From Candidatus Accumulibacter conexus (GTDB taxonomy: Bacteria; Pseudomonadota; Gammaproteobacteria; Burkholderiales; Rhodocyclaceae): 64,000 nucleotides of DNA. Made by a program: the position numbers and the translations under genes. The notes under the pieces are model-generated. The model did no database searches. It was not told the origin of the DNA and worked only from the letters and a program-made list of their open reading frames with translations. Position 1 is the first letter of the stretch. Each line of letters opens with the position of its first letter. Shown here piece after piece: positions 1 through 64,000 of this stretch. The DNA lies in the NCBI GenBank assembly GCA_017592775.1, contig JAGFNJ010000008.1, positions 48,464-112,463 on the forward strand. The letters run 5' to 3'.

Positions 1-2
1 TG

Positions 3-3000
3 GTGCATGAAGGCGACACCCCGGGCCGCATCGGCGTCTCCGGCACGACGGTCAGCTTTGGCGGCACGGCCATCGGGACGATCAGCGGCGGCGTCAACGG
101 CGCCAACCTGATCATCGACCTCAACGCCAACGCCAGCGTCGACGCGGTCGAGCAGCTCATCCAGCGCCTGGGCTACGGCAACGGCAGCGGCAACCCCGCC
201 GCCTCCCGCGAAGTGGGCATCCGCGTCTCTGATGGCGACGGCGGCTCCACCTTCGGTGGCATCGTCAGCATCAACGTCACGCGAGAGCTTGACGGCACCC
301 CCGCCGCGTACGGCGAGCAACAAGTCAACACCTACACCTACGACCACCAGCACAACCCGGAAGTCGCCAAGCTGGCCGGCGGCGGCTACGTCGTCGTTTG
401 GACCTCGCGCAGCCAGGACAGCGCCAGTGACAGCGACGGCATCTATGCCCAGCGCTACAACGCCAGCGGCGTCGCCGTCGGGCCGGAATTCCGCGTCCCG
501 ACCCTCACCGGATCCAGTCAGGAATATGCGCACGTGGCGGGCCTTTCGGATGGCGGCTTCGTCATCACCTGGCAGGACAATGCCGGTCACGACGGATCGA
601 GCTGGGGCGTGTTCGGACAGCGTTTTGACGTGAATGGCGTCGCCCAGGGCGCTCAGTTCGCTCTGTCCAGCTACACCAGCAACGACCAGTACCACGATGC
701 AGTCAGCGCCTATGCCGGCGGCTTCGCTGCGGTCTGGAGTTCCTACAATCCGGCAGACGGCGGCTATCACGACATCCATCTGCGGCGCTTCAACAACGAT
801 GGCACCGCGTTGGACGGCACGCAGCTGTTGGTCAGCACCACACCGGGCAATCCGGCGCAGCAGCAGAGCGGACACCAGTTCCTGCCCGACATCGCCACTC
901 TTTCGGATGGCGATCTGCTCGTGGTCTGGCGCGACGACAACGGCAACGATGGCAGCAGCCATGGCGTCTATGGCCGCCGCTTCGATGTCGGCACCGGCAC
1001 CTTCGGCGACAGCTTCCTGGTGAACACGCGCACCGACGACGCCCAGTACGAGGCCCGGGTGGCCGCCCTCAGCGACGGCGGCTACGTCGTCGTGTGGCGG
1101 GAAAACAACCAGGACGGCAGCGGCTCGGCGGTGATGGCCCAACGCTACGCCGCGAATGATGCCAAAGTCGGCATCGCCATCCGGGTCAACGAATACACCA
1201 CCGGCAGCCAGTACGAGCCCGACGTCATCGGCCTGTCGAGCGGCGGCTTCGTGGTCAGCTTCTTCAATGACTACTACGGTCCCGACGGCACCAGCGCCAA
1301 CGTCTACATCCGTGAGTATGACGCCGCCGGCAACCCGGTCGATGGCGACCGGATCGTCAATACCTTCACCGCCAACAATCAGCACCAGCCGGCGATGGCT
1401 GACCTCGGTCAGGGCAACTATGTCGTCGTCTGGCGTTCCGACTATCAGGATGGCAGCAACAGCGGCATCTACCAGCAACTGTACGGCGACACCACCGAAC
1501 TCCCCCGTTCCGCCAACCCGGAACTGGCGGATTTCACCGGCACCGTCAGCTTCGACGAGAACGCCGTCAACGCCGGCCTGCAGGTCATCGACTCGGCAGT
1601 GAATCTGATCGACAGCGATTCCGCCAACTTCAACGGTGGCCGCCTGGATCTGTACTACCTCACTGGCCAGGCGGCCGAAGACCAGCTCGGCGTCGTGCAC
1701 CAAGGCACCGGCGCCGGCCAGATCGGCGTCTCCGGCCAGACCGTCAGCTTCGGCGGCGTCGCCATTGGCACCATTTCCGGCGGTGCCAACGGCGCCAACC
1801 TGCGCATCGACTTCAGCAGCAATGCCGCGACGCCGGACGCGGTGGAAGCGCTGATCCAGCGCCTTGGCTATCAGAACGCCGACTCCAGCCCGAACGCCAG
1901 CCGCACCCTGGGCCTGCGCGTGTCCGATGGTGATGGCGGCACGAGCCAGCCCAACGTGCTGACCATCAACGTCAGTGCACAACTCGACGGCACACCGAAG
2001 GCTCATGGCGAAGAACGGATCAACACCCATGTTCCCAACAACCAGAGCGAGGCGGCGGTCGCCGCCCTGACGGGTGGCGGTTACGTGGTGGCGTGGACTT
2101 CCGACGGTCAGGACGGATCCTCCGGCGGGATCTTCGCCCAGCGCTTCAACGCGAGTGGCGTCGCGGTGGGTCCGGAATGGCAGGTCAACAGCGTGACCGC
2201 GGGTTCGCAGAGCTATGGCCATGTGGCCGGCCTCTCCGACGGCGGCTTTGTCATCACCTGGCAGGACGACAGCAATCATGACGGCTCCGGGTGGGGCGTG
2301 TTCGGCCAGCGCTACGACGCCGGCGGCGTCGCCCAAGGCAGCCAGTTCCTGGTCAACAGCTTGACCACCAGCACCCAGTACCACGACACGCTGACCGCCT
2401 ACAGCGGCGGTTTCGCCACGGCCTGGAGTTCCTACAATCCTGCTGAAGGCGGTTACCACGATATCTTCCTGCAGCGCTGGGACAACGCCGGCAACAAGGT
2501 CGGTGGCGAACTGCTGGTCAGCACCGACCCGGGCAGCGCTGCGTCCCAGCCCGGCTACCAGTACCTGCCTGACATCGCCGCCCTGAGCGACGGCGACCTG
2601 CTGCTGGTGTGGCGGGACGACAACGGCAACGATGGCAGCAGCCACGGGGTCTACGCCCGTCGCTTCGATGTGGCCACACAGAGCTTCGGCGACACGTTCC
2701 TGGTCAACACCGGCAACACGAGCGGTGCCCAATACGAGCCCAGGGTGGCAGCCCTGTCCGACGGTGGCTACGTCATCGTCTGGCGCGACGACAACCAGGA
2801 CGGCAGCAGCGCGGCGGTCATCGGCCAGCGCTACGACGCCAGCGGCGCCGCCGTCGGCAGCCAGTTCCGCGTCAACGAAAACACGGCCGGTGGCCAGTAC
2901 CAGCCTGAGGTCATCGGCCTGTCGACTGGCGGCTTCGTGGTAAGCTTCTACAATGACAGCTGGGGTTCCCAGGGCACCTATTCCGACGTCTACGTGCGCG

Positions 3001-6000
3001 AATACGATGCCGCCGGGAATCCGGTGGACGGTGACCGGCAGATCAACGATCCGGCCAGCAATCATTACTGGTCCGGCCAGTCGCAGCCGGCTCTGGCCGA
3101 CTTGGGCAATGGCAACTACGTCGCCGTCTGGACCTCCGACGGGCTCCAGGATGGCAGCGGCAACGGCATCTACCAGCAACTGTTCGGCGACCTCGCCGAA
3201 CTGGCGCGCCAGGCCAACCCGGACCTCGCGGATTTCACCGGCACCGTCACCTTCGACGAGAACGCCGTCAACGCCGGCCTGCAGGTCATCGACGCGGCGG
3301 TCAGCCTGGTCGACAGCGATTCAGCCAACTTCAACGGCGGCCGCCTGGATCTCTACTACCTCACTGGTCAGGCGGCGGAGGACCAGCTCGGCGTCGTGCA
3401 TCAGGGCAATGCTGCCGGCCAGGTCGGCGTTTCCGGCAGCACGGTCAGCTACGGCAACGTTGTCATCGGTACGATCAGCGGTGGCGCCAACGGCAGCAGC
3501 CTGCGCATCGACTTCACGAGCAACGCCGCCACGGCGGAGGCGGTGGAAGCCCTGATCCAGCGACTGGGCTATGCCAACACCGACTCGAGCCCCAACGCCA
3601 GCCGCAGCCTGGGTCTGCGGGTGTCCGACGGAGATGGCGGCGCAAGCCAAGCCAACGTGCTGACGATCAACGTCACGCCACAACTGGACGGCACTCCCGC
3701 CGCTCATGGCGAAGAGCAAGTCAATACTTACACGGCGGACAGTCAGCAGAGTTCCAACGTGGCCAAACTCGCGGGCGGCGGCTACGTCGTGACCTGGATT
3801 TCGTATGGCCAGGATGGCAGTTCATGGGGCATCCACGCCCAGCGTTTCAACGCCAGCGGCGTGGCGGTCGGGCCTGAGTTCAAGGTGAACAGCCTGACCG
3901 GTGGCGAACAGAGCTGGCCGCACGTGGCCGGATTGTCCAACGGCGGCTTCCTCATCACCTGGCAGGACAACAATGGCCATGACGGCTCTGGCTGGGGGGT
4001 CTACGGCCAGCGTTACGATGCCACTGGCGCGGCGGCAGGCAGTCAGTTTCTGGTCAACGCCCACACCGACAGCACCCAATACCACGACAGCGTCGTCGCC
4101 TATACAGGAGGCTTCGCGACCGTCTGGTCTTCCTACGGCAACTCCGGTGGCAGCGGCCACGACATCTACCTGCAGCGCTGGGACGACGCCGGCAACAGAG
4201 TACTGACCGGCGGCCAGAACGAGGTACGGATCAGCACCGATCCCGGCAGCAGTACGGCCCAAGGCGGCAACCAGTACTTGCCGGAAGTGGCGGCGCAGGC
4301 CAACGGCAACCTGTTCGTCGTCTGGACCGACGAGGGTGGCAATGACGGCGCCGGCTACGGCGTCTACGGCCGCTTCTACAATGCCGGTTCAGGCACCTTC
4401 GGTGACCCAGTGGTCGTCAACACCACCGCTTCGGGTTCCCAGAGCTACGGTGCCAGCGGCGACTTCGAGCCCAACGTGGCGGCTCTCAGCGACGGGGGCT
4501 TCGTCGTCGTCTGGCCGTCCGACAGCAACGACGGCAGTGGCTGGGGAGTGATGGGCCAGCGCTTCGACGCCAGCGGCAACAAGATGGGCGGCGAGTTTCG
4601 GGTCAACGAGAATCCTGCCAGCAACCAGTACCAGACCGACGTCATCGGCCTGTCCACCGGCGGCTTCGTGGTGGGCTTCTATCACGACGGCAGCGGTCCG
4701 GATGGCACTTATTACGATGCCTACATCCGTGAGTTCGATGCCGCCGGCAATCCAGTGGATGGTGACCGCAAGGTCAATACGTTCAACGGCTACAACTACT
4801 ACCAAGGTGAGCCCGCACTGGCAGACCTGGGCAACGGCAACTTCGTGGTGACCTGGGCCAGCCAGTATCAGGATTCCGGTTCCAGCTACGGTATCTACCA
4901 GCAGTTGTTTGGCGACCCGGCCGAGTTGCCACGGCAGGCCAACCCCGTTCTCGATGATGTGATCGCCACGCGCACCCTGGGCACCGCTCAGGCTGCCACG
5001 CCGCAGATCATCGATGCCGATGCCTGGGTCAGCGACAGCGATTCCGCCAACTTCGACGGCGGCAGCCTGTGGGTCTATTTCACTTCGGGCCAATTGGCCC
5101 TGGACGTACTTGCCGTCAACGACGAGGGCACCGGTGCGCTGCAGATCGGCGTGTCCGGCAGCAACATCAGCTACGGCGGCACGGTGATCGGCACCTTGGC
5201 CGGCGGCAGCGCCGGCGCGCCACTGGTGATCAGCTTCAATGCCAGCGCCACTCCCGAAGCGGTGCGCCATCTGGTGGAGAACATCACCTACCGGTACGAT
5301 GACCTCACCGCTCCCATCGGTAGCCGCACCGTCGCGTTCCGCCTGTTCGACGGCGACGGCGGCGCCTCCGCACCTGCCAGCACCACCATCAGCATCGAGG
5401 CTTCGGCGCCGCCGGCGGCACTCGGTCTGTCGGGTCTGGACGGCAGCGTCACGCTGTCTGAAGCCACGGCGCAACTGGGAACCGTCGTCGACGAGAACGT
5501 CGACGTGACGCAGGGCGCCGATGCGATCACCACGCTGACGGTGTCTTACGCCGGTGGTTCCGAACGCCCGGAAGACCAGCTCTCGATCCGCCATCAGGGC
5601 TCGGGCGCTGGCCAGGTCGGCGTCTCCGGATTCGACATCAGCTACGAGGGAACGGTCATCGGCACGGTCAACGCCGCTGACACCGGCGCCAACGGCGACA
5701 ACCTGGTGGTCGACTTCAACGGCTCTGCCACCGCCCAGGCCGTCGAGCGGGTGATCGAGAACCTGCGCTACCAGACCAGCAGCGACGGCCCGCTGGCCAG
5801 CCGCACGATCCAGGTCCAGGTGACGGACGCGGCCAGCGCGACGACCACGCAGGCGATGGCGATCAACATCACCGCCGAGGACGAAGGCGTGCAACCGCTG
5901 TTCGGCGACGAACAGGTGAATACCTACGAGCCCGGCGACCAGTACTTCCCGCGCGTCGTTGGCCTTGAAGGCCCCAACGCCGGCAGCTATGTGGTGGTCT

Positions 6001-9000
6001 GGCAGTCGCCCAACGAGGATGGCAGCGGCAACGGCGTCTTCGCCCAGCGCTACAACGCCCAGGGCGTTCAGGTGGGTACCGAGTTCCAGGCCAACACCTA
6101 TGCCAGCAACGACCAGACCGCGCCGATGGTGGCCAGCTTGGCCAATGGCGGTTTCCTCATCGTCTGGCGCAGCGAAGGCCAGGACGGCTCCTCGGGCGGC
6201 GTTTACGCCCAGCGCTATGGTGCCGACGGGGCGCCAGCGGGTGGCGAGTTCCGCGTCTCCACGGTTACCGCCTACGACCAGACGCACCCGACCGCAGTGG
6301 GACTGGTCGATGGCAGTTTCGTCATCGCCTGGGCCGACCAGTATCGGGATACGAGCAGCTACGGCAGCTACGCCCAGCGCTACGCCGCTGACGGCACGCC
6401 CATCGGCACGGAGTTCGAGCTCAACAGCTATCTGCCTGGTGAACAGTACCTGCCGTATCTGGCGACGCTGAAGGATGATTCCTCAACGGTCGGTACGGAT
6501 GAGAGCGGCTTCATCGCGGTATGGGAATCCAATGGCCAGGACGGCTCCGGCTGGGGCGTCTATGCCCAGCGCTTCGACCTAACCGGCACCAAGGTTGGCA
6601 GCGAACTTCTGGTCAATACCGCCACCAGCGGCAGCCAGACCAATCCCGATGTCGCCGTTCTGGCCAATGGCCATATCGTTGTCGTTTGGGTTGACCAGGC
6701 CATTGGCGACATCCGTGGCCAGCTCTATACCGCTGCCGGCGTGACCATCGGCGGCGAATTCACCGTCAGCAGCAGCGACTTCAATTCCGACTACGGCCAA
6801 TGGCCGCATGTCACCGCGCTGCAAAGCGGCGGCTTCGTGGTGAGCTGGGACGGCTACTCCAGCCCGAGCGACAGCGGCTACGGCGTCTATGCCCAGGAAT
6901 TCGACGCCAATGGCGACAAGGTGGACGGCCCCTTCTCGCTCAACGGCAATACCGCCAACAACCAGCACTACCCGGACATCGCCGCGCTCACCGGCAACAA
7001 CTTCGTCGCCGTCTGGATGAGCAATTACCAGGAGAGCGACGGCAACAGCAGCCACGGTATCTTCCAGAAGGTGTTCGGCACGCCGGGCAGCATCACCCGC
7101 CAGGCTTCGCCGGAACTGATCGATCTGGACAACTCGGTCAGCTTCAATGAAAACGTCGTCAACGCGGCAGCGCAACTCCTCGATCCGGGCGTGCGGGTGG
7201 TGGACGCGGATTCCGCCAACTTCGACGGTGGCCGTGTGCACGTCAGCGTCATCACCGGCTACGGTGCCGCGCAGGCCTTCGACCCCGTCGCATTCCAGCA
7301 GGACCACTTCTCCATTCGCAACCAGGGCAGCGGCGCCGGCCAAGTCGGCTTCAATTCCGGCACCGGTGTGGTGACCTACGCCGGCACGGCCATCGGCAGC
7401 ATCATCAGCAACGGCCAGAACGGCGCCGATCTGGTGCTGCAGTTCAACGCCAACGCGAGCGCCGAAGCCGTCGAAGCGGTGATCGAGAACCTGACCTACC
7501 GCAACAGCGCCAGCAACCCCACCGCCAGCCGCCAAGTGTCCGTGGTGGTATCCGACGGCGACGGCGGCCAGAGCGCGCCGCGCGTGATGACGATCAACGT
7601 CGCCGCCGAGACCGACGGCGCCGTGGCGCTGTTGAATCAGGAGCAGCGCGTCAACACCTACACCGCCGGCGACCAGATCGAGCCGATCATCGCCGCCCTG
7701 CAGGGTGGCAACAGCGGTCAGTACGTGGTGGTCTGGGAGTCCAGCGGCCAGGACAGCAGCGGCTACGGCGTGTTCGGCCAGCGCTACGACGTCAACGGCT
7801 CGGCCATCGGACCCGAGTTCCAGGTCAACACCCACACGCCGAGCGACCAGCACGGCAACTCTTTGCTCGGCGCTGCCGGGCTTTCCACCGGCGGTTTCGT
7901 CGTGGCGTGGGATTCCTATGACCAGGATGGATCGCTCTACGGCGTCTACGCGCAGCGCTACGGCACCGACGGACAGCCGGTGGGCAGTGAGTTCCTGGTC
8001 AACACCGCGACTTGGCATCACCAGTTCCAGGCCCAGGTCCTTGGCCTGAACGGCGGCGCCTTCGTCATCGCCTACACCGACTACCAGAACGCCGACGGCG
8101 ACAGCTATGGCGTGCGCGTACAGCACTACGACGTCAATGGCGTCGCCCAGGGTGCGCCGTTCACGGTCAACGCCCATGTTTCCGGCAACCAGTCGTTCCC
8201 GCAGTTGGCCAGGCTCAACGACGGCGGCTACGTGGTGGTGTGGCATTCGGAAGGCCAGGACGGCAGCAACTGGAGCGTGCAGGCGCGGTTGATGAACGCC
8301 GACGGCACCGCGCGCAGCGGCGAGTTCCAGGTCAACAGCTACACACCCGACAACCAGTCCAACCCCGACGTGGCGGTGTTGAGCAACGGCGATTTCGTGG
8401 TCAGCTGGGTCAGCAACAACGCGGGTCTCGGCGGTTGGTCGATCATGGCCCAGCGCTACACCGCTGCCGGCGTCAAGATCGGCGGCGAGGTGCTGGTCAA
8501 CGACGGCGCCAGCGCCCCCAGCAACGGCGACACCTACAGCCGCATTGCCGCCCTGGACAACGGCGGCTACGTGATCACCTGGAGCGACTATCCCGGTATC
8601 AGCGACCATGAGGCCATGGCGCAGCAGTTCGACGCGGCGGGCAACAAGGTCGACGCGCCGTTGATGTTGAACCACTACACCAGCAGCACGCAGTACCGTC
8701 CGGACATCGCGGGCCTCACCGGCGGCCGCTGGGCGGCGGCCTGGCAGTCGTATGACCAGGATGGTGACCAGTATTACGGCATCTACCAGAACCTGTTCGG
8801 CCCGGCCGGCTCGTTGACCAAGTCGGCCGCCCCGGTCATCAGCGACCTCACCAACAGCATCAGCGTGCTGGAGAATGCTGCCAATCAGGCTGCGGGCGTG
8901 CTCATCGACCCGGCGGTCAGCGTCAGCGACAGCGACTCCGCCAACTTCTCCGGTGGCCGCCTGACCGTGTCGGTGATTTCCGGTTACAACAGCCTGGGCT

Positions 9001-12000
9001 CCGACCTCGCCCAGAACCTGCCCCTGCAGGATCACTTCAGTGTCCGCAACCAGGGCAGCGGTGCGGGTCAAGTGGGCTTCAACGCCGGCACGGGTGTCGT
9101 CAGCTACGGTGGCGTCGCCATCGGCGCCATCGTGTCCGGCTTCAATGGCCAAAACGGCGTCGACCTGGTGATCGAGTTCAATCCCCAGGCCAGCGCCGAG
9201 GCAGTCGAAGCAGTCATCGAGAACCTGAGTTACCGCAACAACTCCAGCGACCCGGTGCCCGGGCGCCTGGTCAGCGTGACGGTCAGCGACGGCGACGGCA
9301 GCACGTCAGCGCCGCGCACGGTGCAGATCAACGTCACGGCGGAAGCCGACGGCGCGATCCCGCTGTTCAACGCGGAACAGGTCAACACCTACACCACCAG
9401 CACCCAGAGCGCGCCGGCGATGGCGAAACTGGCGGGTGGCGGTTACGTCACGCTGTGGCAATCCAACGGACAGGACGGTTGGGATTACGGCATCTTCGGT
9501 CAGCGCTTCGCGGCCGACGGGACGCGGGTCGGCAACGAGTTCCGCGTCAGCGACTACACGCCGTACAACCAGACCGAGGCCGCCGTGGCCGGCCTGACCG
9601 ACGGCGGCTTCGTCGCCGTCTTCCGCGGCCAGTACCGCGATGCCGCGGGTGACGGCGTCATCGGCCAGCGCTTCGACGCCAATGGCGTCAAGGTGGGCAG
9701 CGAATTCCTGGTCAACACCAGCAGCGGCGGCACCCAGTACCAGCCTGCCATCACCGCTTTGGCCGACGGCGGCTTCGCCGTCGCCTGGTATTCCGACGGC
9801 GAGCGTGACGGCCAGTATTATGACGTGTTCTTCCAGCGCTACGACGCCGCCGGCCAGGCAGTGGGCAGCGAAACGCGGGCCAACACCAGCGCTGGCTACG
9901 AAGACACCTACCAGTCGGAACCCGCCATCATCCAGCTCGCCGGTGGCGACATCCTGATGGCCTGGCGCGGCGAACAGCAGGACGGCTCCAGTTCCGGCGT
10001 CTACGCCCAGCGCTTCAGCGCCAGCACCGGCGCCAAGCTGGGCAGCGAGTTCCAGCTCAACACCTACACCAACGACTACCAGTACGACCCCAAGATCACG
10101 GCGACCGCGAATGGTTTCGTTGCGGTCTGGACGTCACGCGGCCAGGACAGCTCCTACGACGGCATCTATGCCCGCCTGTTCAACAACGATGGTTCGCCGG
10201 CCTCGAACGAGTTCCGCGTCAACGACACCTATTACAACTGGCAGAACACACCGGAGGTCGCCACCCTGGCCAACGGCGGCTTCGTCGTGACCTGGTACGA
10301 CAACAGCAACGGTAACCGCATCCTCGCCCAGCAGTACGACGCACTGGGCAACCGGGTCGACGGCGAGCTGCAACTCAACGGCCCCGGCACCAGCAGCGAC
10401 CAGAGCCCGGCCGTCGTGGCCCTGTCGAACGGCAATTTTGCGGTGAGCTGGTGGGGCTATTACGACGCCAGCGACAGCGGCATCTTCCAGCGGCTCGTCG
10501 GCAATCCGGCTGATTTCCCGCGCCAGGCGGCGCCGCAGATCATCGATCTGGTGTCCAGCGTCACGTACATGGAAAACCTGATCAACGACACGCCGCAGCT
10601 CATCGACGCCGGAGTGGGTCTGGTGGACCCGGATTCCGCCAACTTCGACGGCGGCCGCCTGGACGTGAGTTACGTCACGCCCTACGGCAACCCGAACCAG
10701 TTCGACATCCCCGGCATCAACGCCCAGGATCAACTGGGAATTCGCAACGAAGGCACCGGCGTCGGCCAGATCGGCGTGTCGGGCAACAGCGTCACCTACA
10801 ACGACGGCACGGGCGCCGTGGTCATCGGCAGCATCGTCTCCGACGGGGTCAACGGCAAGCCGCTGACCGTCGTGTTCAATGCCAATGCCACCCCCGACGC
10901 GGCCGAGGCGTTGATCGAGAACCTGACCTATGCCAACCCGCTGTCCAACCCCGAACCCAGCCGGACCGTTTCGCTGAGCCTGTCCGACGGCGACGGCGGC
11001 GTGACCACGCCGCGGGCGATCACGATCAACATCACCGCCCAGCCGGACGGCGCTTCGCTCTACGGTGCCGAGAAGGTGGTCAACAGCACCATCGGCGGTA
11101 CGCAGGAGAACCCGTCGATCGCCCATCTCGACAACGGCAACTACGTGGTGGTGTGGACAGACACCAGCGGCCAGGACGGCAGCAGCCAAGGGGTCTTCGC
11201 CCGCGTCTACGACAGCAACGACCACCCGTTGGCGCCCGAGTTCCAGGTCAACACCACCACCGCCAGCACGCAGTGGCAGCCGAGCGTGGTGGCCCTGCAG
11301 GGCGGCGGCTTCGCCGTCGCCTGGTCTGGGTACAACCAGATTGGTTCAACCAGCTACGACGTGGTCGGCCGTACCTTCGACAACACCGGCACCGCCACCA
11401 GCACCGAATTCGTCATCAACAACCCGGCGGCGACCTACGCCAACTACGACCAGTCGCAGCCCGCACTGGCTGCCCTGCAGAGTGGCGGCTTCGTGGCGCT
11501 GTGGTATGCAAACTACGATCAGGCCGACAACACTTGGGCCGAGATCTGGGGCCAGCACTTCACGAGTGCCGGTGTCCGCAGCGGCGATGTGTTCAAAGTG
11601 AACACCAGCACCGGCTTCCAGGCCAACTCCCAGGACAGCCCGCAGGCAGCCACGCTCGCCGATGGTCGCTATGTGGTGGTGTGGCGTTCCAACGATCAGG
11701 ATGGCAGCAGCGCCGGCGTCTACGGTCAGCGCTTCAACGCCGACGGCACGATGGACGGCGCCGAGTTCCGCGCCAACACCTACACCGCCAACGGTCAGTA
11801 CCAGCAGGACGTGGCGGCGCTGAACGACGGCGGCTACGTCGTGGTCTGGGGCTCCGACAGCAACCAGGATACGAGCGGCTGGGGCGTCTATGGCCAGCGT
11901 TACGACTCGTCCGGGAATGCCGTGGGTGGCGAGTTCCGCGTCAACTACACCGTATCCGGCACCCAGTACGTCCCGGCGGTGGCCGCACTGGCCAACGGCG

Positions 12001-15000
12001 GCTTCGTCGTCAGCTGGACGAATGGCGATGAAATCCTGTTCCAGCAATACGATGCGGCGGGCCGCAAGGTCGATAGCGAACAGTTGGTCAATCCGACCGC
12101 GAACTACGAGTACAGCAATGACTCCGACCTGGTCGGCACGCCCGATGGCGGCTTCATCCTGACCTGGGGCGGTTACAACCACGGCAACGGCTCCTACGAC
12201 GTCTTCCTGCAGCGCTACAGCAACCAGGCGCCGCAAGTGCAGGACGTGTCGGTGGTCGGGCCGGAAGATGCGCCGATCATCCTCAGCGACGACCTGTTCG
12301 CCTCCGGCTTCTTCGATGCCGAGGGGCAGACCCTGGCGGCGATCAAGATCATCACCTTGCCGGCCTCCGGTGTCCTCAAGCTGGATGGTGTGGACGTCAC
12401 CGCCGGCCAGGTGATCAGCGTGGCCGACCTGGCTGCCGACAGGCTCACCTACCAGGGCAACCTGAACTTCCATGGGCCCGACGAATTCCGCTGGAACGGC
12501 AGTGACGGCAACGTCTTTGCCACCACTTCGGTGTTCACCCGCATCACCGTCAACAACGTCAACGACGGCCCGGCACTGGAAGCCGGTGTCGATCAGACCG
12601 CGAACGAGGGCGCCAACTTCAGCCACACGATCGCCATCGGCGACCCGGATCCGACGGACGTGCATCTGGTGACCGTGAGCTGGGTCGGCAGCGGCGGCCA
12701 GTCTGGCGGTTACCAGTTCACCACCGGCTCCGGCAATCCGTCCATCGGGCTGACCCTGCCCGATGATGGCATCTACACGGTGACCGTCACCGCGAACGAT
12801 CAGCAGGGCCAGGCCAACAGCATCGAGACCGATAGCTTCACGGTCACGGTGGACAACGTCGCACCGACGCTGCCGTACCTGTCCGGCAACAACACGGTCG
12901 AACAGGGACAGGTCTACACGCTGGACCTGAGTGGACCCAACAACTGGGGACCGGTGTCCGATCCAGGCACCGACACGGTGACCGAGTACCGCATCGACTG
13001 GGGCGATGGTACTGCAGTGCAGATCATCGCGGCCGCTTCTCTGCCGCCGAATGGGGAGGTCACCCACACCTATGCAGCGCCGGGTACACCGACCATCCGG
13101 GTCGCCGTGGTCGACGAGGATGGCGCGCACGCCGATGCCGGCACCAAGGCCATCACCGTCGCGCCACCGGCGGAAGTCATCGTCGTCGATGCCGGCGCCG
13201 ATGCCAGCGTCAATGAAGGCGCGCTGTTCAGCCGCAGCATCAGCTTCACCGATCCGGCCGATCAGGATCCGGCTGGCCGGAATGTGACGGTGGACTGGGG
13301 TGACGGTTCGGGCACCCAGAACGTCCGCATCGCCACCGGCCAGACCAGCTTCGACATCCAGCACGTGTTCGCCGACAATCGGACCACGCCTTACACCGTC
13401 ACCGTGACCGTCGATGACGACGGCTTCCAGTCCGATGCCGACAGCTTCGACGTCACGGTCAACAACGTCGCGCCCAGCTTGTCGCTGGGGGGCAACGGCA
13501 GCACGCCCGAGGGCGCTGTATACACCCTCGCTCTTGGCAGCGTGGTCGACCCGGGCAACGACAGCGTCACCAGCCATGTCGTGCACTGGGGCGACGGCAA
13601 CACCCAGACCTTCCTGCCGGGCGATCTGCTCCCGAACCGCGAAGTGCAACATGTGTACAACGATGGCGACGTCAGCGGCACGAGCCGCACGATCACCGTA
13701 GACCTGGTGGACGAGGATGGCACGCACACCAGCGTTGCCAGCAAGTCCGTCACGGTCACCAACGTCGCGCCCGGCGTGCCGCTGAGTGGTGCCGATGCCG
13801 TGAACGAGGGTAGTGCCTATGTCCTGAACGTCGGCGCAGCGGTCGATCCCGGTGTCGACACACCGACGCTGTACCGCATCGACTGGGGCGACGGCAGCCC
13901 GACCACGGACTTCACGCCCACCAACTACGCCAACCTGTTGGCGGCGGGCGGCGACGTCAGCCACACCTATGCCGACGGTGCGGCCAGCGGAACTCCGCGC
14001 ACGATCGTCATGCAGGTGCTCGACGAAGACGGTGCGCACAACGCGGGCAGCAAGAGCATCACCGTCAACAACGTGACGCCGGCGATCGCCCTGACGGGCA
14101 ACGCCAGCGTCGATGAGGGCGCGAGCTACACGCTGACGCTCGGGACGGTGAGCGATCCGGGCACGGATGCGGTGAGCAGCTACATCGTGCACTGGGGTGA
14201 CGGCAGCAGCGACACCTACGGCAGCGCCGGCAATGTCACCCACACCTACGCCGACGGTGCGGCCACGCCGACGATCACGGTCGATCTGGTGGACGAGGAC
14301 GGCACGCACCTCGCGGCCGGCAGCCTGGCGCTCAGCGTGCTCGACGTGGCGCCGACGGCGAACGTCAGCGGCGCGGACAGCGTCGCCGAGGGCAGTGCCT
14401 ACGCCCTGAGCGTTGGCCCGGTCAATGATCCGGGTGCCGACAGCATTACCGGCTACAGCATCGATTGGGGCGACGGCACGGTGGAGAACCTCACGCTTGC
14501 GCAATGGGCGGCTGCGTCCGGCAGCTTCAGCCACAGCTATGCCGACGGCGCCGCCACCCCCACCATCACGGTCAGCGCCACGGACGAGGACGGTACGCAC
14601 GCCCTGGGCAGCAAGTCGCTCACGGTCAACAACGTGGCGCCGGCGATCGCCCTGACGGGCAACGCCAGCGTCGATGAAGGTGCGAGCTACACGCTGACAC
14701 TTGGCACGGTGAGCGATCCGGGCACGGATGCGGTGAGCAGCTACATCGTGCACTGGGGTGACGGCAGCAGCGACACCTACGGCAGCGCCGGCAATGTCAC
14801 CCACACCTACGCCGACGGTGCGGCCACGTCGACGATCACGGTCGACCTGGTGGACGAGGACGGCACGCACCTGACGGCCGGCAGCCTGGCGCTCAGCGTG
14901 CTCGACGTGGCGCCGACGGCGAACGTCAGCGGCGCGGACAGCGTCGCCGAGGGCAGTGCCTACGCCCTGAGCGTCGGCCCGGTCAATGATCCGGGTGCCG

Positions 15001-18000
15001 ACAGCATTACCGGCTACAGCATCGACTGGGGCGACGGCACGGTGGAGAACCTCACGCCTGCGCAATGGGCGGCTGCGTCCGGCAGCTTCAGCCACAGCTA
15101 TGCCGACGGCGCCGCCACCCCCACCATCACGGTCAGCGCCACGGACGAGGACGGTACGCACACCCTGGGCAGCAAGTCGCTCACGGTCAACAACGTGGCG
15201 CCGGCGATCGCCCTGACGGGCAACGCCAGCGTCGATGAAGGTGCGAGCTACACGCTGACGCTCGGTACGGTGAGCGATCCAGGCACGGATACGGTGAGCA
15301 GCTACATCGTGCACTGGGGTGACGGCAGCAGTGACAGCTACGGCAGTGCCGGCGATGTCACCCACACCTACGCCGACGGTGCGGCCACGCCGACGATCAC
15401 GGTCGACCTGGTGGACGAGGACGGCACGCACCTGACGGCCGGCAGCCTGGCGCTCAGCGTGCTCGACGTGACGCCGACGGCGAACGTCAGCGGCGCGGGC
15501 AGCGTCGCCGAGGGCAGTGCCTACGCCCTGAGCGTCGGCCCGGTCAATGATCCGGGTGCCGACAGCATTACCGGCTACAGCATCGACTGGGGCGACGGCA
15601 CGGTGGAGAACCTCACGCCTGCGCAATGGGCGGCTGCGTCCGGCAGCTTCAGCCACAGCTATGCCGACGGCGCCGCCACCCCCACCATCACGGTCAGCGC
15701 CACGGACGAGGACGGTACGCACACCCTGGGCAGCAAGTCGCTCACGGTCAACAACGTGGCGCCGGCGATCGCCCTGACGGGCAACGCCAGCGTCGATGAA
15801 GGTGCGAGCTACACGCTGACGCTCGGTACGGTGAGCGATCCAGGCACGGATACGGTGAGCAGCTACATCGTGCACTGGGGTGACGGCAGCAGTGACAGCT
15901 ACGGCAGTGCCGGCGATGTCACCCACACCTACGCCGACGGTGCGGCCACGCCGACGATCACGGTCGACCTGGTGGACGAGGATGGCACGCACCTCGCCGC
16001 CGGCAGCCTGGCGGTCAGCGTGCTCGACGTGGCGCCGACCATTGCCGTGAGCGGTGCCGCGAATGCGATCGAGGATACCGCCTACACCCTCAACCTGGGT
16101 GGCGTGAGCGATCCGGGTGCCGACACGGTGAGCAGCTACCTCGTGCACTGGGGTGACGGCACCTCCGATGTCTACGGCAATGCCGGCGACGTCACCCACA
16201 TCTATGCCGATCCGGGCAATTACACCATCAGCGTGGACCTGTTGGACGAAGACGGCACCCACAGCAACGCCGGCAGCCAGGCCGTAACGGTCAATGCGGC
16301 CTCCGCCACCGTGTTCCTTGAGGCGGGCACCGACGCCAGCATCGCGGAGGGCAGCACCTTCACCCGCAGCATCGCCTTCAGCGATGGCAATGACGACGGT
16401 GCGCCGGGCTGGAGCTACAGCATCGACTACGGCGACGGCACAACGGCCAGTGGCACCACCCTGGTCAAGAACGTGGGCCTGAACCATCAGTATGCCGATG
16501 GCGACGCCAACCACACGGTGATGGTGACGCTGACCGACGAGGCCGGCGAGACCGCCAGCGACAGCTTCCTGGTGGCGGTGAACGACGTCGCACCGGGCAT
16601 CGCCCTGACTGGCGCGGCGAGCGTCGACGAAGGCGCCGCCTACACCCTCAACCTCGGCGCCGTCAGCGATCCGGGGACGGATACGGTGACGGGCTACAGC
16701 ATCGACTGGGGTGATGGCACGGTGACGGCGGGCAGCGCGGGCGACAACGCCCACGTCTACGCCGACGGCGCCAACGCCTACACCATCCAGGTGTCGGTGA
16801 CCGACGAAGACGGCACACACCTCGCGGGCAGCAAGGCCATCACCGTCGACAACGTCGCGCCGGGCATCGCCCTGACGGGCGCGGCGAGCGTCGACGAAGG
16901 CGCCAGCTACACCCTCAACCTCGGCGCGGTGAGCGATCCGGGCACGGATACGGTGACGGGCTACAGCATCGACTGGGGTGATGGCACGGTGACGGCGGGC
17001 AGCGCGGGCGACAACGCCCACGTCTACGCCGACGGCGCCAACGCCTACACCATCCAGGTGTCGGTGACCGACGAAGACGGCACGCACCTCGCGGGCAGCA
17101 AGGCCGTCACCGTCGACAACGTCGCGCCGGGCATCGCCCTGACGGGCGCGGCGAGCGTCGACGAAGGCGCCAGCTACACCCTCAACCTCGGCGCGGTGAG
17201 CGATCCGGGCACGGACACGGTGACGAGCTACAGCATCGACTGGGGTGACGGCACGGTGACGGCGGGCAGCGCGGGCGACAACGCCCACGTCTACGCCGAC
17301 GGCGCCAACGCCTACACCATCCAGGTGTCGGTGACCGACGAAGACGGCACGCACGTGGCCGGCAGCAAGGCCATCACCGTCGACAACGTCGCGCCGATCG
17401 TCGCCCTCGCGGGAGCCGCCAACGTGGTCGAGGACACGGCCTACACCCTCACCCTGGGTGCGGTGAGCGATCCGGGCAGCGACACGGTGAGCAGCTACGT
17501 CGTGAACTGGGGTGATGGCAGCTCCGATACCTATGGCAGCGCCGGCGATGTCACCCATATCTACGCCGATCCGGGCAACTACACCATCAGCGTCGATCTG
17601 GTGGACGAAGACGGCACCCATGCCAGTGCCGGCAGCCAGCCGGTGACAGTCGATGCCGCGTCGGCGACCCTGAGCGTCAATGCGGGCCCCGATGCCACAC
17701 TGGGCGAGGGGGACACCTTCACCCGCAGCATCGCCTTCAGCGATGGCAATGACGACGGTGCGCCGGGCTGGAGCTACAGCATCGACTACGGCGACGGCAC
17801 AACGGCCAGTGGCAGCACCCTGGCCAAGAACGTGGACCTGAACCATCAATATGCCGATGGCGACGCCAACCACACGGTGACGGTGACGCTGACCGACGAA
17901 GCCGGCGAGACCGCCAGCGACAGCTTCCTGGTGGCGGTGAACGACGTCGCGCCGGGCATCGCCCTGACGGGCGGGGCGAGCGTCGACGAAGGCGCCGCCT

Positions 18001-19991
18001 ACACCCTCAACCTCGGCGCCGTCAGCGATCCGGGCACGGACACGGTGACGAGCTACAGCATCGACTGGGGTGACGGCACGGTGACGGCGGGCAGCGCGGG
18101 CGACAACGCCCACGTCTACGCCGACGGCGCCAACGCCTACACCATCCAGGTGTCGGTGACCGACGAGGACGGCACGCACCTCGCCGGCAGCAAGGCCGTC
18201 ACGGTGAACGACGTTGCACCGGGCATCGCCCTGACGGGCGCGGCGAGCGTCGACGAAGGCGCCGCCTACACCCTCAACCTGGGTGCGGTGAGCGATCCGG
18301 GCGCGGACACGGTGAGCAGCTACGCCGTGAACTGGGGTGACGGCAGCAGCGACACCTACAGCAGTGCCGGCGACGTCACCCACGTCTACGCCGATGGCGC
18401 CGCCACCGCCACGATCACGGTGGACCTGGTGGACGAAGACGGCACGCACGCCAACGCCGGCAGCAAGTCCATCACGGTCAACAACGTGGCGCCCACCATC
18501 GCACTTGCCGGCGCGGCCAGCGTCGTCGAGGACACGGCCTACCTCCTCACCCTGGGCGCGGTCACCGACCCCGGAGCCGACACGGTGACGGAGTACGTCG
18601 TAGACTGGGGTGACGGGACATCCGACACCTACGGCAGTGCCGGCGATGTCGCCCACACCTACGCCGATCCGGGCAGCTATGTCATCCGTGTCGACCTGGC
18701 GGACGAGGACGGCAGCCACACCAACGCCGGCGGCAAGGGCGTGACGGTCGATGCCGCTGCCGCCTCGCTGTTCCTGGAGGCCGGCGCCGATGCCACGCTG
18801 AACGAGGGTGACACCTTCACCCGTACCATCGCCTTCAGCGACGGGGCAGACAACGGCACGCCGGGCTGGGGCTACAGCATCGACTACGGCGACGGCAGCG
18901 CGCCGGTCACCGGCACGACACCTGTCCGGAGTCTCGATCTCAGCCACCAGTACGCCGATGGTCACGCCAGCTACAACGTGACGGTGACCCTCACCGACGC
19001 AGCGGGAGAGACGGCCAGCGACGGCTTCCAGGTGACCGCCAACGACGTCGCGCCGGTGATCGCCCTCAGCGGTGCGCCGAGCGTCGCCGAGGACACCGCC
19101 TACACCCTCAACCTGGGGGCGGTGAGCGATCCGGGAGTCGATACCGCCAGCAGCTACATCGTTCACTGGGGTGACGGCAGCAACAGCGTCCATCTGGCGC
19201 AGGGGGCGGTCACCCACACCTACGCCAACCCCGGAAGCTACGCGATCTCGGTCGATGTCGCCGATGAGGACGGACTGCACCCGTCTGCCGGCGCACTGGC
19301 GGTGCAGGTCAACCCGGTGATCGGGATCGGCAACGCCGTGGCACGTCTGACGAGCGCTGCACCCGACGCCTGGGTGACGGCGTGGAGTGCGGCTTCCGTC
19401 ACGCTCCGGCACAAGGCCGACTGGGACAATGCGGGCGAGAACTGGTCTGCGGTCAAGCTGCAGAATGGCAGTCCTTCGACGCTCGCAGGAACCGACGTCT
19501 ACCTCGGCGACCTCGGCGTCAGCGGTCAGACCGCGCCCACCAGCGTCATCAGGCAGGAGATCGACGGCAGCGAGGGTCTGAACTTCCTGCTGGCCCAGGA
19601 CGCATCACGCGCGACGCTCGATCTGTCGTACCTGAACATCAACGACGACGGTCTGGCCGGTGCGGTCGAGGCGGGACGGGTGCAGGCCTTCGACAGCCAG
19701 GGGAATCTCGTTGCCGAGGTGATCTTCCGTGGGGGCAGTACGGCCGGGACGCAGGAACTCACCATCAGTGCGGCCGCTGGTTTCCGCTCGCTGGTACTCA
19801 CCACCGGCGCTTACGACGGAGCGAACTTCGTCGACGGAGCCTACGTCGATGCGGCTGGCGACTTCGCGTCGGCTCCCTTCGCCAGCGGCGGCAAGCTGCA
19901 CGGAAGTGAGTTCCTCGTCGATGCCGTCGAGTTCGAACTGGTCCCGCTGGTTGGCATCGGCGGCTCTTCCACCTTCGACCTGATCAGCTAG
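3..19991 (+). CDS. Giant repeat surface/secreted protein, 5' partial (propeller-like blocks plus PKD domains)
   Basis: The frame is open from the window edge to a TAG at 19989-19991, at least 6,662 residues; the true start lies upstream. Nucleotides 296-12225 hold seven blocks, each with seven repeats of a roughly 50-residue motif (GGFVVxW...DGSxxGVYxQRYDxxG), as expected of seven-bladed beta-propellers. They alternate with about eight modules of roughly 160 residues carrying DSDSANFxGGR and VSDGDGG. A cadherin-like module (about 12230-12560) follows, then about 24 PKD-like domains (YxIDWGDGT...HxYADG...VxDEDGTH) to about 19320. A unique C-terminal domain of about 220 residues ends in a short hydrophobic tail (FDLIS), compatible with an uncleaved type I secretion signal; there is no PEP-CTERM tail and no clear RTX nonapeptide array. 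The likely role is a cell-surface or matrix adhesin, for example in biofilm or floc formation. Architecture is read directly; secretion route and role are inferred. Confidence 0.85.
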   Translation: MHEGDTPGRIGVSGTTVSFGGTAIGTISGGVNGANLIIDLNANASVDAVEQLIQRLGYGNGSGNPAASREVGIRVSDGDGGSTFGGIVSINVTRELDGTPAAYGEQQVNTYTYDHQHNPEVAKLAGGGYVVVWTSRSQDSASDSDGIYAQRYNASGVAVGPEFRVPTLTGSSQEYAHVAGLSDGGFVITWQDNAGHDGSSWGVFGQRFDVNGVAQGAQFALSSYTSNDQYHDAVSAYAGGFAAVWSSYNPADGGYHDIHLRRFNNDGTALDGTQLLVSTTPGNPAQQQSGHQFLPDIATLSDGDLLVVWRDDNGNDGSSHGVYGRRFDVGTGTFGDSFLVNTRTDDAQYEARVAALSDGGYVVVWRENNQDGSGSAVMAQRYAANDAKVGIAIRVNEYTTGSQYEPDVIGLSSGGFVVSFFNDYYGPDGTSANVYIREYDAAGNPVDGDRIVNTFTANNQHQPAMADLGQGNYVVVWRSDYQDGSNSGIYQQLYGDTTELPRSANPELADFTGTVSFDENAVNAGLQVIDSAVNLIDSDSANFNGGRLDLYYLTGQAAEDQLGVVHQGTGAGQIGVSGQTVSFGGVAIGTISGGANGANLRIDFSSNAATPDAVEALIQRLGYQNADSSPNASRTLGLRVSDGDGGTSQPNVLTINVSAQLDGTPKAHGEERINTHVPNNQSEAAVAALTGGGYVVAWTSDGQDGSSGGIFAQRFNASGVAVGPEWQVNSVTAGSQSYGHVAGLSDGGFVITWQDDSNHDGSGWGVFGQRYDAGGVAQGSQFLVNSLTTSTQYHDTLTAYSGGFATAWSSYNPAEGGYHDIFLQRWDNAGNKVGGELLVSTDPGSAASQPGYQYLPDIAALSDGDLLLVWRDDNGNDGSSHGVYARRFDVATQSFGDTFLVNTGNTSGAQYEPRVAALSDGGYVIVWRDDNQDGSSAAVIGQRYDASGAAVGSQFRVNENTAGGQYQPEVIGLSTGGFVVSFYNDSWGSQGTYSDVYVREYDAAGNPVDGDRQINDPASNHYWSGQSQPALADLGNGNYVAVWTSDGLQDGSGNGIYQQLFGDLAELARQANPDLADFTGTVTFDENAVNAGLQVIDAAVSLVDSDSANFNGGRLDLYYLTGQAAEDQLGVVHQGNAAGQVGVSGSTVSYGNVVIGTISGGANGSSLRIDFTSNAATAEAVEALIQRLGYANTDSSPNASRSLGLRVSDGDGGASQANVLTINVTPQLDGTPAAHGEEQVNTYTADSQQSSNVAKLAGGGYVVTWISYGQDGSSWGIHAQRFNASGVAVGPEFKVNSLTGGEQSWPHVAGLSNGGFLITWQDNNGHDGSGWGVYGQRYDATGAAAGSQFLVNAHTDSTQYHDSVVAYTGGFATVWSSYGNSGGSGHDIYLQRWDDAGNRVLTGGQNEVRISTDPGSSTAQGGNQYLPEVAAQANGNLFVVWTDEGGNDGAGYGVYGRFYNAGSGTFGDPVVVNTTASGSQSYGASGDFEPNVAALSDGGFVVVWPSDSNDGSGWGVMGQRFDASGNKMGGEFRVNENPASNQYQTDVIGLSTGGFVVGFYHDGSGPDGTYYDAYIREFDAAGNPVDGDRKVNTFNGYNYYQGEPALADLGNGNFVVTWASQYQDSGSSYGIYQQLFGDPAELPRQANPVLDDVIATRTLGTAQAATPQIIDADAWVSDSDSANFDGGSLWVYFTSGQLALDVLAVNDEGTGALQIGVSGSNISYGGTVIGTLAGGSAGAPLVISFNASATPEAVRHLVENITYRYDDLTAPIGSRTVAFRLFDGDGGASAPASTTISIEASAPPAALGLSGLDGSVTLSEATAQLGTVVDENVDVTQGADAITTLTVSYAGGSERPEDQLSIRHQGSGAGQVGVSGFDISYEGTVIGTVNAADTGANGDNLVVDFNGSATAQAVERVIENLRYQTSSDGPLASRTIQVQVTDAASATTTQAMAINITAEDEGVQPLFGDEQVNTYEPGDQYFPRVVGLEGPNAGSYVVVWQSPNEDGSGNGVFAQRYNAQGVQVGTEFQANTYASNDQTAPMVASLANGGFLIVWRSEGQDGSSGGVYAQRYGADGAPAGGEFRVSTVTAYDQTHPTAVGLVDGSFVIAWADQYRDTSSYGSYAQRYAADGTPIGTEFELNSYLPGEQYLPYLATLKDDSSTVGTDESGFIAVWESNGQDGSGWGVYAQRFDLTGTKVGSELLVNTATSGSQTNPDVAVLANGHIVVVWVDQAIGDIRGQLYTAAGVTIGGEFTVSSSDFNSDYGQWPHVTALQSGGFVVSWDGYSSPSDSGYGVYAQEFDANGDKVDGPFSLNGNTANNQHYPDIAALTGNNFVAVWMSNYQESDGNSSHGIFQKVFGTPGSITRQASPELIDLDNSVSFNENVVNAAAQLLDPGVRVVDADSANFDGGRVHVSVITGYGAAQAFDPVAFQQDHFSIRNQGSGAGQVGFNSGTGVVTYAGTAIGSIISNGQNGADLVLQFNANASAEAVEAVIENLTYRNSASNPTASRQVSVVVSDGDGGQSAPRVMTINVAAETDGAVALLNQEQRVNTYTAGDQIEPIIAALQGGNSGQYVVVWESSGQDSSGYGVFGQRYDVNGSAIGPEFQVNTHTPSDQHGNSLLGAAGLSTGGFVVAWDSYDQDGSLYGVYAQRYGTDGQPVGSEFLVNTATWHHQFQAQVLGLNGGAFVIAYTDYQNADGDSYGVRVQHYDVNGVAQGAPFTVNAHVSGNQSFPQLARLNDGGYVVVWHSEGQDGSNWSVQARLMNADGTARSGEFQVNSYTPDNQSNPDVAVLSNGDFVVSWVSNNAGLGGWSIMAQRYTAAGVKIGGEVLVNDGASAPSNGDTYSRIAALDNGGYVITWSDYPGISDHEAMAQQFDAAGNKVDAPLMLNHYTSSTQYRPDIAGLTGGRWAAAWQSYDQDGDQYYGIYQNLFGPAGSLTKSAAPVISDLTNSISVLENAANQAAGVLIDPAVSVSDSDSANFSGGRLTVSVISGYNSLGSDLAQNLPLQDHFSVRNQGSGAGQVGFNAGTGVVSYGGVAIGAIVSGFNGQNGVDLVIEFNPQASAEAVEAVIENLSYRNNSSDPVPGRLVSVTVSDGDGSTSAPRTVQINVTAEADGAIPLFNAEQVNTYTTSTQSAPAMAKLAGGGYVTLWQSNGQDGWDYGIFGQRFAADGTRVGNEFRVSDYTPYNQTEAAVAGLTDGGFVAVFRGQYRDAAGDGVIGQRFDANGVKVGSEFLVNTSSGGTQYQPAITALADGGFAVAWYSDGERDGQYYDVFFQRYDAAGQAVGSETRANTSAGYEDTYQSEPAIIQLAGGDILMAWRGEQQDGSSSGVYAQRFSASTGAKLGSEFQLNTYTNDYQYDPKITATANGFVAVWTSRGQDSSYDGIYARLFNNDGSPASNEFRVNDTYYNWQNTPEVATLANGGFVVTWYDNSNGNRILAQQYDALGNRVDGELQLNGPGTSSDQSPAVVALSNGNFAVSWWGYYDASDSGIFQRLVGNPADFPRQAAPQIIDLVSSVTYMENLINDTPQLIDAGVGLVDPDSANFDGGRLDVSYVTPYGNPNQFDIPGINAQDQLGIRNEGTGVGQIGVSGNSVTYNDGTGAVVIGSIVSDGVNGKPLTVVFNANATPDAAEALIENLTYANPLSNPEPSRTVSLSLSDGDGGVTTPRAITINITAQPDGASLYGAEKVVNSTIGGTQENPSIAHLDNGNYVVVWTDTSGQDGSSQGVFARVYDSNDHPLAPEFQVNTTTASTQWQPSVVALQGGGFAVAWSGYNQIGSTSYDVVGRTFDNTGTATSTEFVINNPAATYANYDQSQPALAALQSGGFVALWYANYDQADNTWAEIWGQHFTSAGVRSGDVFKVNTSTGFQANSQDSPQAATLADGRYVVVWRSNDQDGSSAGVYGQRFNADGTMDGAEFRANTYTANGQYQQDVAALNDGGYVVVWGSDSNQDTSGWGVYGQRYDSSGNAVGGEFRVNYTVSGTQYVPAVAALANGGFVVSWTNGDEILFQQYDAAGRKVDSEQLVNPTANYEYSNDSDLVGTPDGGFILTWGGYNHGNGSYDVFLQRYSNQAPQVQDVSVVGPEDAPIILSDDLFASGFFDAEGQTLAAIKIITLPASGVLKLDGVDVTAGQVISVADLAADRLTYQGNLNFHGPDEFRWNGSDGNVFATTSVFTRITVNNVNDGPALEAGVDQTANEGANFSHTIAIGDPDPTDVHLVTVSWVGSGGQSGGYQFTTGSGNPSIGLTLPDDGIYTVTVTANDQQGQANSIETDSFTVTVDNVAPTLPYLSGNNTVEQGQVYTLDLSGPNNWGPVSDPGTDTVTEYRIDWGDGTAVQIIAAASLPPNGEVTHTYAAPGTPTIRVAVVDEDGAHADAGTKAITVAPPAEVIVVDAGADASVNEGALFSRSISFTDPADQDPAGRNVTVDWGDGSGTQNVRIATGQTSFDIQHVFADNRTTPYTVTVTVDDDGFQSDADSFDVTVNNVAPSLSLGGNGSTPEGAVYTLALGSVVDPGNDSVTSHVVHWGDGNTQTFLPGDLLPNREVQHVYNDGDVSGTSRTITVDLVDEDGTHTSVASKSVTVTNVAPGVPLSGADAVNEGSAYVLNVGAAVDPGVDTPTLYRIDWGDGSPTTDFTPTNYANLLAAGGDVSHTYADGAASGTPRTIVMQVLDEDGAHNAGSKSITVNNVTPAIALTGNASVDEGASYTLTLGTVSDPGTDAVSSYIVHWGDGSSDTYGSAGNVTHTYADGAATPTITVDLVDEDGTHLAAGSLALSVLDVAPTANVSGADSVAEGSAYALSVGPVNDPGADSITGYSIDWGDGTVENLTLAQWAAASGSFSHSYADGAATPTITVSATDEDGTHALGSKSLTVNNVAPAIALTGNASVDEGASYTLTLGTVSDPGTDAVSSYIVHWGDGSSDTYGSAGNVTHTYADGAATSTITVDLVDEDGTHLTAGSLALSVLDVAPTANVSGADSVAEGSAYALSVGPVNDPGADSITGYSIDWGDGTVENLTPAQWAAASGSFSHSYADGAATPTITVSATDEDGTHTLGSKSLTVNNVAPAIALTGNASVDEGASYTLTLGTVSDPGTDTVSSYIVHWGDGSSDSYGSAGDVTHTYADGAATPTITVDLVDEDGTHLTAGSLALSVLDVTPTANVSGAGSVAEGSAYALSVGPVNDPGADSITGYSIDWGDGTVENLTPAQWAAASGSFSHSYADGAATPTITVSATDEDGTHTLGSKSLTVNNVAPAIALTGNASVDEGASYTLTLGTVSDPGTDTVSSYIVHWGDGSSDSYGSAGDVTHTYADGAATPTITVDLVDEDGTHLAAGSLAVSVLDVAPTIAVSGAANAIEDTAYTLNLGGVSDPGADTVSSYLVHWGDGTSDVYGNAGDVTHIYADPGNYTISVDLLDEDGTHSNAGSQAVTVNAASATVFLEAGTDASIAEGSTFTRSIAFSDGNDDGAPGWSYSIDYGDGTTASGTTLVKNVGLNHQYADGDANHTVMVTLTDEAGETASDSFLVAVNDVAPGIALTGAASVDEGAAYTLNLGAVSDPGTDTVTGYSIDWGDGTVTAGSAGDNAHVYADGANAYTIQVSVTDEDGTHLAGSKAITVDNVAPGIALTGAASVDEGASYTLNLGAVSDPGTDTVTGYSIDWGDGTVTAGSAGDNAHVYADGANAYTIQVSVTDEDGTHLAGSKAVTVDNVAPGIALTGAASVDEGASYTLNLGAVSDPGTDTVTSYSIDWGDGTVTAGSAGDNAHVYADGANAYTIQVSVTDEDGTHVAGSKAITVDNVAPIVALAGAANVVEDTAYTLTLGAVSDPGSDTVSSYVVNWGDGSSDTYGSAGDVTHIYADPGNYTISVDLVDEDGTHASAGSQPVTVDAASATLSVNAGPDATLGEGDTFTRSIAFSDGNDDGAPGWSYSIDYGDGTTASGSTLAKNVDLNHQYADGDANHTVTVTLTDEAGETASDSFLVAVNDVAPGIALTGGASVDEGAAYTLNLGAVSDPGTDTVTSYSIDWGDGTVTAGSAGDNAHVYADGANAYTIQVSVTDEDGTHLAGSKAVTVNDVAPGIALTGAASVDEGAAYTLNLGAVSDPGADTVSSYAVNWGDGSSDTYSSAGDVTHVYADGAATATITVDLVDEDGTHANAGSKSITVNNVAPTIALAGAASVVEDTAYLLTLGAVTDPGADTVTEYVVDWGDGTSDTYGSAGDVAHTYADPGSYVIRVDLADEDGSHTNAGGKGVTVDAAAASLFLEAGADATLNEGDTFTRTIAFSDGADNGTPGWGYSIDYGDGSAPVTGTTPVRSLDLSHQYADGHASYNVTVTLTDAAGETASDGFQVTANDVAPVIALSGAPSVAEDTAYTLNLGAVSDPGVDTASSYIVHWGDGSNSVHLAQGAVTHTYANPGSYAISVDVADEDGLHPSAGALAVQVNPVIGIGNAVARLTSAAPDAWVTAWSAASVTLRHKADWDNAGENWSAVKLQNGSPSTLAGTDVYLGDLGVSGQTAPTSVIRQEIDGSEGLNFLLAQDASRATLDLSYLNINDDGLAGAVEAGRVQAFDSQGNLVAEVIFRGGSTAGTQELTISAAAGFRSLVLTTGAYDGANFVDGAYVDAAGDFASAPFASGGKLHGSEFLVDAVEFELVPLVGIGGSSTFDLIS
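296..12225 (+). repeat. Super-repeat of propeller-like blocks and linker modules, period about 1.7 kb
   Basis: Within the giant gene, propeller-like blocks lie at about 296-1500, 1990-3195, 3690-4920, 5895-7085, 7625-8805, 9350-10510 and 11050-12225. Each has seven copies of the W...DGS...G.Y.QRYD motif. Linker modules with the DSDSANF signature separate them; two linkers sit back to back at about 4935-5880. Copies have diverged more than the downstream PKD repeats, so this part is an older expansion. Confidence 0.75.
14082..16038 (+). repeat. Tandem 561-bp repeat (PKD pair), 3.5 copies
   Basis: The same sequence recurs at 14082, 14643, 15204 and 15765, exactly 561 bp (187 codons) apart. Each unit encodes two PKD domains, one with AIALTGNASVDEGASYTL and one with TANVSGADSVAEGSAYAL. 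The fourth copy has only the first domain. Near-identity at the DNA level, including synonymous positions, indicates recent duplication or gene conversion, and this stretch is prone to copy-number change and assembly collapse. Confidence 0.9.
16595..17395 (+). repeat. Tandem 267-bp repeat (single PKD), 3 copies, with 2 more downstream
   Basis: Units start at 16595, 16862 and 17129 (period 267 bp, 89 codons) and encode GIALTGAASVDEGAxYTL-type PKD domains. Two further copies start at 17954 and 18221. The non-identical neighbouring domain with FTRSIAFSDGNDDGAPGW occurs at 16359 and again at 17718, an offset of 1,359 bp. The same offset separates the copies at 16595 and 17954, so a larger segment was duplicated on top of the tandem array. 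Confidence 0.88.
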
Positions 19992-20045
19992 AGGAGTTGC
20001 CCAGCCATGCGTTTCTCATCCATTACCCGACAGGAAGGAAGTCCC

Positions 20046-20714
20046 ATGAAGTTGCTCCACTCCCATCTGCACAGGGCGCTCATCGGGGTGGCGCTGGCCA
20101 CCGTTCTTGGGGGTGCCCCTCAGGCGGCCGAGATTTTTTCGCAAGCGAAGGTGAACGGCGGCATGGCGCTCGATGGCGTCTACTCGACCACGGGCGACTT
20201 CGGTTTCCAGAATGCGGAACGCTACTCCCTGTCCGCCGCATCGACCTGGACGGGCCTGCGCTGGTGGGGTACCGACGCGGACGAGAGTCTCTTCGTCGTG
20301 CGCCTGTTCGCCGATCCATCGACCGACGTGACGGCACCCGAAATCCGGACCGTCTCTGGCGCGGTGGTGAAGACCGCCGAAGTGGGGGTCAGCGACGATG
20401 CAGCGAATGCGATCTTTCGCTACGAGATGACCCTGTCGTCGCCTGAAGCGCTCGGCGCTGGTTCAGGCTACGTCTCGGTCTTCCTCGATTCCGACAGCGA
20501 CTTCTGGTACTGGCTCGAGGGCAGCCGAGGCGATGGGGTCAGCCTGTTCCGCGGCGTCGAGGGCGATTCCTGGCAGCAGGGCGCGCCCGACCTCTCCCTC
20601 GAGCTGATCGGTCAGCAACAGCCGGGGCAGCTTCCGGAACCCGCTGTTCCGGCCTTGGCTCTGCTGGCCGCGGCCGCCGTGGCGCGTCGCCGCGGGCCTT
20701 CCGGCGGATGGTGA
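20046..20714 (+). CDS. PEP-CTERM sorting domain protein
   Basis: Encodes 222 residues. The chosen ATG has an AGGAAGG ribosome-binding site about 8 bases upstream; an ATG at 20007 has none. The N-terminus (MKLLHSHLHRALIGVALATV...GAPQAAE) is a signal peptide with an AxA-type cleavage site. The C-terminus has a PEP motif (LPEPAVPA), a short hydrophobic helix and an RRR stretch, the tripartite PEP-CTERM signal processed by an exosortase/XrtA-type system in exopolysaccharide-producing bacteria. The central domain (WWGTDADESLFVVRLFAD...) is beta-rich and not recognised. The gene starts 54 bp after the giant gene on the same strand and may be co-transcribed, which suggests a joint role in the extracellular matrix. 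No exosortase gene lies in the window. Confidence 0.8.
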   Translation: MKLLHSHLHRALIGVALATVLGGAPQAAEIFSQAKVNGGMALDGVYSTTGDFGFQNAERYSLSAASTWTGLRWWGTDADESLFVVRLFADPSTDVTAPEIRTVSGAVVKTAEVGVSDDAANAIFRYEMTLSSPEALGAGSGYVSVFLDSDSDFWYWLEGSRGDGVSLFRGVEGDSWQQGAPDLSLELIGQQQPGQLPEPAVPALALLAAAAVARRRGPSGGW

Positions 20715-21136
20715 CCGGCTGACCGCTGGCCGGCGGTCGTCCCTGGCACGCCCGCGTGCCGGCGGACACCGCCGGCCTGCAGCAGCAGCGCAGCGACGGT
20801 CTGGACGCCAGGTGGGTCCGGCGTCGAGGCCCGCGCTGCGTTGTTCAGGAGTGGCCTGCGCTTCCGGTGTTGCGCTGCGCCGACGTTCCACCGCGGTCGG
20901 CGTGCCGGGTGGCGGGTGAGCGCCCGGCAGGCCGAGCCGGGACTAAGCGAAAGTCGCTGCTGCCGGAGGAAGGCGGCCGAGCCGACTGCCGCAGCCGGTC
21001 CGCTGCGCTGGCGATGGCGGGGCAGGAGCGCTTCGCCTGCCGCGCATCGGCAAGCTCCTGCCCGGCAGCCGGGTGGGATGAATTTCCTGGCTCATTCGTT
21101 GTCTGCCCCCACTCACTCCTTTCGCGGAACGATGCC
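20715..21136. other. 422-bp non-coding gap with two GC stem-loops
   Basis: No convincing gene. Just after the PEP-CTERM gene stop there are two inverted repeats: GACCGC-N6-GCGGTC (20721-20738) and GGCACGC-CC-GCGTGCC (20745-20760). Neither is followed by a T-run, so termination here is only possible. The rest is GC-rich with no clear promoter. Confidence 0.5.
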
Positions 21137-21532
21137 ATGACCGCCTACCCAGGTCCAGCCCTGGTGACTCTCGCCACCTCCTTCCTGCTCTTTGCCTGCG
21201 CCGCCTACGTCGGTCGCTGTCGCATCCGCTTCGGCATCAAGGCGCCGGCGGCCAGCGGCCATCCGCAGTTCGATGTCGCCTACCGTATCCAGGCCAACAC
21301 AGTCGAGAACAGCGTTGCCTTCCTGCCGGTGCTGTGGGTGTTTGCCTGCAGCGTCTCGAGTCTCTGGGCGACCGTGCTCGGTGGCGTCTGGCTGCTGGGG
21401 CGGGTCTGGTACGCGCTCGCCTACGCGCGCGATCCGCGGACTCGCGGCGCCGGCTTCCTGGTTTCGATGCTCTGTTTCGGTGCTTTGGGTATCGGCGGTG
21501 CGTGGGGTGTGCTGCGCGGAGTGCTCGGCTGA
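21137..21532 (+). CDS. MAPEG family membrane protein
   Basis: Encodes 131 residues with about four hydrophobic helices (LVTLATSFLLFACAAYVG; VAFLPVLWVFACSV; WATVLGGVWLLGRVWYAL; GFLVSMLCFGALGIGGAWG). The spacing, the central N-x-x-E-N (QANTVENSVAFLPVLW) and RVWYALAYARDPRTRGAGF match the MAPEG family (membrane-associated proteins in eicosanoid and glutathione metabolism). Bacterial members are inner-membrane proteins with presumed glutathione-dependent transferase or peroxidase activity, mostly uncharacterised. The ABC exporter frame follows within 50 bp, so the two may share a transcript. The longer open frame upstream (from 20756) has no ribosome-binding site and was not used. Confidence 0.8.
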   Translation: MTAYPGPALVTLATSFLLFACAAYVGRCRIRFGIKAPAASGHPQFDVAYRIQANTVENSVAFLPVLWVFACSVSSLWATVLGGVWLLGRVWYALAYARDPRTRGAGFLVSMLCFGALGIGGAWGVLRGVLG

Positions 21533-21576
21533 GCGCCGCCGCGCCAGCGGGCGCCGGTGGGCCGGGCGCGCCGCAG

Positions 21577-23349
21577 GTGGCGGCCGCCCGTCGCCTGCAA
21601 CCGCTGCGCGATCTGCTGCCCCATGTCGCCCGCTACCGTCGGCAGGTCGGCCTCGCCCTGTTGTTCCTGCTGCTCGCCGCCGGCGCGACGCTGGCGCTTC
21701 CTTACGCCGTCAAGCTGTTGGTCGACGGTGGCCTGGCGCGGCCGCCCGCGGACGCGCCGGAGGCGCAACTGGCCGCGATTCGCGAGCATTTCCTGCTCCT
21801 CTTCGGCGTCTCGCTGCTCCTTGGTCTGGCCACCGCCGCCCGCTATTACATGGTGAGCTGGATCGGCGAGCGCGTCACCACCGACCTGCGCCAGGCGGTC
21901 TATGCACATGTGCTGGGGCAGAGTCCGCAGTTCTTCGAGACGTTGAAAACCGGCGAAGTCCTCTCGCGCCTGAGTGCCGACACGACGGTCATTCACCATG
22001 CGGTCGGCTCCAGTGTCAGCATGGGGCTGCGCAATCTTCTGCTGCTGCTCGGCGGTCTGGCGATGCTGCTGACGACGACGCCGCGGCTGATGCTGTCGGT
22101 CGCCGGCATCATCGTCCTCGTCGTCCTGCCGGCGGTGCTGATCGCGCGGCGCGTGCGTAAGTTGTCCCGTGCCAGCCAGGATCGGCTGGCCGACACCGGC
22201 GGCATCGCCGGCGAGGTGCTCAACGCGGTGCCGGTGGTGCAGAGCTACGGTCGCGAGGCTGCCGAAGCCGAGCGCTTCGGTCGCGCCAACGAGGAGGCCT
22301 TCGCCGCGTCGATGCGGCGCACCGGTACGCGATCGGCGCTGACCGCCTTCGTCATCATCGGCGTCTTCGCCTCGCTGCTGTACGGCATGTATGGCGGCGT
22401 CCGGGCGGTGCTGGCGGGCGAGATCAGCGCCGGCCAGTTGAGCCAGACGGCGCTCTACGTGATGGTCGTCGCCGGCAGCGTTGCCGTCCTCGCCGAGGTC
22501 TGGGGCGATCTGCTGCGGGCTGCCGGAGCCACCGAGCGCCTGATGGAGCTGCTTGCCGCGCATTCCCCGATTGCCGAGCCGGCGCGGCCGGTCAGCCTGG
22601 CGGAGCCGGCAGGGGGACTGCAGCTGCGCTTCAGCGACGTGCAGTTTGCCTATCCGTCACGGCCGACGGCACGTGTCCTGCACGGGCTCGCGCTCAGCAT
22701 TCCGGCCGGGCAGACGGTGGCCCTGGTCGGTCCGTCGGGAGCCGGCAAGACGACGGTCTTCCAGCTCCTGCAGCGCTTCTACGACGTCGCTGGCGGCGCC
22801 ATCCTGGTCGACGGGGTCGACCTGCGGCGATTGTCGCTTGCCGAGCTGCGCCGGCGGATCGCCGTCGTGCCGCAGGAGGCGGTGATCTTCTCCGGCAGCA
22901 TTGCCGACAACATCGCCTATGGCCGCGCCGGCGCTTCTCCGGACGAGGTCCGGACAGCCGCCGCCGCCGCCTTCGTCGACGACTTCGTCCGTCGCCTGCC
23001 CGACGGCTACGACACCTTCGTCGGCGAACGCGGCCTGCGCCTGTCGGGTGGTCAGCGGCAGCGCATCGCCATCGCGCGGGCGATGCTGAAGAACGCGCCG
23101 CTGCTGTTGCTCGACGAGGCGACCAGCAGCCTCGACGCCGAAAGCGAGCGTGTCGTGCAGGCTGCCCTCGAGGTCGCGATGGCCGGCCGCACGACGATCG
23201 TCATCGCGCATCGCCTGGCGACGGTGCAGCGCGCCGACCGCATCATCGTTCTCGATCATGGCCGGGTGGTCGAGGACGGAACGCACACGGCGCTGGTGGC
23301 GAACGGTGGTCTGTACGCCCGACTGGCGGCGCTGCAGTTTGCTGCCTGA
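21577..23349 (+). CDS. ABC exporter, fused permease and ATPase (MsbA/lipid exporter type)
   Basis: About 590 residues. The N-terminal half is an ABC type-1 exporter membrane domain with six predicted helices (starting RQVGLALLFLLLAAGATLAL). The C-terminal half is the ATPase: Walker A GPSGAGKTT near residue 385, signature LSGGQRQR, Walker B LLLLDEAT and the H-loop AHRLAT. It should work as a homodimer in the inner membrane, exporting a lipid or other hydrophobic substrate; the substrate cannot be read from sequence. The start is uncertain. GTG at 21577 is the first ordinary start after the MAPEG stop, but a CTG at 21529 overlapping that stop is in frame. The preceding MAPEG gene is close enough for co-transcription. 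Confidence 0.85.
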   Translation: MAAARRLQPLRDLLPHVARYRRQVGLALLFLLLAAGATLALPYAVKLLVDGGLARPPADAPEAQLAAIREHFLLLFGVSLLLGLATAARYYMVSWIGERVTTDLRQAVYAHVLGQSPQFFETLKTGEVLSRLSADTTVIHHAVGSSVSMGLRNLLLLLGGLAMLLTTTPRLMLSVAGIIVLVVLPAVLIARRVRKLSRASQDRLADTGGIAGEVLNAVPVVQSYGREAAEAERFGRANEEAFAASMRRTGTRSALTAFVIIGVFASLLYGMYGGVRAVLAGEISAGQLSQTALYVMVVAGSVAVLAEVWGDLLRAAGATERLMELLAAHSPIAEPARPVSLAEPAGGLQLRFSDVQFAYPSRPTARVLHGLALSIPAGQTVALVGPSGAGKTTVFQLLQRFYDVAGGAILVDGVDLRRLSLAELRRRIAVVPQEAVIFSGSIADNIAYGRAGASPDEVRTAAAAAFVDDFVRRLPDGYDTFVGERGLRLSGGQRQRIAIARAMLKNAPLLLLDEATSSLDAESERVVQAALEVAMAGRTTIVIAHRLATVQRADRIIVLDHGRVVEDGTHTALVANGGLYARLAALQFAA

Positions 23350-23562
23350 GGGGCAGCGCCGCAGCCGGATCATTCACCGCCGCTGCCCGGCAGACTGCCT
23401 CGGTGGCGCGCCGCAGCGATGGGCTTGCAGGGGTAGGGTGCTGCCGGACGATCGGCGGCTCCATGGAGACTTAAGCCCGCCTTCAGGCACCGGGTTCAGG
23501 ATGACGCCGTCGCAGGCGGGAGAAGCCGAGCTTTCCCCCCAGGTTCCTGCTTGTCGAGGAGA

Positions 23563-24465
23563 ATGTTTTTGACCGCGAGTGGATTGACAGCCGTAGCGAT
23601 GGCTCGCCGGCGACGCTTGCTGCTCACAGCCGGCGCCGCGGTGCTGGCGGGTGGACTGCTGTTCCTCGTCTGGCAACGCTTTTACCCGGTGACGGCCGCC
23701 GCGGGTTGGGCGTATCGGGTCCATCTCGACAATCTGCCACAGGTCAGCGCCCTGGCCATCGACCGCGAAGGGTCACTGTACTGGACCAGGGAACTCGGCA
23801 ACGGTCGCGGATCGCTGTTCCGGCGCAGCACCGACGGCAGCGTCACCGAGGTGCTGGCGGGCCTGTCGAAACCAGACGGGCTGCTCTCGTTCCGCGGTGG
23901 CCTGGTGGTCAGCCAGGAGGGCGGCAAGCAAGGCGTTCTCTGGCTGCACGACGGGCAGGGCGAAACCCTGCTGACCGGGCGCAATGTCGAAGGTCTGGCC
24001 AGCGACGGTCGCTTGCTCTACGCGATCGAGGATCAGGCGGTGGACGGCCGCCTGCTGCGCCTTGACGCCGTCAGCGGGGCGCTGAGCGTCCTGCGCAGCG
24101 GTCTGCGCGAGGCCGAGGGGGTGGCGATCTGCGGCAACGGCGACCTCTTCTACACGCTGAAGGGGAAGGCAACGGGAAAGGGCAGCGTCCGGCGCTGGCT
24201 GGCCGATGGCAGCGATCCGGTAGTGCTCGGCGACCTGAACGCACCGGGCTTCCTGATGTGCAACGAGGATGGGCTGTGGATCAGTGAGGATGAAACGCAT
24301 CGCGCGCGTCTGCTGTTGCTCGACTTCGCCGGGCGTCTGCATGTCATCCTGAGCGGTCTGCGCTCGGCACAGACCGTTCTGGCGCTGGCGCCGGGGCGTT
24401 ATCTGGTCGCCGAACAGGGCCGTGGCCGCGTGCTGCTGCTCGAACGTCTGCCGGCGCAGCAGTGA
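23563..24465 (+). CDS. Membrane-anchored SMP-30/NHL-like beta-propeller protein
   Basis: About 300 residues. After an arginine-rich N-terminus (ARRRRLLLTAG) comes one hydrophobic segment (AAVLAGGLLFLVW), so the protein is probably anchored with its bulk in the periplasm. The rest is made of repeated short beta units (VSALAIDREGSLYWTREL, KPDGLLSFRGGLVVSQE, NVEGLASDGRLLYAIED, EAEGVAICGNGDLFYT), as in six-bladed SMP-30/gluconolactonase or NHL-type propellers. A GAGGAGA motif lies at 23555-23561, immediately next to the ATG at 23563. A TTG at 23569 would have better spacing, and an ATG at 23599 is also possible. Function is unknown; it may bind a ligand or protein in the periplasm. Confidence 0.65.
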   Translation: MFLTASGLTAVAMARRRRLLLTAGAAVLAGGLLFLVWQRFYPVTAAAGWAYRVHLDNLPQVSALAIDREGSLYWTRELGNGRGSLFRRSTDGSVTEVLAGLSKPDGLLSFRGGLVVSQEGGKQGVLWLHDGQGETLLTGRNVEGLASDGRLLYAIEDQAVDGRLLRLDAVSGALSVLRSGLREAEGVAICGNGDLFYTLKGKATGKGSVRRWLADGSDPVVLGDLNAPGFLMCNEDGLWISEDETHRARLLLLDFAGRLHVILSGLRSAQTVLALAPGRYLVAEQGRGRVLLLERLPAQQ

Positions 24466-24521
24466 GGAGGCATGGCCGCGACGGCGCCGCCGCCGCCGTG
24501 TCGCGCTCACCGGCGGCGCAG

Positions 24522-25949
24522 TCAGGCAGTCATCACTTCGCCGAGACGGCGAACGGCGTCGTCGATCTCCGGCGTGTGCGGGTTGCCGCAGTTCAGGCGC
24601 AGGCAGTTGCGGTACATGCCGCTGGCGGAAAAGAGTTCGCCTGGCACGTAGGCGACGCCGGCGGCGATCGCCCGCTCGAAGCGTTCGCTGGCATCGATTT
24701 CCGCCGGCAGTTCGACCCACAGCACGAAGCCGCCCTGTGGCTCGGTGATCCGGGTCTCTGCCGGGAAGTGTCTGGCCACTGCCGCGCGCATGGCATCGAC
24801 CTGCCGCTGGTAGGCGCGTCGCAGCGTGCGCAGGTGACGCTCGCAGGCACCTGACGCGAGGTACTCGGCGAGTACCAGTTGCGTCACCGGATTCGTCGCA
24901 CCGCTGCCGATCGTCTTCTGCAGGGCGATCTGCGACCGGTAGCGCCCACCGGCGACGAAGCCGATCCGCAGGGCCGGCGAGAGACACTTCGAGAAGGACG
25001 AACAGAGCATCACGTGGCCGCTCTCGTCGAAGGCCTTGAGCGGCCGCGGGCGTTCGTTGCCGAAATGGAGGTCGCCGTAGATGTCGTCCTCGATCACCGC
25101 GAGGCCGCGTTCGCTGGCTAGTCGGGCCAGTCGTCGCTTGTTCTCGTCCGGCATGATGCTGCCGAGCGGATTGCTGGCGTTCGCAACCACCAGGCAGGCG
25201 GCGACCCGGCCGGCGCGCGTCGCCAGGTCGAGGGCCTCGATCGACAGCCCGCGGCCGGGGTCGGTCGGAATCTCGAGCGCCTTCAGGCCGAGCGTTTCGA
25301 GGAGTTGCAGCATCAGATAGTAGGCCGGTGATTCGACGGCCACCGTGTCGCCGGGACTGGTCACCGCCCGCAGGCACAGCGCGAGCGCCTCGGTGCAGGA
25401 ATTGGTGATGACGAACTCGCGGGCGGCCAGCGGCCCCGCCCAGCCCACCGAGCGCAGCAGCAACTGGCGCACGAGAGCCGGCTCGTCCATGTTGATGTGG
25501 CTGCCGCCGGCGAGCAGCCGGGGATGGCGCCGGACGACGCCGGCGTAGAGTCGCTGCAGCGACGCCAGCGGCAGCAGGCCCGAAGCCGGCAGCGCCGCTG
25601 CGAGCGGTGCCACGCCAGGGGCCACTCCCGCCTGCAGGACGCGCATCAGGCGCTGGCTGACATCGACCACCACCGGCGTCTCCGGCGTCGAGCGGCTGTC
25701 CGGCTGCGCGCGCCGGACACCGGCATGGCGGACGAAGTAGCCCGATTGCGGCCGCGCCTCGACGAGGCCGCGATCCTCGAGCTGGTGCAGCGCCTGCAGC
25801 ACGGTCGACACCGACAGGCGGCGCTCGCGCGACAGCCGCCGCACCGACGGCAGTCGCTCGCCGGGCCGCAGGTTGCCGGCGGCGATGATGCCGCGCAGAT
25901 CCTCGGCCAGTTTCTCGTAGCGCAGCGGTTCGGTTTCCATTCTCGTCAC
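24522..25949 (-). CDS. MocR/PdxR-type transcriptional regulator (GntR HTH plus aminotransferase-like domain)
   Basis: 475 residues. Residues about 10-75 form a GntR-type winged helix (YEKLAEDLRGIIAAGNLRPGERLPSVRRLSRER). Residues about 110-470 form a fold-type I aminotransferase domain with NASNPLG, EDDIYGDLHF and the PLP-binding lysine in SSFSKCLSP (about K321). MocR proteins use PLP or an amino-compound adduct as a sensor and bind DNA to activate or repress a nearby, often divergent, gene. Here the divergent neighbour is a DUF2917 gene, the likely target besides itself. An ATG three codons in (25940) is an alternative start. Confidence 0.9.
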   Translation of the reverse strand: MTRMETEPLRYEKLAEDLRGIIAAGNLRPGERLPSVRRLSRERRLSVSTVLQALHQLEDRGLVEARPQSGYFVRHAGVRRAQPDSRSTPETPVVVDVSQRLMRVLQAGVAPGVAPLAAALPASGLLPLASLQRLYAGVVRRHPRLLAGGSHINMDEPALVRQLLLRSVGWAGPLAAREFVITNSCTEALALCLRAVTSPGDTVAVESPAYYLMLQLLETLGLKALEIPTDPGRGLSIEALDLATRAGRVAACLVVANASNPLGSIMPDENKRRLARLASERGLAVIEDDIYGDLHFGNERPRPLKAFDESGHVMLCSSFSKCLSPALRIGFVAGGRYRSQIALQKTIGSGATNPVTQLVLAEYLASGACERHLRTLRRAYQRQVDAMRAAVARHFPAETRITEPQGGFVLWVELPAEIDASERFERAIAAGVAYVPGELFSASGMYRNCLRLNCGNPHTPEIDDAVRRLGEVMTA

Positions 25950-25951
25950 CA

Positions 25952-26035
25952 GTACAGTTGTCCGCGATCACGACAGGCACAGTTGAAAAATAGACAAACT
26001 GTGTCGCTAACAATTCATCCGATTTGTCACTGTAC
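25952..26035. promoter_or_regulatory. Candidate operator cluster in the MocR/DUF2917 divergent region
   Basis: This AT-richer spacer has four related elements: GTACAGTTGTC (25952-25962), GACAGGCACAGTTG (25972-25985), GACAAACTGTGTC (25993-26005) and GTCACTGTAC (26026-26035). The outer two are inverted relative to each other. Repeated ACAGTTGTC-like half-sites between a MocR gene and its divergent neighbour fit binding sites for that regulator; this is inference without footprint data. Confidence 0.45.
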
Positions 26036-26232
26036 CACGTTCGGGGATCACCATACACTGCTGTTGTCCGATCGTCATCCGGGGTACCGCCCAACGGCGG
26101 CCCATAGCGTGAAGAGCAGACTCGGTCGACGGGCAGCCGCTGACCGGTGCGCGCGGTTGCCAGCGGGTCGGCGGAGCAAGCGGTCGTGCCGGCAGGCGAT
26201 ACGACCTTCAACGCAACACAAGGAGACATGCC

Positions 26233-26589
26233 ATGAACCTCGATCCGTGCAACAGTCAGCTCTGCCTCTCTGACAACAGACCACTGCGGCTGCTCTCGGC
26301 GCGCGGCGTTCGCATCACCTGCACCGCCGGTGTCGCCTGGTTGACGGTCGCTGGCGAAGCGGGCGACATCCTGCTCACGACGGGCGAGAGCCACCGGGTG
26401 CGCAACAACGGCCTGGCCCTGCTCGAGGCCATCGGCACGGCACGCGTCCAGCTGCAGCCGCCGGCCCGCTACTGGCCGACGCTGTTGCAGGCTCTGCGCG
26501 GCGGCGGGCGCCACCGATCGCTCGCGCTGCTGCCCCGCGCCTGGCGTCCGCTCCTGGTGTGGTGCGGGCGCTCAGCCAGCGCCGGCTGA
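26233..26589 (+). CDS. DUF2917 domain protein
   Basis: 118 residues, preceded by AAGGAGA at a good distance from the ATG. The core (LRLLSARGVRITCTAGVAWLTVAGEAGDILLTTGESHRV...GLALLEAIGTARVQL) matches the small cupin-like DUF2917 family: a GxxWLT strand followed by GDxLLxxGES. Members are common in betaproteobacteria but have no established function. The divergent MocR regulator and shared spacer suggest it is controlled by that regulator. The C-terminal 30 residues are basic and tryptophan-containing and look unlike the core. Confidence 0.75.
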   Translation: MNLDPCNSQLCLSDNRPLRLLSARGVRITCTAGVAWLTVAGEAGDILLTTGESHRVRNNGLALLEAIGTARVQLQPPARYWPTLLQALRGGGRHRSLALLPRAWRPLLVWCGRSASAG

Positions 26590-26591
26590 TC

Positions 26592-26621
26592 TTGAGTGCC
26601 GGTGGGTTTGTCGTTCATAAT
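26592..26621 (+). promoter_or_regulatory. Predicted sigma-70 promoter for the AbiEi-like gene
   Basis: TTGAGT (26592-26597), an 18-bp spacer and CATAAT (26616-26621). Transcription would start near 26628, giving a leader of about 28 bases to the ATG at 26656. Confidence 0.5.
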
Positions 26622-26655
26622 TTGCCCCTGTTCATTCAGTATGAGGCGGGGCGCG

Positions 26656-27708
26656 ATGAAGACAGCAGAAGCAGGCGTCGTTCTCGAACGGACCGTGCAG
26701 GCGTTGCGGGCGCACAGCCTGGCGGTGTCCGTGCAGGCCGACGTTCCGGGCTGGCCGGAGGAGAAGGCTGCAGCCTGGCTGCGCGTTGCCACGGGGCGGG
26801 GCAGCGGCAACTATTCGGTCGTCGTCAAGAGACGCCTGACGCAGGGCAGTCTGGGCGCGGTGCTGGCGCAACTGCGGCAACCGGTCGATGCCGGCCAGCC
26901 ACCGGTGCTGCTGATCACCGACCATGTCAGCCCGCCGCTGGCGGATCGCCTGCAGGCGAGCCAGCAGCAGTTTGCCGATGCGGCGGGCAATGCCTACCTG
27001 GAGACTGCCGCATTCCTTGTCCTGGTGAAGGGCCGCAAACCAGATGCGAAGCAGATCGCCCTGCGCGCGAGCCGGGGCTTCAGCAACAGCCGGCTGAAGG
27101 TGCTGTTCGCCCTGATCTGCGACCCCGAACTGGCCGCTGCGCCGTACCGGGTGATCGCTGCGGCGGCCAACGTCGCGCTCGGATCCTTGCCAGCGGTTGT
27201 TGCCGAGCTGCAACGGGACGAGTCGCTGCTGGTACAGCATCGACAGCGACGCCTGAACGCCAGCAAGCGCCTGCTCGACGAATGGGCGCAGGCCTACGCC
27301 ATCGGTCTGCGCGGGCGGACCTTGAGCGGTCGCCATGTGGCCGGGAACTTTGCCGGCTGGCCGGACTGGCACCTGCATGCGGCACATGCGCGTTGGGGCG
27401 GAGAGCCGGCGGCGAAACTGCTCGGTTGCGACCTGCAGCCGGGGGTCCTGACCCTTTACGGCGACAGGCTGCCGGCGCGTCTGGTCGCCGACGGGCATCT
27501 TACCCTCGCCGGTCCGGCGGACTACCAGGGCCTCGTCGAGCTGCGCAAGCCGTTCTGGGGCGAAGCACTGGCCGCGACCGCGGGGCCGCAGACGGTGGCA
27601 CCGGCACTGATCTACGCTGACCTGCTGGCGACCGGCAACGTGCGTTGCTGCGCTGCGGCACAGGCGATCTACGAGAGCTTCCTGGCGCGCGCCTTCCCGT
27701 CCCGCTGA
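26656..27708 (+). CDS. AbiEi-like (type IV antitoxin family) protein without partner
   Basis: About 350 residues. The C-terminal part resembles the AbiEi-type 'type IV toxin-antitoxin antitoxin' family: LLDEWAQAYAIGLRGRTLSGRHVAGNFAGWPDW, HARWGGEPAAKLL, LPARLVADGHL and an ending PALIYADLLATGNVRCCAAAQAIYESFL, where the family typically has YADLLATGDxR...A..IY. The middle could hold a helix-turn-helix (APYRVIAAAANVALGSLPAVVAELQRDESLLV). In type IV systems AbiEi counteracts the nucleotidyltransferase toxin AbiEii, but no nucleotidyltransferase gene is adjacent. It could be an orphan antitoxin or a transcription regulator. The start was chosen from the promoter position; ATG 26641 is also in frame. 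The 3' end overlaps the convergent EamA gene by 40 bp. Confidence 0.6.
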   Translation: MKTAEAGVVLERTVQALRAHSLAVSVQADVPGWPEEKAAAWLRVATGRGSGNYSVVVKRRLTQGSLGAVLAQLRQPVDAGQPPVLLITDHVSPPLADRLQASQQQFADAAGNAYLETAAFLVLVKGRKPDAKQIALRASRGFSNSRLKVLFALICDPELAAAPYRVIAAAANVALGSLPAVVAELQRDESLLVQHRQRRLNASKRLLDEWAQAYAIGLRGRTLSGRHVAGNFAGWPDWHLHAAHARWGGEPAAKLLGCDLQPGVLTLYGDRLPARLVADGHLTLAGPADYQGLVELRKPFWGEALAATAGPQTVAPALIYADLLATGNVRCCAAAQAIYESFLARAFPSR

Positions 27709-28610
27709 GCGCTTTGGCGCGGATCGCGTGCCGCCGCCGGCGCAGCCTGGGGCAAGGTCGGCCGGATGGGAGCGGGCGGCGCAAGGTGTGTCGCGGCGAC
27801 GCCCGACAGGACGATCAGCCCGATCGCCAGCCAGGACCAGCGGTCGAGGGTTTCATGCCAGAGGACGATGCCGAAGAGGCTGGCGAAGATGACCGTACTG
27901 TAGGCCAGGACTGCCGTCAGCAGGGTGCGGCTGGCGGCATAGGCGCGTGTCATGGCCAGTTGGGCGGCGGTGGCGAAGGCGGCCACTCCGAACAGCAGGC
28001 TGCCGCTGCGCAGGTCGACCGGATGCAGCTCGGACCATGCCAGCCCGCAGGTGGCGCCGACCGACGATACGAGCGAGAAGTAGAAGACGGTCCGACTCGC
28101 GGGCTCGCCGCGTTGACCGAGTTCGCGGACACTGAAATAGGCCATCCCTGCGAGTGCCCCGGAAGCCAGCCCGAGGAGACCGCCAAGCAGTTGGTCGGCG
28201 CTCCAGCTCGGCCGCAGCAGCAGGCAGACACCGGCGAGGCCGAGCGCCAGTGCGCCGAAGACGCCGACAGTCGGTCGCTGGCCGGCGACCGCCAGATAAA
28301 GCGCCAGGAAGATGGCAGAGCTGTAATTGAGGGTGACGGCAGTGGCCAGCGGCAGCAAGGTGATCGCCCAGAAGTAGGCGAGCAGTGCCGCGAAGCCGAC
28401 CGCTCCGCGGCTGATCTGCCACCGCCAGTGCGGCGTCCGCAGCGGCACCCGGCGCAGCCGGACCAGCACGAACATGACGAGCAGCGACAGCACGCTGCGG
28501 TAGAAGACGATCTCCTCTGCCGAGTGGCTCGCCGCCGCCAGTTTGACGCAGACCCCCATGCAGGCGAAGAGGAGGCTGGCGACGACCATCCAGAGCGATT
28601 GCATCGGCAT
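27669..28610 (-). CDS. EamA/DMT family transporter
   Basis: 313 residues with ten predicted hydrophobic helices in two EamA repeats (SLWMVVASLLFACMGVCVKLAA at the start; GLLGLASGALAGMAYFSV opening the second). Typical motifs include ITLLPLATAVTLNYSSAIFLAL in repeat 1 and TLLTAVLAYSTVIFASLFGIVLWHETLDRWSWLAIGLIVLSG in repeat 2. It is an inner-membrane drug/metabolite-type exporter; the substrate is not predictable. The last 30 residues are a basic, proline/alanine-rich cytoplasmic tail. The stop lies inside the convergent AbiEi-like gene. Confidence 0.9.
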   Translation of the reverse strand: MPMQSLWMVVASLLFACMGVCVKLAAASHSAEEIVFYRSVLSLLVMFVLVRLRRVPLRTPHWRWQISRGAVGFAALLAYFWAITLLPLATAVTLNYSSAIFLALYLAVAGQRPTVGVFGALALGLAGVCLLLRPSWSADQLLGGLLGLASGALAGMAYFSVRELGQRGEPASRTVFYFSLVSSVGATCGLAWSELHPVDLRSGSLLFGVAAFATAAQLAMTRAYAASRTLLTAVLAYSTVIFASLFGIVLWHETLDRWSWLAIGLIVLSGVAATHLAPPAPIRPTLPQAAPAAARDPRQSAQRDGKARARKLS

Positions 28611-28857
28611 GTCCGGGCGCGAACGGAGGGCTGGATTCTACTGCCAAAGCGTGATCGTCGTCAGTCGCGTGCCGGCGGCTGGGCCCTCTGACTTGACGGT
28701 CTGCGGCAGGGCCTGGCGATGGCACCGGCGGGCGGGCCGTCGCCAGGCGGCAGCGGCGAAGCTCCGTGCCGCGTGTGCCGGCGTTGCCGCGGTACCGGCG
28801 GACGGGAAATACCGGTAAAGTGGGCGTTTTCGCGGCGAAGGGGGGACGGTGCGGGCG

Positions 28858-30006
28858 ATGGAGAAGAACGCGGGGATGCATCGGGGGCAGGGTGGTGGGC
28901 GTCGGGCAACGGCGCTTTTCGCTGTGCTGGCGCTGCTGCTGACTGGTTGTGCGCCGCCACCCGAACCGGTCAGCATCGGCTTCATCGGTGGCAGCTCCGG
29001 GCGCGTGGCCGATCTCGGCATTGCCGGTCGCGACGGGGTGCAGCTAGCCGTGGATCTGCGCAACCAGGCGGGTGGCGTCGGCGGGCGGGCGGTGCGGCTG
29101 CTGATCCGGGACGACGAGCAGAATCCCGAGGCGGCGGCACGTGCCCTGCGCGAGCTGATCGACCAGGGCGTCGTCGCGGTCGTCGGGCCGATGACCAGTG
29201 CGATGGCCATGGCGACGGTGCCGATCGCCAACGAGGCGAAGGTGCTCATGATCAGCCCGACCGTCTCGACCGAAGACCTCAGCGGTCTTGACGACTACTT
29301 CTTCCGCGTCGGTTCGTCGAACCATGCCAACGCCACCCAGGTCGCGCGCCATCATCTGCAGCGCAAGCCGGGTCAGCGGCGCCTGGCGGTGGCCTACGAC
29401 CTCGGCAACCGGGCTTACAGCGAGACTTGGCTTGGCGGCTTCCGGACCACCTTCGAGGGTGGTGGCGGGCAGTTGCTGAAGACGATCGCTTTCGAGTCAG
29501 GCGGCGAGAAGTCGCTGCGGCAGCTCGCCGAGGAGCTGTTGAGCAGCGGCGCCGACGGCATCCTGATCGTCGCCAACTCGGTCGACACCGCCCTTCTGTG
29601 CCAGCAGATCCGCAAGTTGGGCAGTGGCCTGCCGATCCTTGCCGCCGAATGGGCTGCCACCGAGCGCCTGCTGGAACTTGGCGGCAAGGCGGTCGAGGGG
29701 CTGATGGTCGGACAGAACTTCAACCGCGGCAGCGAGGAGCCGCGCTACCTGGCTTTTCGTGAGGCCTACAGCGAACGTTTCCACCGCGAGCCCGGCTTCG
29801 GCGGTGCGCTCGCCTTCGACGCCGCCAACGTGCTGTTCGAGGTGCTGGCACGACGCCAGGGCGAGCAGAGCGTCAAGGAGACCCTGTTGCGCATCCGCCG
29901 CTTTGACGGTCTGCAGGCGCCGATCGTTTTCGACGATTTCGGCGATGTACAGTTGGGCGTTTTCATGACCGTGGTGCGCGACGGGCGCCTGGTGGCCGTG
30001 GAGTAG
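28858..30006 (+). CDS. LivK-like substrate-binding lipoprotein (branched-chain amino acid type)
   Basis: About 382 residues. A signal sequence ends in the lipobox LLTGC, so the protein should be lipid-anchored. The mature part is a type I periplasmic binding fold: VSIGFIGGSSGRVADLGIAGRDGVQLAVDLRNQ, VVAVVGPMTSAMAMATVPIANEAKVLMISPTVS, LAVAYDLGNRAYSETWLGGFR. No ABC permease or ATPase follows. Instead the stop is 8 bp before a large sensor kinase, so it probably serves as a ligand receptor for that kinase rather than for uptake. GTG 28849 or ATG 28876 are alternative starts. Confidence 0.8.
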   Translation: MEKNAGMHRGQGGGRRATALFAVLALLLTGCAPPPEPVSIGFIGGSSGRVADLGIAGRDGVQLAVDLRNQAGGVGGRAVRLLIRDDEQNPEAAARALRELIDQGVVAVVGPMTSAMAMATVPIANEAKVLMISPTVSTEDLSGLDDYFFRVGSSNHANATQVARHHLQRKPGQRRLAVAYDLGNRAYSETWLGGFRTTFEGGGGQLLKTIAFESGGEKSLRQLAEELLSSGADGILIVANSVDTALLCQQIRKLGSGLPILAAEWAATERLLELGGKAVEGLMVGQNFNRGSEEPRYLAFREAYSERFHREPGFGGALAFDAANVLFEVLARRQGEQSVKETLLRIRRFDGLQAPIVFDDFGDVQLGVFMTVVRDGRLVAVE

Positions 30007-30014
30007 GAGCAGGC

Positions 30015-33000
30015 GTGGCGCGGCCTCTCTGGCAATGGCTCGCATGGCGCTTCATCGTCGCCGGCGTACTGCCGCTGCTGCTGGTGGCGGCGCTCTTGCT
30101 GCAGCTCCTGCTGCCGCAGGTGATCGCCGGGATCGAGGCGCGGCATGAGGTTCTTGCCCGCGCCATCGCCGGCCAGGTGGAGGAATACCTGCGCGGTGCC
30201 GCGCGCGAAATGTCCGCCCTGGCCGCTTACGTCGGGACGAGCGGCTGGCCGGAGCGTCCGCAATTGCAGGCGCTTCTCGATGCCCACGGCAGCTCCGGCG
30301 CCGTCTTCGCGGCGCTGTACGTCGCTGCCGGCGACGATTCGGTGCTGGCCGTTGCCCTGCCGCCCCGGCAACAGGTGCAGCGCGACGATCTGATCGGTGT
30401 CGACCTCTCGCGCTGGACCGTCCTGCACGAGGCACGCAGCCGGCAGGCACAGGTCTGGTCAGAGGTCTTCCTCTCGGTGGTCAGCGCCCGGCTGGCGGTC
30501 AGCCTGGCGATCCCGGTCGGCGACCACGTGCTGATCGGTGAAGTGGCGATCGACCGCCTATCCGAGTTCCTCGGCCGCCTGCCGACGGAGGCCGGCATGC
30601 TGACCATGGTCCTCGATCGTCGCGGCCAGATCATCGCGCAGTCACAGAGCCGTCCCGGCGGTCAGCAGATCAATCTCGGCCACCTGCCGATCGTCGGCGA
30701 AGCGCTGCGTGGACGCTTCGACCGGCATGACCTCGAACTCGACGGCGAACAGTTCATGGCGGCGCTGGTCAGCATTCCGCAAATGGGCTGGACGGTGCTC
30801 GTGGCGCAACCACGACCCGACGCCCTGCGGCCGTTCCGGGCAAGCATCTGGGTTCTCGCTGCCGGCGTCTTGCTGGCGCTGCTGCTGGCCAGTGGCGCGA
30901 CCCTGCTGCTCGCCCGCCGCAGCGCGCAGCGAATTGGTCGCTACACCGACCAGACACACGCCATTGCCGGCGGTGACTACGGTCGCCCCTGGCCGCTGCT
31001 GGAGATCAGGGAACTCGACCGTCTGGCTGCCGATCTCGATCGCATGTCGCAGGCGATTCGCCAGCGCGAGTTGGCGCTGCGCGCCAGCGAGGCACGTTTC
31101 CGCGACCTTTCGCAACTTGCTTCCGACTGGTTCTGGGAGCAGGACGAGGAGTTCCGTTTCACCTATTTCTCGTCCGGTGGCGGGATGGACGCTCTCGAGC
31201 AGGCGGGAATCGGGCCGCCGCAGATGCTCGGCAAGACGCGCTGGGAGCTGCCGATCGACCTCGGCGAGGCGGCATGGCGGGCCCACCGGGCGCTGCTCGA
31301 GGCACACCAGCCGTTTCGCGACTTCGAGTACCGGATTCGTTCGCAATCCGGGGCGTGGCACTGGTTCTCGGTCAGCGGCCAGCCGCTGTTTGACGACGCG
31401 GGGAACTTCGCCGGCTATCGCGGCACGGCGCGCGACATCACGCAGCGCAAGCAGGCGGACGAGGCCCTGCTGCAGGCCAAGCTGGTGCTCGAGAACAGCC
31501 CGGCGGTCGTCTTTCGCTGGCGAGCCGAGGCGGGTTGGCCGACGGTGTTCGTCTCCGACAACGTCCGCCAGTTCGGTTACTCGGCTGCCGAACTGCTCGA
31601 TGGGTCGCTGCCTTTCGCTGCGTTGCTGCATCCGGAGGACGTCGCGCGCGTCAGCAGTGAGGTCGCGTCGTATGCCGGGCAGGGATGCGATCGCTTCAGC
31701 CAGGAGTACCGGATCGTCACCAGGAGCGGCTCGATCCGCTGGGTCGACGACCGGACGGCGGTCGAGCGTGACGCGGCGGGCGAAATCAGCCATTACCAGG
31801 GAATCGTCATCGACATCAGCGAGCGCAAGCGTGTCGAGGCCGAACTGCGCCGGCTCAATCGACACCTGCGGATGATCAGCGATTGCAACCAGGCGCTGAT
31901 TCGCGCCCGCGACGAGAACGAGTTGTTGCAGACGCTCTGCGCGATCGTCGTCGACAGCGGTGGGTATCCAATGGCCTGGGTCGGTCGCGCCGAGCACGAC
32001 GCGGCGCAGCCGCTGCGGCCGCTGGCGTGGGCCGGCCACGAACCAGGCCATCTCGAGCAGAGCGCTGTCAACTGCGCCGCTGGCGAAGCCGGAGCAGGCG
32101 CCGCGGGACACCTCGTTCCCGAGGGTGAGGCACTGGTCATCAAGGATCTGGCGAGCGATCCGCGGTTTGCGCCCTGGCGCGAGCAGGCGCGCGCGCGTGG
32201 CTACGCCGCCCTGTGTGCGCTGCCGTTGCATGCCGGCGGCGAGGACTTCGGCGCCTTGAGCATCTACGCCGGGATCGCCGAGACTTTCGACGACGAGGAA
32301 GTGGCGCTGCTCAGCGAGCTGGCAGGCGACCTGGCTTTCGGCATCGCCGTGTTGCGGACCCGCGACGAGCGTGATCGGGCCGACGCCGCGCGGCGCGACA
32401 GCGAGGCGCGCTACCGTCTGCTCTTCGACAGCAATCCGCATCCCATGTGGGTATTCGACACCGCGACGCTGGCTTTCCTGACCGTCAACCAGGCGGCGAT
32501 CGCGGCCTATGGTTACTCGCGCGCCGAATTCCTCAACATGAGCATTCTCGACCTCGGTGCCGACGAGCGGACGCCGCTGCTTGCCGAGGACGTCATCGCC
32601 GTCGAGGAAGTCGGTGACTACACCGGTTTCTGGCGCCATCGGCGCAAGGATGGCGCGCTGATCGAAGTCGAGATCGTGTCGCATGCCCTTTCCTACGAGG
32701 GGCGGCAGGCGGAACTCGTCCTGGCCAACGACATCACCGAACGCCGGCGATCGGAGCGCGCGCTGCTGGCCAGCGAAATGAAGTACCGCGAGTTGGTGGA
32801 GAACGCCAACAGCATCATCCTGCGCTGGAATCCGGCTGGCGAGATCACCTTCATCAACGAGTACGGACTCCGGTTCTTCGGCTACACCGAGGAGGAACTG
32901 ATCGGTCGCCATGTCGTCGGCACGATCGTCCCACTGGCGGCGCGCGGCGGCGAGGAACTGCTGCCGATGATGGAGCGCATCTGCCGGCAGCCGGAGGACT

Positions 33001-34370
33001 TCGCGCACAACGTCAACGAGAACATGCGCCGCAATGGCGAGCGCGTCTGGGTCTCGTGGACGAACCGGGCGGTGTTCGACGACTGGGGACAGGTGATCGA
33101 GGTCTTCAGCGTCGGTGCCGACGTCACCGAACAGAAGCGGGCCGAGGCCGCCGTTCGCGAGAGTGAGGAACGCTTCGCCAAGGCCTTCCACTCGAGTCCG
33201 GCGCCGATGGCGATCAGTGCCATCGATACGGGCCGCTTCCTCGACGTGAACGAACAGCTGCACCGGATGCTGTGCTATCCGCGTGCCGAGCTGATCGGCA
33301 GCAGCTCGGTCGAGTTGGGAATCTGGGCCGATGCCGGAGTGCGCGAGCAGATGGTCGAGCAGCTCCGTGCGCGGGGGGCCTGCCGCGAGTTGCCGACGCG
33401 TTTTCGCACCAAGACCGGCGGTATCCGCGAGACGCTCTATTCGGGTGAGATCATCCGCCTCGGCGAGGAGGATGTCCTGCTGTCACTGATCTTCGACATC
33501 ACCGACCGCAAGCGGGCCGAGGAAGAACTGCAGCGCCACCGGGAGCATCTCGAGGAACTGGTCAGCGAACGGACGCGCGAGTTGCGCCAGGCGATGGAAC
33601 AACTCATGCAGACCGAGAAGCTGGCAGCCCTGGGCAATCTGGTCGCCGGCGTCGCGCACGAGCTGAACACACCGCTGGGCAACAGTCGCGTCGTCGCCAG
33701 CCTGCTCGCCGAGGAGTTGCGGGGCTTTGCCGCGGCGGTGGACGGGGGCAGCCTGCGTCGTTCCCAACTGGATCGCTTTCTTGGCCGCGGGCGCGAGGCC
33801 GTCGACCTCCTGGAGCGCAACAGCGCCCGTGCCGCCGATCTGATCGGTCACTTCAAGCAGGTGGCGGTGGACCAGAGCAGCGCCCGTCGCCGGGTCTTCG
33901 ATCTGCGGCAGACGATCGATGAAATGCTGAGCGCGCTCCGTCTGAGCTTCAAGCACAGTCCGCACCGGATCGACGTCGACATCCCCGCCGGACTGCTGAT
34001 GGACAGCTACCCGGGGCCGCTCGAGCAAGTGATCGCCAACCTCGTCGGCAACGCGGTCAACCATGGGCTGGCCGGCAGCGAGGGTGGGCAGGTCCTGCTG
34101 CAGGCGACTGCCGTCGGCGAGACGCAGGTGCTGCTGTGCTGTCGCGACGACGGTGTCGGCATGCCGTCAGCGACCCTGAAACGGATCTTCGAGCCATTCT
34201 TCACGACGCGACTGGGCCAGGGCGGCAGTGGCCTTGGCCTGTACATCGCCTATAACCTCGTCACCGGCGTGCTGGGCGGAACGATCGAGGTGGCCAGTGT
34301 GCCCGGCAAGGGCAGCACGTTCACGCTCAGCCTGCCCCGCAGCGCCCCGGAGCGCGGGCTTGCCGAGTGA
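30015..34370 (+). CDS. Multi-PAS/GAF sensor histidine kinase, 1,451 residues
   Basis: Starts at GTG with AGGAG 5 bases upstream. Order: transmembrane helix (about 8-37), periplasmic sensor region (about 38-275), second helix (about 278-300), HAMP-like linker, PAS about 365-480, PAS about 490-605, GAF about 610-790, three more PAS domains (about 795-1175) with PAC endings such as DITERRRSER and DITDRKRAEE, coiled coil (EELQRHREHLEELVSERTRELRQAMEQL), dimerisation domain with phospho-acceptor H1215 in GVAHELNTPLG, and a HATPase domain with NLVGNAVNHG, DDGVGM and GGSGLGLYIAYNLV. No receiver or output gene directly follows. It is translationally close to the binding lipoprotein upstream, which probably feeds it a ligand signal. 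The cognate regulator is not evident; the sigma-54 regulator at 37800 already has its own kinase. Confidence 0.88.
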   Translation: MARPLWQWLAWRFIVAGVLPLLLVAALLLQLLLPQVIAGIEARHEVLARAIAGQVEEYLRGAAREMSALAAYVGTSGWPERPQLQALLDAHGSSGAVFAALYVAAGDDSVLAVALPPRQQVQRDDLIGVDLSRWTVLHEARSRQAQVWSEVFLSVVSARLAVSLAIPVGDHVLIGEVAIDRLSEFLGRLPTEAGMLTMVLDRRGQIIAQSQSRPGGQQINLGHLPIVGEALRGRFDRHDLELDGEQFMAALVSIPQMGWTVLVAQPRPDALRPFRASIWVLAAGVLLALLLASGATLLLARRSAQRIGRYTDQTHAIAGGDYGRPWPLLEIRELDRLAADLDRMSQAIRQRELALRASEARFRDLSQLASDWFWEQDEEFRFTYFSSGGGMDALEQAGIGPPQMLGKTRWELPIDLGEAAWRAHRALLEAHQPFRDFEYRIRSQSGAWHWFSVSGQPLFDDAGNFAGYRGTARDITQRKQADEALLQAKLVLENSPAVVFRWRAEAGWPTVFVSDNVRQFGYSAAELLDGSLPFAALLHPEDVARVSSEVASYAGQGCDRFSQEYRIVTRSGSIRWVDDRTAVERDAAGEISHYQGIVIDISERKRVEAELRRLNRHLRMISDCNQALIRARDENELLQTLCAIVVDSGGYPMAWVGRAEHDAAQPLRPLAWAGHEPGHLEQSAVNCAAGEAGAGAAGHLVPEGEALVIKDLASDPRFAPWREQARARGYAALCALPLHAGGEDFGALSIYAGIAETFDDEEVALLSELAGDLAFGIAVLRTRDERDRADAARRDSEARYRLLFDSNPHPMWVFDTATLAFLTVNQAAIAAYGYSRAEFLNMSILDLGADERTPLLAEDVIAVEEVGDYTGFWRHRRKDGALIEVEIVSHALSYEGRQAELVLANDITERRRSERALLASEMKYRELVENANSIILRWNPAGEITFINEYGLRFFGYTEEELIGRHVVGTIVPLAARGGEELLPMMERICRQPEDFAHNVNENMRRNGERVWVSWTNRAVFDDWGQVIEVFSVGADVTEQKRAEAAVRESEERFAKAFHSSPAPMAISAIDTGRFLDVNEQLHRMLCYPRAELIGSSSVELGIWADAGVREQMVEQLRARGACRELPTRFRTKTGGIRETLYSGEIIRLGEEDVLLSLIFDITDRKRAEEELQRHREHLEELVSERTRELRQAMEQLMQTEKLAALGNLVAGVAHELNTPLGNSRVVASLLAEELRGFAAAVDGGSLRRSQLDRFLGRGREAVDLLERNSARAADLIGHFKQVAVDQSSARRRVFDLRQTIDEMLSALRLSFKHSPHRIDVDIPAGLLMDSYPGPLEQVIANLVGNAVNHGLAGSEGGQVLLQATAVGETQVLLCCRDDGVGMPSATLKRIFEPFFTTRLGQGGSGLGLYIAYNLVTGVLGGTIEVASVPGKGSTFTLSLPRSAPERGLAE

Positions 34371-34473
34371 CACGGGGGCTGGACGGCAGCGCCCGATGCG
34401 GTATGGCGCTGCGCGCGTCGGCCAAGCAGAACTCGCCCGACCCTCGCCGCCGCTGGCGCAGCGTCGCCGGCAT

Positions 34474-34725
34474 TCAGGGCATCGGCACGATGATCTTGTC
34501 CCAGCCCGATCCATTGTTCCCGATCCTGTCACCTTGCTGCCGCAGCGCGCTGGCAACGCGCGTCTCGAGTTCGGCCAGCAGGGGGTCGAGATCGGCTGGG
34601 CGCCGGCGATCGGTGCCGCTGCGCCGATCTGCCACCTGACGGCGGTCGACAGCGCCGCGGCGTTCGCTGCATGCGCCAGCGGTCTCGCGGGCGGAACTGC
34701 GGGCGTCGGGTGGTGGCTGACTCAT
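34474..34725 (-). CDS. Small DRR-repeat protein, hypothetical
   Basis: 83 residues from the ATG at 34725: a proline/arginine-rich N-terminus, three charged repeats (VDRRQVADRRSGTDRRR), a helix (LDPLLAELETRVASALRQQ) and the tail GWDKIIVPMP. The family is not recognised, but the low-complexity-then-helix layout and defined tail look protein-like rather than a shadow frame. The ATG overlaps the TGA of an 18-residue frame that has a strong ribosome-binding site (GAGGAG), so translation may be coupled. It lies in an otherwise empty stretch between two kinase genes. Confidence 0.4.
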   Translation of the reverse strand: MSQPPPDARSSARETAGACSERRGAVDRRQVADRRSGTDRRRPADLDPLLAELETRVASALRQQGDRIGNNGSGWDKIIVPMP

Positions 34726-34778
34726 TTCGGGCCAGGGCCGCGATGACCGAGGCACCGCGACCGCCAATAGTCATTCAT
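34722..34778 (-). CDS. Possible 18-residue leader peptide coupled to the small DRR protein
   Basis: The frame starts with ATG at 34778, has GAGGAG about 6 bases upstream, reads MNDYWRSRCLGHRGPGPK and stops with TGA inside an ATGA overlap with the next ATG at 34725. The strong ribosome-binding site is the main support. It may be a translational-coupling leader, or the site may simply mark a frame-shifted longer gene start. Confidence 0.3.
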   Translation of the reverse strand: MNDYWRSRCLGHRGPGPK

Positions 34779-35225
34779 GGTCAACTCCTCGTGCGAAGGC
34801 AGTTTCAGGACACTTCGAGCGCCCCTCGCGGCCAGAGTTCGGACTTCGTTGCCGCTGGACGCCGGTCATGCCGACGGCGGGTCTCAGCCTGCGCACATGC
34901 GCCTGTACGACGGTGCCAGAGGTCAGACCAGCGGCGCGCAGCCGCTGCCGCGGCGGTGTGGCGCGTTCGCGCCGGTTGCCAGCGAGCGGGCTCGGCAGCA
35001 GCATGATCGCGTCTTCCCGGTCCGCCCGCCGAGAAGCGTGAAGCGGGTTTTACACTGGCTGCACGCCTGCGCGTGGTGTCCGTCACGACTGGCGGCAGGG
35101 CGTGGCGGTGGGCGACGGCGATGCGGGCGAGCGCCCGTTTCTGTTAAGCTCAAGAGAAAGAAGCGGTGGGGTTGCCGAGCATGGTGTTGGCGACGCCCAG
35201 GTGAGGAACCCTGCGATCGGTACTG
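34779..35225. other. 447-bp gap upstream of the CHASE kinase
   Basis: No supported gene. The open frames here are GC-driven, lack ribosome-binding sites and encode arginine/alanine-rich low-complexity products. A weak -24/-12-like match, TGGCTGCACGCCTGCG (35056-35071), lies 155 bp before the kinase start but has several mismatches. An AT-richer patch near 35142-35160 is the more likely place for an ordinary promoter, without a clear -35. Confidence 0.4.
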
Positions 35226-37799
35226 ATGTTCAGCAATCTGAGAAAATATGCGGCTGCCTGCCTGGTGGCGGCTGGTGGGCTTCTCCTGACCTGTCTCTCG
35301 TCGTGGAACGTTCGGCAGGAACTGCAGACCAGCCACTTCAAGGAGTTCGAATGGGCGGCCGGAGACCGCATCCAGTCGGTTCGGGCTGTCGCCGAGCAGG
35401 GGCTGGATGCCCTGCTCGAGATACGCGGGCTGTTCTATGCGGCGCAGGGCATCGACGAAAAAGAGTTCCTGCTGTTCACCGATTCGGTGCTCAAGCGGCA
35501 CTCGTACATCGAGGCGCTCCTCTGGGCGCCGTTGCTGAACTCTTCGCGGCAGCCCCTGCCGACGACGGCGCCGGGCACGAGGTCGGTCCGGGGTACGGAC
35601 AGCGCTGCGGCGTCGACCGCGCCCATCGAGCAACTGCGCCTGCCGGTTCTGTTGTCGGCTGCGCGCAAGGCGCCGCTGGCGACGCCCGGGGTTGACCTGA
35701 ACGCGACGGGCGAACTGGCCGAACTGTTCCGGCGGGCGAGGGCAAGCGGCAAGGTGGCGGTCAGCGGCCGCATGCGGCTGGAGCGCCCGGGCGAGAAGGC
35801 GGCGCACGTCATCTACGCCGCCCTGCCGGTCTATGCGCCGGGTCAGCCGCGGCGTGTTGCCGCTGCCGAGCCAGCCGATCCGCTCGGCTTCGTCATCGGT
35901 GTGTACGACATCGAGGAACTGGTGCATGTCGCGATCAGTCTGCTCGAGCCACGCGGTGTCGAGGTGCTGGTGCGCGACGCCTCGGCCGAAGGCGAAGCGC
36001 AGTTTCTCCATTTCTACGCCAGCCGGCTGGAGCCACGCGCGGTCGCTGCCGCCAGCGGGCTGCTGCCGGAAGCCGACGAGGAACAGCCGCGGATGGTGGT
36101 GACGATTCCCGTTGGCGATCGCCAGTGGACGGTGACCTGCGTCGCCACGCATACCTTCCGCAGTGCCGAGGCCTTCACCAAGGCGCACTGGTCGGTGCTG
36201 GTCGGCGGGCTGGTGTGTACGGCGCTGCTGGGCCTCTACCTGGTGCGCAGCCGTCGCGAACTCGACAACCGAATCCATCTGACGCAGACGATCTACGAGC
36301 GTGAAGAGCTCTTCCGCCAGCTTGCGGAGACGGTGGATGTCGTCTTCTGGGCGATCAGCCCCGACGCGGCGCGGCTGGAGTACATCGGACCGGCGTTCAG
36401 GAAGATTGCCGGTGCGGAAGCGAGACTGGACGATCCCGCTGCGGCAGTCCTGTTCGACGTCTTCGCGCCTGACGATCGTGCCAGGCTGGTCGACGCGATC
36501 AGCCAGTTGCGTCGCGAGGGGGGGCATTTCAGTACCGTGTTGCCGCTCGCGGGTGGCGATCATGCGTTGCGCTGGCTGCGTGTCTGCGGATTTCCGGTGT
36601 GTGAGCCAGGTGTCGAGTTGGTCCGCATCGTCGGTTTTCTCGAGGACATCACCGAGCACAAGCTGGCCGAGGATGCGCTGCGCGATTCGGAGGCCAGGTT
36701 GCGCACGCTCTTCAACCATTCGCCCGACCTCATCTTCACCGTCGACGGCGAGGCCAACATCCTGCTCAGCAACCGGCCCTGGCCCCATCCCGCAGGCGCC
36801 GCGGGTGAGAAACGCTCGCCGCTGATCCTGCCGCCCGAGGTGCGCCCTGGCTATCTGCAGCGACTGCGGCACGTCTTTGCCAGCGGGCGTATCGAGCATC
36901 TGCAGTATCGCTCGAGTGGCGATACTTGGTGGGAGGTGCGCATGGTCCCGATCAGCTCAGCAACGACGGTCAAGGCAGCGATGGTGGTGATCAGCGACAT
37001 CACCGAAAACCGCAAGCTGCAGTGGCAGGCGATCCGCAGCTCGCGGCTGGCTTCACTGGGCGTGCTGTCGGCCGGCATCGCACACGAGATCAACAACCCC
37101 AATCATGCCATTCTGGCGAATGCGGGGCTGCTGGCGCGCATCTGGAACGATGCCCTGCCGATTCTCGACGAGTACGAGCAGGATCAGGGCGACTTCCTGC
37201 TCGCCGGGCTCGGCTTTGCCCAGGCACGGCAGACGATCACCCGCGGCATGAATGACATCGCCGAGAACGCCAAGCGGATCCAGAAGATCGTCGATAATCT
37301 CAAGCATCTCGGCAAGCAGGATCGCGGCCACATGGACGAACTGGCGGACATCGGCAGGATCCTGCACGCCGTCGCGACTCTGCTCGATGCGCGGATCAGG
37401 AAATGCACCGACTGCTTCGCCCTCGACCTGCCGGATTCGCTGCCGATGGTGCGGGGCAACGTGCAGCAACTCGAACAGGTGTTCATCAACGTCATCGTCA
37501 ATGCACTCGAGTCGCTGCCGGATCGCAGCCGCGCGGTCCGGGTCTCGGCGAGAGCGAATCCGGCAGAAGGCAGGCTGATCGTCGAGGTGGTGGACCAGGG
37601 AAAGGGAATCCCCGAGGATGTGATGGCGCAGCTTGGCGAGCCGTTCTTCACCACCAAGGCCGAGAGTGGCGGCACCGGGCTCGGACTGTCGATCTCTTCG
37701 TCGATCGTCGACAAGCATGGCGGCATGCTGCGCCTCGAGCCGAACCCCGAACTCGGGACGACGGTCAGCGTCGACCTGCCGATTGCCAGGGAGGAATGA
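35226..37799 (+). CDS. CHASE-domain sensor histidine kinase
   Basis: 857 residues. Transmembrane helix about 8-28, then an extracellular CHASE-type domain (RIQSVRAVAEQGLDALLEIRGLFYAAQGIDEKEFLLFTDSVLKRHSYIEALLWAP), second helix near 325-345 (WSVLVGGLVCTALLGLYLV), PAS about 360-480, a second PAS-like domain about 485-600, dimerisation domain with phospho-acceptor H620 in AGIAHEINNPNHAI, and a C-terminal HATPase domain with NVIVNALESL, DQGKGIP and [13 protein letters not shown]. The response regulator gene starts at the very next base after the stop, so the two form a two-component pair. The signal is unknown; CHASE domains sense small extracellular molecules. Confidence 0.9.
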   Translation: MFSNLRKYAAACLVAAGGLLLTCLSSWNVRQELQTSHFKEFEWAAGDRIQSVRAVAEQGLDALLEIRGLFYAAQGIDEKEFLLFTDSVLKRHSYIEALLWAPLLNSSRQPLPTTAPGTRSVRGTDSAAASTAPIEQLRLPVLLSAARKAPLATPGVDLNATGELAELFRRARASGKVAVSGRMRLERPGEKAAHVIYAALPVYAPGQPRRVAAAEPADPLGFVIGVYDIEELVHVAISLLEPRGVEVLVRDASAEGEAQFLHFYASRLEPRAVAAASGLLPEADEEQPRMVVTIPVGDRQWTVTCVATHTFRSAEAFTKAHWSVLVGGLVCTALLGLYLVRSRRELDNRIHLTQTIYEREELFRQLAETVDVVFWAISPDAARLEYIGPAFRKIAGAEARLDDPAAAVLFDVFAPDDRARLVDAISQLRREGGHFSTVLPLAGGDHALRWLRVCGFPVCEPGVELVRIVGFLEDITEHKLAEDALRDSEARLRTLFNHSPDLIFTVDGEANILLSNRPWPHPAGAAGEKRSPLILPPEVRPGYLQRLRHVFASGRIEHLQYRSSGDTWWEVRMVPISSATTVKAAMVVISDITENRKLQWQAIRSSRLASLGVLSAGIAHEINNPNHAILANAGLLARIWNDALPILDEYEQDQGDFLLAGLGFAQARQTITRGMNDIAENAKRIQKIVDNLKHLGKQDRGHMDELADIGRILHAVATLLDARIRKCTDCFALDLPDSLPMVRGNVQQLEQVFINVIVNALESLPDRSRAVRVSARANPAEGRLIVEVVDQGKGIPEDVMAQLGEPFFTTKAESGGTGLGLSISSSIVDKHGGMLRLEPNPELGTTVSVDLPIAREE

Positions 37800-39230
37800 A
37801 TGAAGGAGAAGCCGTTTTCCAGCCTGCCGGTCTTCCTCGTCGACGACGAGGAGTCCGTCCTGCACGCCACCGCCGCCGTCCTGCGCAGTGCTGGCGTGAC
37901 CCGGGTCGAGATGGTGGGCGACAGCCGGGAACTGCTGCCGGCCCTCGAGGTGCAGCCGGCGAGCGCCGTGCTGCTCGATCTCTCGATGCCGCATGTCAGC
38001 GGCAGCAAGCTCCTGCCGGATATCGTGCACCTCTACCCCGAGGTCCCGGTGATCGTCATGACTGCCGCGCAGGATGTCGAGACCGCGGTCAGCAGCATGA
38101 AGGAGGGAGCGTTCGACTACCTCGTCAAGCCGGTCGAGGAAAGCCGGCTGGTGGCGAGCGTGCGGCATGCCCTGGAAGTGCACTCGCTGCGCCGGCAGAT
38201 GGGGGTGCTCAAACGCTACCTGCTTTCGGACTGCCTGCAGAACAACGAAGCTTTCGCCGGCATCGTCACCAACAGCCGCAAGATGAGGGCGCTCTTCCAG
38301 TACCTCGAGGCGGTGGCGGGCACTTCGGAGCCGGTGCTGATTTCCGGCGAGACCGGCGCCGGCAAGGAGATGTTCGCGCACGCACTGCACAAGCTCAGCG
38401 GCCTCGGCGGCCAGTTCGTGCAGGTCAACGTCGCCGGTCTCGACGACACGCTGTTCTCGGATACCCTGTTCGGTCACCGGAAGGGCGCCTTCACCGGTGC
38501 CGACCAGTCGCGCGCCGGACTCATCGCCCAGGCTGCCGGAGGGACGCTGTTCCTCGACGAGATTGGCGACCTGTCGATGGCGTCGCAGGTGAAGTTGTTG
38601 CGCCTGCTGCAGGAGCACATGTACTTCCCGCTTGGCTCGGACGTCGCACGGCCGAGCGACGCGCGCGTGGTCTGCGCCACCAACTGCAACCTGGCACAGA
38701 TGATGCGCCAGAACCGCTTTCGGTCGGATCTCTTCTTCCGCCTCTCGGTGCATCAGGTCGAGGTGCCGCCGCTGCGGCAGCGCAAGGAAGACATCCCCCT
38801 GCTGCTGCAGCACTTCCTCGACGAGGCGGCTGCACTGATCCGCAAGCCTGCTCCGGAGCCGTCGAACGAACTCATCACGCTGCTTTCGAACCATCATTTT
38901 CCCGGCAATGTTCGCGAGCTGCGGGCGATGGTCTTCAATGCGATGGCCCTGCATCGCGGTGGGTCGATCCTGGCGATGGACAGCTTCCGTCAGGCGATCC
39001 AGAAACAGCAGAAGGCTGGTGCCGAGAGTCCGTCGGGTGACGCCGCGAGCGAAATGCCGATCGTCATTCCCGGCCGCTTTCCGACGCTCGACGAAGTCGA
39101 GGAGGCGCTGGTCGCGGAAGCGCTCAAGCGGGCCAAGGGAAACCAGGGGGTTGCCGCGACCCTGCTCGGCCTTTCCCGGCCGGCACTCAACCGGCGCCTG
39201 GCCCGGCGCGCGACGCGAGTCGAGTCCTGA
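37800..39230 (+). CDS. Sigma-54-dependent response regulator (NtrC/AtoC type)
   Basis: 476 residues. Receiver domain about 10-125 with D60 (LLDLSMP) as phosphorylation site and K in YLVKPVEE; AAA+ domain about 150-390 with Walker A GETGAGKE at 183-190, the sigma-54 contact loop GAFTGA at 229-234, Walker B GGTLFLDEIGDL and arginine fingers in FRSDLFFRLSV; Fis-type helix-turn-helix at the end (ALKRAKGNQGVAATLLGLSRPALNRRL). The intact GAFTGA means it should activate sigma-54 RNA polymerase. GGGAGG just before the ATG overlaps the end of the kinase gene. A sigma-54 promoter with a possible upstream inverted repeat lies directly downstream, before pit, so pit is a likely target (inference). Confidence 0.93.
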   Translation: MKEKPFSSLPVFLVDDEESVLHATAAVLRSAGVTRVEMVGDSRELLPALEVQPASAVLLDLSMPHVSGSKLLPDIVHLYPEVPVIVMTAAQDVETAVSSMKEGAFDYLVKPVEESRLVASVRHALEVHSLRRQMGVLKRYLLSDCLQNNEAFAGIVTNSRKMRALFQYLEAVAGTSEPVLISGETGAGKEMFAHALHKLSGLGGQFVQVNVAGLDDTLFSDTLFGHRKGAFTGADQSRAGLIAQAAGGTLFLDEIGDLSMASQVKLLRLLQEHMYFPLGSDVARPSDARVVCATNCNLAQMMRQNRFRSDLFFRLSVHQVEVPPLRQRKEDIPLLLQHFLDEAAALIRKPAPEPSNELITLLSNHHFPGNVRELRAMVFNAMALHRGGSILAMDSFRQAIQKQQKAGAESPSGDAASEMPIVIPGRFPTLDEVEEALVAEALKRAKGNQGVAATLLGLSRPALNRRLARRATRVES

Positions 39231-39424
39231 ACGCCCGTCGGCGTCTGCCGAGGGGAGACTTCCGCAGGTGACACCGGCGCATGCGAGCGCATCGCATTGC
39301 CGGTGAGGCGGCCGCGGCAACCAATCCCGGGACAACCGGCGACGGCGTCCGCGTGTTCGGCTGCCGCCGGGTGGGGGTGTGCGCTGTCGAGATTGCGAAC
39401 ATCTTTTCGCACGGTTGCCGAAGT

Positions 39425-39454
39425 TTCTGGAAAAGAACGATAAACGCTCCAGAA
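39425..39454. promoter_or_regulatory. Inverted repeat, candidate upstream activator site
   Basis: TTCTGGA (39425-39431), 16 bases, TCCAGAA (39448-39454): perfect 7-bp arms. Its centre is about 160 bp before the predicted sigma-54 start, the usual distance for NtrC-type enhancer sites. The sigma-54 activator gene ends about 195 bp upstream. No T-run follows, so a terminator is less likely. Confidence 0.4.
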
Positions 39455-39572
39455 TGATGCCATTCGAGTGAAGAGCCGTGCATTCTGTTACACCCCCTGG
39501 ACGAGCGCGCCGAATACCCCGGATGTCATACAACTATATGGTTTAATGTAACAATGCGGAGTTTCCCCTGTG

Positions 39573-39588
39573 TGGCATGGATCGTGCT
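39573..39588 (+). promoter_or_regulatory. Sigma-54 (-24/-12) promoter before pit
   Basis: TGGCATGGATCGTGCT matches the sigma-54 consensus TGGCACG-N4-TTGCW at 12 of 14 defined or near-defined... positions counted here as all except C6 to T and T12 to G; the invariant GG (39574-39575) and GC (39586-39587) have the correct spacing. Transcription would begin near 39600, about 55 bases before the pit ATG. Confidence 0.65.
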
Positions 39589-39654
39589 TGCGAAGACACT
39601 TGGCGCCTCTCGGGTGCGAGGGAATCCAAGACAACAACTACATGGGGCCGCGGC

Positions 39655-40695
39655 ATGAGCACATTGCTGATCCTGACGATCGTGACGGTTGCCATCGTCC
39701 TCTTCTTCGACTACACCAACGGCTTCCATGATGCGGCGAACATCGTCGCGACGATCATCGCCTCGCGCGCCATGACGCCGATACAGGCGGTCATCATCGT
39801 CGGCACCTTCGAGTTTCTCGGCCCTCTGCTGGGCGGGACGGCAGTTGCCAACACGATCGGGAAGTTCGTCACCCTCGGGGACGTGCAGGCAGTCCTGTCG
39901 TTGGCCATCCTGATCAGCGGACTGGTCGGCGCCATTGTCTGGAACCTTGGCACCTGGTACTTCGGCATCCCTTCCTCCTCCTCACACGCACTGGTCGGCG
40001 GGCTGATCGGCGCCGTCGTCGTCTCGGCCGGAGTCGACAACGTCGTCTGGGGCTTTTCGCAGATGCTGCAGGGTCAGTTGACCGGCATCATGAAGGTGCT
40101 CGCCAGCCTGGTACTGTCGCCGATCATCGGCTTCTGGGCGGGCTTCCTGATGCTGCGCCTGCTCAATGTGCTGCTGTTCACCGCCACGCCATCGGCCAAC
40201 AAGGGGCTGCGCTACGCACAGTTTCTCACCGCCGCCGGGCTCGCCTTCTCGCACGGTGCCAACGATGCGCAGAAGAGCATGGGGATGCTGACGCTGGCGC
40301 TGCTGCTGGGCGGCTTCATCCCGAGCTTCGAGGTGCCGTTCTGGGTGATGCTGGCCTGTGCCATCGCGATCACTCTCGGCATCCTCTCTGGCGGCTGGCG
40401 GATCGTTCGCACCCTCGGCTTTGCCATTTATCGCGTTCGCCCGATTCACGCGCTCAGTTCGCAGCTGACCTCGGCGGTCGTGATCCTCACCGCGTCGGTG
40501 ATCGGGGCGCCGGTGTCCACGACGCACGTCGTGTCGACGTCGATCATGGGCATTGGTGCCTCGGAGCGTCCGAAAGCCGTTCGCTGGAAGAAGGCCAAGG
40601 ATATCGGCATCACCTGGCTGATCACGATTCCGGGCTCGGCCGTGGTTGCCATTCAGACTTTCGCCATCGTCAACCTCTTTCTCCTAAAGGCCTGA
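39655..40695 (+). CDS. pit: Low-affinity inorganic phosphate transporter (Pit family)
   Basis: 346 residues, about ten hydrophobic helices. The duplicated PiT signatures are present: FDYTNGFHDAANIVATIIASRAM near the N-terminus and FSHGANDAQKSMGMLTLALL in the second half, plus GIPSSSSHALVGGLIGA and GAPVSTTHVVSTSIMG. Pit moves metal-phosphate into the cytoplasm driven by the proton gradient and can run in reverse, which matters in polyphosphate-cycling bacteria. The ATG at 39655 fits the first helix; the open frame extends upstream to 39577 but that part overlaps the promoter. A DUF47 protein gene starts 2 bp after the stop, the usual Pit partner. Confidence 0.93.
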   Translation: MSTLLILTIVTVAIVLFFDYTNGFHDAANIVATIIASRAMTPIQAVIIVGTFEFLGPLLGGTAVANTIGKFVTLGDVQAVLSLAILISGLVGAIVWNLGTWYFGIPSSSSHALVGGLIGAVVVSAGVDNVVWGFSQMLQGQLTGIMKVLASLVLSPIIGFWAGFLMLRLLNVLLFTATPSANKGLRYAQFLTAAGLAFSHGANDAQKSMGMLTLALLLGGFIPSFEVPFWVMLACAIAITLGILSGGWRIVRTLGFAIYRVRPIHALSSQLTSAVVILTASVIGAPVSTTHVVSTSIMGIGASERPKAVRWKKAKDIGITWLITIPGSAVVAIQTFAIVNLFLLKA

Positions 40696-40697
40696 AC

Positions 40698-41354
40698 ATG
40701 TCCAACGCCGCTACCGCCTCCACCTCGCTCACACGCCGCATCCTGCACCGTGTCTTTCCGAAGGTGCCCAATTTCTTTGCGCTGCTCGCCGAACAGAGTG
40801 CGCAGGTGGGCCACAGCGCAGCCCTGCTCGTGGACTACATGGGCTCCGGCACCTCCGAGGCGGCAAAGCGGATCGTCGATGCCGAGTACGAAGGGGATCG
40901 ACTCAAGGTGCGCAATCTGACGCTGCTGAACGAAGCCTTCGCGACGCCGATCGACCGCGAGGATCTGCACCGGGCGATCATCAACCTCGACGAGATCATC
41001 AACAGCTGCAAGACGATCGTCGTCGAGATGGACTCGGACGTTCTGGCGCTGAAAGCCGACAAGCATTGCCTGCAGATGGCGGTCTGCCTGAAGGACGGCG
41101 CCGAGGCCGTGGCGGCGGGTTACGGCCGCCTGGCGAGCGACCCGAAGGCGGGCCGCGCCGATGCCGAGAAATCCGACAAGGCGGTGCGCAGTCTGACGCG
41201 TACCCACCGCCGTGCTCTCGCCGAACTGTTCAACGACGATGACTTCCGCAACATCTTCCGGCGCAAGGAAATCTACAATCAGTTGCTGCGCGCCGGAGAT
41301 CGCCTGAACATCTGCAACAGCACGCTGCTCGACATCGTCGTCAAGCTCTGCTGA
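40698..41354 (+). CDS. DUF47 / PhoU-like phosphate transport accessory protein
   Basis: 218 residues, all-helical. The pattern LLAEQSAQVGHSAALLVDYM, IVDAEYEGDRLKVRNLTLLNEAFATPIDREDLHRAIINLDEIINS and FRRKEIYNQLLRAGDRLNICNSTLLDIVVKL is typical of the DUF47 family, which shares the PhoU helical-bundle fold. DUF47 genes are commonly next to pit and are thought to control Pit activity or phosphate homeostasis. It lies 2 bp from pit, with TAAAGG upstream inside the pit end, so it is co-transcribed. Confidence 0.9.
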   Translation: MSNAATASTSLTRRILHRVFPKVPNFFALLAEQSAQVGHSAALLVDYMGSGTSEAAKRIVDAEYEGDRLKVRNLTLLNEAFATPIDREDLHRAIINLDEIINSCKTIVVEMDSDVLALKADKHCLQMAVCLKDGAEAVAAGYGRLASDPKAGRADAEKSDKAVRSLTRTHRRALAELFNDDDFRNIFRRKEIYNQLLRAGDRLNICNSTLLDIVVKLC

Positions 41355-41419
41355 TTCCCGCCAACACCCCACCTGCAGCGCGCACGGTGCGGCCAGCGCC
41401 GGCGTGCTCGGTCAGGCGC

Positions 41420-41445
41420 AGCCAGGCGCGGTGATTCGCCTGGCT
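41420..41445. terminator. Stem-loop after pit-DUF47
   Basis: AGCCAGGCG-N8-CGCCTGGCT, perfect 9-bp arms, 65 bp after the DUF47 stop. There is no T-run, so it may end or protect the pit-DUF47 transcript by structure or Rho. Confidence 0.45.
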
Positions 41446-41737
41446 CTGCTCCCGGTCCCTGGACATTCCTTCCCGGCGTTCGCCTGTCCGATGCAGGCGG
41501 CTTCAATCGTGCTCCGCATGGCCGCGCGGCGCTTTGCCGGCGGTGTAACCTTTGCCGTCATCGCCGACCCCCGAGGAGACTCATCAACAGGCTGATTTGT
41601 AAACGGAAAGCGACTGCCGTCGAGTTCCGATGGCGGTTCGGTTGCTCATTTTGTTGCACCCCGTAGAACGCTTCGCGAAGGTTGCGAGCGACACCGGAGA
41701 GCCTGTTTTTTCGCGAGTATCGGTTCCCTGGGCTACC

Positions 41738-41753
41738 TGGCACGGCTTGTGCT
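41738..41753 (+). promoter_or_regulatory. Sigma-54 (-24/-12) promoter before CYTH-CHAD
   Basis: TGGCACGGCTTGTGCT matches TGGCACG-N4-TTGCW with a single mismatch (T12 to G), with correct GG-to-GC spacing (41739-41740 and 41751-41752). The expected start is near 41765, about 90 bases before the ATG at 41856. The -12 half (GTGCT) is the same as in the pit promoter. Confidence 0.65.
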
Positions 41754-41855
41754 TCATCAGCTTGACGAGACCTTGCAGCGCCACCCAGCGAAAGCAGTGT
41801 CTGCACCTCGTGTTGCCGTGGCTGCAATGCCCGTTCAAATCTCAGGAGCTTGAAG

Positions 41856-43337
41856 ATGAGCATGGAAACCGAACTCAATCTTTCACTGACGCCCGGCGTT
41901 GCCAGCCGCCTCGCCCGACATCGCCTGCTGACCGATGCCAAGCCGCTACGTGAGCGGGTGGTCAAGACCTATTACGACACCCCGGACCAGCGTCTGCGCC
42001 GCGAGCGGGTGGTCGTTGGCTACCGCAAGCAGGGGCGGCACTGGCTGTCGTCGGTGAAACGCGTGAGTTCAGCGGAAGGGCTGAGCACCGGACGTCGCCA
42101 CTGGGTGACGAACGGCAGCCTCGGCGATCTGGATTTCTCGCACGTCGACGACGGCTCGCTGCGCGAATGGCTCGAGTCCTTGCGCGAAGAACTGCGACCG
42201 GCCTTCACGACGAGCTTTACCCGCAGCGCGTGGGTGCTCGAGCCGCGCGACGGCGTGCGCATCGAACTGGCACTCGATCGCGGCTGGATCGAGGCGGAGG
42301 GGCGGCGGCAGCCGATCTGTGAGGTTGGCCTCGAACTGCTTGCGGGCGGTGTTGCCGACCTCTTCTCGACCGCCGGCGAGCTGCAGGCCGAGCTGGCGCT
42401 GCATCCGGAGCCGGTGAGCAAGTTCCAGCGTGGCTACGGGGTACTTGCCGACCAGGCACTGCAGGTCGTCAAGGCGGCGCCAGTGGAGACCGACGCCGGC
42501 ATGACCGTGATCGCCGGCTTTCGCACGATCGCCCTGGCTTGCCTCAAGCACCTGCAGAGCAACGAGAAGGGTGTCTGCGAAAGCGACAACCCGGAGTTCG
42601 TCCACCAGGCGCGGGTTGCCATCCGTCGCCTGCGTTCGGCCATTCGTGTCTGGAAGCCACGACTGCCGATGGGCTTCGTGGCCGACTTCGATCCGCTCTG
42701 GCAGGCTCTGGCGAGGCAGCTCGGCGAGACGCGAAACTGGGACGTCTTTCTTGCCGAAACCCTGCCGACGATCATCGCGGCGTTCCCTGCCTGCCCGCAG
42801 GCCGGTGAGCTGGCGCACTACGCCAGCCGCCGCTGTGCGGTCAGTCGCCAGGTCGCGGCCAGCACGCTGAGTTCTGGCGAGTATTCGCGCCTCCTGCTCG
42901 ACTTCACCGCCGCCGTTCTCGCATTGCCCGAGCGCAAAGATCGCCGGCTGGACGTCTTTGCTCCACGGTGCCTGGACAAGCGGGCGCGGAAAGTCTGGCA
43001 GCTCGCGCAGGAAGCGCTGACCAGCGACGCGACCGCGCGTCATCGTCTGCGCGTGGCGTACAAACGACTGCGTTACGCCCTCGAGTTCTTCGCGCCGCTG
43101 TTTCCCGGCGAGCTGCTGCGCAACTACCACCTCTCGGCCAGCGGTCTGCAGGAAATGCTCGGCCAGCTCAACGATCTGGCGGTGGCGCGTGAGCTGATCG
43201 ATCAGGCGCTCCCCGGCGCTCCGGGGGATCGCATCCGGTGCTGGCTGGAAGCTCGCAGCGATGGTCTGCTGCCGCAGCTCGAAGGGCTGCTTGGTGACTT
43301 CTACGGGCAGCGGGTTCCCTGGCAACCGCATTCCTGA
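41856..43337 (+). CDS. CYTH-CHAD domain protein (polyphosphate-associated)
   Basis: 493 residues. Residues 1-200 are a CYTH domain (METELNLSL carrying the ExExK-type strand, then YYDTPDQRLRRERVVVGYRKQGRHWLSSVK). Residues about 215-490 are a CHAD domain of helices rich in histidine, arginine and lysine (VHQARVAIRRLRSAIRVWKP, RHRLRVAYKRLRYALEFFAPLF). CYTH enzymes hydrolyse triphosphates including tripolyphosphate, and CHAD domains bind polyphosphate, so the protein likely works at polyphosphate. AGGAG lies 7 bases before the chosen ATG. It follows pit-DUF47 and is followed by two PhoU-like genes, consistent with a phosphate storage locus. A sigma-54-type promoter precedes it. Confidence 0.88.
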   Translation: MSMETELNLSLTPGVASRLARHRLLTDAKPLRERVVKTYYDTPDQRLRRERVVVGYRKQGRHWLSSVKRVSSAEGLSTGRRHWVTNGSLGDLDFSHVDDGSLREWLESLREELRPAFTTSFTRSAWVLEPRDGVRIELALDRGWIEAEGRRQPICEVGLELLAGGVADLFSTAGELQAELALHPEPVSKFQRGYGVLADQALQVVKAAPVETDAGMTVIAGFRTIALACLKHLQSNEKGVCESDNPEFVHQARVAIRRLRSAIRVWKPRLPMGFVADFDPLWQALARQLGETRNWDVFLAETLPTIIAAFPACPQAGELAHYASRRCAVSRQVAASTLSSGEYSRLLLDFTAAVLALPERKDRRLDVFAPRCLDKRARKVWQLAQEALTSDATARHRLRVAYKRLRYALEFFAPLFPGELLRNYHLSASGLQEMLGQLNDLAVARELIDQALPGAPGDRIRCWLEARSDGLLPQLEGLLGDFYGQRVPWQPHS

Positions 43338-43467
43338 CCGGCGGCAGGGCGGCAGGGGCAAGTCCCCCCGCTCGGTGGTGCACGGCGTCGTGGGGACGGA
43401 GTGCAGATCCTGTGGGTGAACATGAGTTGGCGGGCTGCCCTGGCATCCCGAAGGCAAGAAGAGACAG

Positions 43468-44250
43468 GTGAATTCAGTGACGATGATCGAAGCGACAGCG
43501 GTGGTGCGCAGGGCGCGGCCGATTGCCCCTGGCCGGAAGCTTTCGGAGCTGTTCGGCACGATCGAGCAACAGGCGTTGACGGTGGTCAGGCTGGCCGGAG
43601 CGGCGGAGGACGTCCTGCAGGGACGGGAGTCGGCGCACTCGCTGCGGCTGTTCGAGCTCGATCAGCGCCGCGAGGAGCTTTGGTATCGCAGTCGCAGTGC
43701 CATCGCTTCGTTTGCCGACCAGTGGCGTGGCCTTGAAGACGTCGACGGGACGATGGAAAGTCTCGACCGCGCTGCCGCGGGGCTGTTTCGCAGCGCCACG
43801 GTTGGCCACGGCGGCGAGCCCGAAGCCGGCGGGTTTCTCGGCCGGATGCTGCGTCATATCCGGCGCGAAGGCGAGAGCCTGCAGGAAGGCTACGCCGGGC
43901 TCGCGCGCGGGTGGCCGTCCGCGCAGTTCGATGCCGACGATGCCCAGGGCAGCAGGAATCCGCTTGGCAGCTATCGCGGGCTGGCTTTGCTGGAACTGCT
44001 GTCGCCGGCTGCTGCGGGTGCGCCGTCCGCGCCGGCGGAACAACTGCCGCCGATGCACGGACCACACGCCGGCGCGGGCGCATCCTGGATCGCGCCGATG
44101 CATGCAGCGCTGAGCGACGTCGTCCGCGAGCTGGCGGGCGCCGCGGAGCTTCTGCTGCGCCTTTCGCAGCGATTGGCCGACGGGCCCCTGTTTCAGGATC
44201 AGCGGCGCGAGCCTGGCTGGGTCGTGCACCAGGCTTCTGCCGCGATCTGA
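43468..44250 (+). CDS. Helical protein, probably divergent PhoU/DUF47-like
   Basis: 260 residues; starts at GTG 43468 (GTG 43477 and ATG 43483 are alternatives). No firm family match. Predicted almost all-helical. The segment TIEQQALTVVRLAGAAEDVLQGRESAHSLRLFELDQRREELWYRSRSAIASFADQWRGLEDVDGTMESLDRA has the length and heptad layout of DUF47/PhoU bundles (linker helix, E..RE..W, then a 'PldReD' -like turn and LD). A glycine/proline-rich middle (GAPSAPAEQLPP) separates it from a last helix (LSDVVRELAGAAELLLRLSQRL). No signal peptide or membrane helix. Position between CYTH-CHAD and another PhoU-like gene suggests a phosphate role; this is inference. Confidence 0.55.
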   Translation: MNSVTMIEATAVVRRARPIAPGRKLSELFGTIEQQALTVVRLAGAAEDVLQGRESAHSLRLFELDQRREELWYRSRSAIASFADQWRGLEDVDGTMESLDRAAAGLFRSATVGHGGEPEAGGFLGRMLRHIRREGESLQEGYAGLARGWPSAQFDADDAQGSRNPLGSYRGLALLELLSPAAAGAPSAPAEQLPPMHGPHAGAGASWIAPMHAALSDVVRELAGAAELLLRLSQRLADGPLFQDQRREPGWVVHQASAAI

Positions 44251-44346
44251 CCGCAGCGCCATCCTCTCCGCAGTTGCCAGCGACCACCCCAGGCAGACGC
44301 AGAGTACGTACAAGCAGCTTCATTTTTTTGTTCAGGAGAAGTAATC

Positions 44347-45066
44347 ATGGAAACTCAGGTTCGAGTGGCAGAGCGGTCCGCCGTCTCGACGTCGATCGCA
44401 ATCACTCTTGACGGTTATCTCGACGGCGTCGCGGATGCGAGCATGATCTTCAGGTCAGCGGTCGACGCCTACCTGCGTGAGGGTTCCGAGAGAGCCTGCT
44501 GGCAGCTCGCGCGACGGATTGCCGACATCGTCCGCACGCTCGACGACATGCAGCAGACGCTGGAGATGCGTCACGTCGCGCAGTCGGCTCGCGGCGCGGT
44601 GGGGTCCGCCATGTTCGAGCCGCTGACCGACCTGAGCCGCCTGGTGAAGGACATGAAGCGTCAGATCACCGGTTTTGCCATCGAGTGCGGATTCACCCGT
44701 TGCGGCCGGCGGGTGCCGGCGCCTCTGGTTGCGGACGTACAGGAATTGACCGACGAGGTCTGCGCCGCGATTGACGCCCTGGTCGAGGCCAGCCGCCCCG
44801 GCCCGCAGGGCTGGCAGCAGCCAGCGGCGGATGCGGACGGCCGCGGTGTGGGCTGGCATGAAGCGCGGGCGGACCGCCTGTCCACAGCGCTCGTGCGCCG
44901 GATTCTTGCCGACGAGGCGCTCGAGGTCAAGGCGCGGCTTCTGCTCGCGCAGTTCGTCGAGGAGATCGATCGACTCGCCGATCAGGCCGAGGGCGTGGCC
45001 GGCGCGCTGCAGACCCGCAGCATGGGTGGGAGTGGTGGCGGCGCTGCTGTCGCTCAGGCCCATTGA
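44347..45066 (+). CDS. Helical protein, probably PhoU/DUF47-like
   Basis: 239 residues, with CAGGAGAAG before the ATG. All-helical with a PhoU-like pattern: GYLDGVADASMIFRSAVDAYLREGSERACWQLARRIADIVRTLDDMQQTLEM, then MFEPLTDLSRLVKDMKRQITGFAIECG, and a closing helix LLLAQFVEEIDRLADQAEGVAGAL that resembles the end of DUF47 proteins. The C-terminal tail is glycine-rich. No membrane segment. It has little direct similarity to the preceding protein beyond layout, so the two are not recent duplicates. Likely cytoplasmic, function unknown, probably linked to phosphate or anion transport by its neighbours. Confidence 0.55.
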   Translation: METQVRVAERSAVSTSIAITLDGYLDGVADASMIFRSAVDAYLREGSERACWQLARRIADIVRTLDDMQQTLEMRHVAQSARGAVGSAMFEPLTDLSRLVKDMKRQITGFAIECGFTRCGRRVPAPLVADVQELTDEVCAAIDALVEASRPGPQGWQQPAADADGRGVGWHEARADRLSTALVRRILADEALEVKARLLLAQFVEEIDRLADQAEGVAGALQTRSMGGSGGGAAVAQAH

Positions 45067-45229
45067 TGCGTCGCTCGCTCCTCGGCCGCGCGGGAGGAGG
45101 CATTGCGCAGCCTGCGATCGGTGGCGCTCCCCTGCCGAGTGACTCCGGCCGGCAGCCCGGCCCGGCGAAGCGCCTGCGACCAGACTGCCCGTCGGCACTC
45201 ACACACAATGGAAACGGGGGCTTGAGCCT

Positions 45230-47440
45230 GTGGAATTGACGGTCACACTCAGGAACGACAAGCTGGTCGGCGACTTCTGGGGCGGACTGGCGGCGATGCT
45301 GGTCGCGCTGCCGTCGGCGATTGCCTTCGGGGTCACCATCTACGCTGCCATCGGTCCGAGCTACGCCGGTCTGGGCGCGCTGGCAGGCATCCTTGGGGCG
45401 ACCGCCCTGGGACTGGTGGCGCCGGCCTTCGGCGGCACCAACCGGCTGATCACGGCGCCGTGCGCCCCGGCAGCAGCGGTTCTGTCGGCCTTTGCCATCG
45501 AACTCGTGCAGCACGGTGTCGCGGCGCCGTCGATCGTCCTCATGCTGACCGCCCTTGGCCTGGTATCCGGGGTCGTGCAGTTGCTTCTCGGCTTCATGGG
45601 CATCGGCAGCCTGATCAAGTACATCCCGTTCCCGGTCGTCAGCGGCTACCTGACCGGCGTCGGACTGATCATCATCGGCAGCCAGATTCCGAAGTTCCTG
45701 GGCGCGCCCAGTGGCACCTCGTGGTGGCGGACGTTGATCTCGCCCGAGCTCTGGCAGTGGCAGAGCGCACTGATCGGGCTCGTCACGGCAGCGGTGATGC
45801 TCGGTGCCCCCCTGCTCACGCGCGTCGTGCCGGCGGCGATCCTCGGGCTGCTGGCCGGTGTGCTGAGCTATTTCGGGCTGGCCTCGATGGACGAGTCGCT
45901 GCTGGTGATGGCAGGCAACAAGATGATCATCGGTCCCCTCGGTGGCACGGCCTCGAGCATGCTCGAGGCGATCACCGGCCGCTGGCAGGAAATCGGCGAG
46001 CTCAAGCTGAGCCAGATCGGCAGCCTGCTCGGGACAGCCTTCACGCTCGCGGTACTGCTGTCGATCGACACGCTGAAGACGGCGGTCGTTCTCGATGCCC
46101 TGACGCGGGGTCGCCACGACTCCAACCGGGAACTGGTGGCGCAGGGCCTCGGCAACGTTGCCTCGGCGTGCGCCGGTGGCATGCCGGGCGCGGGGCAGAT
46201 GGGGGCGACGCTGGTCAATCTGGCGAGTGGTGGCCGGACCCGGGTGTCGGGCGTCGTCGAAGGCGTGTTGTCGCTGATCGCCTTTCTCGCTCTCGGGAGT
46301 TTCATCGCCTGGATCCCGGTGGGAGCGCTGGCGGGCATCCTGATCGTCGTCGGCATCCGGATGATCGATCGGCACAGCCTGCACCTGCTCGAGTCGCCAT
46401 GGACGCTGCTGGACTTCATGGTCATCGTCGCCGTGGTCGTCGTTGCCGTCGGCTACAGTCTGATCGCCGCCTCGGGCGTCGGCATTGCCCTGGCGATGTT
46501 CCTCTTCATCCGCGAGCAGCTGAGCAGTACGGTGATTCGTCGCAAGCTCGATGGCGGCAGCCGCTACTCGAAGCGGGTGCGCCTGCGTCACGAAATGGAG
46601 TTGCTCGAAGCCCAGGGGCATCAGACGGCAATCCTCGAGTTGCAGGGCAGCCTGTTCTTTGGCACCAAGGACCAGTTGTACACGGCGCTCGAGCCCGAGC
46701 TTGCCCGGCGTCGCTTCGTCGTTCTTGACATGCGCCGGGTGCAGTCGGTCGATGTGACGGCCGTGCACCTGCTGAGCCAGATCCGTGACTCGCTGATCGA
46801 GCGCGATGCCTTCCTGATTTTCAGCAGCCTGTCGCACGTCCTGCCGAACGGACGCAACATCGCCGAGTTCTTCGACCAGATGGAACTCACCCGGATGACC
46901 GAGCATGTCAAGGTGTTCCCCGAACTCGACGACGCGATCGAGTGGATCGAGGACCAGATCCTCGGCCAGAGTCCGGCGCAGGATCCGACCCTGGCGGCGC
47001 TGGAACTCAACGACCTCGAACTCTTCCGCGACCACAAGGAAGAGACGCTGATCGATCTCGAGGCCTGTCTCGAACGGCGGACGATCGAAAAGGGCGGCAA
47101 GGTCTACTCCTTCGGCGATCCGGGCAACGAACTCTACCTCATCCGCAAGGGGGCGGTGCGCATCACCTTGCCGGCCAACGGCGAGGCGTCGGGTCACCAC
47201 GCGCTGACCTACGGCCGCGGCGACTTCTTCGGCGGCATGGCATTCCTGTCGCAGATGACCCGCTTCAACGATGCCACCGCGCTCGAGGAGAGCGAGCTTT
47301 TCGTGCTGCAGCGGGAGCAGTTCGAGAAGCTGCGGGAAGAGCACAAGCGCCTTGCCTGCCATCTGGTGGAGGCGGTCGCCAAGGTTCTCGCGCTGCGCCT
47401 GCGCTACTCGGACAAGGAACTGATGGCCATGCAGGAGTAG
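45230..47440 (+). CDS. SulP family anion transporter fused to STAS and cNMP-binding domains (copy 1)
   Basis: 736 residues, GTG start. Residues about 15-430 are the SulP/SLC26 membrane domain (DFWGGLAAMLVALPSAIAFGVTIYAAIG, GTNRLITAPCAPAAAVLSAF, MGIGSLIKYIPFPVVSGYLTGVGLIIIGSQIPKFLG). Residues about 455-565 are a STAS domain (ILELQGSLFFGTKDQLYTAL, VVLDMRRVQSVDVTAVHLL). Residues about 605-735 are a cyclic-nucleotide-binding-like domain (VYSFGDPGNELYLIRKGAVRITLPANG, RGDFFGGMAFL). SulP proteins carry sulfate, bicarbonate or other anions; the attached effector-binding domain suggests control by a nucleotide or similar ligand. A close paralogue lies at 57902. It follows the phosphate block on the same strand after 163 bp; a universal stress protein gene follows. 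Confidence 0.88.
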   Translation: MELTVTLRNDKLVGDFWGGLAAMLVALPSAIAFGVTIYAAIGPSYAGLGALAGILGATALGLVAPAFGGTNRLITAPCAPAAAVLSAFAIELVQHGVAAPSIVLMLTALGLVSGVVQLLLGFMGIGSLIKYIPFPVVSGYLTGVGLIIIGSQIPKFLGAPSGTSWWRTLISPELWQWQSALIGLVTAAVMLGAPLLTRVVPAAILGLLAGVLSYFGLASMDESLLVMAGNKMIIGPLGGTASSMLEAITGRWQEIGELKLSQIGSLLGTAFTLAVLLSIDTLKTAVVLDALTRGRHDSNRELVAQGLGNVASACAGGMPGAGQMGATLVNLASGGRTRVSGVVEGVLSLIAFLALGSFIAWIPVGALAGILIVVGIRMIDRHSLHLLESPWTLLDFMVIVAVVVVAVGYSLIAASGVGIALAMFLFIREQLSSTVIRRKLDGGSRYSKRVRLRHEMELLEAQGHQTAILELQGSLFFGTKDQLYTALEPELARRRFVVLDMRRVQSVDVTAVHLLSQIRDSLIERDAFLIFSSLSHVLPNGRNIAEFFDQMELTRMTEHVKVFPELDDAIEWIEDQILGQSPAQDPTLAALELNDLELFRDHKEETLIDLEACLERRTIEKGGKVYSFGDPGNELYLIRKGAVRITLPANGEASGHHALTYGRGDFFGGMAFLSQMTRFNDATALEESELFVLQREQFEKLREEHKRLACHLVEAVAKVLALRLRYSDKELMAMQE

Positions 47441-47646
47441 CCCCGGGGTGTACCGGAGATCGTCCTGCGGCTGCTGCCGTACCGACGATCCCGTCGGCGG
47501 CATGCCGGCGTGGGTCCGCTGCCGCGCGGGTCCGCCGCGGCGAAGTGCTGCAATCGCTCCGGAATCGCTGAGCTGTGGTCGATTTCGGGTATCATCAGGC
47601 GCGCGCCGCGGGGACGGGATGGCGGCCACCCCCTGGGAGACAATGA

Positions 47647-48153
47647 ATGTTCCAGCATATCCTGCTGCCGACTGACGGCAGTCAACTGTCACGAGACACC
47701 GCCGAACGCGCGGTGTCTTTTGCCAAGGCGGCCAATGCAACGATCACCGCCCTCTATGCCAAGCCGCTGGGCAACACCGACAACATCGGTGACCTGGTGG
47801 AGCCGGCCGTCCTCGACCGGCTGGTTGCTGGCTCCGACGGCAAGTCCAAGGAGTACCTCGGCTTCATCAGGAAGCTGTGCAAGGATGCCGGGGTCGAATG
47901 TACGACGCTTTCGGTGGCCAGCGATTCGCCTTGGGAGGCGATCGTCAATGTCGCCGAGGACAACGATTGCGACCTCATATTCATGTCCAAGCATGGCCGC
48001 GGTGGCCTGACATCGCTGTTGCTCGGCAGCGAGACCTACCGCGTGCTGACCCACTCGAGCATTCCGGTTCTGGTGTACCGCCCGCCCGAGGTCGACGCGA
48101 GCCGCCGCAAGGCCAAGGAGAAAGCCCGGGAGAAGGAACGGAAAAGAGCCTGA
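47647..48153 (+). CDS. Universal stress protein (UspA family)
   Basis: 168 residues. The start MFQHILLPTDGSQLSRDTAERAVSFAKAANATITALYA and the ATP-binding motif GRGGLTSLLLGSETYRVLTHSSIPVLVYR (G-2x-G-9x-G-S/T type) define the family. GGGAGA sits just before the ATG. The C-terminus adds a highly charged tail (SRRKAKEKAREKERKRA) beyond the usual fold. USPs are cytoplasmic nucleotide-binding stress proteins; position after a SulP transporter suggests a link with anion stress, but this is only association. Confidence 0.9.
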   Translation: MFQHILLPTDGSQLSRDTAERAVSFAKAANATITALYAKPLGNTDNIGDLVEPAVLDRLVAGSDGKSKEYLGFIRKLCKDAGVECTTLSVASDSPWEAIVNVAEDNDCDLIFMSKHGRGGLTSLLLGSETYRVLTHSSIPVLVYRPPEVDASRRKAKEKAREKERKRA

Positions 48154-48271
48154 TCGGGGCGGCGGCCAGGTCCGGCCGCCGTTTCCGGGATCTGCGCGCG
48201 CGCGGCGGAGCCGAGCCTGCGGCCGTGTTCCGCCACTTCGCCAGCGGGCCGACCGCTGCCCGGGCACAGCC

Positions 48272-48892
48272 GTGCTGACACCCCTCTACTGGCAGCAGGC
48301 GTCCGCCGAGCTGGCGCTGGCCGATCCCGTTCTCGCCAGCCTCATCGAGCGCTTCGCCGGCGTGGCGCTGGTTTCGCGCGGTGATCCCTTCGTCACCCTG
48401 CTGCGCTCGATCGTTGGCCAGCAGATTTCCGTCAAGGCGGCCGACAGCGTCTGGGCGCGGTTGCAGGCGGCCGTGCCGGAACTCACGCCCGACGGCGTTC
48501 TCGGCAGCACGGGCGATGGCTTGCGCGGCTGCGGCCTGTCGGCGCGCAAGGCCGAGTATGTGATCGACCTTGCCCGGCACTTCGCCAGCGGGCAGATCGA
48601 CGCCGAGCAATGGTCGCGGATGGACGACGGCGAACTGGTGGCCGAACTGACGAGAGTCCGCGGCATCGGCGTGTGGACCGCCGAGATGTTCCTGATCTTC
48701 AACCAGTTGCGGCCGGATGTCCTGCCGCTCGACGACCTCGGACTGCAGCGCGCGGTGGCGATCCACTACCATGCCGGCGAGCGGCCGCCGCGGCGGGTGC
48801 TCGTCGAGCACGGGGAGCGCTGGCGCCCGTGGCGCTCGGTCGCCACCTGGTATCTCTGGCGCAGCCTCGACCCGCTGCCGGTCGAGTACTGA
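48272..48892 (+). CDS. DNA-3-methyladenine glycosylase II (AlkA/HhH-GPD family)
   Basis: 206 residues from a GTG start. The HhH-GPD fold is seen: FVTLLRSIVGQQISVKAADSVWARL, the helix-hairpin-helix LTRVRGIGVWTAEMFLIF and the catalytic aspartate in LPLDDLGLQRAV (about D155). The end WRPWRSVATWYLWRSLD is family-typical. It excises alkylated bases such as 3-methyladenine in base excision repair. It is short, like bacterial stand-alone AlkA homologues without the N-terminal domain of E. coli AlkA. The convergent ppc gene ends 75 bp downstream. Confidence 0.88.
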   Translation: MLTPLYWQQASAELALADPVLASLIERFAGVALVSRGDPFVTLLRSIVGQQISVKAADSVWARLQAAVPELTPDGVLGSTGDGLRGCGLSARKAEYVIDLARHFASGQIDAEQWSRMDDGELVAELTRVRGIGVWTAEMFLIFNQLRPDVLPLDDLGLQRAVAIHYHAGERPPRRVLVEHGERWRPWRSVATWYLWRSLDPLPVEY

Positions 48893-48967
48893 GGCGCCGC
48901 CAGCAGCCGGTTGGTGGCAGCGGCGGCGGCAGCTTCCCTGGTTGCCGGCGGCCGCGCAGGCCGCGCT

Positions 48968-51724
48968 TCAGCCACTGTTGCGCAGGCCGGCGGCGATGCC
49001 GTTGATCGTCAGGTGAATCGCCCGCTTGACGTGTTCGTCCTCGTTGCCGGCGCGCAGGCGCTTGATCAACTCGATCTGCAGGTGGTTCAGCGGGTCGAGG
49101 TAGGGGAAGCGGTGGCGGATCGAGCGGGCGAGCAGCGGATTGTCGGCGAGCAGTCGGCTCTGGCCGCTGATCGCCAGCAGCCCGTCTACGGTGGCGTGCC
49201 ATTCGGCCTGCAGGCGGGGGAAGATGGCTGCGCGCAGGGCCGGGTCGCTGACCAGCTCGGCGTAGCGTGCGGCGATCGCGAGGTCACTCTTGGCCAGCAC
49301 CATGTCCATGTTCGACAGCAGGGTGCGGAAGAAGGGCCACTCGCGATACATCTCCCGCAGCACCTGCAGGCCATCGGGATGCGCCGCGAGGAAGTCGCGC
49401 AGCGCACTGCCGAAGCCGTACCAGCCGGGCAGCATCAGGCGGCACTGCGCCCAACTGAAGACCCACGGGATCGCCCGCAGGTCCTCGATGGCGGTCGATT
49501 TCCGGCGCGAGGCCGGCCGGCTGCCGAGGTTCAGATGCGCGATCTCGGCGATCACCGTCGATTCCCAGAAGTAGCGTTCGAAGCCTGCAGTCTCGTAGAC
49601 CAGCGAGCGATAGGCGCGGTGCGCCGACTGCGACAGCGCTTCCATCGTCTCGAGGTAGTGCGCGCGCGGCGCGGCGTCGGGCGGGGCGAGCAGGGTGGCT
49701 TCGAGAACGGCGGCGGCAACGATCTCCAGATTGCGCCGGCCGAGTTCGGGATTCGAGTACTTGCTGGCGATCACCTCACCCTGTTCGGTGACCCGCAGCC
49801 GGCCCTGCACGGCGCCGCCAGGCTGGGCGAGGATGGCTTGGTAGCTTGGGCCGCCGCCGCGGCCGACCGAGCCACCGCGGCCGTGGAACAGGCGCAGCTT
49901 GACGCCGTGCCGCGCGAACACCTCGACGAGGGCGATCTCCGCCTTGTACAGTTCCCAGCCCGAGGTCAGGAAGCCGCCATCCTTGTTGCTGTCGGAGTAG
50001 CCGAGCATGATCTCGTGCAGGTCGCCGCGGCTGCGCAGCAACTGGCGGTAGGTGGGGAGCGACAGCAGTTCGTCCATGATCCGCGGGCAGTTGCGCAGAT
50101 CCGGAATGGTCTCGAACAAGGGAACGATGTTCACCGCCAGGGTCTGCGCCGACGGCAGCAGCAGCCCGCATTCCTTCAGCAGCAGGGCCACTTCGAGCAG
50201 GTCGGAGACGCCGTCGGTCTTGGCGATGATGCAGTTCTCGATCGCTGCCGCACCGTAGGCGCGCTGCGCGGCAGCGGCGGTACGGAAGATCTCGAGTTCA
50301 GCGCGCGTCTCCTCGCCGTACGCCAGGTGGGCCGAGGCGAGCGGCCGCGCCGAGCCGATTTCCGCCAGCAGCAGAGCGACACGCCCGGCTTCGTCACGCT
50401 GGCGGTAGGCGGTGCCCGGCAGCGCCGTTTCCAGCAGTTCGCCGACGACGCGCTCATGTACCTCCGAGTTCTGCCGCAGATCGAGCGACGCCAGGTGGAA
50501 GCCGAAGACGCGCGCCGCCCGCCGCAGCTCGCGCAGGCGGCCGCGTGCCAGCAGCGCCGAACCGTTGGCGACCAGCGAGCGGTGGAGAATGTCGAGTTCG
50601 CCGACATATTCGTCGGCGTCGGCGTAGGGCGCCGCCTCGCCAACCGCGTGCCGCTCCGGTTCGACGCCGTCGAGTCGGCGCGCAGTCGCCGCCAGGCGCG
50701 CATAGACGCCGGTCAGCGCGCGTCGGTACGGTTCGTCGGCGCGTGCGACGGAAGAGTCGGGTGAGCGCGCGGCCAGTGCCTGCAGCGCTTCGGAGACGCT
50801 GATCAGGCCGTCGGCGAGCGACAGCTCGGCGCCGAGGGCGTGAACTTCGTCGAGATGGAAGCGCAGCGCGCGCACCGACTGCAGACGCAGCGCCTCGCGC
50901 GTCACCTCTGCCGTGACGAAGGGGTTGCCGTCCCGGTCGCCGCCGATCCAGCTTCCCAGGCGCATGAATGCCGGCAGTTCGGCGTTGCGCAGGCCGGCGT
51001 GCGTCGTCGCCAGATGATCCTCGAGCCAGCCGTAGAGGCGCGGCAACTGGCGCAGGAAGGTGTAGTCGTAGTACGAGAGTCCGTTGATCACTTCGTCGAG
51101 CACCAGCAACCGCGTGTTGCGCAGCATGCGCGTCTGCCACAGGCCGAGAACCGCGCGCCGCAGTCCCTCGTCCATTGCGTCCCGTTCCTCGGGGGTCGGC
51201 TGGTCGCGGTCTCGCCGCTGCAGCAGCTCGGCAATCTCGCGCTGGGCGTTGAGCGTACTCTTGCGCTGCACCTCGGTTGGGTGTGCGGTGAGCACCGGCA
51301 CGATCGATGCCTCGTCGAAGAAACTGCGCAGCCGCGTCGCATCGATTCCCGCCGTTTCGGCACGTTGCAGCGCGTGCGCCAGGCTGCCCTCGTGCGCTGG
51401 TGATCCGGCGATCAGGTGGGCGCGTGAGCGGCGGATGTGGTGCTGGTCCTCGGCAATGTTCGCCAGGTGCGAGAAGTAGCTGAACGCGCGCACGATCGTC
51501 TGTGTCTGCTGCCGCGAGAGGCTGTCGAGGATGGCCGTCAGCTCCAGCCGGGCGCTGCTGTCATCGTCGCGATGGAAGCGGATGGCGCTGACGCGGATGC
51601 GTTCGACCAGCTCGAAGTTCGCCTCGCCCTCCTGCGCGCGAAGTGTTTCGCCAAGGATGCGGCCGAGCAGCCGGATGTCGTCGCGCAGCGGCACGTCCTT
51701 GTCGATGATGAGGTCCTCGGGCAT
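48968..51724 (-). CDS. ppc: Phosphoenolpyruvate carboxylase
   Basis: 918 residues. Converts phosphoenolpyruvate and bicarbonate to oxaloacetate, feeding the TCA cycle. Seen: catalytic His148 in [34 protein letters not shown], the glycine-rich loop [13 protein letters not shown], and the C-terminal IAAGLRNSG typical of bacterial enzymes. The ATG at 51724 has CAGGAG 7 bases upstream; the frame extends 36 codons further but without a ribosome-binding site. A sigma-70-type promoter lies at 51869-51897. In polyphosphate-accumulating bacteria this enzyme is used in anaerobic carbon metabolism, which fits the suspected host. Confidence 0.95.
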
Positions 51725-51868
51725 CCTGTTCTCCTGTGAGTGGTCAGCGTGCGACCGACGCATTTCCCAATGACCGATGCGGAGGATCCGGGCCCGGGAG
51801 ACGACGAAAAGCACATTCGTTCGCTGCGGCACCGTCGCCGAAGGCAGCCGGCGCCGACGCAGGGTGCG

Positions 51869-51897
51869 ACTTTACGGTAGCCGGCAGCGGTTGTGAA
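51869..51897 (-). promoter_or_regulatory. Predicted sigma-70 promoter for ppc
   Basis: On the reverse strand: TTCACA (-35, 51892-51897), 17-bp spacer, TAAAGT (-10, 51869-51874). This gives a leader of roughly 135 bases to the ppc ATG. Confidence 0.5.
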
Positions 51898-52108
51898 CGG
51901 TCGGCGCGGAGGGGGGCGCAGAGGCGGCGCCCGGCGGGCAGCCGGGATGAGGCGGTCGATCACCACGGGCTCATCGCTGCAAGGGCCTGCATCGGCGACC
52001 GCCCTCAACGGCGTGCGCGGCGCCAGCGGACAGCCGGCGAACCGATTGCTGCCGCCGCAGACGAGGTTGCTCCCCGGCGGGCCTGCTTCGTCGCCGCCGG
52101 ATCGCCGG

Positions 52109-52138
52109 TTGACCGGCGCGGATTGCCGCACCTATACT
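52109..52138 (+). promoter_or_regulatory. Predicted sigma-70 promoter for the hybrid kinase
   Basis: TTGACC (52109-52114), 18-bp spacer, TATACT (52133-52138), with the start expected near 52145. This rules out the frame start at 51893 and supports a start at GTG 52229 or the in-frame GTGs just before it. Confidence 0.6.
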
Positions 52139-52228
52139 CGATCGCATGCCGCTCCCCCTGCACCCTCCAGGCGCTCGAGCCGTTGCCCCGCAACGGTGGC
52201 AGCGCCAGTGGCTGGCGCTGACTGCGGC

Positions 52229-54337
52229 GTGAGCAGCCGGCGCGTCGTCGACTGGTTCGTGCCGCCGCGTGCCGACGCCCGCGTCGCGGCACGGGCGCGG
52301 ATTGTCGCCCGCTCGCTGCTGACCATCTCGGCCGTGGTGTCGCTGCTGCTCGTCGCCTTCATCGTCGTGCGCAGCCGGCCGAGCACGCTCGAACTGACGC
52401 TCTTTGCGGTCGCGATCATGACGCCGGTCGGCGCTGCGGTCGCCATCCGCTTCGTGTCGCGGCCGACCGAAGTCCTCCTGCTCACCAACCTGCTTGGCAG
52501 CGCCTATGTCGCCGTCTGGGCCTTTGCCACCGGCGGCATCGTGTCGGCGGCGGTACCCTGGCTGATCGCGCTGCTGGCGACGCTGGGCACCTTCGGCCGC
52601 GCACGCGTGCTGCTGGCTGCATTCGCCATCGACATCGTGCTGCTCGTTGCGCTGTACTGGGCGACGATGCGCGGGCTGCTGCCGCCGAACCTGGTCCCCG
52701 CCGAGGAAGCCGCCCTGCTCGCCTTCATCGGCCAGCTCTCGTCGCTGGTCGTCGTCGCCATGGCAGCGCGGATCGTCCTGCGCGCGCGGGCGGCCGCCAG
52801 CGCCAGCATCCGGCGTGGTGAGCAGCGCCTGCAACGGATCGTCAATGGCATGCCGGCGGCGATTGCCCACGTCGATTACCGCGAGAGCATGCCGCGCTAT
52901 TCCTTCGTGAACCGTCGCTACGGGGAACGCTTCGGGCGCACGGCCGAGGCCGTCGGCGGCATGGGCGTGCCGGAACTGCTTGGCGACGAGGCCTATCGCC
53001 GGATCGAGCATCATCTGCAGCGGGTACGGCGGGGAGAGGCAGCCGAATACGACTTGGCACTGCCGATGCCCGACGGAAGCACCCGCTATGACCGCACCTA
53101 CCTGTTGCCCGACCGGGCAGAGGACGGCTCGGTACAGGGTGCCTACATCTTCGCCATCGACGATAGTGAGCGCAAGCGGATCGAGCAGCAACTCATCGCC
53201 GCCAAGGAGGCTGCCGAGTCGGCAAGCCGGGCCAAGTCAGCTTTCCTGGCCAACATGAGCCACGAGATCCGGACGCCGATGAACGGCGTCATCGGCATGG
53301 CCGACCTGCTGCTGCACGAGCCCCTGGCGGAACGGGCGCGGCACTACGCGCGGACGATCCAGCGCTCGGGGCGGGCGCTGCTCGGTGTGCTGGATGATGT
53401 TCTCGACCTCTCGAAGATCGAGGCGGGGCGGCTGGATCTGGAATCTGCTTGCTTCGATCTGCCGGCGATGTTGCGCGAGCTGCAGGACCTCTTCGGCGAG
53501 GCCGCGCGGCTCAAGAACGCGACTCTGCGGGTGACGGCGGCGGCGGATCTGCCGCGTTGGGTGACTGGCGACGTCGTCCGGCTGCGCCAGGTGCTGTTGA
53601 ACCTGGTGTCGAACGCGGTGAAGTTCACGACGCACGGGACGATCGACGTCGAGGCCTGTCGAGAGGCTGATGGCGCTCTGCGTTTTGCCGTCCGCGACAC
53701 CGGCATCGGCATCGCGGCGGACAAGCAGGCGCAGATCTTCGAGGCGTTCGCGCAGGCCGAGCAGGGAACGACCAGACGCTTTGGTGGTACCGGGCTCGGG
53801 CTGTCGATCGCGCGTGAGCTGGTATGCCTGATGGGCGGCGAGATCGGGGTGCAGAGTTCACCGGGCGAGGGCTCATGCTTCTGGTTCCGAGTCCGCCTGC
53901 CGGAGGCAACGGCGCCGGCGGCGGCAGGGCGACGTGCCGTCGCCGGGTCGTTCGCCGGTCGCCGCGTTCTCGTCGCCGAGGATGACCCGGTCAACGCCGA
54001 GGTGACGCGGGCAACGCTGCTGCACTACGGCATCGACGTCGTGCTGGTGCCCGACGGTGAGCAGGCAGTGGCCGAGCAGGCGCGCCAACCCTTCGACCTG
54101 ATCCTGATGGACTGCCAGATGCCGCGACTGGACGGCTTCGAGGCGACACGCCGGATTCGCGAGGCGGAGAAGCTGCGTGGCGCACAGCGGACGCCGGTGG
54201 TTGCGCTGACGGCGCACGCCATGGCGGGCTACCGCGACGAGTGCCTGCAGGCGGGAATGGACGACTACCTGGCGAAGCCGTTCGAGGCGGCGGCGCTGCG
54301 GCAGATGCTCGGGCGGTGGCTCAGCGACCAGCCGTGA
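52229..54337 (+). CDS. Hybrid sensor histidine kinase with receiver domain
   Basis: About 702 residues. Six or so N-terminal transmembrane helices ([64 protein letters not shown], etc.), a PAS domain about 195-315 ([12 protein letters not shown]...[10 protein letters not shown]), dimerisation domain with H345 in [16 protein letters not shown], HATPase domain ([30 protein letters not shown]) and a C-terminal receiver domain with D628 ([21 protein letters not shown]). The receiver suggests a phosphorelay to a separate Hpt protein, not in the window. The promoter at 52109-52138 decides for a start after 52145; GTG 52229 was chosen but GTG about 52208 is possible. Confidence 0.87.
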
Positions 54338-54401
54338 GCGACGGCAGGCCGCAGCCGCTCTCGGGCAGTCGAGCGTGCCCGTCGGGCGGTAGCGAGCATT
54401 T

Positions 54402-54427
54402 TCCGAGTAATCTTGTCGGATTTTTTT
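54402..54427 (+). terminator. Possible terminator after the hybrid kinase
   Basis: TCCGA-N9-TCGGA followed directly by seven T. The stem is short, 5 bp, but the T-run is exceptional for this GC-rich DNA. Confidence 0.45.
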
Positions 54428-54483
54428 ACAGTCGCGCTTTCCCCGCCGCCTGGAAGCGCGTGCAAACAATGCCTTGCAACCAA

Positions 54484-54499
54484 TGGTGCAGATCTTGCT
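54484..54499 (+). promoter_or_regulatory. Sigma-54 (-24/-12) promoter before the CHRD PEP-CTERM gene
   Basis: TGGTGCAGATCTTGCT has the TGG of -24 and a perfect TTGCT of -12, with the right GG-to-GC spacing (54485-54486 and 54497-54498); mismatches are in positions 4, 5 and 7. The expected start is near 54510, about 125 bases before the ATG. PEP-CTERM genes in betaproteobacteria are known to be controlled by sigma-54 and the PrsK/PrsR pair. Confidence 0.55.
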
Positions 54500-54634
54500 T
54501 CAGTCTGCACGGGGGCGGGCTCCCCAACGCGCGCGAAAGTGCCGCTTGGTCGATCGCGCGTCCGCCCGACCCCTGCACGTGGCGGCCGCCGGGCACGCCA
54601 TGCGGACAACCAGCCTGACAGAGGAGACTACCCG

Positions 54635-55225
54635 ATGCGCACACGTTCATGGCAATCCTGTTTTCTGGCGGCAACCCTGAGCCTGACTTCCAGCCTGGCC
54701 TCGGCCACCATCTACACCTACGCCGCGGATCTCGGTCCCGAAGCCCAGGGCGCTACGGGGTCCGGTATCGTCAAGCTGAAATTCGATGATGCGACCAACG
54801 ATCTGTCGATCTACGCCGGTTTCGCCGGTCTTTCAGGTGTCACCACGGTCGCGCACATCCACTGCTGTACGGCAGCGGCCGGCAGCGGGACGATCGGCGT
54901 GGCAGTGACGCCGGTCACGCTGCCCGGCTTTCCTGTCGGCGTATCGGCGGGATCGTATCCGGCGCTCATCGACCTCGATCTGGCCAGCAGCTTCACCTCC
55001 GGGTTCATCAACAACTTCGGTGGCGGGACCGTTGCCGGCGCGCGCACTGCGCTGTTTGCCGGCCTCGATGCCGGCACGGCATACTTCAACATCCACACCA
55101 GCACGTTCCCCGGTGGCGAGATCCGCGCTTTCCCCGAGCGGGTTCCCGAGCCCGCTTCGCTGCTCCTCGGCGCCATCGGCATCGGCGCGCTGGTGCTGAC
55201 CCGGCGCGGACGGCGCCGCCTCTGA
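54635..55225 (+). CDS. CHRD domain PEP-CTERM protein
   Basis: 196 residues. GAGGAGA lies 7 bases before the ATG. Signal peptide (MRTRSWQSCFLAATLSLTSSLASA), then a CHRD-type beta domain (GSGIVKLKFDDATNDLSIYAGFAGLSGVTTVAHIHCCTAAAGSGTI ... AGTAYFNIHTSTFPGGEIRAF). The CHRD hallmarks are the HIH and the NIHTxxFPGGEIRG-like ending. The tail VPEPASLLLGAIGIGALVLTRRGRRRL is a canonical PEP-CTERM signal, so it should be exported, processed by exosortase and placed at the surface or in the matrix. It is a stand-alone unit between two terminator-like hairpins. Confidence 0.9.
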   Translation: MRTRSWQSCFLAATLSLTSSLASATIYTYAADLGPEAQGATGSGIVKLKFDDATNDLSIYAGFAGLSGVTTVAHIHCCTAAAGSGTIGVAVTPVTLPGFPVGVSAGSYPALIDLDLASSFTSGFINNFGGGTVAGARTALFAGLDAGTAYFNIHTSTFPGGEIRAFPERVPEPASLLLGAIGIGALVLTRRGRRRL

Positions 55226-55237
55226 GAGCACGGCTTT

Positions 55238-55266
55238 GGCTGCGGCGCCGGTCGGGCACCGCAGCC
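55238..55266. terminator. Bidirectional stem-loop between convergent genes
   Basis: GGCTGCGG-N13-CCGCAGCC, perfect 8-bp arms, filling most of the 48-bp space between the convergent CHRD and OmpA-like genes. No T-run. Confidence 0.5.
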
Positions 55267-55273
55267 GGGGGCC

Positions 55274-56518
55274 TCAGCAGTCGATCACCCGGAACTCGAC
55301 GCGACGGTCGAGGGCGTCGCCGGCATCGTCACTGCCGGTGCCGACGAGGTTCTCACGTGACCCGACGCCGCTGGCAACGGTGCGTTTGACGAGCAGTGGC
55401 TCGGCACTGTCGAGGCGATCCTTGATCGCCTGCGCCCGCAGTACCGACAGCCTCTGGTTGATCGGCTCGGGGCCGCTGCGGCTGGTGTGGCCGACGATTT
55501 CGAGGCAGGCCCTGTTCTGTGCGCTGCGCCGTGCGATCTGGTTGAGCCACAGGGGGTACGGGGCGCTGATCTGCGCATCGGGGATGAACTGGGTCGACCC
55601 CGGACGAAAGAGGAACTTGAGGGCGACCTGGCGATTGGCGAGGCCGTAGTCCACCAGCCGGGCAAAGGCCTGCGTCGCCTCGTCGCGTCGTTTCAGCTTC
55701 CAGGCTGCCAGGTAGGCGCCGTTGTGGGCGCGCAGTTGATCACCGCCAGCGGTGTTGAGCGCGCGCCGGTAAAGCTCGAGCGATTCCTGGTAGCGGCGGC
55801 CGTTGTAGGCGTTGCCGGCGTCGCTGATCAGGGCCGCCGCCATGATTCGTGCGCCATAGACCGGATTGATCGGGTCACCCGCCTTGCTGCCCTGACAGGT
55901 CCTGATGTAGCCGTCGATCGCCGCGTCCCGGGTCCAGGCCGGGCTGTCGGCGTCGAAGGGCAGTGGCGTCGTCTTCACCCCGTCGGGGCGGGCGCGGGCG
56001 ACGCCCTTGGCAATGACCTTGCCGGTTTTCAGGTCGGCGAGCGCGAGGCAGATGCGGAAGGCATCGCGCTCGCCGGTCGGCTGGCCGGCGCTGTTGTTGA
56101 TCGGGGTGAAGGTGCCGACAAGCACCAGCGGCTGGCCGGCGAGGTTGCTGGTGCTGAAGCTCTGCACCTCGAGTTGCGGGTAGTCACGGCGCACGAGGTC
56201 GACGATCTGCTGTTCCATCGACCGGGTGGCGACCGACTGGCTGCCGGTGACGCCGTCCACCAGCGGGTCGATCAGCAGGGCCTGCCGCTGGCCACCGGCC
56301 GGTGGCAGTTGCGCCCTGCCCAACAACTCATGGGCAGCCTTGAGGACGGCGTCGTCGAAGGCGATCGGCGAAGGCGCGGCAGGCGGCGGCACCGCCGCTT
56401 GCGCGACGTCGCGTTGCGGCGGCGCCTGGCAGCCGATCAGCGCCAGGGCGGCGACCGCGAGCAGCGGCCAGCGGCCGAGCCAGCACGGCTGGCCTGTGAT
56501 CCGGCGGTGTGGGTTCAT
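55274..56518 (-). CDS. OmpA-like lipoprotein paired with the TIR protein
   Basis: 414 residues. Signal sequence ending in lipobox ALIGC, then a proline/alanine linker, a domain of about 150 residues (AFDDAVLKAAHELLGRA...LLIDPLVDGVTGSQSVATRSMEQQIVDLV...LVLVGTFTPINN) resembling FlgO/CsgG-like lipoprotein domains, a short TPR-like helical part (RRYQESLELYRRALNTAGGDQLRAHNGAYLAAWKLKRRDEATQAFARLVDYG) and a C-terminal OmpA-like peptidoglycan-binding domain (LEIVGHTSRSGPEPINQRLSVLRAQAIKDRL, DRRVEFRVIDC). It should sit in the outer membrane, attached to peptidoglycan. The ATG at 56518 overlaps the TIR stop as ATGA and has GAGGGAG upstream; GTG 56527 is the alternative. Confidence 0.8.
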   Translation of the reverse strand: MNPHRRITGQPCWLGRWPLLAVAALALIGCQAPPQRDVAQAAVPPPAAPSPIAFDDAVLKAAHELLGRAQLPPAGGQRQALLIDPLVDGVTGSQSVATRSMEQQIVDLVRRDYPQLEVQSFSTSNLAGQPLVLVGTFTPINNSAGQPTGERDAFRICLALADLKTGKVIAKGVARARPDGVKTTPLPFDADSPAWTRDAAIDGYIRTCQGSKAGDPINPVYGARIMAAALISDAGNAYNGRRYQESLELYRRALNTAGGDQLRAHNGAYLAAWKLKRRDEATQAFARLVDYGLANRQVALKFLFRPGSTQFIPDAQISAPYPLWLNQIARRSAQNRACLEIVGHTSRSGPEPINQRLSVLRAQAIKDRLDSAEPLLVKRTVASGVGSRENLVGTGSDDAGDALDRRVEFRVIDC

Positions 56519-57606
56519 GTTCTGCACTCCCTCTGAAAGTAGGTCCGTTCCTCGGCACTCAAGGGGTCGCCAAGGCTCTGGCGCTCGAGGAGGTCGCGGC
56601 AGCGGGCAGGGCGGGCGGCACGCGCGCCGGGCTCGACAGCCAGCCGGGCGGGTCTGCTGGCGCTGCCGGCGCCACTGGCGAGGGCCGGAGCAGCAGTCGG
56701 CGCCGTCGGCGCCGGGTCGTTGACCGGTCTTCCCTTGTTGCTTGCCGCAGCCGTCGTACCCCGGCTCGACTCCGTCCTGGCTGCGGTTTCGCTGTCGCGG
56801 CCCGACGCGGTGCTGGCCGTGGCGGCTGCGGCCGGCGTGCCAGTGGCACTGGTGGGACTGGCCGGGCTGGCCGGACTGAGGGGACTGGCCGCGCCCGCGC
56901 CGGTGATTGTCGGCGGCTGCTGCGGTGGCGGCGCGTTGTCCGTTCTGGTTCCACCGGCGCTGGACTGCGATCCAGTTGCTGCTGCCGTCGCCGGTGCCGG
57001 CGCACCGGCCCGTGGCGAGGCGTCGGCGGCCGGCGCGGCGCCGTCGCTGCTGCGTGTCCCGGCTGCCGCCGGCGGCTCACGCTGTTCGTTCCAGACCCAG
57101 GTGCCGGCGGTCAGCAGGAGCAGCAGGCAGCCGCCGGCGACGGCCAGCGGACGCGCGCGATTGCTGCTGCGCCAGCCGCTGCGCACGGCCGGCGCGACCG
57201 GTTTGCCGCCGCTCCGGGGTGCGAGGAGGGCCTCGATGCCCGCTACCAGATGACGGAAGCCGGCCGCTTCGGTGGAACCGTCCCAGTCGACCAGATCGGC
57301 CGCCTGGATGCCGCGAAAGCCCAGCGGCGGCAGGACCGGCTCGAGGAGTGCCGGTACCAGCTTGCCGCGCATGCGTGCCTCCTCGGCTTCCTCGCTGACC
57401 CAGGTGCTGGCGAGCGAGTTCGCCGACCAGAGAACCACCATGCAACCCATGTCGTTCAAGGCCGACTCGATCACCTGTCGCCAGGTCATTCCGGCCGGGA
57501 TCTTGCGGTCCCACCAGACGCTGAAACCGAGCGCCTCGAACTGGCTGGCCACTTTGCCGGCCGTCGCCCGGTCTTCGGTTGCATAGCTGAGAAAAATGTC
57601 TGCCAC
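56515..57606 (-). CDS. TIR-domain membrane protein
   Basis: 363 residues, GTG start with GGGGGAAG upstream. Residues 1-130 are a TIR domain: MADIFLSYATEDRATAGKVASQFEALGFSVWWDR, then CMVVLWSANSLASTWVSEEAEEA. The W69-x3-E73 arrangement is where NAD-cleaving TIR domains have their catalytic glutamate. A transmembrane helix follows (RPLAVAGGCLLLLLTAGTWVW, about 152-172), then about 160 residues of Ala/Pro/Ser/Thr-rich linker, and a compact end CRDLLERQSLGDPLSAEERTYFQREC. Topology puts TIR in the cytoplasm and the linker in the periplasm, reaching towards the OmpA-like lipoprotein encoded by the overlapping next gene. A defence or envelope-stress role is inferred, not shown. Confidence 0.8.
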   Translation of the reverse strand: MADIFLSYATEDRATAGKVASQFEALGFSVWWDRKIPAGMTWRQVIESALNDMGCMVVLWSANSLASTWVSEEAEEARMRGKLVPALLEPVLPPLGFRGIQAADLVDWDGSTEAAGFRHLVAGIEALLAPRSGGKPVAPAVRSGWRSSNRARPLAVAGGCLLLLLTAGTWVWNEQREPPAAAGTRSSDGAAPAADASPRAGAPAPATAAATGSQSSAGGTRTDNAPPPQQPPTITGAGAASPLSPASPASPTSATGTPAAAATASTASGRDSETAARTESSRGTTAAASNKGRPVNDPAPTAPTAAPALASGAGSASRPARLAVEPGARAARPARCRDLLERQSLGDPLSAEERTYFQRECRT

Positions 57607-57786
57607 TCGCCGCTTCCCCCGTCACTCTACTGAGACCATGTTACAGCAGCCGTCGTTCGACAGCATCGTCGGTCTCCGGGATTGGCCAGGGTTCCGCCCA
57701 GGTCAAAGGAGATGAACGAAACATGTGCGTCCGGACCAATAAGCGCTGGTTGCGTGCGTTGTTTCGGGAAATGGCGGTTCCGGCGT

Positions 57787-57823
57787 GCTAAAATGGCGTA
57801 TTCCCGACTGGTTCTGTCGGGAA
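57787..57823 (+). promoter_or_regulatory. Extended -10 promoter and inverted repeat before SulP copy 2
   Basis: TGC-TAAAAT (57786-57794) is an extended -10 element without a good -35. Just after the expected start lies a perfect inverted repeat, TTCCCGAC-N7-GTCGGGAA (57801-57823), which could be an operator or a 5' leader hairpin. Confidence 0.5.
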
Positions 57824-57890
57824 TGTGCGTGCTTCCCACCTTGGGGGGGCCTGCAGCAAGCTTGCCTGCAGCGCGCAACAAGTCCGAAAA

Positions 57891-57899
57891 GGGGGGGGG
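57891..57899 (+). repeat. G9 homopolymer in the ribosome-binding region of SulP copy 2
   Basis: Nine G, preceded by four A, end two bases before the ATG of the SulP gene. A G7 tract lies at 57843-57849. The G-run doubles as the only Shine-Dalgarno-like sequence, so length change by slippage could alter translation. Confidence 0.7.
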
Positions 57900-57901
57900 C
57901 C

Positions 57902-60118
57902 ATGGAACTGTCGATGACGGTGAAGAACGACAAGCTGGTCGGCGATTTCTGGGGCGGGCTGGCGGCGATGCTGGTCGCACTGCCTTCGGCGATCGCTTTC
58001 GGCGTCACCATCTACGCCTCGATCGGCCCGGCCTATGCTGGCCTCGGTGCCCTCGCCGGAATTCTCGGCGCGACCGCACTCGGGCTCGTCGCGCCGGCTC
58101 TCGGCGGCACCAACCGCTTGATCACGGCGCCCTGCGCGCCGGCGGCGGCAGTGCTTTCGGCGTTCGCCATCGAACTCGTGCGGCAGGACGTCGATCCGCT
58201 CTTCATCGTTCTCATGCTCACCGCACTCGGCCTGGTATCGGGAGTGATCCAGCTGCTGCTCGGTTTCATGGGCATCGGCAGCCTGATCAAGTACATTCCC
58301 TTTCCGGTGGTCAGCGGTTACCTCACCGGCGTCGGCCTGATCATCATCGGCAGCCAGATCCCGAAGTTCCTCGGCGTCTTCGGCAACGTCCCGCTGTGGC
58401 GGACGCTGATCTCGCCCGAGAGCTGGCAATGGCAAAGCGCGCTGATCGGCGGTGTCACGGCGGCGGTGATGGTCGGCGCGCCACTGCTGACGCGTGCCGT
58501 TCCGGCAGCGATTCTCGGCCTGCTGGCCGGCATCGCGACCTATTTCGGGCTGGCGCACTTCGTCGACGAATCGCTGCTCGTGGTCGAGGGCAACAAGATG
58601 ATCATCGGTCAGCTTGGCGGTTCGGCGTCGAGCATGCTCGAGGCGATCACCGGACGCTGGCGCGACATCGGCGAGCTCAAGCTGAGCCAGATCGGCAGCC
58701 TGATGGGCACGGCGCTGACGCTGGCGGTCCTGCTCTCGATCGACACGCTGAAGACGGCGGTGGTGCTCGACGCGCTGACCCGCAGCCGGCATGATTCCAA
58801 CCGCGAGCTGGTGGCGCAGGGGGCGGCGAACGTGGTTTCGGCGTGCGCCGGCGGCATGCCCGGCGCCGGCCAGATGGGGGCGACGCTGGTCAACCTGGCG
58901 AGTGGCGGCCAGACGCGCGTCTCGGGGATTGCCGAGGGAGTGCTGGCGCTGCTCGCCTTTCTCGCGCTCGGTACGTTCATCGCCTGGATCCCGGTGGCGG
59001 CCCTGGCCGGCATCCTGCTGGTCGTCGGCGCGCGCATGATCGACCGCCACAGCCTGCACCTCCTGCAGTCGCCGTGGACGATGCTCGACTTCGTCGTCAT
59101 CGTCGTCGTCGTCGTCGTCGCGCTGGCCTACAGCCTGATCGCCGCCTCGGCCGTCGGCATCGCGCTGGCGATGTTCCTCTTCATCCGCGAGCAACTGGGC
59201 AGCACGATCATTCGCAACAAGGTCGATGGCGGCAGCCGCTTCTCGAAGCGGGTCCGCCTCGGGCACGAGATGGAACTGCTCGAGCGACGTGGCGAGCAGA
59301 CGATCATGCTCGAACTGCAGGGCAGCCTGTTCTTCGGCACCAAGGACCAGTTGTTCAGCGCGCTCGAGGCGGAACTCGGCAAGCGCCAGTACGTCCTGCT
59401 CGACATGCGTCGCGTGCAGTCGGTCGACGTCACCGCCGTGCATCTGTTGAGCCAGATCCGGGACTCACTGAGCGAACGCGGCGCCTTCCTCATCTTCAGC
59501 AGCCTGACGCACACGCTGCCGAACGGGCGCAACATCGCTGACCTGTTCGCGCAGATGGACCTGACCAACGATAGCCCGCAGGTCAGGGTGTTCCAGGAGA
59601 TGGACGACGCCGTCGAGTGGATCGAGGATCAGGTGCTCGGCGAAAGCGCCGAGCGCAGCGCCGAACTGCCGCCGCTGGAGGTCTGGGAGATGGAAATCTT
59701 CAAGGACGTCAAGGAGGATGCACTGGTGGCGCTCGTCGAACGTCTCGAACGGCGTGTCGTGCCCCGCGACGAGAAGGTCTTCTCGGCGGGCGACGCCGCC
59801 GATCAGCTCTTCCTCATTCGCAAGGGCGCCGTGCGCATCTCGGTCGCCGTCCCGGGAACGAACCTCAGCCGCCATCGCCTGACCTATGGTCGGGGCGATT
59901 TCGTCGGTGGCATGTCCTTCATCACGCACGCCGCGCGCTTCAGCAGCGATGCCACCGCCACCGAGGACAGCGAAGTCTACGTGCTGCGGCGCGAGGACTT
60001 CGAGATGCTGCGCGAGCAGCACCGGCGACTCGCCTTCCAGCTCATCGAGGGGGTGGCGCGCGTGCTCGCCTTCCGCCTCGGCTATGCCGACAGGGAACTG
60101 CTGGCGATGCAGGAGTGA
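57902..60118 (+). CDS. SulP family anion transporter fused to STAS and cNMP-binding domains (copy 2)
   Basis: 738 residues with the same order as the copy at 45230: SulP membrane domain about 15-430, STAS about 453-565, cyclic-nucleotide-binding-like domain about 605-735 (VFSAGDAADQLFLIRKGAVRISVAVPG, RGDFVGGMSFITHAARF). Long stretches are identical between the copies (for example FPVVSGYLTGVGLIIIGSQI and the SMLEAITGRW region), while the linker before the nucleotide domain and the domain itself differ more. Start at ATG 57902 aligns with copy 1. The upstream region is different from copy 1 (extended -10, inverted repeat, G9 tract), so the two are probably regulated separately. Transported anion unknown; sulfate or bicarbonate are family candidates. 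Confidence 0.88.
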   Translation: MELSMTVKNDKLVGDFWGGLAAMLVALPSAIAFGVTIYASIGPAYAGLGALAGILGATALGLVAPALGGTNRLITAPCAPAAAVLSAFAIELVRQDVDPLFIVLMLTALGLVSGVIQLLLGFMGIGSLIKYIPFPVVSGYLTGVGLIIIGSQIPKFLGVFGNVPLWRTLISPESWQWQSALIGGVTAAVMVGAPLLTRAVPAAILGLLAGIATYFGLAHFVDESLLVVEGNKMIIGQLGGSASSMLEAITGRWRDIGELKLSQIGSLMGTALTLAVLLSIDTLKTAVVLDALTRSRHDSNRELVAQGAANVVSACAGGMPGAGQMGATLVNLASGGQTRVSGIAEGVLALLAFLALGTFIAWIPVAALAGILLVVGARMIDRHSLHLLQSPWTMLDFVVIVVVVVVALAYSLIAASAVGIALAMFLFIREQLGSTIIRNKVDGGSRFSKRVRLGHEMELLERRGEQTIMLELQGSLFFGTKDQLFSALEAELGKRQYVLLDMRRVQSVDVTAVHLLSQIRDSLSERGAFLIFSSLTHTLPNGRNIADLFAQMDLTNDSPQVRVFQEMDDAVEWIEDQVLGESAERSAELPPLEVWEMEIFKDVKEDALVALVERLERRVVPRDEKVFSAGDAADQLFLIRKGAVRISVAVPGTNLSRHRLTYGRGDFVGGMSFITHAARFSSDATATEDSEVYVLRREDFEMLREQHRRLAFQLIEGVARVLAFRLGYADRELLAMQE

Positions 60119-60313
60119 TTCCGGTCGTCGTCGCTCCCGGTGCTGACGCGGCCAGAGGTGGCGCGCCGGAGATCGCGTCCGGATCAGTCGCCGGTCGTGA
60201 ACGCGCTTCGACTCGGCGACCCCCGGCTGCCGGCGCCGGCGGCGAGGCCAGTGGCTTTCAGGTTACAATTGCGCGCTTCGCAACCCACTGACGCGCCATC
60301 CCGGCGGGGCCCG

Positions 60314-61282
60314 ATGAAAACCAGCTTCCTCGACTTTGAACAACCGGTTGCCGACCTGGAGAGCAAGATTGAAGCACTGCGCTTCGCTCAGGAGAAGTCG
60401 GCGGTCGATATTTCCGAAGAGATCGGCCGCCTCGAAGACAAGAGCCGCATCCTCACCCGGGACATCTATTCGCGGCTGACGCCGTGGCAGGTCTGTCAGG
60501 TGGCGCGCCATTCGCAGCGTCCGTACACGCTCGACTACCTCAACCTGATCTTCACCGACTTCGAGGAACTGCACGGCGACCGGGCGTTTGCCGACGATCA
60601 TGCGATCGTCGGTGGTCTGGCGCGGCTCGACGGCGAGTCGGTGATGGTCATCGGCCACCAGAAGGGGAGGGACACCAAGGAGAAGCTGTTTCGCAACTTC
60701 GGCATGCCGCGGCCCGAAGGTTACCGCAAGGCGCTGCGTTTGATGCGGCTGGCCGAGAAGTTCGGCATTCCGGTGCTGACCTTCATCGACACGCCCGGCG
60801 CCTACCCCGGCATCGATGCCGAGGAGCGTGGCCAGTCGGAGGCAATCGGGCGCAACCTCTACGTGATGGCCGAACTGCAGGTGCCGATCGTCGTCACGGT
60901 GATCGGTGAAGGTGGTTCAGGTGGCGCGTTGGCGATCGGTGTCGGCGATGTCCTGCAGATGCTGCAGTACGCGACCTACTCGGTGATCTCGCCCGAGGGC
61001 TGCGCGTCGATTCTCTGGAAGAGTGCCGAGAAGGCGAGCGAGGCAGCCGAAATCATGGGCATCACCGCGCAGCGGCTGCAATCGCTCGGGCTGGTCGACC
61101 GCATCGTCGCCGAGCCGGTCGGCGGTGCGCATCGCGACCACGAGGCGATGGCGGCGAGCCTGCAGCAGGCCCTGCGCGACTCGTTGCGGCAGCTCAGGGG
61201 GGTGCCGTTGGCCGACCTCCTGCGGCAGCGCCTTGACCGAATCCTGTCGTACGGGGCGGTCAGGGAACTGCAGCCCGGCTGA
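60314..61282 (+). CDS. accA: Acetyl-CoA carboxylase carboxyltransferase, alpha subunit
   Basis: 322 residues, the usual family length. With AccD it transfers the carboxyl group from biotin to acetyl-CoA, making malonyl-CoA for fatty acid synthesis. Family sequences seen: [90 protein letters not shown] and [39 protein letters not shown]. The ATG at 60314 matches the standard start; the upstream frame is not conserved. A TACAAT at 60264-60269 could be a -10 element. tilS follows, a gene order common in betaproteobacteria. Confidence 0.96.
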
Positions 61283-61364
61283 GCCGGCGCACGGGACAGT
61301 TCCCGGGGAGCCGGCGAGCTTGCCGCCCGGTCGCGCGAGCGATTCATCGGCTCCGGCGGGGCCG

Positions 61365-62747
61365 GTGAGCGGTACGGCCGAACCCGCGCTGGCAACGATT
61401 CTCCAGCGTTTTCTCGAACCGCGGCTGGCGCGTGGACGGCGCGTCTGCGTCGGTCTTTCCGGTGGCCTCGACTCGGTCGTGCTGCTGCACGGCCTGAGCC
61501 GCCTGTGCGCTTCGGGTCTGCCGTGCGAACTGTCTGCGGTGCATGTCCATCACGGTCTCAGCCCGCATGCCGACGCCTGGGCGGACTTCTGCCGGCAGCT
61601 CTGCGAACGGCTCGAGGTGGCGCTGGCGGTCGAGCGGGTCGAGGTTCCCCGGGCCACTGGCGACGGTCTCGAAGCGGCGGCACGGCGGCAACGACTGGCG
61701 GTCTTCGCGCGCTGCCCGGCGGACTGGCTGGCGCTTGCCCACCACCGCGACGATCAGGCGGAAACCGTCCTCTTCCGGCTGGTGCGCGGCGCCGGCGTGC
61801 GCGGAGCGGCCGGCATGCCTGGCGAGAGGGTGCCGGCTGCCGGTCCACGGATCATCCGGCCGTTGCTCGGCGTGCCGCGCGCGACGATCGCCGCCCATGC
61901 GGCCGAGCAGGCGCTGTCCTGGATCGAGGACGAGAGCAACGCCGATCGGCGTCATCGTCGCAACCACCTGCGGCACGCCGTCCTGCCGTGCATCGCGCAG
62001 CAGTTTCCGGCCGCCGCGCAGTCGCTGGCGCGCGCCGCCGGCCACTTTGCCGAGGCGGCGCAACTGCTCGATGAACTCGCGGCGATCGATCGTTCGCTGG
62101 TTGCCGGCGCGGCTGGCCGCATCGATTTGCAGCGCTTCAATCGCCTGAGTGCCGCGCGGGCGCGCAACCTGCTGCGTTACGCGCTGCATGGCGCCGGCTT
62201 GCGGGCGCCTGACAGCCGCTGGCTCGACGAAGCGCTGCGGCAACTGGCGAGCGTCGACGCGGCTTCGGCAACCTGTGTCGGCACCCTCGATGGCGAACTG
62301 CGTGTCTATCGTGGCGAGCTGTACGTCATTCGCCAGCGGGCATCGGTCCCCGCCGTGCCGCTGGCATGGCGCGGCGAGCCGGAACTGGCCTGGGGTGCCG
62401 ATCGGCTGTCCTTCGCTGCGACGGTTGGTGCCGGCATCAGTCGCCGGCTGCTCGCCGGCGATGCGGTCTGCGTGCGGACGAGGATGGGCGGCGAAGCACT
62501 GCAGCCCGACCCGAGGCGGCCGCGCCGCGCCCTGCGCAAGCTGTTGCAGGAAACCGGGGTGCCGCCCTGGGAGCGCGAGCGTCTGCCACTGCTGTGCTGC
62601 GGCGAACGGGTCGCCTGGGTGGGCGGCCTCGGTGTCGACGTCGCGTTCGCCTGCGCGCCCGGGGAAGGTGGGATCGCCGTCACGCTGCAGCGACGGGCGG
62701 AGCGTCCGCCCGCGGTTGCGCTGGCATTGCCGCAGGAACCCGGTTGA
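61365..62747 (+). CDS. tilS: tRNA(Ile)-lysidine synthase
   Basis: 460 residues from a GTG start. TilS modifies C34 of the tRNA-Ile with anticodon CAU to lysidine, so it reads AUA; it is essential. The ATP-pyrophosphatase loop GLSGGLDSVVLLH is at about 31-43 (SGGLDS). Other marks: VHVHHGLSPHADAWADFC, LALAHHRDDQAETVLFRLVRGAGVRGAAGMP, WIEDESNADRRHRRNHLRHAVLP and a C-terminal tRNA-binding part (RRPRRALRKLLQETGVPPWERERLPLLCCGERVAWVGGLGVD). The frame extends upstream into accA, but the family start corresponds to this GTG; no strong ribosome-binding site was seen. Confidence 0.92.
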   Translation: MSGTAEPALATILQRFLEPRLARGRRVCVGLSGGLDSVVLLHGLSRLCASGLPCELSAVHVHHGLSPHADAWADFCRQLCERLEVALAVERVEVPRATGDGLEAAARRQRLAVFARCPADWLALAHHRDDQAETVLFRLVRGAGVRGAAGMPGERVPAAGPRIIRPLLGVPRATIAAHAAEQALSWIEDESNADRRHRRNHLRHAVLPCIAQQFPAAAQSLARAAGHFAEAAQLLDELAAIDRSLVAGAAGRIDLQRFNRLSAARARNLLRYALHGAGLRAPDSRWLDEALRQLASVDAASATCVGTLDGELRVYRGELYVIRQRASVPAVPLAWRGEPELAWGADRLSFAATVGAGISRRLLAGDAVCVRTRMGGEALQPDPRRPRRALRKLLQETGVPPWERERLPLLCCGERVAWVGGLGVDVAFACAPGEGGIAVTLQRRAERPPAVALALPQEPG

Positions 62748-62755
62748 GGTGGCTC

Positions 62756-62779
62756 GCTCGATCCGCTTGCGGGTCGAGC
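62756..62779. terminator. Stem-loop after tilS
   Basis: GCTCGATCCG-CTTG-CGGGTCGAGC forms a 10-bp stem with one T-G wobble, 8 bp after the tilS stop. No T-run follows. Confidence 0.45.
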
Positions 62780-62840
62780 GGCGCACCGGCGTTGGGGGCA
62801 GAACGGTATCCGGTGGACGCCGAGGGTCGGCCCGGGAGCA

Positions 62841-62869
62841 TTGCTGACCGTTGCCGGGCGCCCTATAAT
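62841..62869 (+). promoter_or_regulatory. Strong predicted sigma-70 promoter for kup
   Basis: TTGCTG (62841-62846), 17-bp spacer, perfect TATAAT (62864-62869). The leader to the kup ATG would be about 125 bases and includes a short frame (62878-62937, 19 codons). Confidence 0.7.
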
Positions 62870-63001
62870 CAGCGCTGATGCTGCATTGCAATAACAGGCG
62901 CTCACGAGGGCTGGACGAGGAACGGATCAGCGAATGACTCGTCTTGCTGGCGAGACCCCTCGGGAAGGCTTTGCTGTGACGACGTCATTCCTGGGGGGCA
63001 C

Positions 63002-63777
63002 ATGACTGCAGATGCGGCGCCGCACGGCGAGACGACGGGACTGGCGACGACCGCGCTGGCGGCGATGGGAGTCGTCTTCGGCGACATTGGTACCAGCCCC
63101 TTGTACACGATGAAGGAAGTGTTTGGCGGCCATCATCCGCTGGCGGTCACCGAGGCCAATGTCCTCGGGATCCTGTCGCTGGTCTTCTGGGCGCTGACGA
63201 TCACCGTCTCGCTGAAGTACGTGCTGTTCATCATGCGTGCCGACAACAAGGGCGAGGGCGGCATCATGGCGCTGACGGCGCTGGCGCTGCGCACGGCCCA
63301 TGCGACGCCGAAGGTCCTCTGGCTGGTGTCGGCGCTGGGGATCTTCGGTGCCGCGCTGTTCTACGGCGATGCGGTGATCACCCCGGCGATGTCGGTGCTG
63401 TCGGCGGTCGAGGGGCTGGAAGTGGCGACACCGGTGCTCAAGCCCTACGTTCTGCCGATCACCATCGCCATTCTGGTGGTGCTGTTCGTGTTTCAACGGC
63501 ATGGCACGGCGGCGGTGGGCGCCCTGTTTGGCCCGGTGATGATGTTCTGGTTCGCCACGCTTGGCGCGCTCGGCTTGTGGAACGTGGTTCAGCATCCGTC
63601 GGTGCTGGTCGCAATCAATCCGTGGTACGCGCTGTCCTTCTGCATCGAGCACGTCGGGATGGCTTTCCTGGCGCTCGGCTCGGTGGTGCTGGCCATCACC
63701 GGTGGCGAGGCGCTGTACGCCGACATGGGACACTTCGGCAGGCGGGCGATCAAGTGGGCCTGGTTCGCCTTCGTCTT
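63002..63777 (+). pseudogene. kup: Kup potassium transporter, 5' exon, interrupted by a group II intron
   Basis: The first 258 codons plus two bases of a Kup/HAK/KUP potassium-proton symporter: [62 protein letters not shown], and [27 protein letters not shown]. In intact proteins this last motif continues with a proline and ALxLNYFGQGA; here it breaks off at 63777, where intron sequence begins, and reading through gives a short unrelated tail ending at 63829. The remaining about 370 codons should lie beyond the intron, outside the window. If the intron self-splices the gene could still give a full protein; otherwise it is inactive. The reading frame before the break is intact. Confidence 0.88.
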
Positions 63778-64000
63778 GTGCGCCCAGCATGGGCGCACTC
63801 TTGCGGGTGCAAGTCCCGCCGTAAGTTGATCACAGCGAACGAAGCGAAGCGCAACTGCCTGAGGGCGACCGATGGTGGGAAGGAAGCGTGGAGCGAAACT
63901 GCGAGCCGATGAACAAGAACCGGATAGAAGGCGCTGCCGAGCAGGGCGAGCGGGCCAGAGACCGCGAAGCTCTCGTGATCAAGGCGAAGTGGCGTAGATT
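63778..64000 (+). mobile_element. Group II intron, 5' end (runs off the window)
   Basis: Starts with GTGCG, the group II 5' splice consensus. The first 21 bases form a perfect 9-bp stem (GTGCGCCCA-GCA-TGGGCGCAC), followed by TGCAAGTCCCG and other domain I-like sequence rich in GNRA/GAA elements. Independent support: AAGGCGAA at 63981-63988 is exactly complementary to the exon bases TTCGCCTT at 63764-63771, that is -14 to -7 from the junction, where the intron-binding site 2 belongs (EBS2-IBS2 pairing). EBS1 and any reverse transcriptase gene would lie past 64000. Confidence 0.85.

Follow-up and report, generated by a model that had tools for sequence, protein, structure and literature searches.

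A predicted sigma-54 two-component system for phosphate-transport genes in Candidatus Accumulibacter conexus

Introduction

How is the phosphate transporter gene pit controlled when it lies directly behind a two-component pair? In Accumulibacter, Pit exports phosphate together with a proton, and this is described as what chiefly supplies the proton motive force that drives fatty-acid uptake; one experiment found more pitA transcription when phosphate was high (excerpts of PMC12604563). In the window (the whole stretch of 64,000 nucleotides of Candidatus Accumulibacter conexus DNA that was analysed), the original prediction was a sigma-54-type promoter of pit next to a sigma-54 two-component pair. 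Phylogenetic footprinting, repeated modules and co-variation of the enhancer with the recognition helix of the regulator all give strong support to predicted sigma-54 control of pit by the adjoining pair, but the enhancer and the pit start first proposed did not hold.

Results

The sensor histidine kinase (35226..37799, + strand) contains a CHASE sensor domain (residues 76-261, E 1e-15), PAS domains and HisKA/HATPase domains. In Pfam, HATPase was matched at E 3e-23, while HisKA reached 23.2 bits and so fell short of the 26.9 set as its cut-off. As predicted, the next open reading frame abuts the kinase with a gap of zero bases (37800..39230, + strand). It encodes an NtrC-type response regulator with REC (PF00072), Sigma54_activat (PF00158), AAA_lid and HTH_8 (PF02954) domains; PF00072, PF00158 and PF02954 each scored above the Pfam cut-off. 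The full GAFTGA that had been noted is present in the AAA+ domain at residues 229-234, and the recognition helix is LSRPALNRRL. The phospho-acceptor aspartate lies in the segment LLDLSMPH and is aligned in all 32 proteins shown. Moreover, RpoN is encoded in the same genome (PF04552, E 2.5e-66). By its sequence, the regulator is an NtrC-family sigma-54 activator with a full set of parts. Among the best 25 of the 117 NCBIfam models matched, all scores were below the cut-off (the top ones being AtoC, 330 of 714 bits, and NtrC, 329 of 559 bits), and by these cut-offs the regulator is not an equivalog of NtrC, AtoC, ZraR, GlrR, FlbD or LuxO. Among the named records in which a regulator ortholog was found at 83-99%, 17 of 20 are labelled Accumulibacter, which fits the earlier guess of a polyphosphate accumulator.

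Pit is a predicted low-affinity phosphate transporter (PF01384, 298 bits against a cut-off of 33.7), and transport is predicted from its sequence. Its start had been placed at 39577, as in the list of open reading frames. We rejected that start because it lies inside the -24/-12 site and because homology across 20 genomes (the start is masked in one, G116) favours ATG 39655, which gives a protein of 346 aa (39655..40695, + strand).

The sigma-54-type site expected ahead of pit was found as TGGCATGGATCGTGCT at 39573..39588 (+ strand). The -24/-12 pattern by itself is weak evidence; two were found in the window against 0.34 expected from shuffling, and three of 100 shuffles gave at least two. 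The pit site is convincing because it is conserved. Pit follows the regulator in 20 genomes; the box is TGGCAY-N6-TGCT in 18 of them and CGGCAC-N6-TGCT in one, and one genome has no proper box.

That the box is kept, facing pit, in 19 of these 20 genomes also argues against pit being constitutive or under PhoB, with the motifs serving another function of the island. In favour of PhoB control, one study describes PhoR-B as conserved throughout its Accumulibacter genomes (excerpt of PMC11131965), and a partial Pho-box-like string (ATGTCATACAACTATATG) occurs upstream of pit at 39523 (the E. coli Pho box is given in an excerpt of PMC3333781). This string is not kept even among the five closest genomes, and it was discarded as a Pho box on a reading of the alignment by eye only. 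We consider constitutive or PhoB control of pit quite unlikely.

The predicted sigma-54 promoter is 80-82 bp from pit in the window and four close relatives. In 15 of the 20 genomes the distance is 189-611 bp, and thus a leader element may matter. The promoter might even mainly make a leader or small RNA (or a leader peptide), with pit having a promoter of its own. We scanned the leaders of 13 of the 15 long-leader genomes (without G122 and G125; the G116 leader was cut at a masked run). Ten of the 13 have a stretch of five or six G located 105-113 bp downstream of the -24 box, followed by ATGTCA in some, and a hairpin with a T-run after the promoter was read by eye in G101 and G103. On the other hand, a crude scan gave terminator-like hairpins in only two of the 13 leaders, and the distance to pit is short in the window and its four relatives. 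A shared open reading frame between promoter and pit was discarded, none being seen by eye, and so was a known RNA family, the leaders of six loci having no Rfam match. A scan of 39200-41900 gave no sigma-70-like site, but as few as 0.4 are seen in shuffles. A promoter working chiefly for a leader RNA is improbable, if somewhat less so than PhoB or constitutive control.

For control by the adjoining regulator, activator sites are expected upstream of the promoter. The original prediction named a perfect TTCTGGA/TCCAGAA inverted repeat (7+7) as a possible enhancer and called for phylogenetic footprinting. The repeat is present at 39425..39454, a distance plausible for an enhancer, and six of 100 shuffles matched it at two mismatches or fewer. 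Its two arms, however, occur together in only one of 20 genomes; the nearest relative (regulator identity 98%) already lacks the right arm. The GTTACACCCC site, by contrast, is conserved. We discarded the repeat as an enhancer because it is not conserved, and there is hardly any chance that the regulator binds it.

Instead, the elements conserved in the footprinting were 39374-39394, 39478-39496 and the -24/-12 box. The first two are the candidate enhancers of pit, a pair of inverted GGGGTGTnAC/GTTACACCCC sites: predicted activator site 1 (GGGGTGTGCGCTGTCGAGATT, 39374..39394, + strand) and predicted activator site 2 (GTGCATTCTGTTACACCCC, 39478..39496, + strand). Site 2 is inverted relative to site 1 and lies 104 bp from it and 95 bp from the -24 box. 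Site 1 here is a weaker copy of the genus consensus GGGGTGTnACGTTTCGACATT, and it deviates in the window and its four closest relatives alike (GTGTGCGC). The two sites are 102-105 bp apart in all 23 loci measured, and in all but one of these 23 the spacing between site 2 and the -24 box is 92-96 bp, although the intervening DNA is poorly conserved. The matrix from these 23 loci omits G125, a near-copy of G018, and G122, which has no consistent promoter: site 2 (GTGCATTTTGTTACACTTG) is all that it keeps, while site 1 and a -24/-12 of proper spacing are missing.

The unit first described ended at 40695. The pair and pit stand as its parts, but the unit runs on. Two bp behind pit lies a gene for a DUF47/PhoU-like partner of Pit (40698..41354, + strand), which is probably co-transcribed with it. 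In G105, G107 and G110, which have no pit in front of DUF47 behind the promoter, the promoter and sites persist. A second module (41540-41753) follows in the window and consists of a predicted activator site 1 (41540..41560, + strand, matrix), which is weak alone as the sixth-best site-1 score in the window, a predicted activator site 2 (GCTCATTTTGTTGCACCCC, 41644..41662, + strand, matrix) 104 bp from site 1, and a predicted -24/-12 promoter (TGGCACGGCTTGTGCT, 41738..41753, + strand) 94 bp from site 2. It precedes a CYTH-CHAD protein (41850..43337, + strand, Pfam). CHAD domains bind polyphosphate. Behind it, all on the + strand, are genes for a 260-aa helical protein with a weak PhoU-like fold (u260, 43468..44250), a 239-aa protein of PhoU/DUF47 fold (u239, 44347..45066; PDB 2iiu, E 3e-5) and a SulP-family anion transporter with STAS and cNMP-binding domains (45230..47440, Pfam), the candidate last gene of the second unit. 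A search of the own genome for the enhancer with up to three mismatches returned just the two island sites. Elsewhere in the window, a binding-protein gene was seen at 28849-30006.

Within the genus, the module precedes pit in 19 of 21 copies, CYTH-CHAD in 17 of 19, and u260 of the PhoU-like/SulP gene group in 12 of 17 (not in this window), while just two of 26 SulP copies have a module immediately in front; in these counts, protein matches starting after query residue 60 were excluded, except for u260. Site 2 and promoter were paired 59 times in 30 of 34 loci, with 55 of the 59 pairs at 92-96 bp and none in 20 first-order resamplings. The 23 first modules formed the training set of the matrix and are thus not independent among these pairs, whereas independence holds for the sites of CYTH-CHAD and u260 and for those outside the genus. 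Searches for the exact three-part pattern found it in 19 of 22 genus members and in none of 373 other family genomes, and the reversed control gave one match in 395 genomes. Across the class, the enhancer pair was found in two of 369 genomes against one for the reversed control, which is probably chance.

Outside the genus, Pit or Na+/Pi transporters are beside 18 of 35 close-ortholog loci (from 29 genomes, several per genome) and none of 25 less similar homologs, where the 53% identity cut was picked post hoc, the transporter profiles were made partly from the same 35 loci, and one locus (L217) was counted on two short Na+/Pi fragments only. Where 10 kb of sequence or more surrounds a close ortholog (22 loci), eight loci show no Pi transporter. 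The enhancer co-varies with the recognition helix, being found in 11 of 17 loci with RPALNRRL and in none of 18 with other helices. The other six RPALNRRL loci have no enhancer scoring above 18, and three of them have less than 500 bp downstream. In Magnetococcales with pit adjoining the pair (L220 and L222-L224), neither a matching enhancer nor a well-placed -24/-12 was found. The recognition helix of the Magnetococcales regulator reads SRQTLNYRL. TGGCAC/TGGCAT boxes ending in TGAG were seen by eye in L226, L228 and L232, and GAFSGA replaces GAFTGA in many gamma regulator orthologs. In a tree of 32 regulators, three controls (at most 38% identity) split off by a long, fully supported branch; the tree does not settle the joining point of Accumulibacter and so does not show lateral transfer.

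Discussion

We propose the following mechanism for sigma-54 control of pit. The membrane CHASE kinase would sense a signal and phosphorylate the regulator, which would bind the inverted sites at 39374-39394 and 39478-39496 and then oligomerise. The bound regulator would loop to RNA polymerase-sigma54 at 39573-39588, and its GAFTGA ATPase would open the pit-DUF47 promoter. Since CYTH-CHAD has in front of it a second module laid out in the same way (41540/41644/41738), this gene would belong to the same regulon, and the PhoU-like genes and SulP behind it perhaps do too. The pair most likely switches on pit and the neighbouring phosphate-storage genes separately from the Pho system, and it is, on these genomic comparisons, highly probable that phosphate-transport genes have a sigma-54 two-component system of their own.

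More tentatively, we lean towards a wider reading, in which an undescribed sigma-54 phosphate-transport system, separate from PhoBR, recurs in Accumulibacter, Magnetococcales and Chromatiales-like bacteria and would control the transporter of each lineage (Pit, Na+/Pi cotransporter, perhaps SulP), PhoU-like partners and polyphosphate-binding CHAD proteins. Some Magnetococcales store polyphosphate (excerpt of PMC8786505). That the system recurs beside Pi transporters elsewhere suggests a circuit for phosphate control in addition to the Pho regulon, and one regulon would tie phosphate flux to PhoU-like proteins and to a CHAD protein. A specific regulator and exact predicted DNA sites make the control of pit testable.

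NtrBC, DctBD, ZraSR and AtoSC are similar to this system in domain order, GAFTGA, Fis-type HTH, and upstream sites with a -24/-12 promoter, but the targets here are phosphate-transport and polyphosphate-related genes. The enhancer GTTACACCCC differs from that of NtrC. Microlunatus, an actinobacterium, offers another comparison. PolS-PolR of Microlunatus phosphovorus is likewise a two-component system that regulates pit, again in a bacterium that accumulates polyphosphate, but it has a different binding site, GTTCACnnnnnGTTCaC; in the text of the paper, "NtrC" occurs zero times and the "sigma" matches shown are a supplier's name and a reference title (PMC6754071). Sigma-54 control of Pit had been put forward as new; no report of such control of pit or Na+/Pi transporters was recognised in the open-licence literature searched, but in PolS-PolR two-component control of pit has a precedent. 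AioXSR, also a two-component system of the sigma-54 type, acts at a -24/-12 promoter that has a pair of palindromes upstream, and its islands often carry pst genes, but it activates arsenite oxidase (excerpt of PMC3834237). No arsenite oxidase-like protein was found among the nine window proteins scanned by Pfam. The PhoR-PhoB Pho regulon is similar in placing phosphate-transport genes under two-component control, but its regulator family and promoter type differ from those of a sigma-54 system. In Accumulibacter, PhoR-B exists besides the system described here (excerpt of PMC11131965).

The kinase-regulator pair and the pit promoter

A sensor histidine kinase (35226-37799; CHASE, PAS and HATPase by Pfam) and an NtrC-type regulator (37800-39230; REC, Sigma54_activat, AAA_lid and HTH_8) are encoded by abutting ORFs as originally predicted, and the expected GAFTGA motif of the regulator was found at residues 229-234. 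RpoN is encoded in the same genome. Just 5' of the pair (28849-34370) are a periplasmic binding protein gene and then a gene for a 1451-aa Cache/PAS/GAF sensor kinase. The -24/-12 site proposed before pit (39655-40695) is present at 39573-39588 (TGGCATGGATCGTGCT). This pattern occurs twice in the window (0.34 expected), and a lone site is by itself unremarkable. The pit start had been placed at 39577, which falls within the -24/-12 site; comparison of 20 genomes moved it to 39655.

Conservation of the regulator-pit spacer

Among 28 sampled genus genomes, 26 encode the regulator at the strict cut-off, and in a 27th (G107) it is split over two frames. Twenty named records carry an 83-99% regulator orthologue; 17 are Accumulibacter, two are assigned only to Pseudomonadota and one is Dechloromonas by label. 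In 20 of the genus genomes pit is directly behind the regulator, and their spacers (417-914 bp) are poorly kept in sequence. Three elements are preserved: site 1 (GGGGTGTnACGTTTCGACATT; 39374-39394 in the window), site 2 (GTGCATTTTGTTACACCCC, inverted; 39478-39496) and the -24/-12 box. The box reads TGGCAY...TGCT in 18 of the 20 genomes and CGGCAC...TGCT in G123, while G122 has no proper box at pit and the pattern is lost there. Phylogenetic footprinting, suggested as a check, thus retained the promoter but not the TTCTGGA/TCCAGAA repeat (39425-39454) once proposed as the enhancer, which is complete in just one of the 20 genomes.

The spacing was measured at 23 loci, including five that have no pit following the regulator. 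Site 1 is 102-105 bp from site 2 in all 23, and site 2 is 92-96 bp from the -24 box in 22 (103 in G105). At roughly ten and nine turns of the helix, these distances are what an arrangement with both dimers facing the polymerase would predict. Nineteen of the 22 genus members searched carry the exact three-part pattern, against none of 373 other family genomes; the reversed control gave one match. One full pattern is outside the island (L166, G110:C13:121201-121412).

Repeated modules

A scoring matrix built from the 23 loci, which partly finds its own training sites, was run over the window. The second-best promoter and second-best site 2 are both in a module at 41540/41644/41738 (spacings 104 and 94), 5' of the CYTH-CHAD gene (41850-43337), and the second -24/-12 copy of the window (41738) is part of it. 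Its site 1 is weak (rank six). Across the genus, 59 site-2/promoter pairs were identified in 30 of 34 loci, 55 of them at 92-96 bp, compared with none in 20 resamplings. The module is 5' of 19/21 copies of pit, 17/19 of CYTH-CHAD and 12/17 of u260, a 260-aa protein gene (43468-44250), and directly 5' of only 2/26 copies of SulP. It is directly 5' of DUF47 (40698-41354 in the window) in 3/24 copies (G105, G107 and G110), where pit is absent between promoter and DUF47. In L148 (G105) and L143 (G110), an apparent remnant of the C-terminal codons of pit was seen by eye 5' of DUF47, with promoter and enhancers retained.

No third module was found before u260 in the window, and CYTH-CHAD is followed in turn by u260, the 239-aa protein gene u239 (44347-45066) and SulP (45230-47440), with successive gaps of 130, 96 and 163 bp; therefore, these three genes may be transcribed from the CYTH-CHAD promoter. 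The u239 protein has a PhoU/DUF47 fold. For u260 a PhoU-like fold is weak (best E 0.015; structure model of low confidence).

Some islands have a distant Pit-family gene (25%) elsewhere. An additional module is 5' of the kinase and oriented away from it in L141, L144, L148 and L149, and in the three of these genomes whose available DNA extends further (G101, G105 and G107, but not G103) it points at a u239-like gene and a distant Pit-family gene (named records L262, L218 and L248).

Leaders

In 15 of the 20 genomes, a leader of 189-611 bp separates the sigma-54 promoter from pit. Ten of 13 long leaders scanned (e.g. L127, L128, L131, L138 and L139) carry five or six consecutive G at 105-113 bp below the -24 box, with ATGTCA after them in some; this G run could mark the start of a leader peptide or an RNA element. 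The window leader is short and lacks this feature. L141 and L144 (G101 and G103) resemble each other in having, by eye, a hairpin with a T-run (...GGCTGCGTTGTTTTTT) after the sigma-54 promoter and before SulP, which may represent an attenuator or a small RNA.

Relatives outside the genus

In a family sample of 101 genomes, the top-scoring regulator match outside the genus had 40% identity, with up to 45% among the matches listed. Orthologues at 53-64% come from Gammaproteobacteria, Magnetococcales and a small number of other groups. The available locus DNA includes a gene for Pit or a Na+/Pi cotransporter in 18/35 of these loci versus 0/25 less similar homologues (Fisher p 6e-6), where the 53% cut was post hoc, the 35 loci represent 29 genomes, many contigs are short and the transporter profiles derive in part from the same 35 loci. 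On orthologue pieces of at least 10 kb the count is 14/22. Pfam confirmed Na_Pi_cotrans in L204, L209, L213, L215, L226 and L252, and PhoU domains in L209 and L226.

The Accumulibacter-trained enhancer matrix scored >18 in 11/35 orthologue loci (0.75 expected from shuffles) and in 1/25 of the distant set. Eight gamma loci (L203, L208, L209, L210, L212, L213, L215 and L252) have an inverted partner site 100-110 bp upstream of the enhancer and, 90-94 bp on, a -24/-12 box that matches the consensus at 9-11 of 12 letters. A Pi transporter was not found in the locus DNA of L210. The enhancer accompanies the recognition helix, being present in 11/17 loci with RPALNRRL and 0/18 with other helices; L204, scored as a miss, has a degenerate copy by eye. 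In Magnetococcales with an SRQTLNYRL helix, pit adjoins the pair and the matrix scan found no Accumulibacter-type enhancer. A TGAAAA...TTTTCAyCCCCC-like string is common by eye to L222, L224 and L232.

In L203, L204, L208, L209 and L212, a small ORF with hydrophobic stretches is 3' of the enhancer module (88-156 aa as called, two cut by contig ends). It precedes the Na+/Pi cotransporter wherever the locus DNA includes one, and two examples searched had no Pfam match.

Probable mechanism and known systems

From these sequence features, pit is most likely controlled by a classical sigma-54 two-component mechanism. The kinase would phosphorylate the regulator, which would then occupy the two sites, and a DNA loop from them would open the sigma-54 promoter. 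Both the direction of control and the signal of the pair are inferred; for the signal, the CHASE domain points to a small ligand from outside the cell.

Among the open-licence papers listed by our literature searches, we recognised none that describes pit or Na+/Pi transporters as being under sigma-54 control. A regulated pit is consistent with PMC12604563, in which pitA transcription was higher at high phosphate and Pit is described as a driver of proton motive force for fatty-acid uptake. PhoR-B is conserved in all Accumulibacter genomes according to PMC11131965, and thus the pair would be a second phosphate-linked system. Its architecture is common to NtrC-type systems. According to PMC3834237, the sigma-54 system AioXSR has two palindromes upstream and frequently lies close to pst genes. 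PolS-PolR of Microlunatus also controls pit, but through a different kind of site, as described in PMC6754071.
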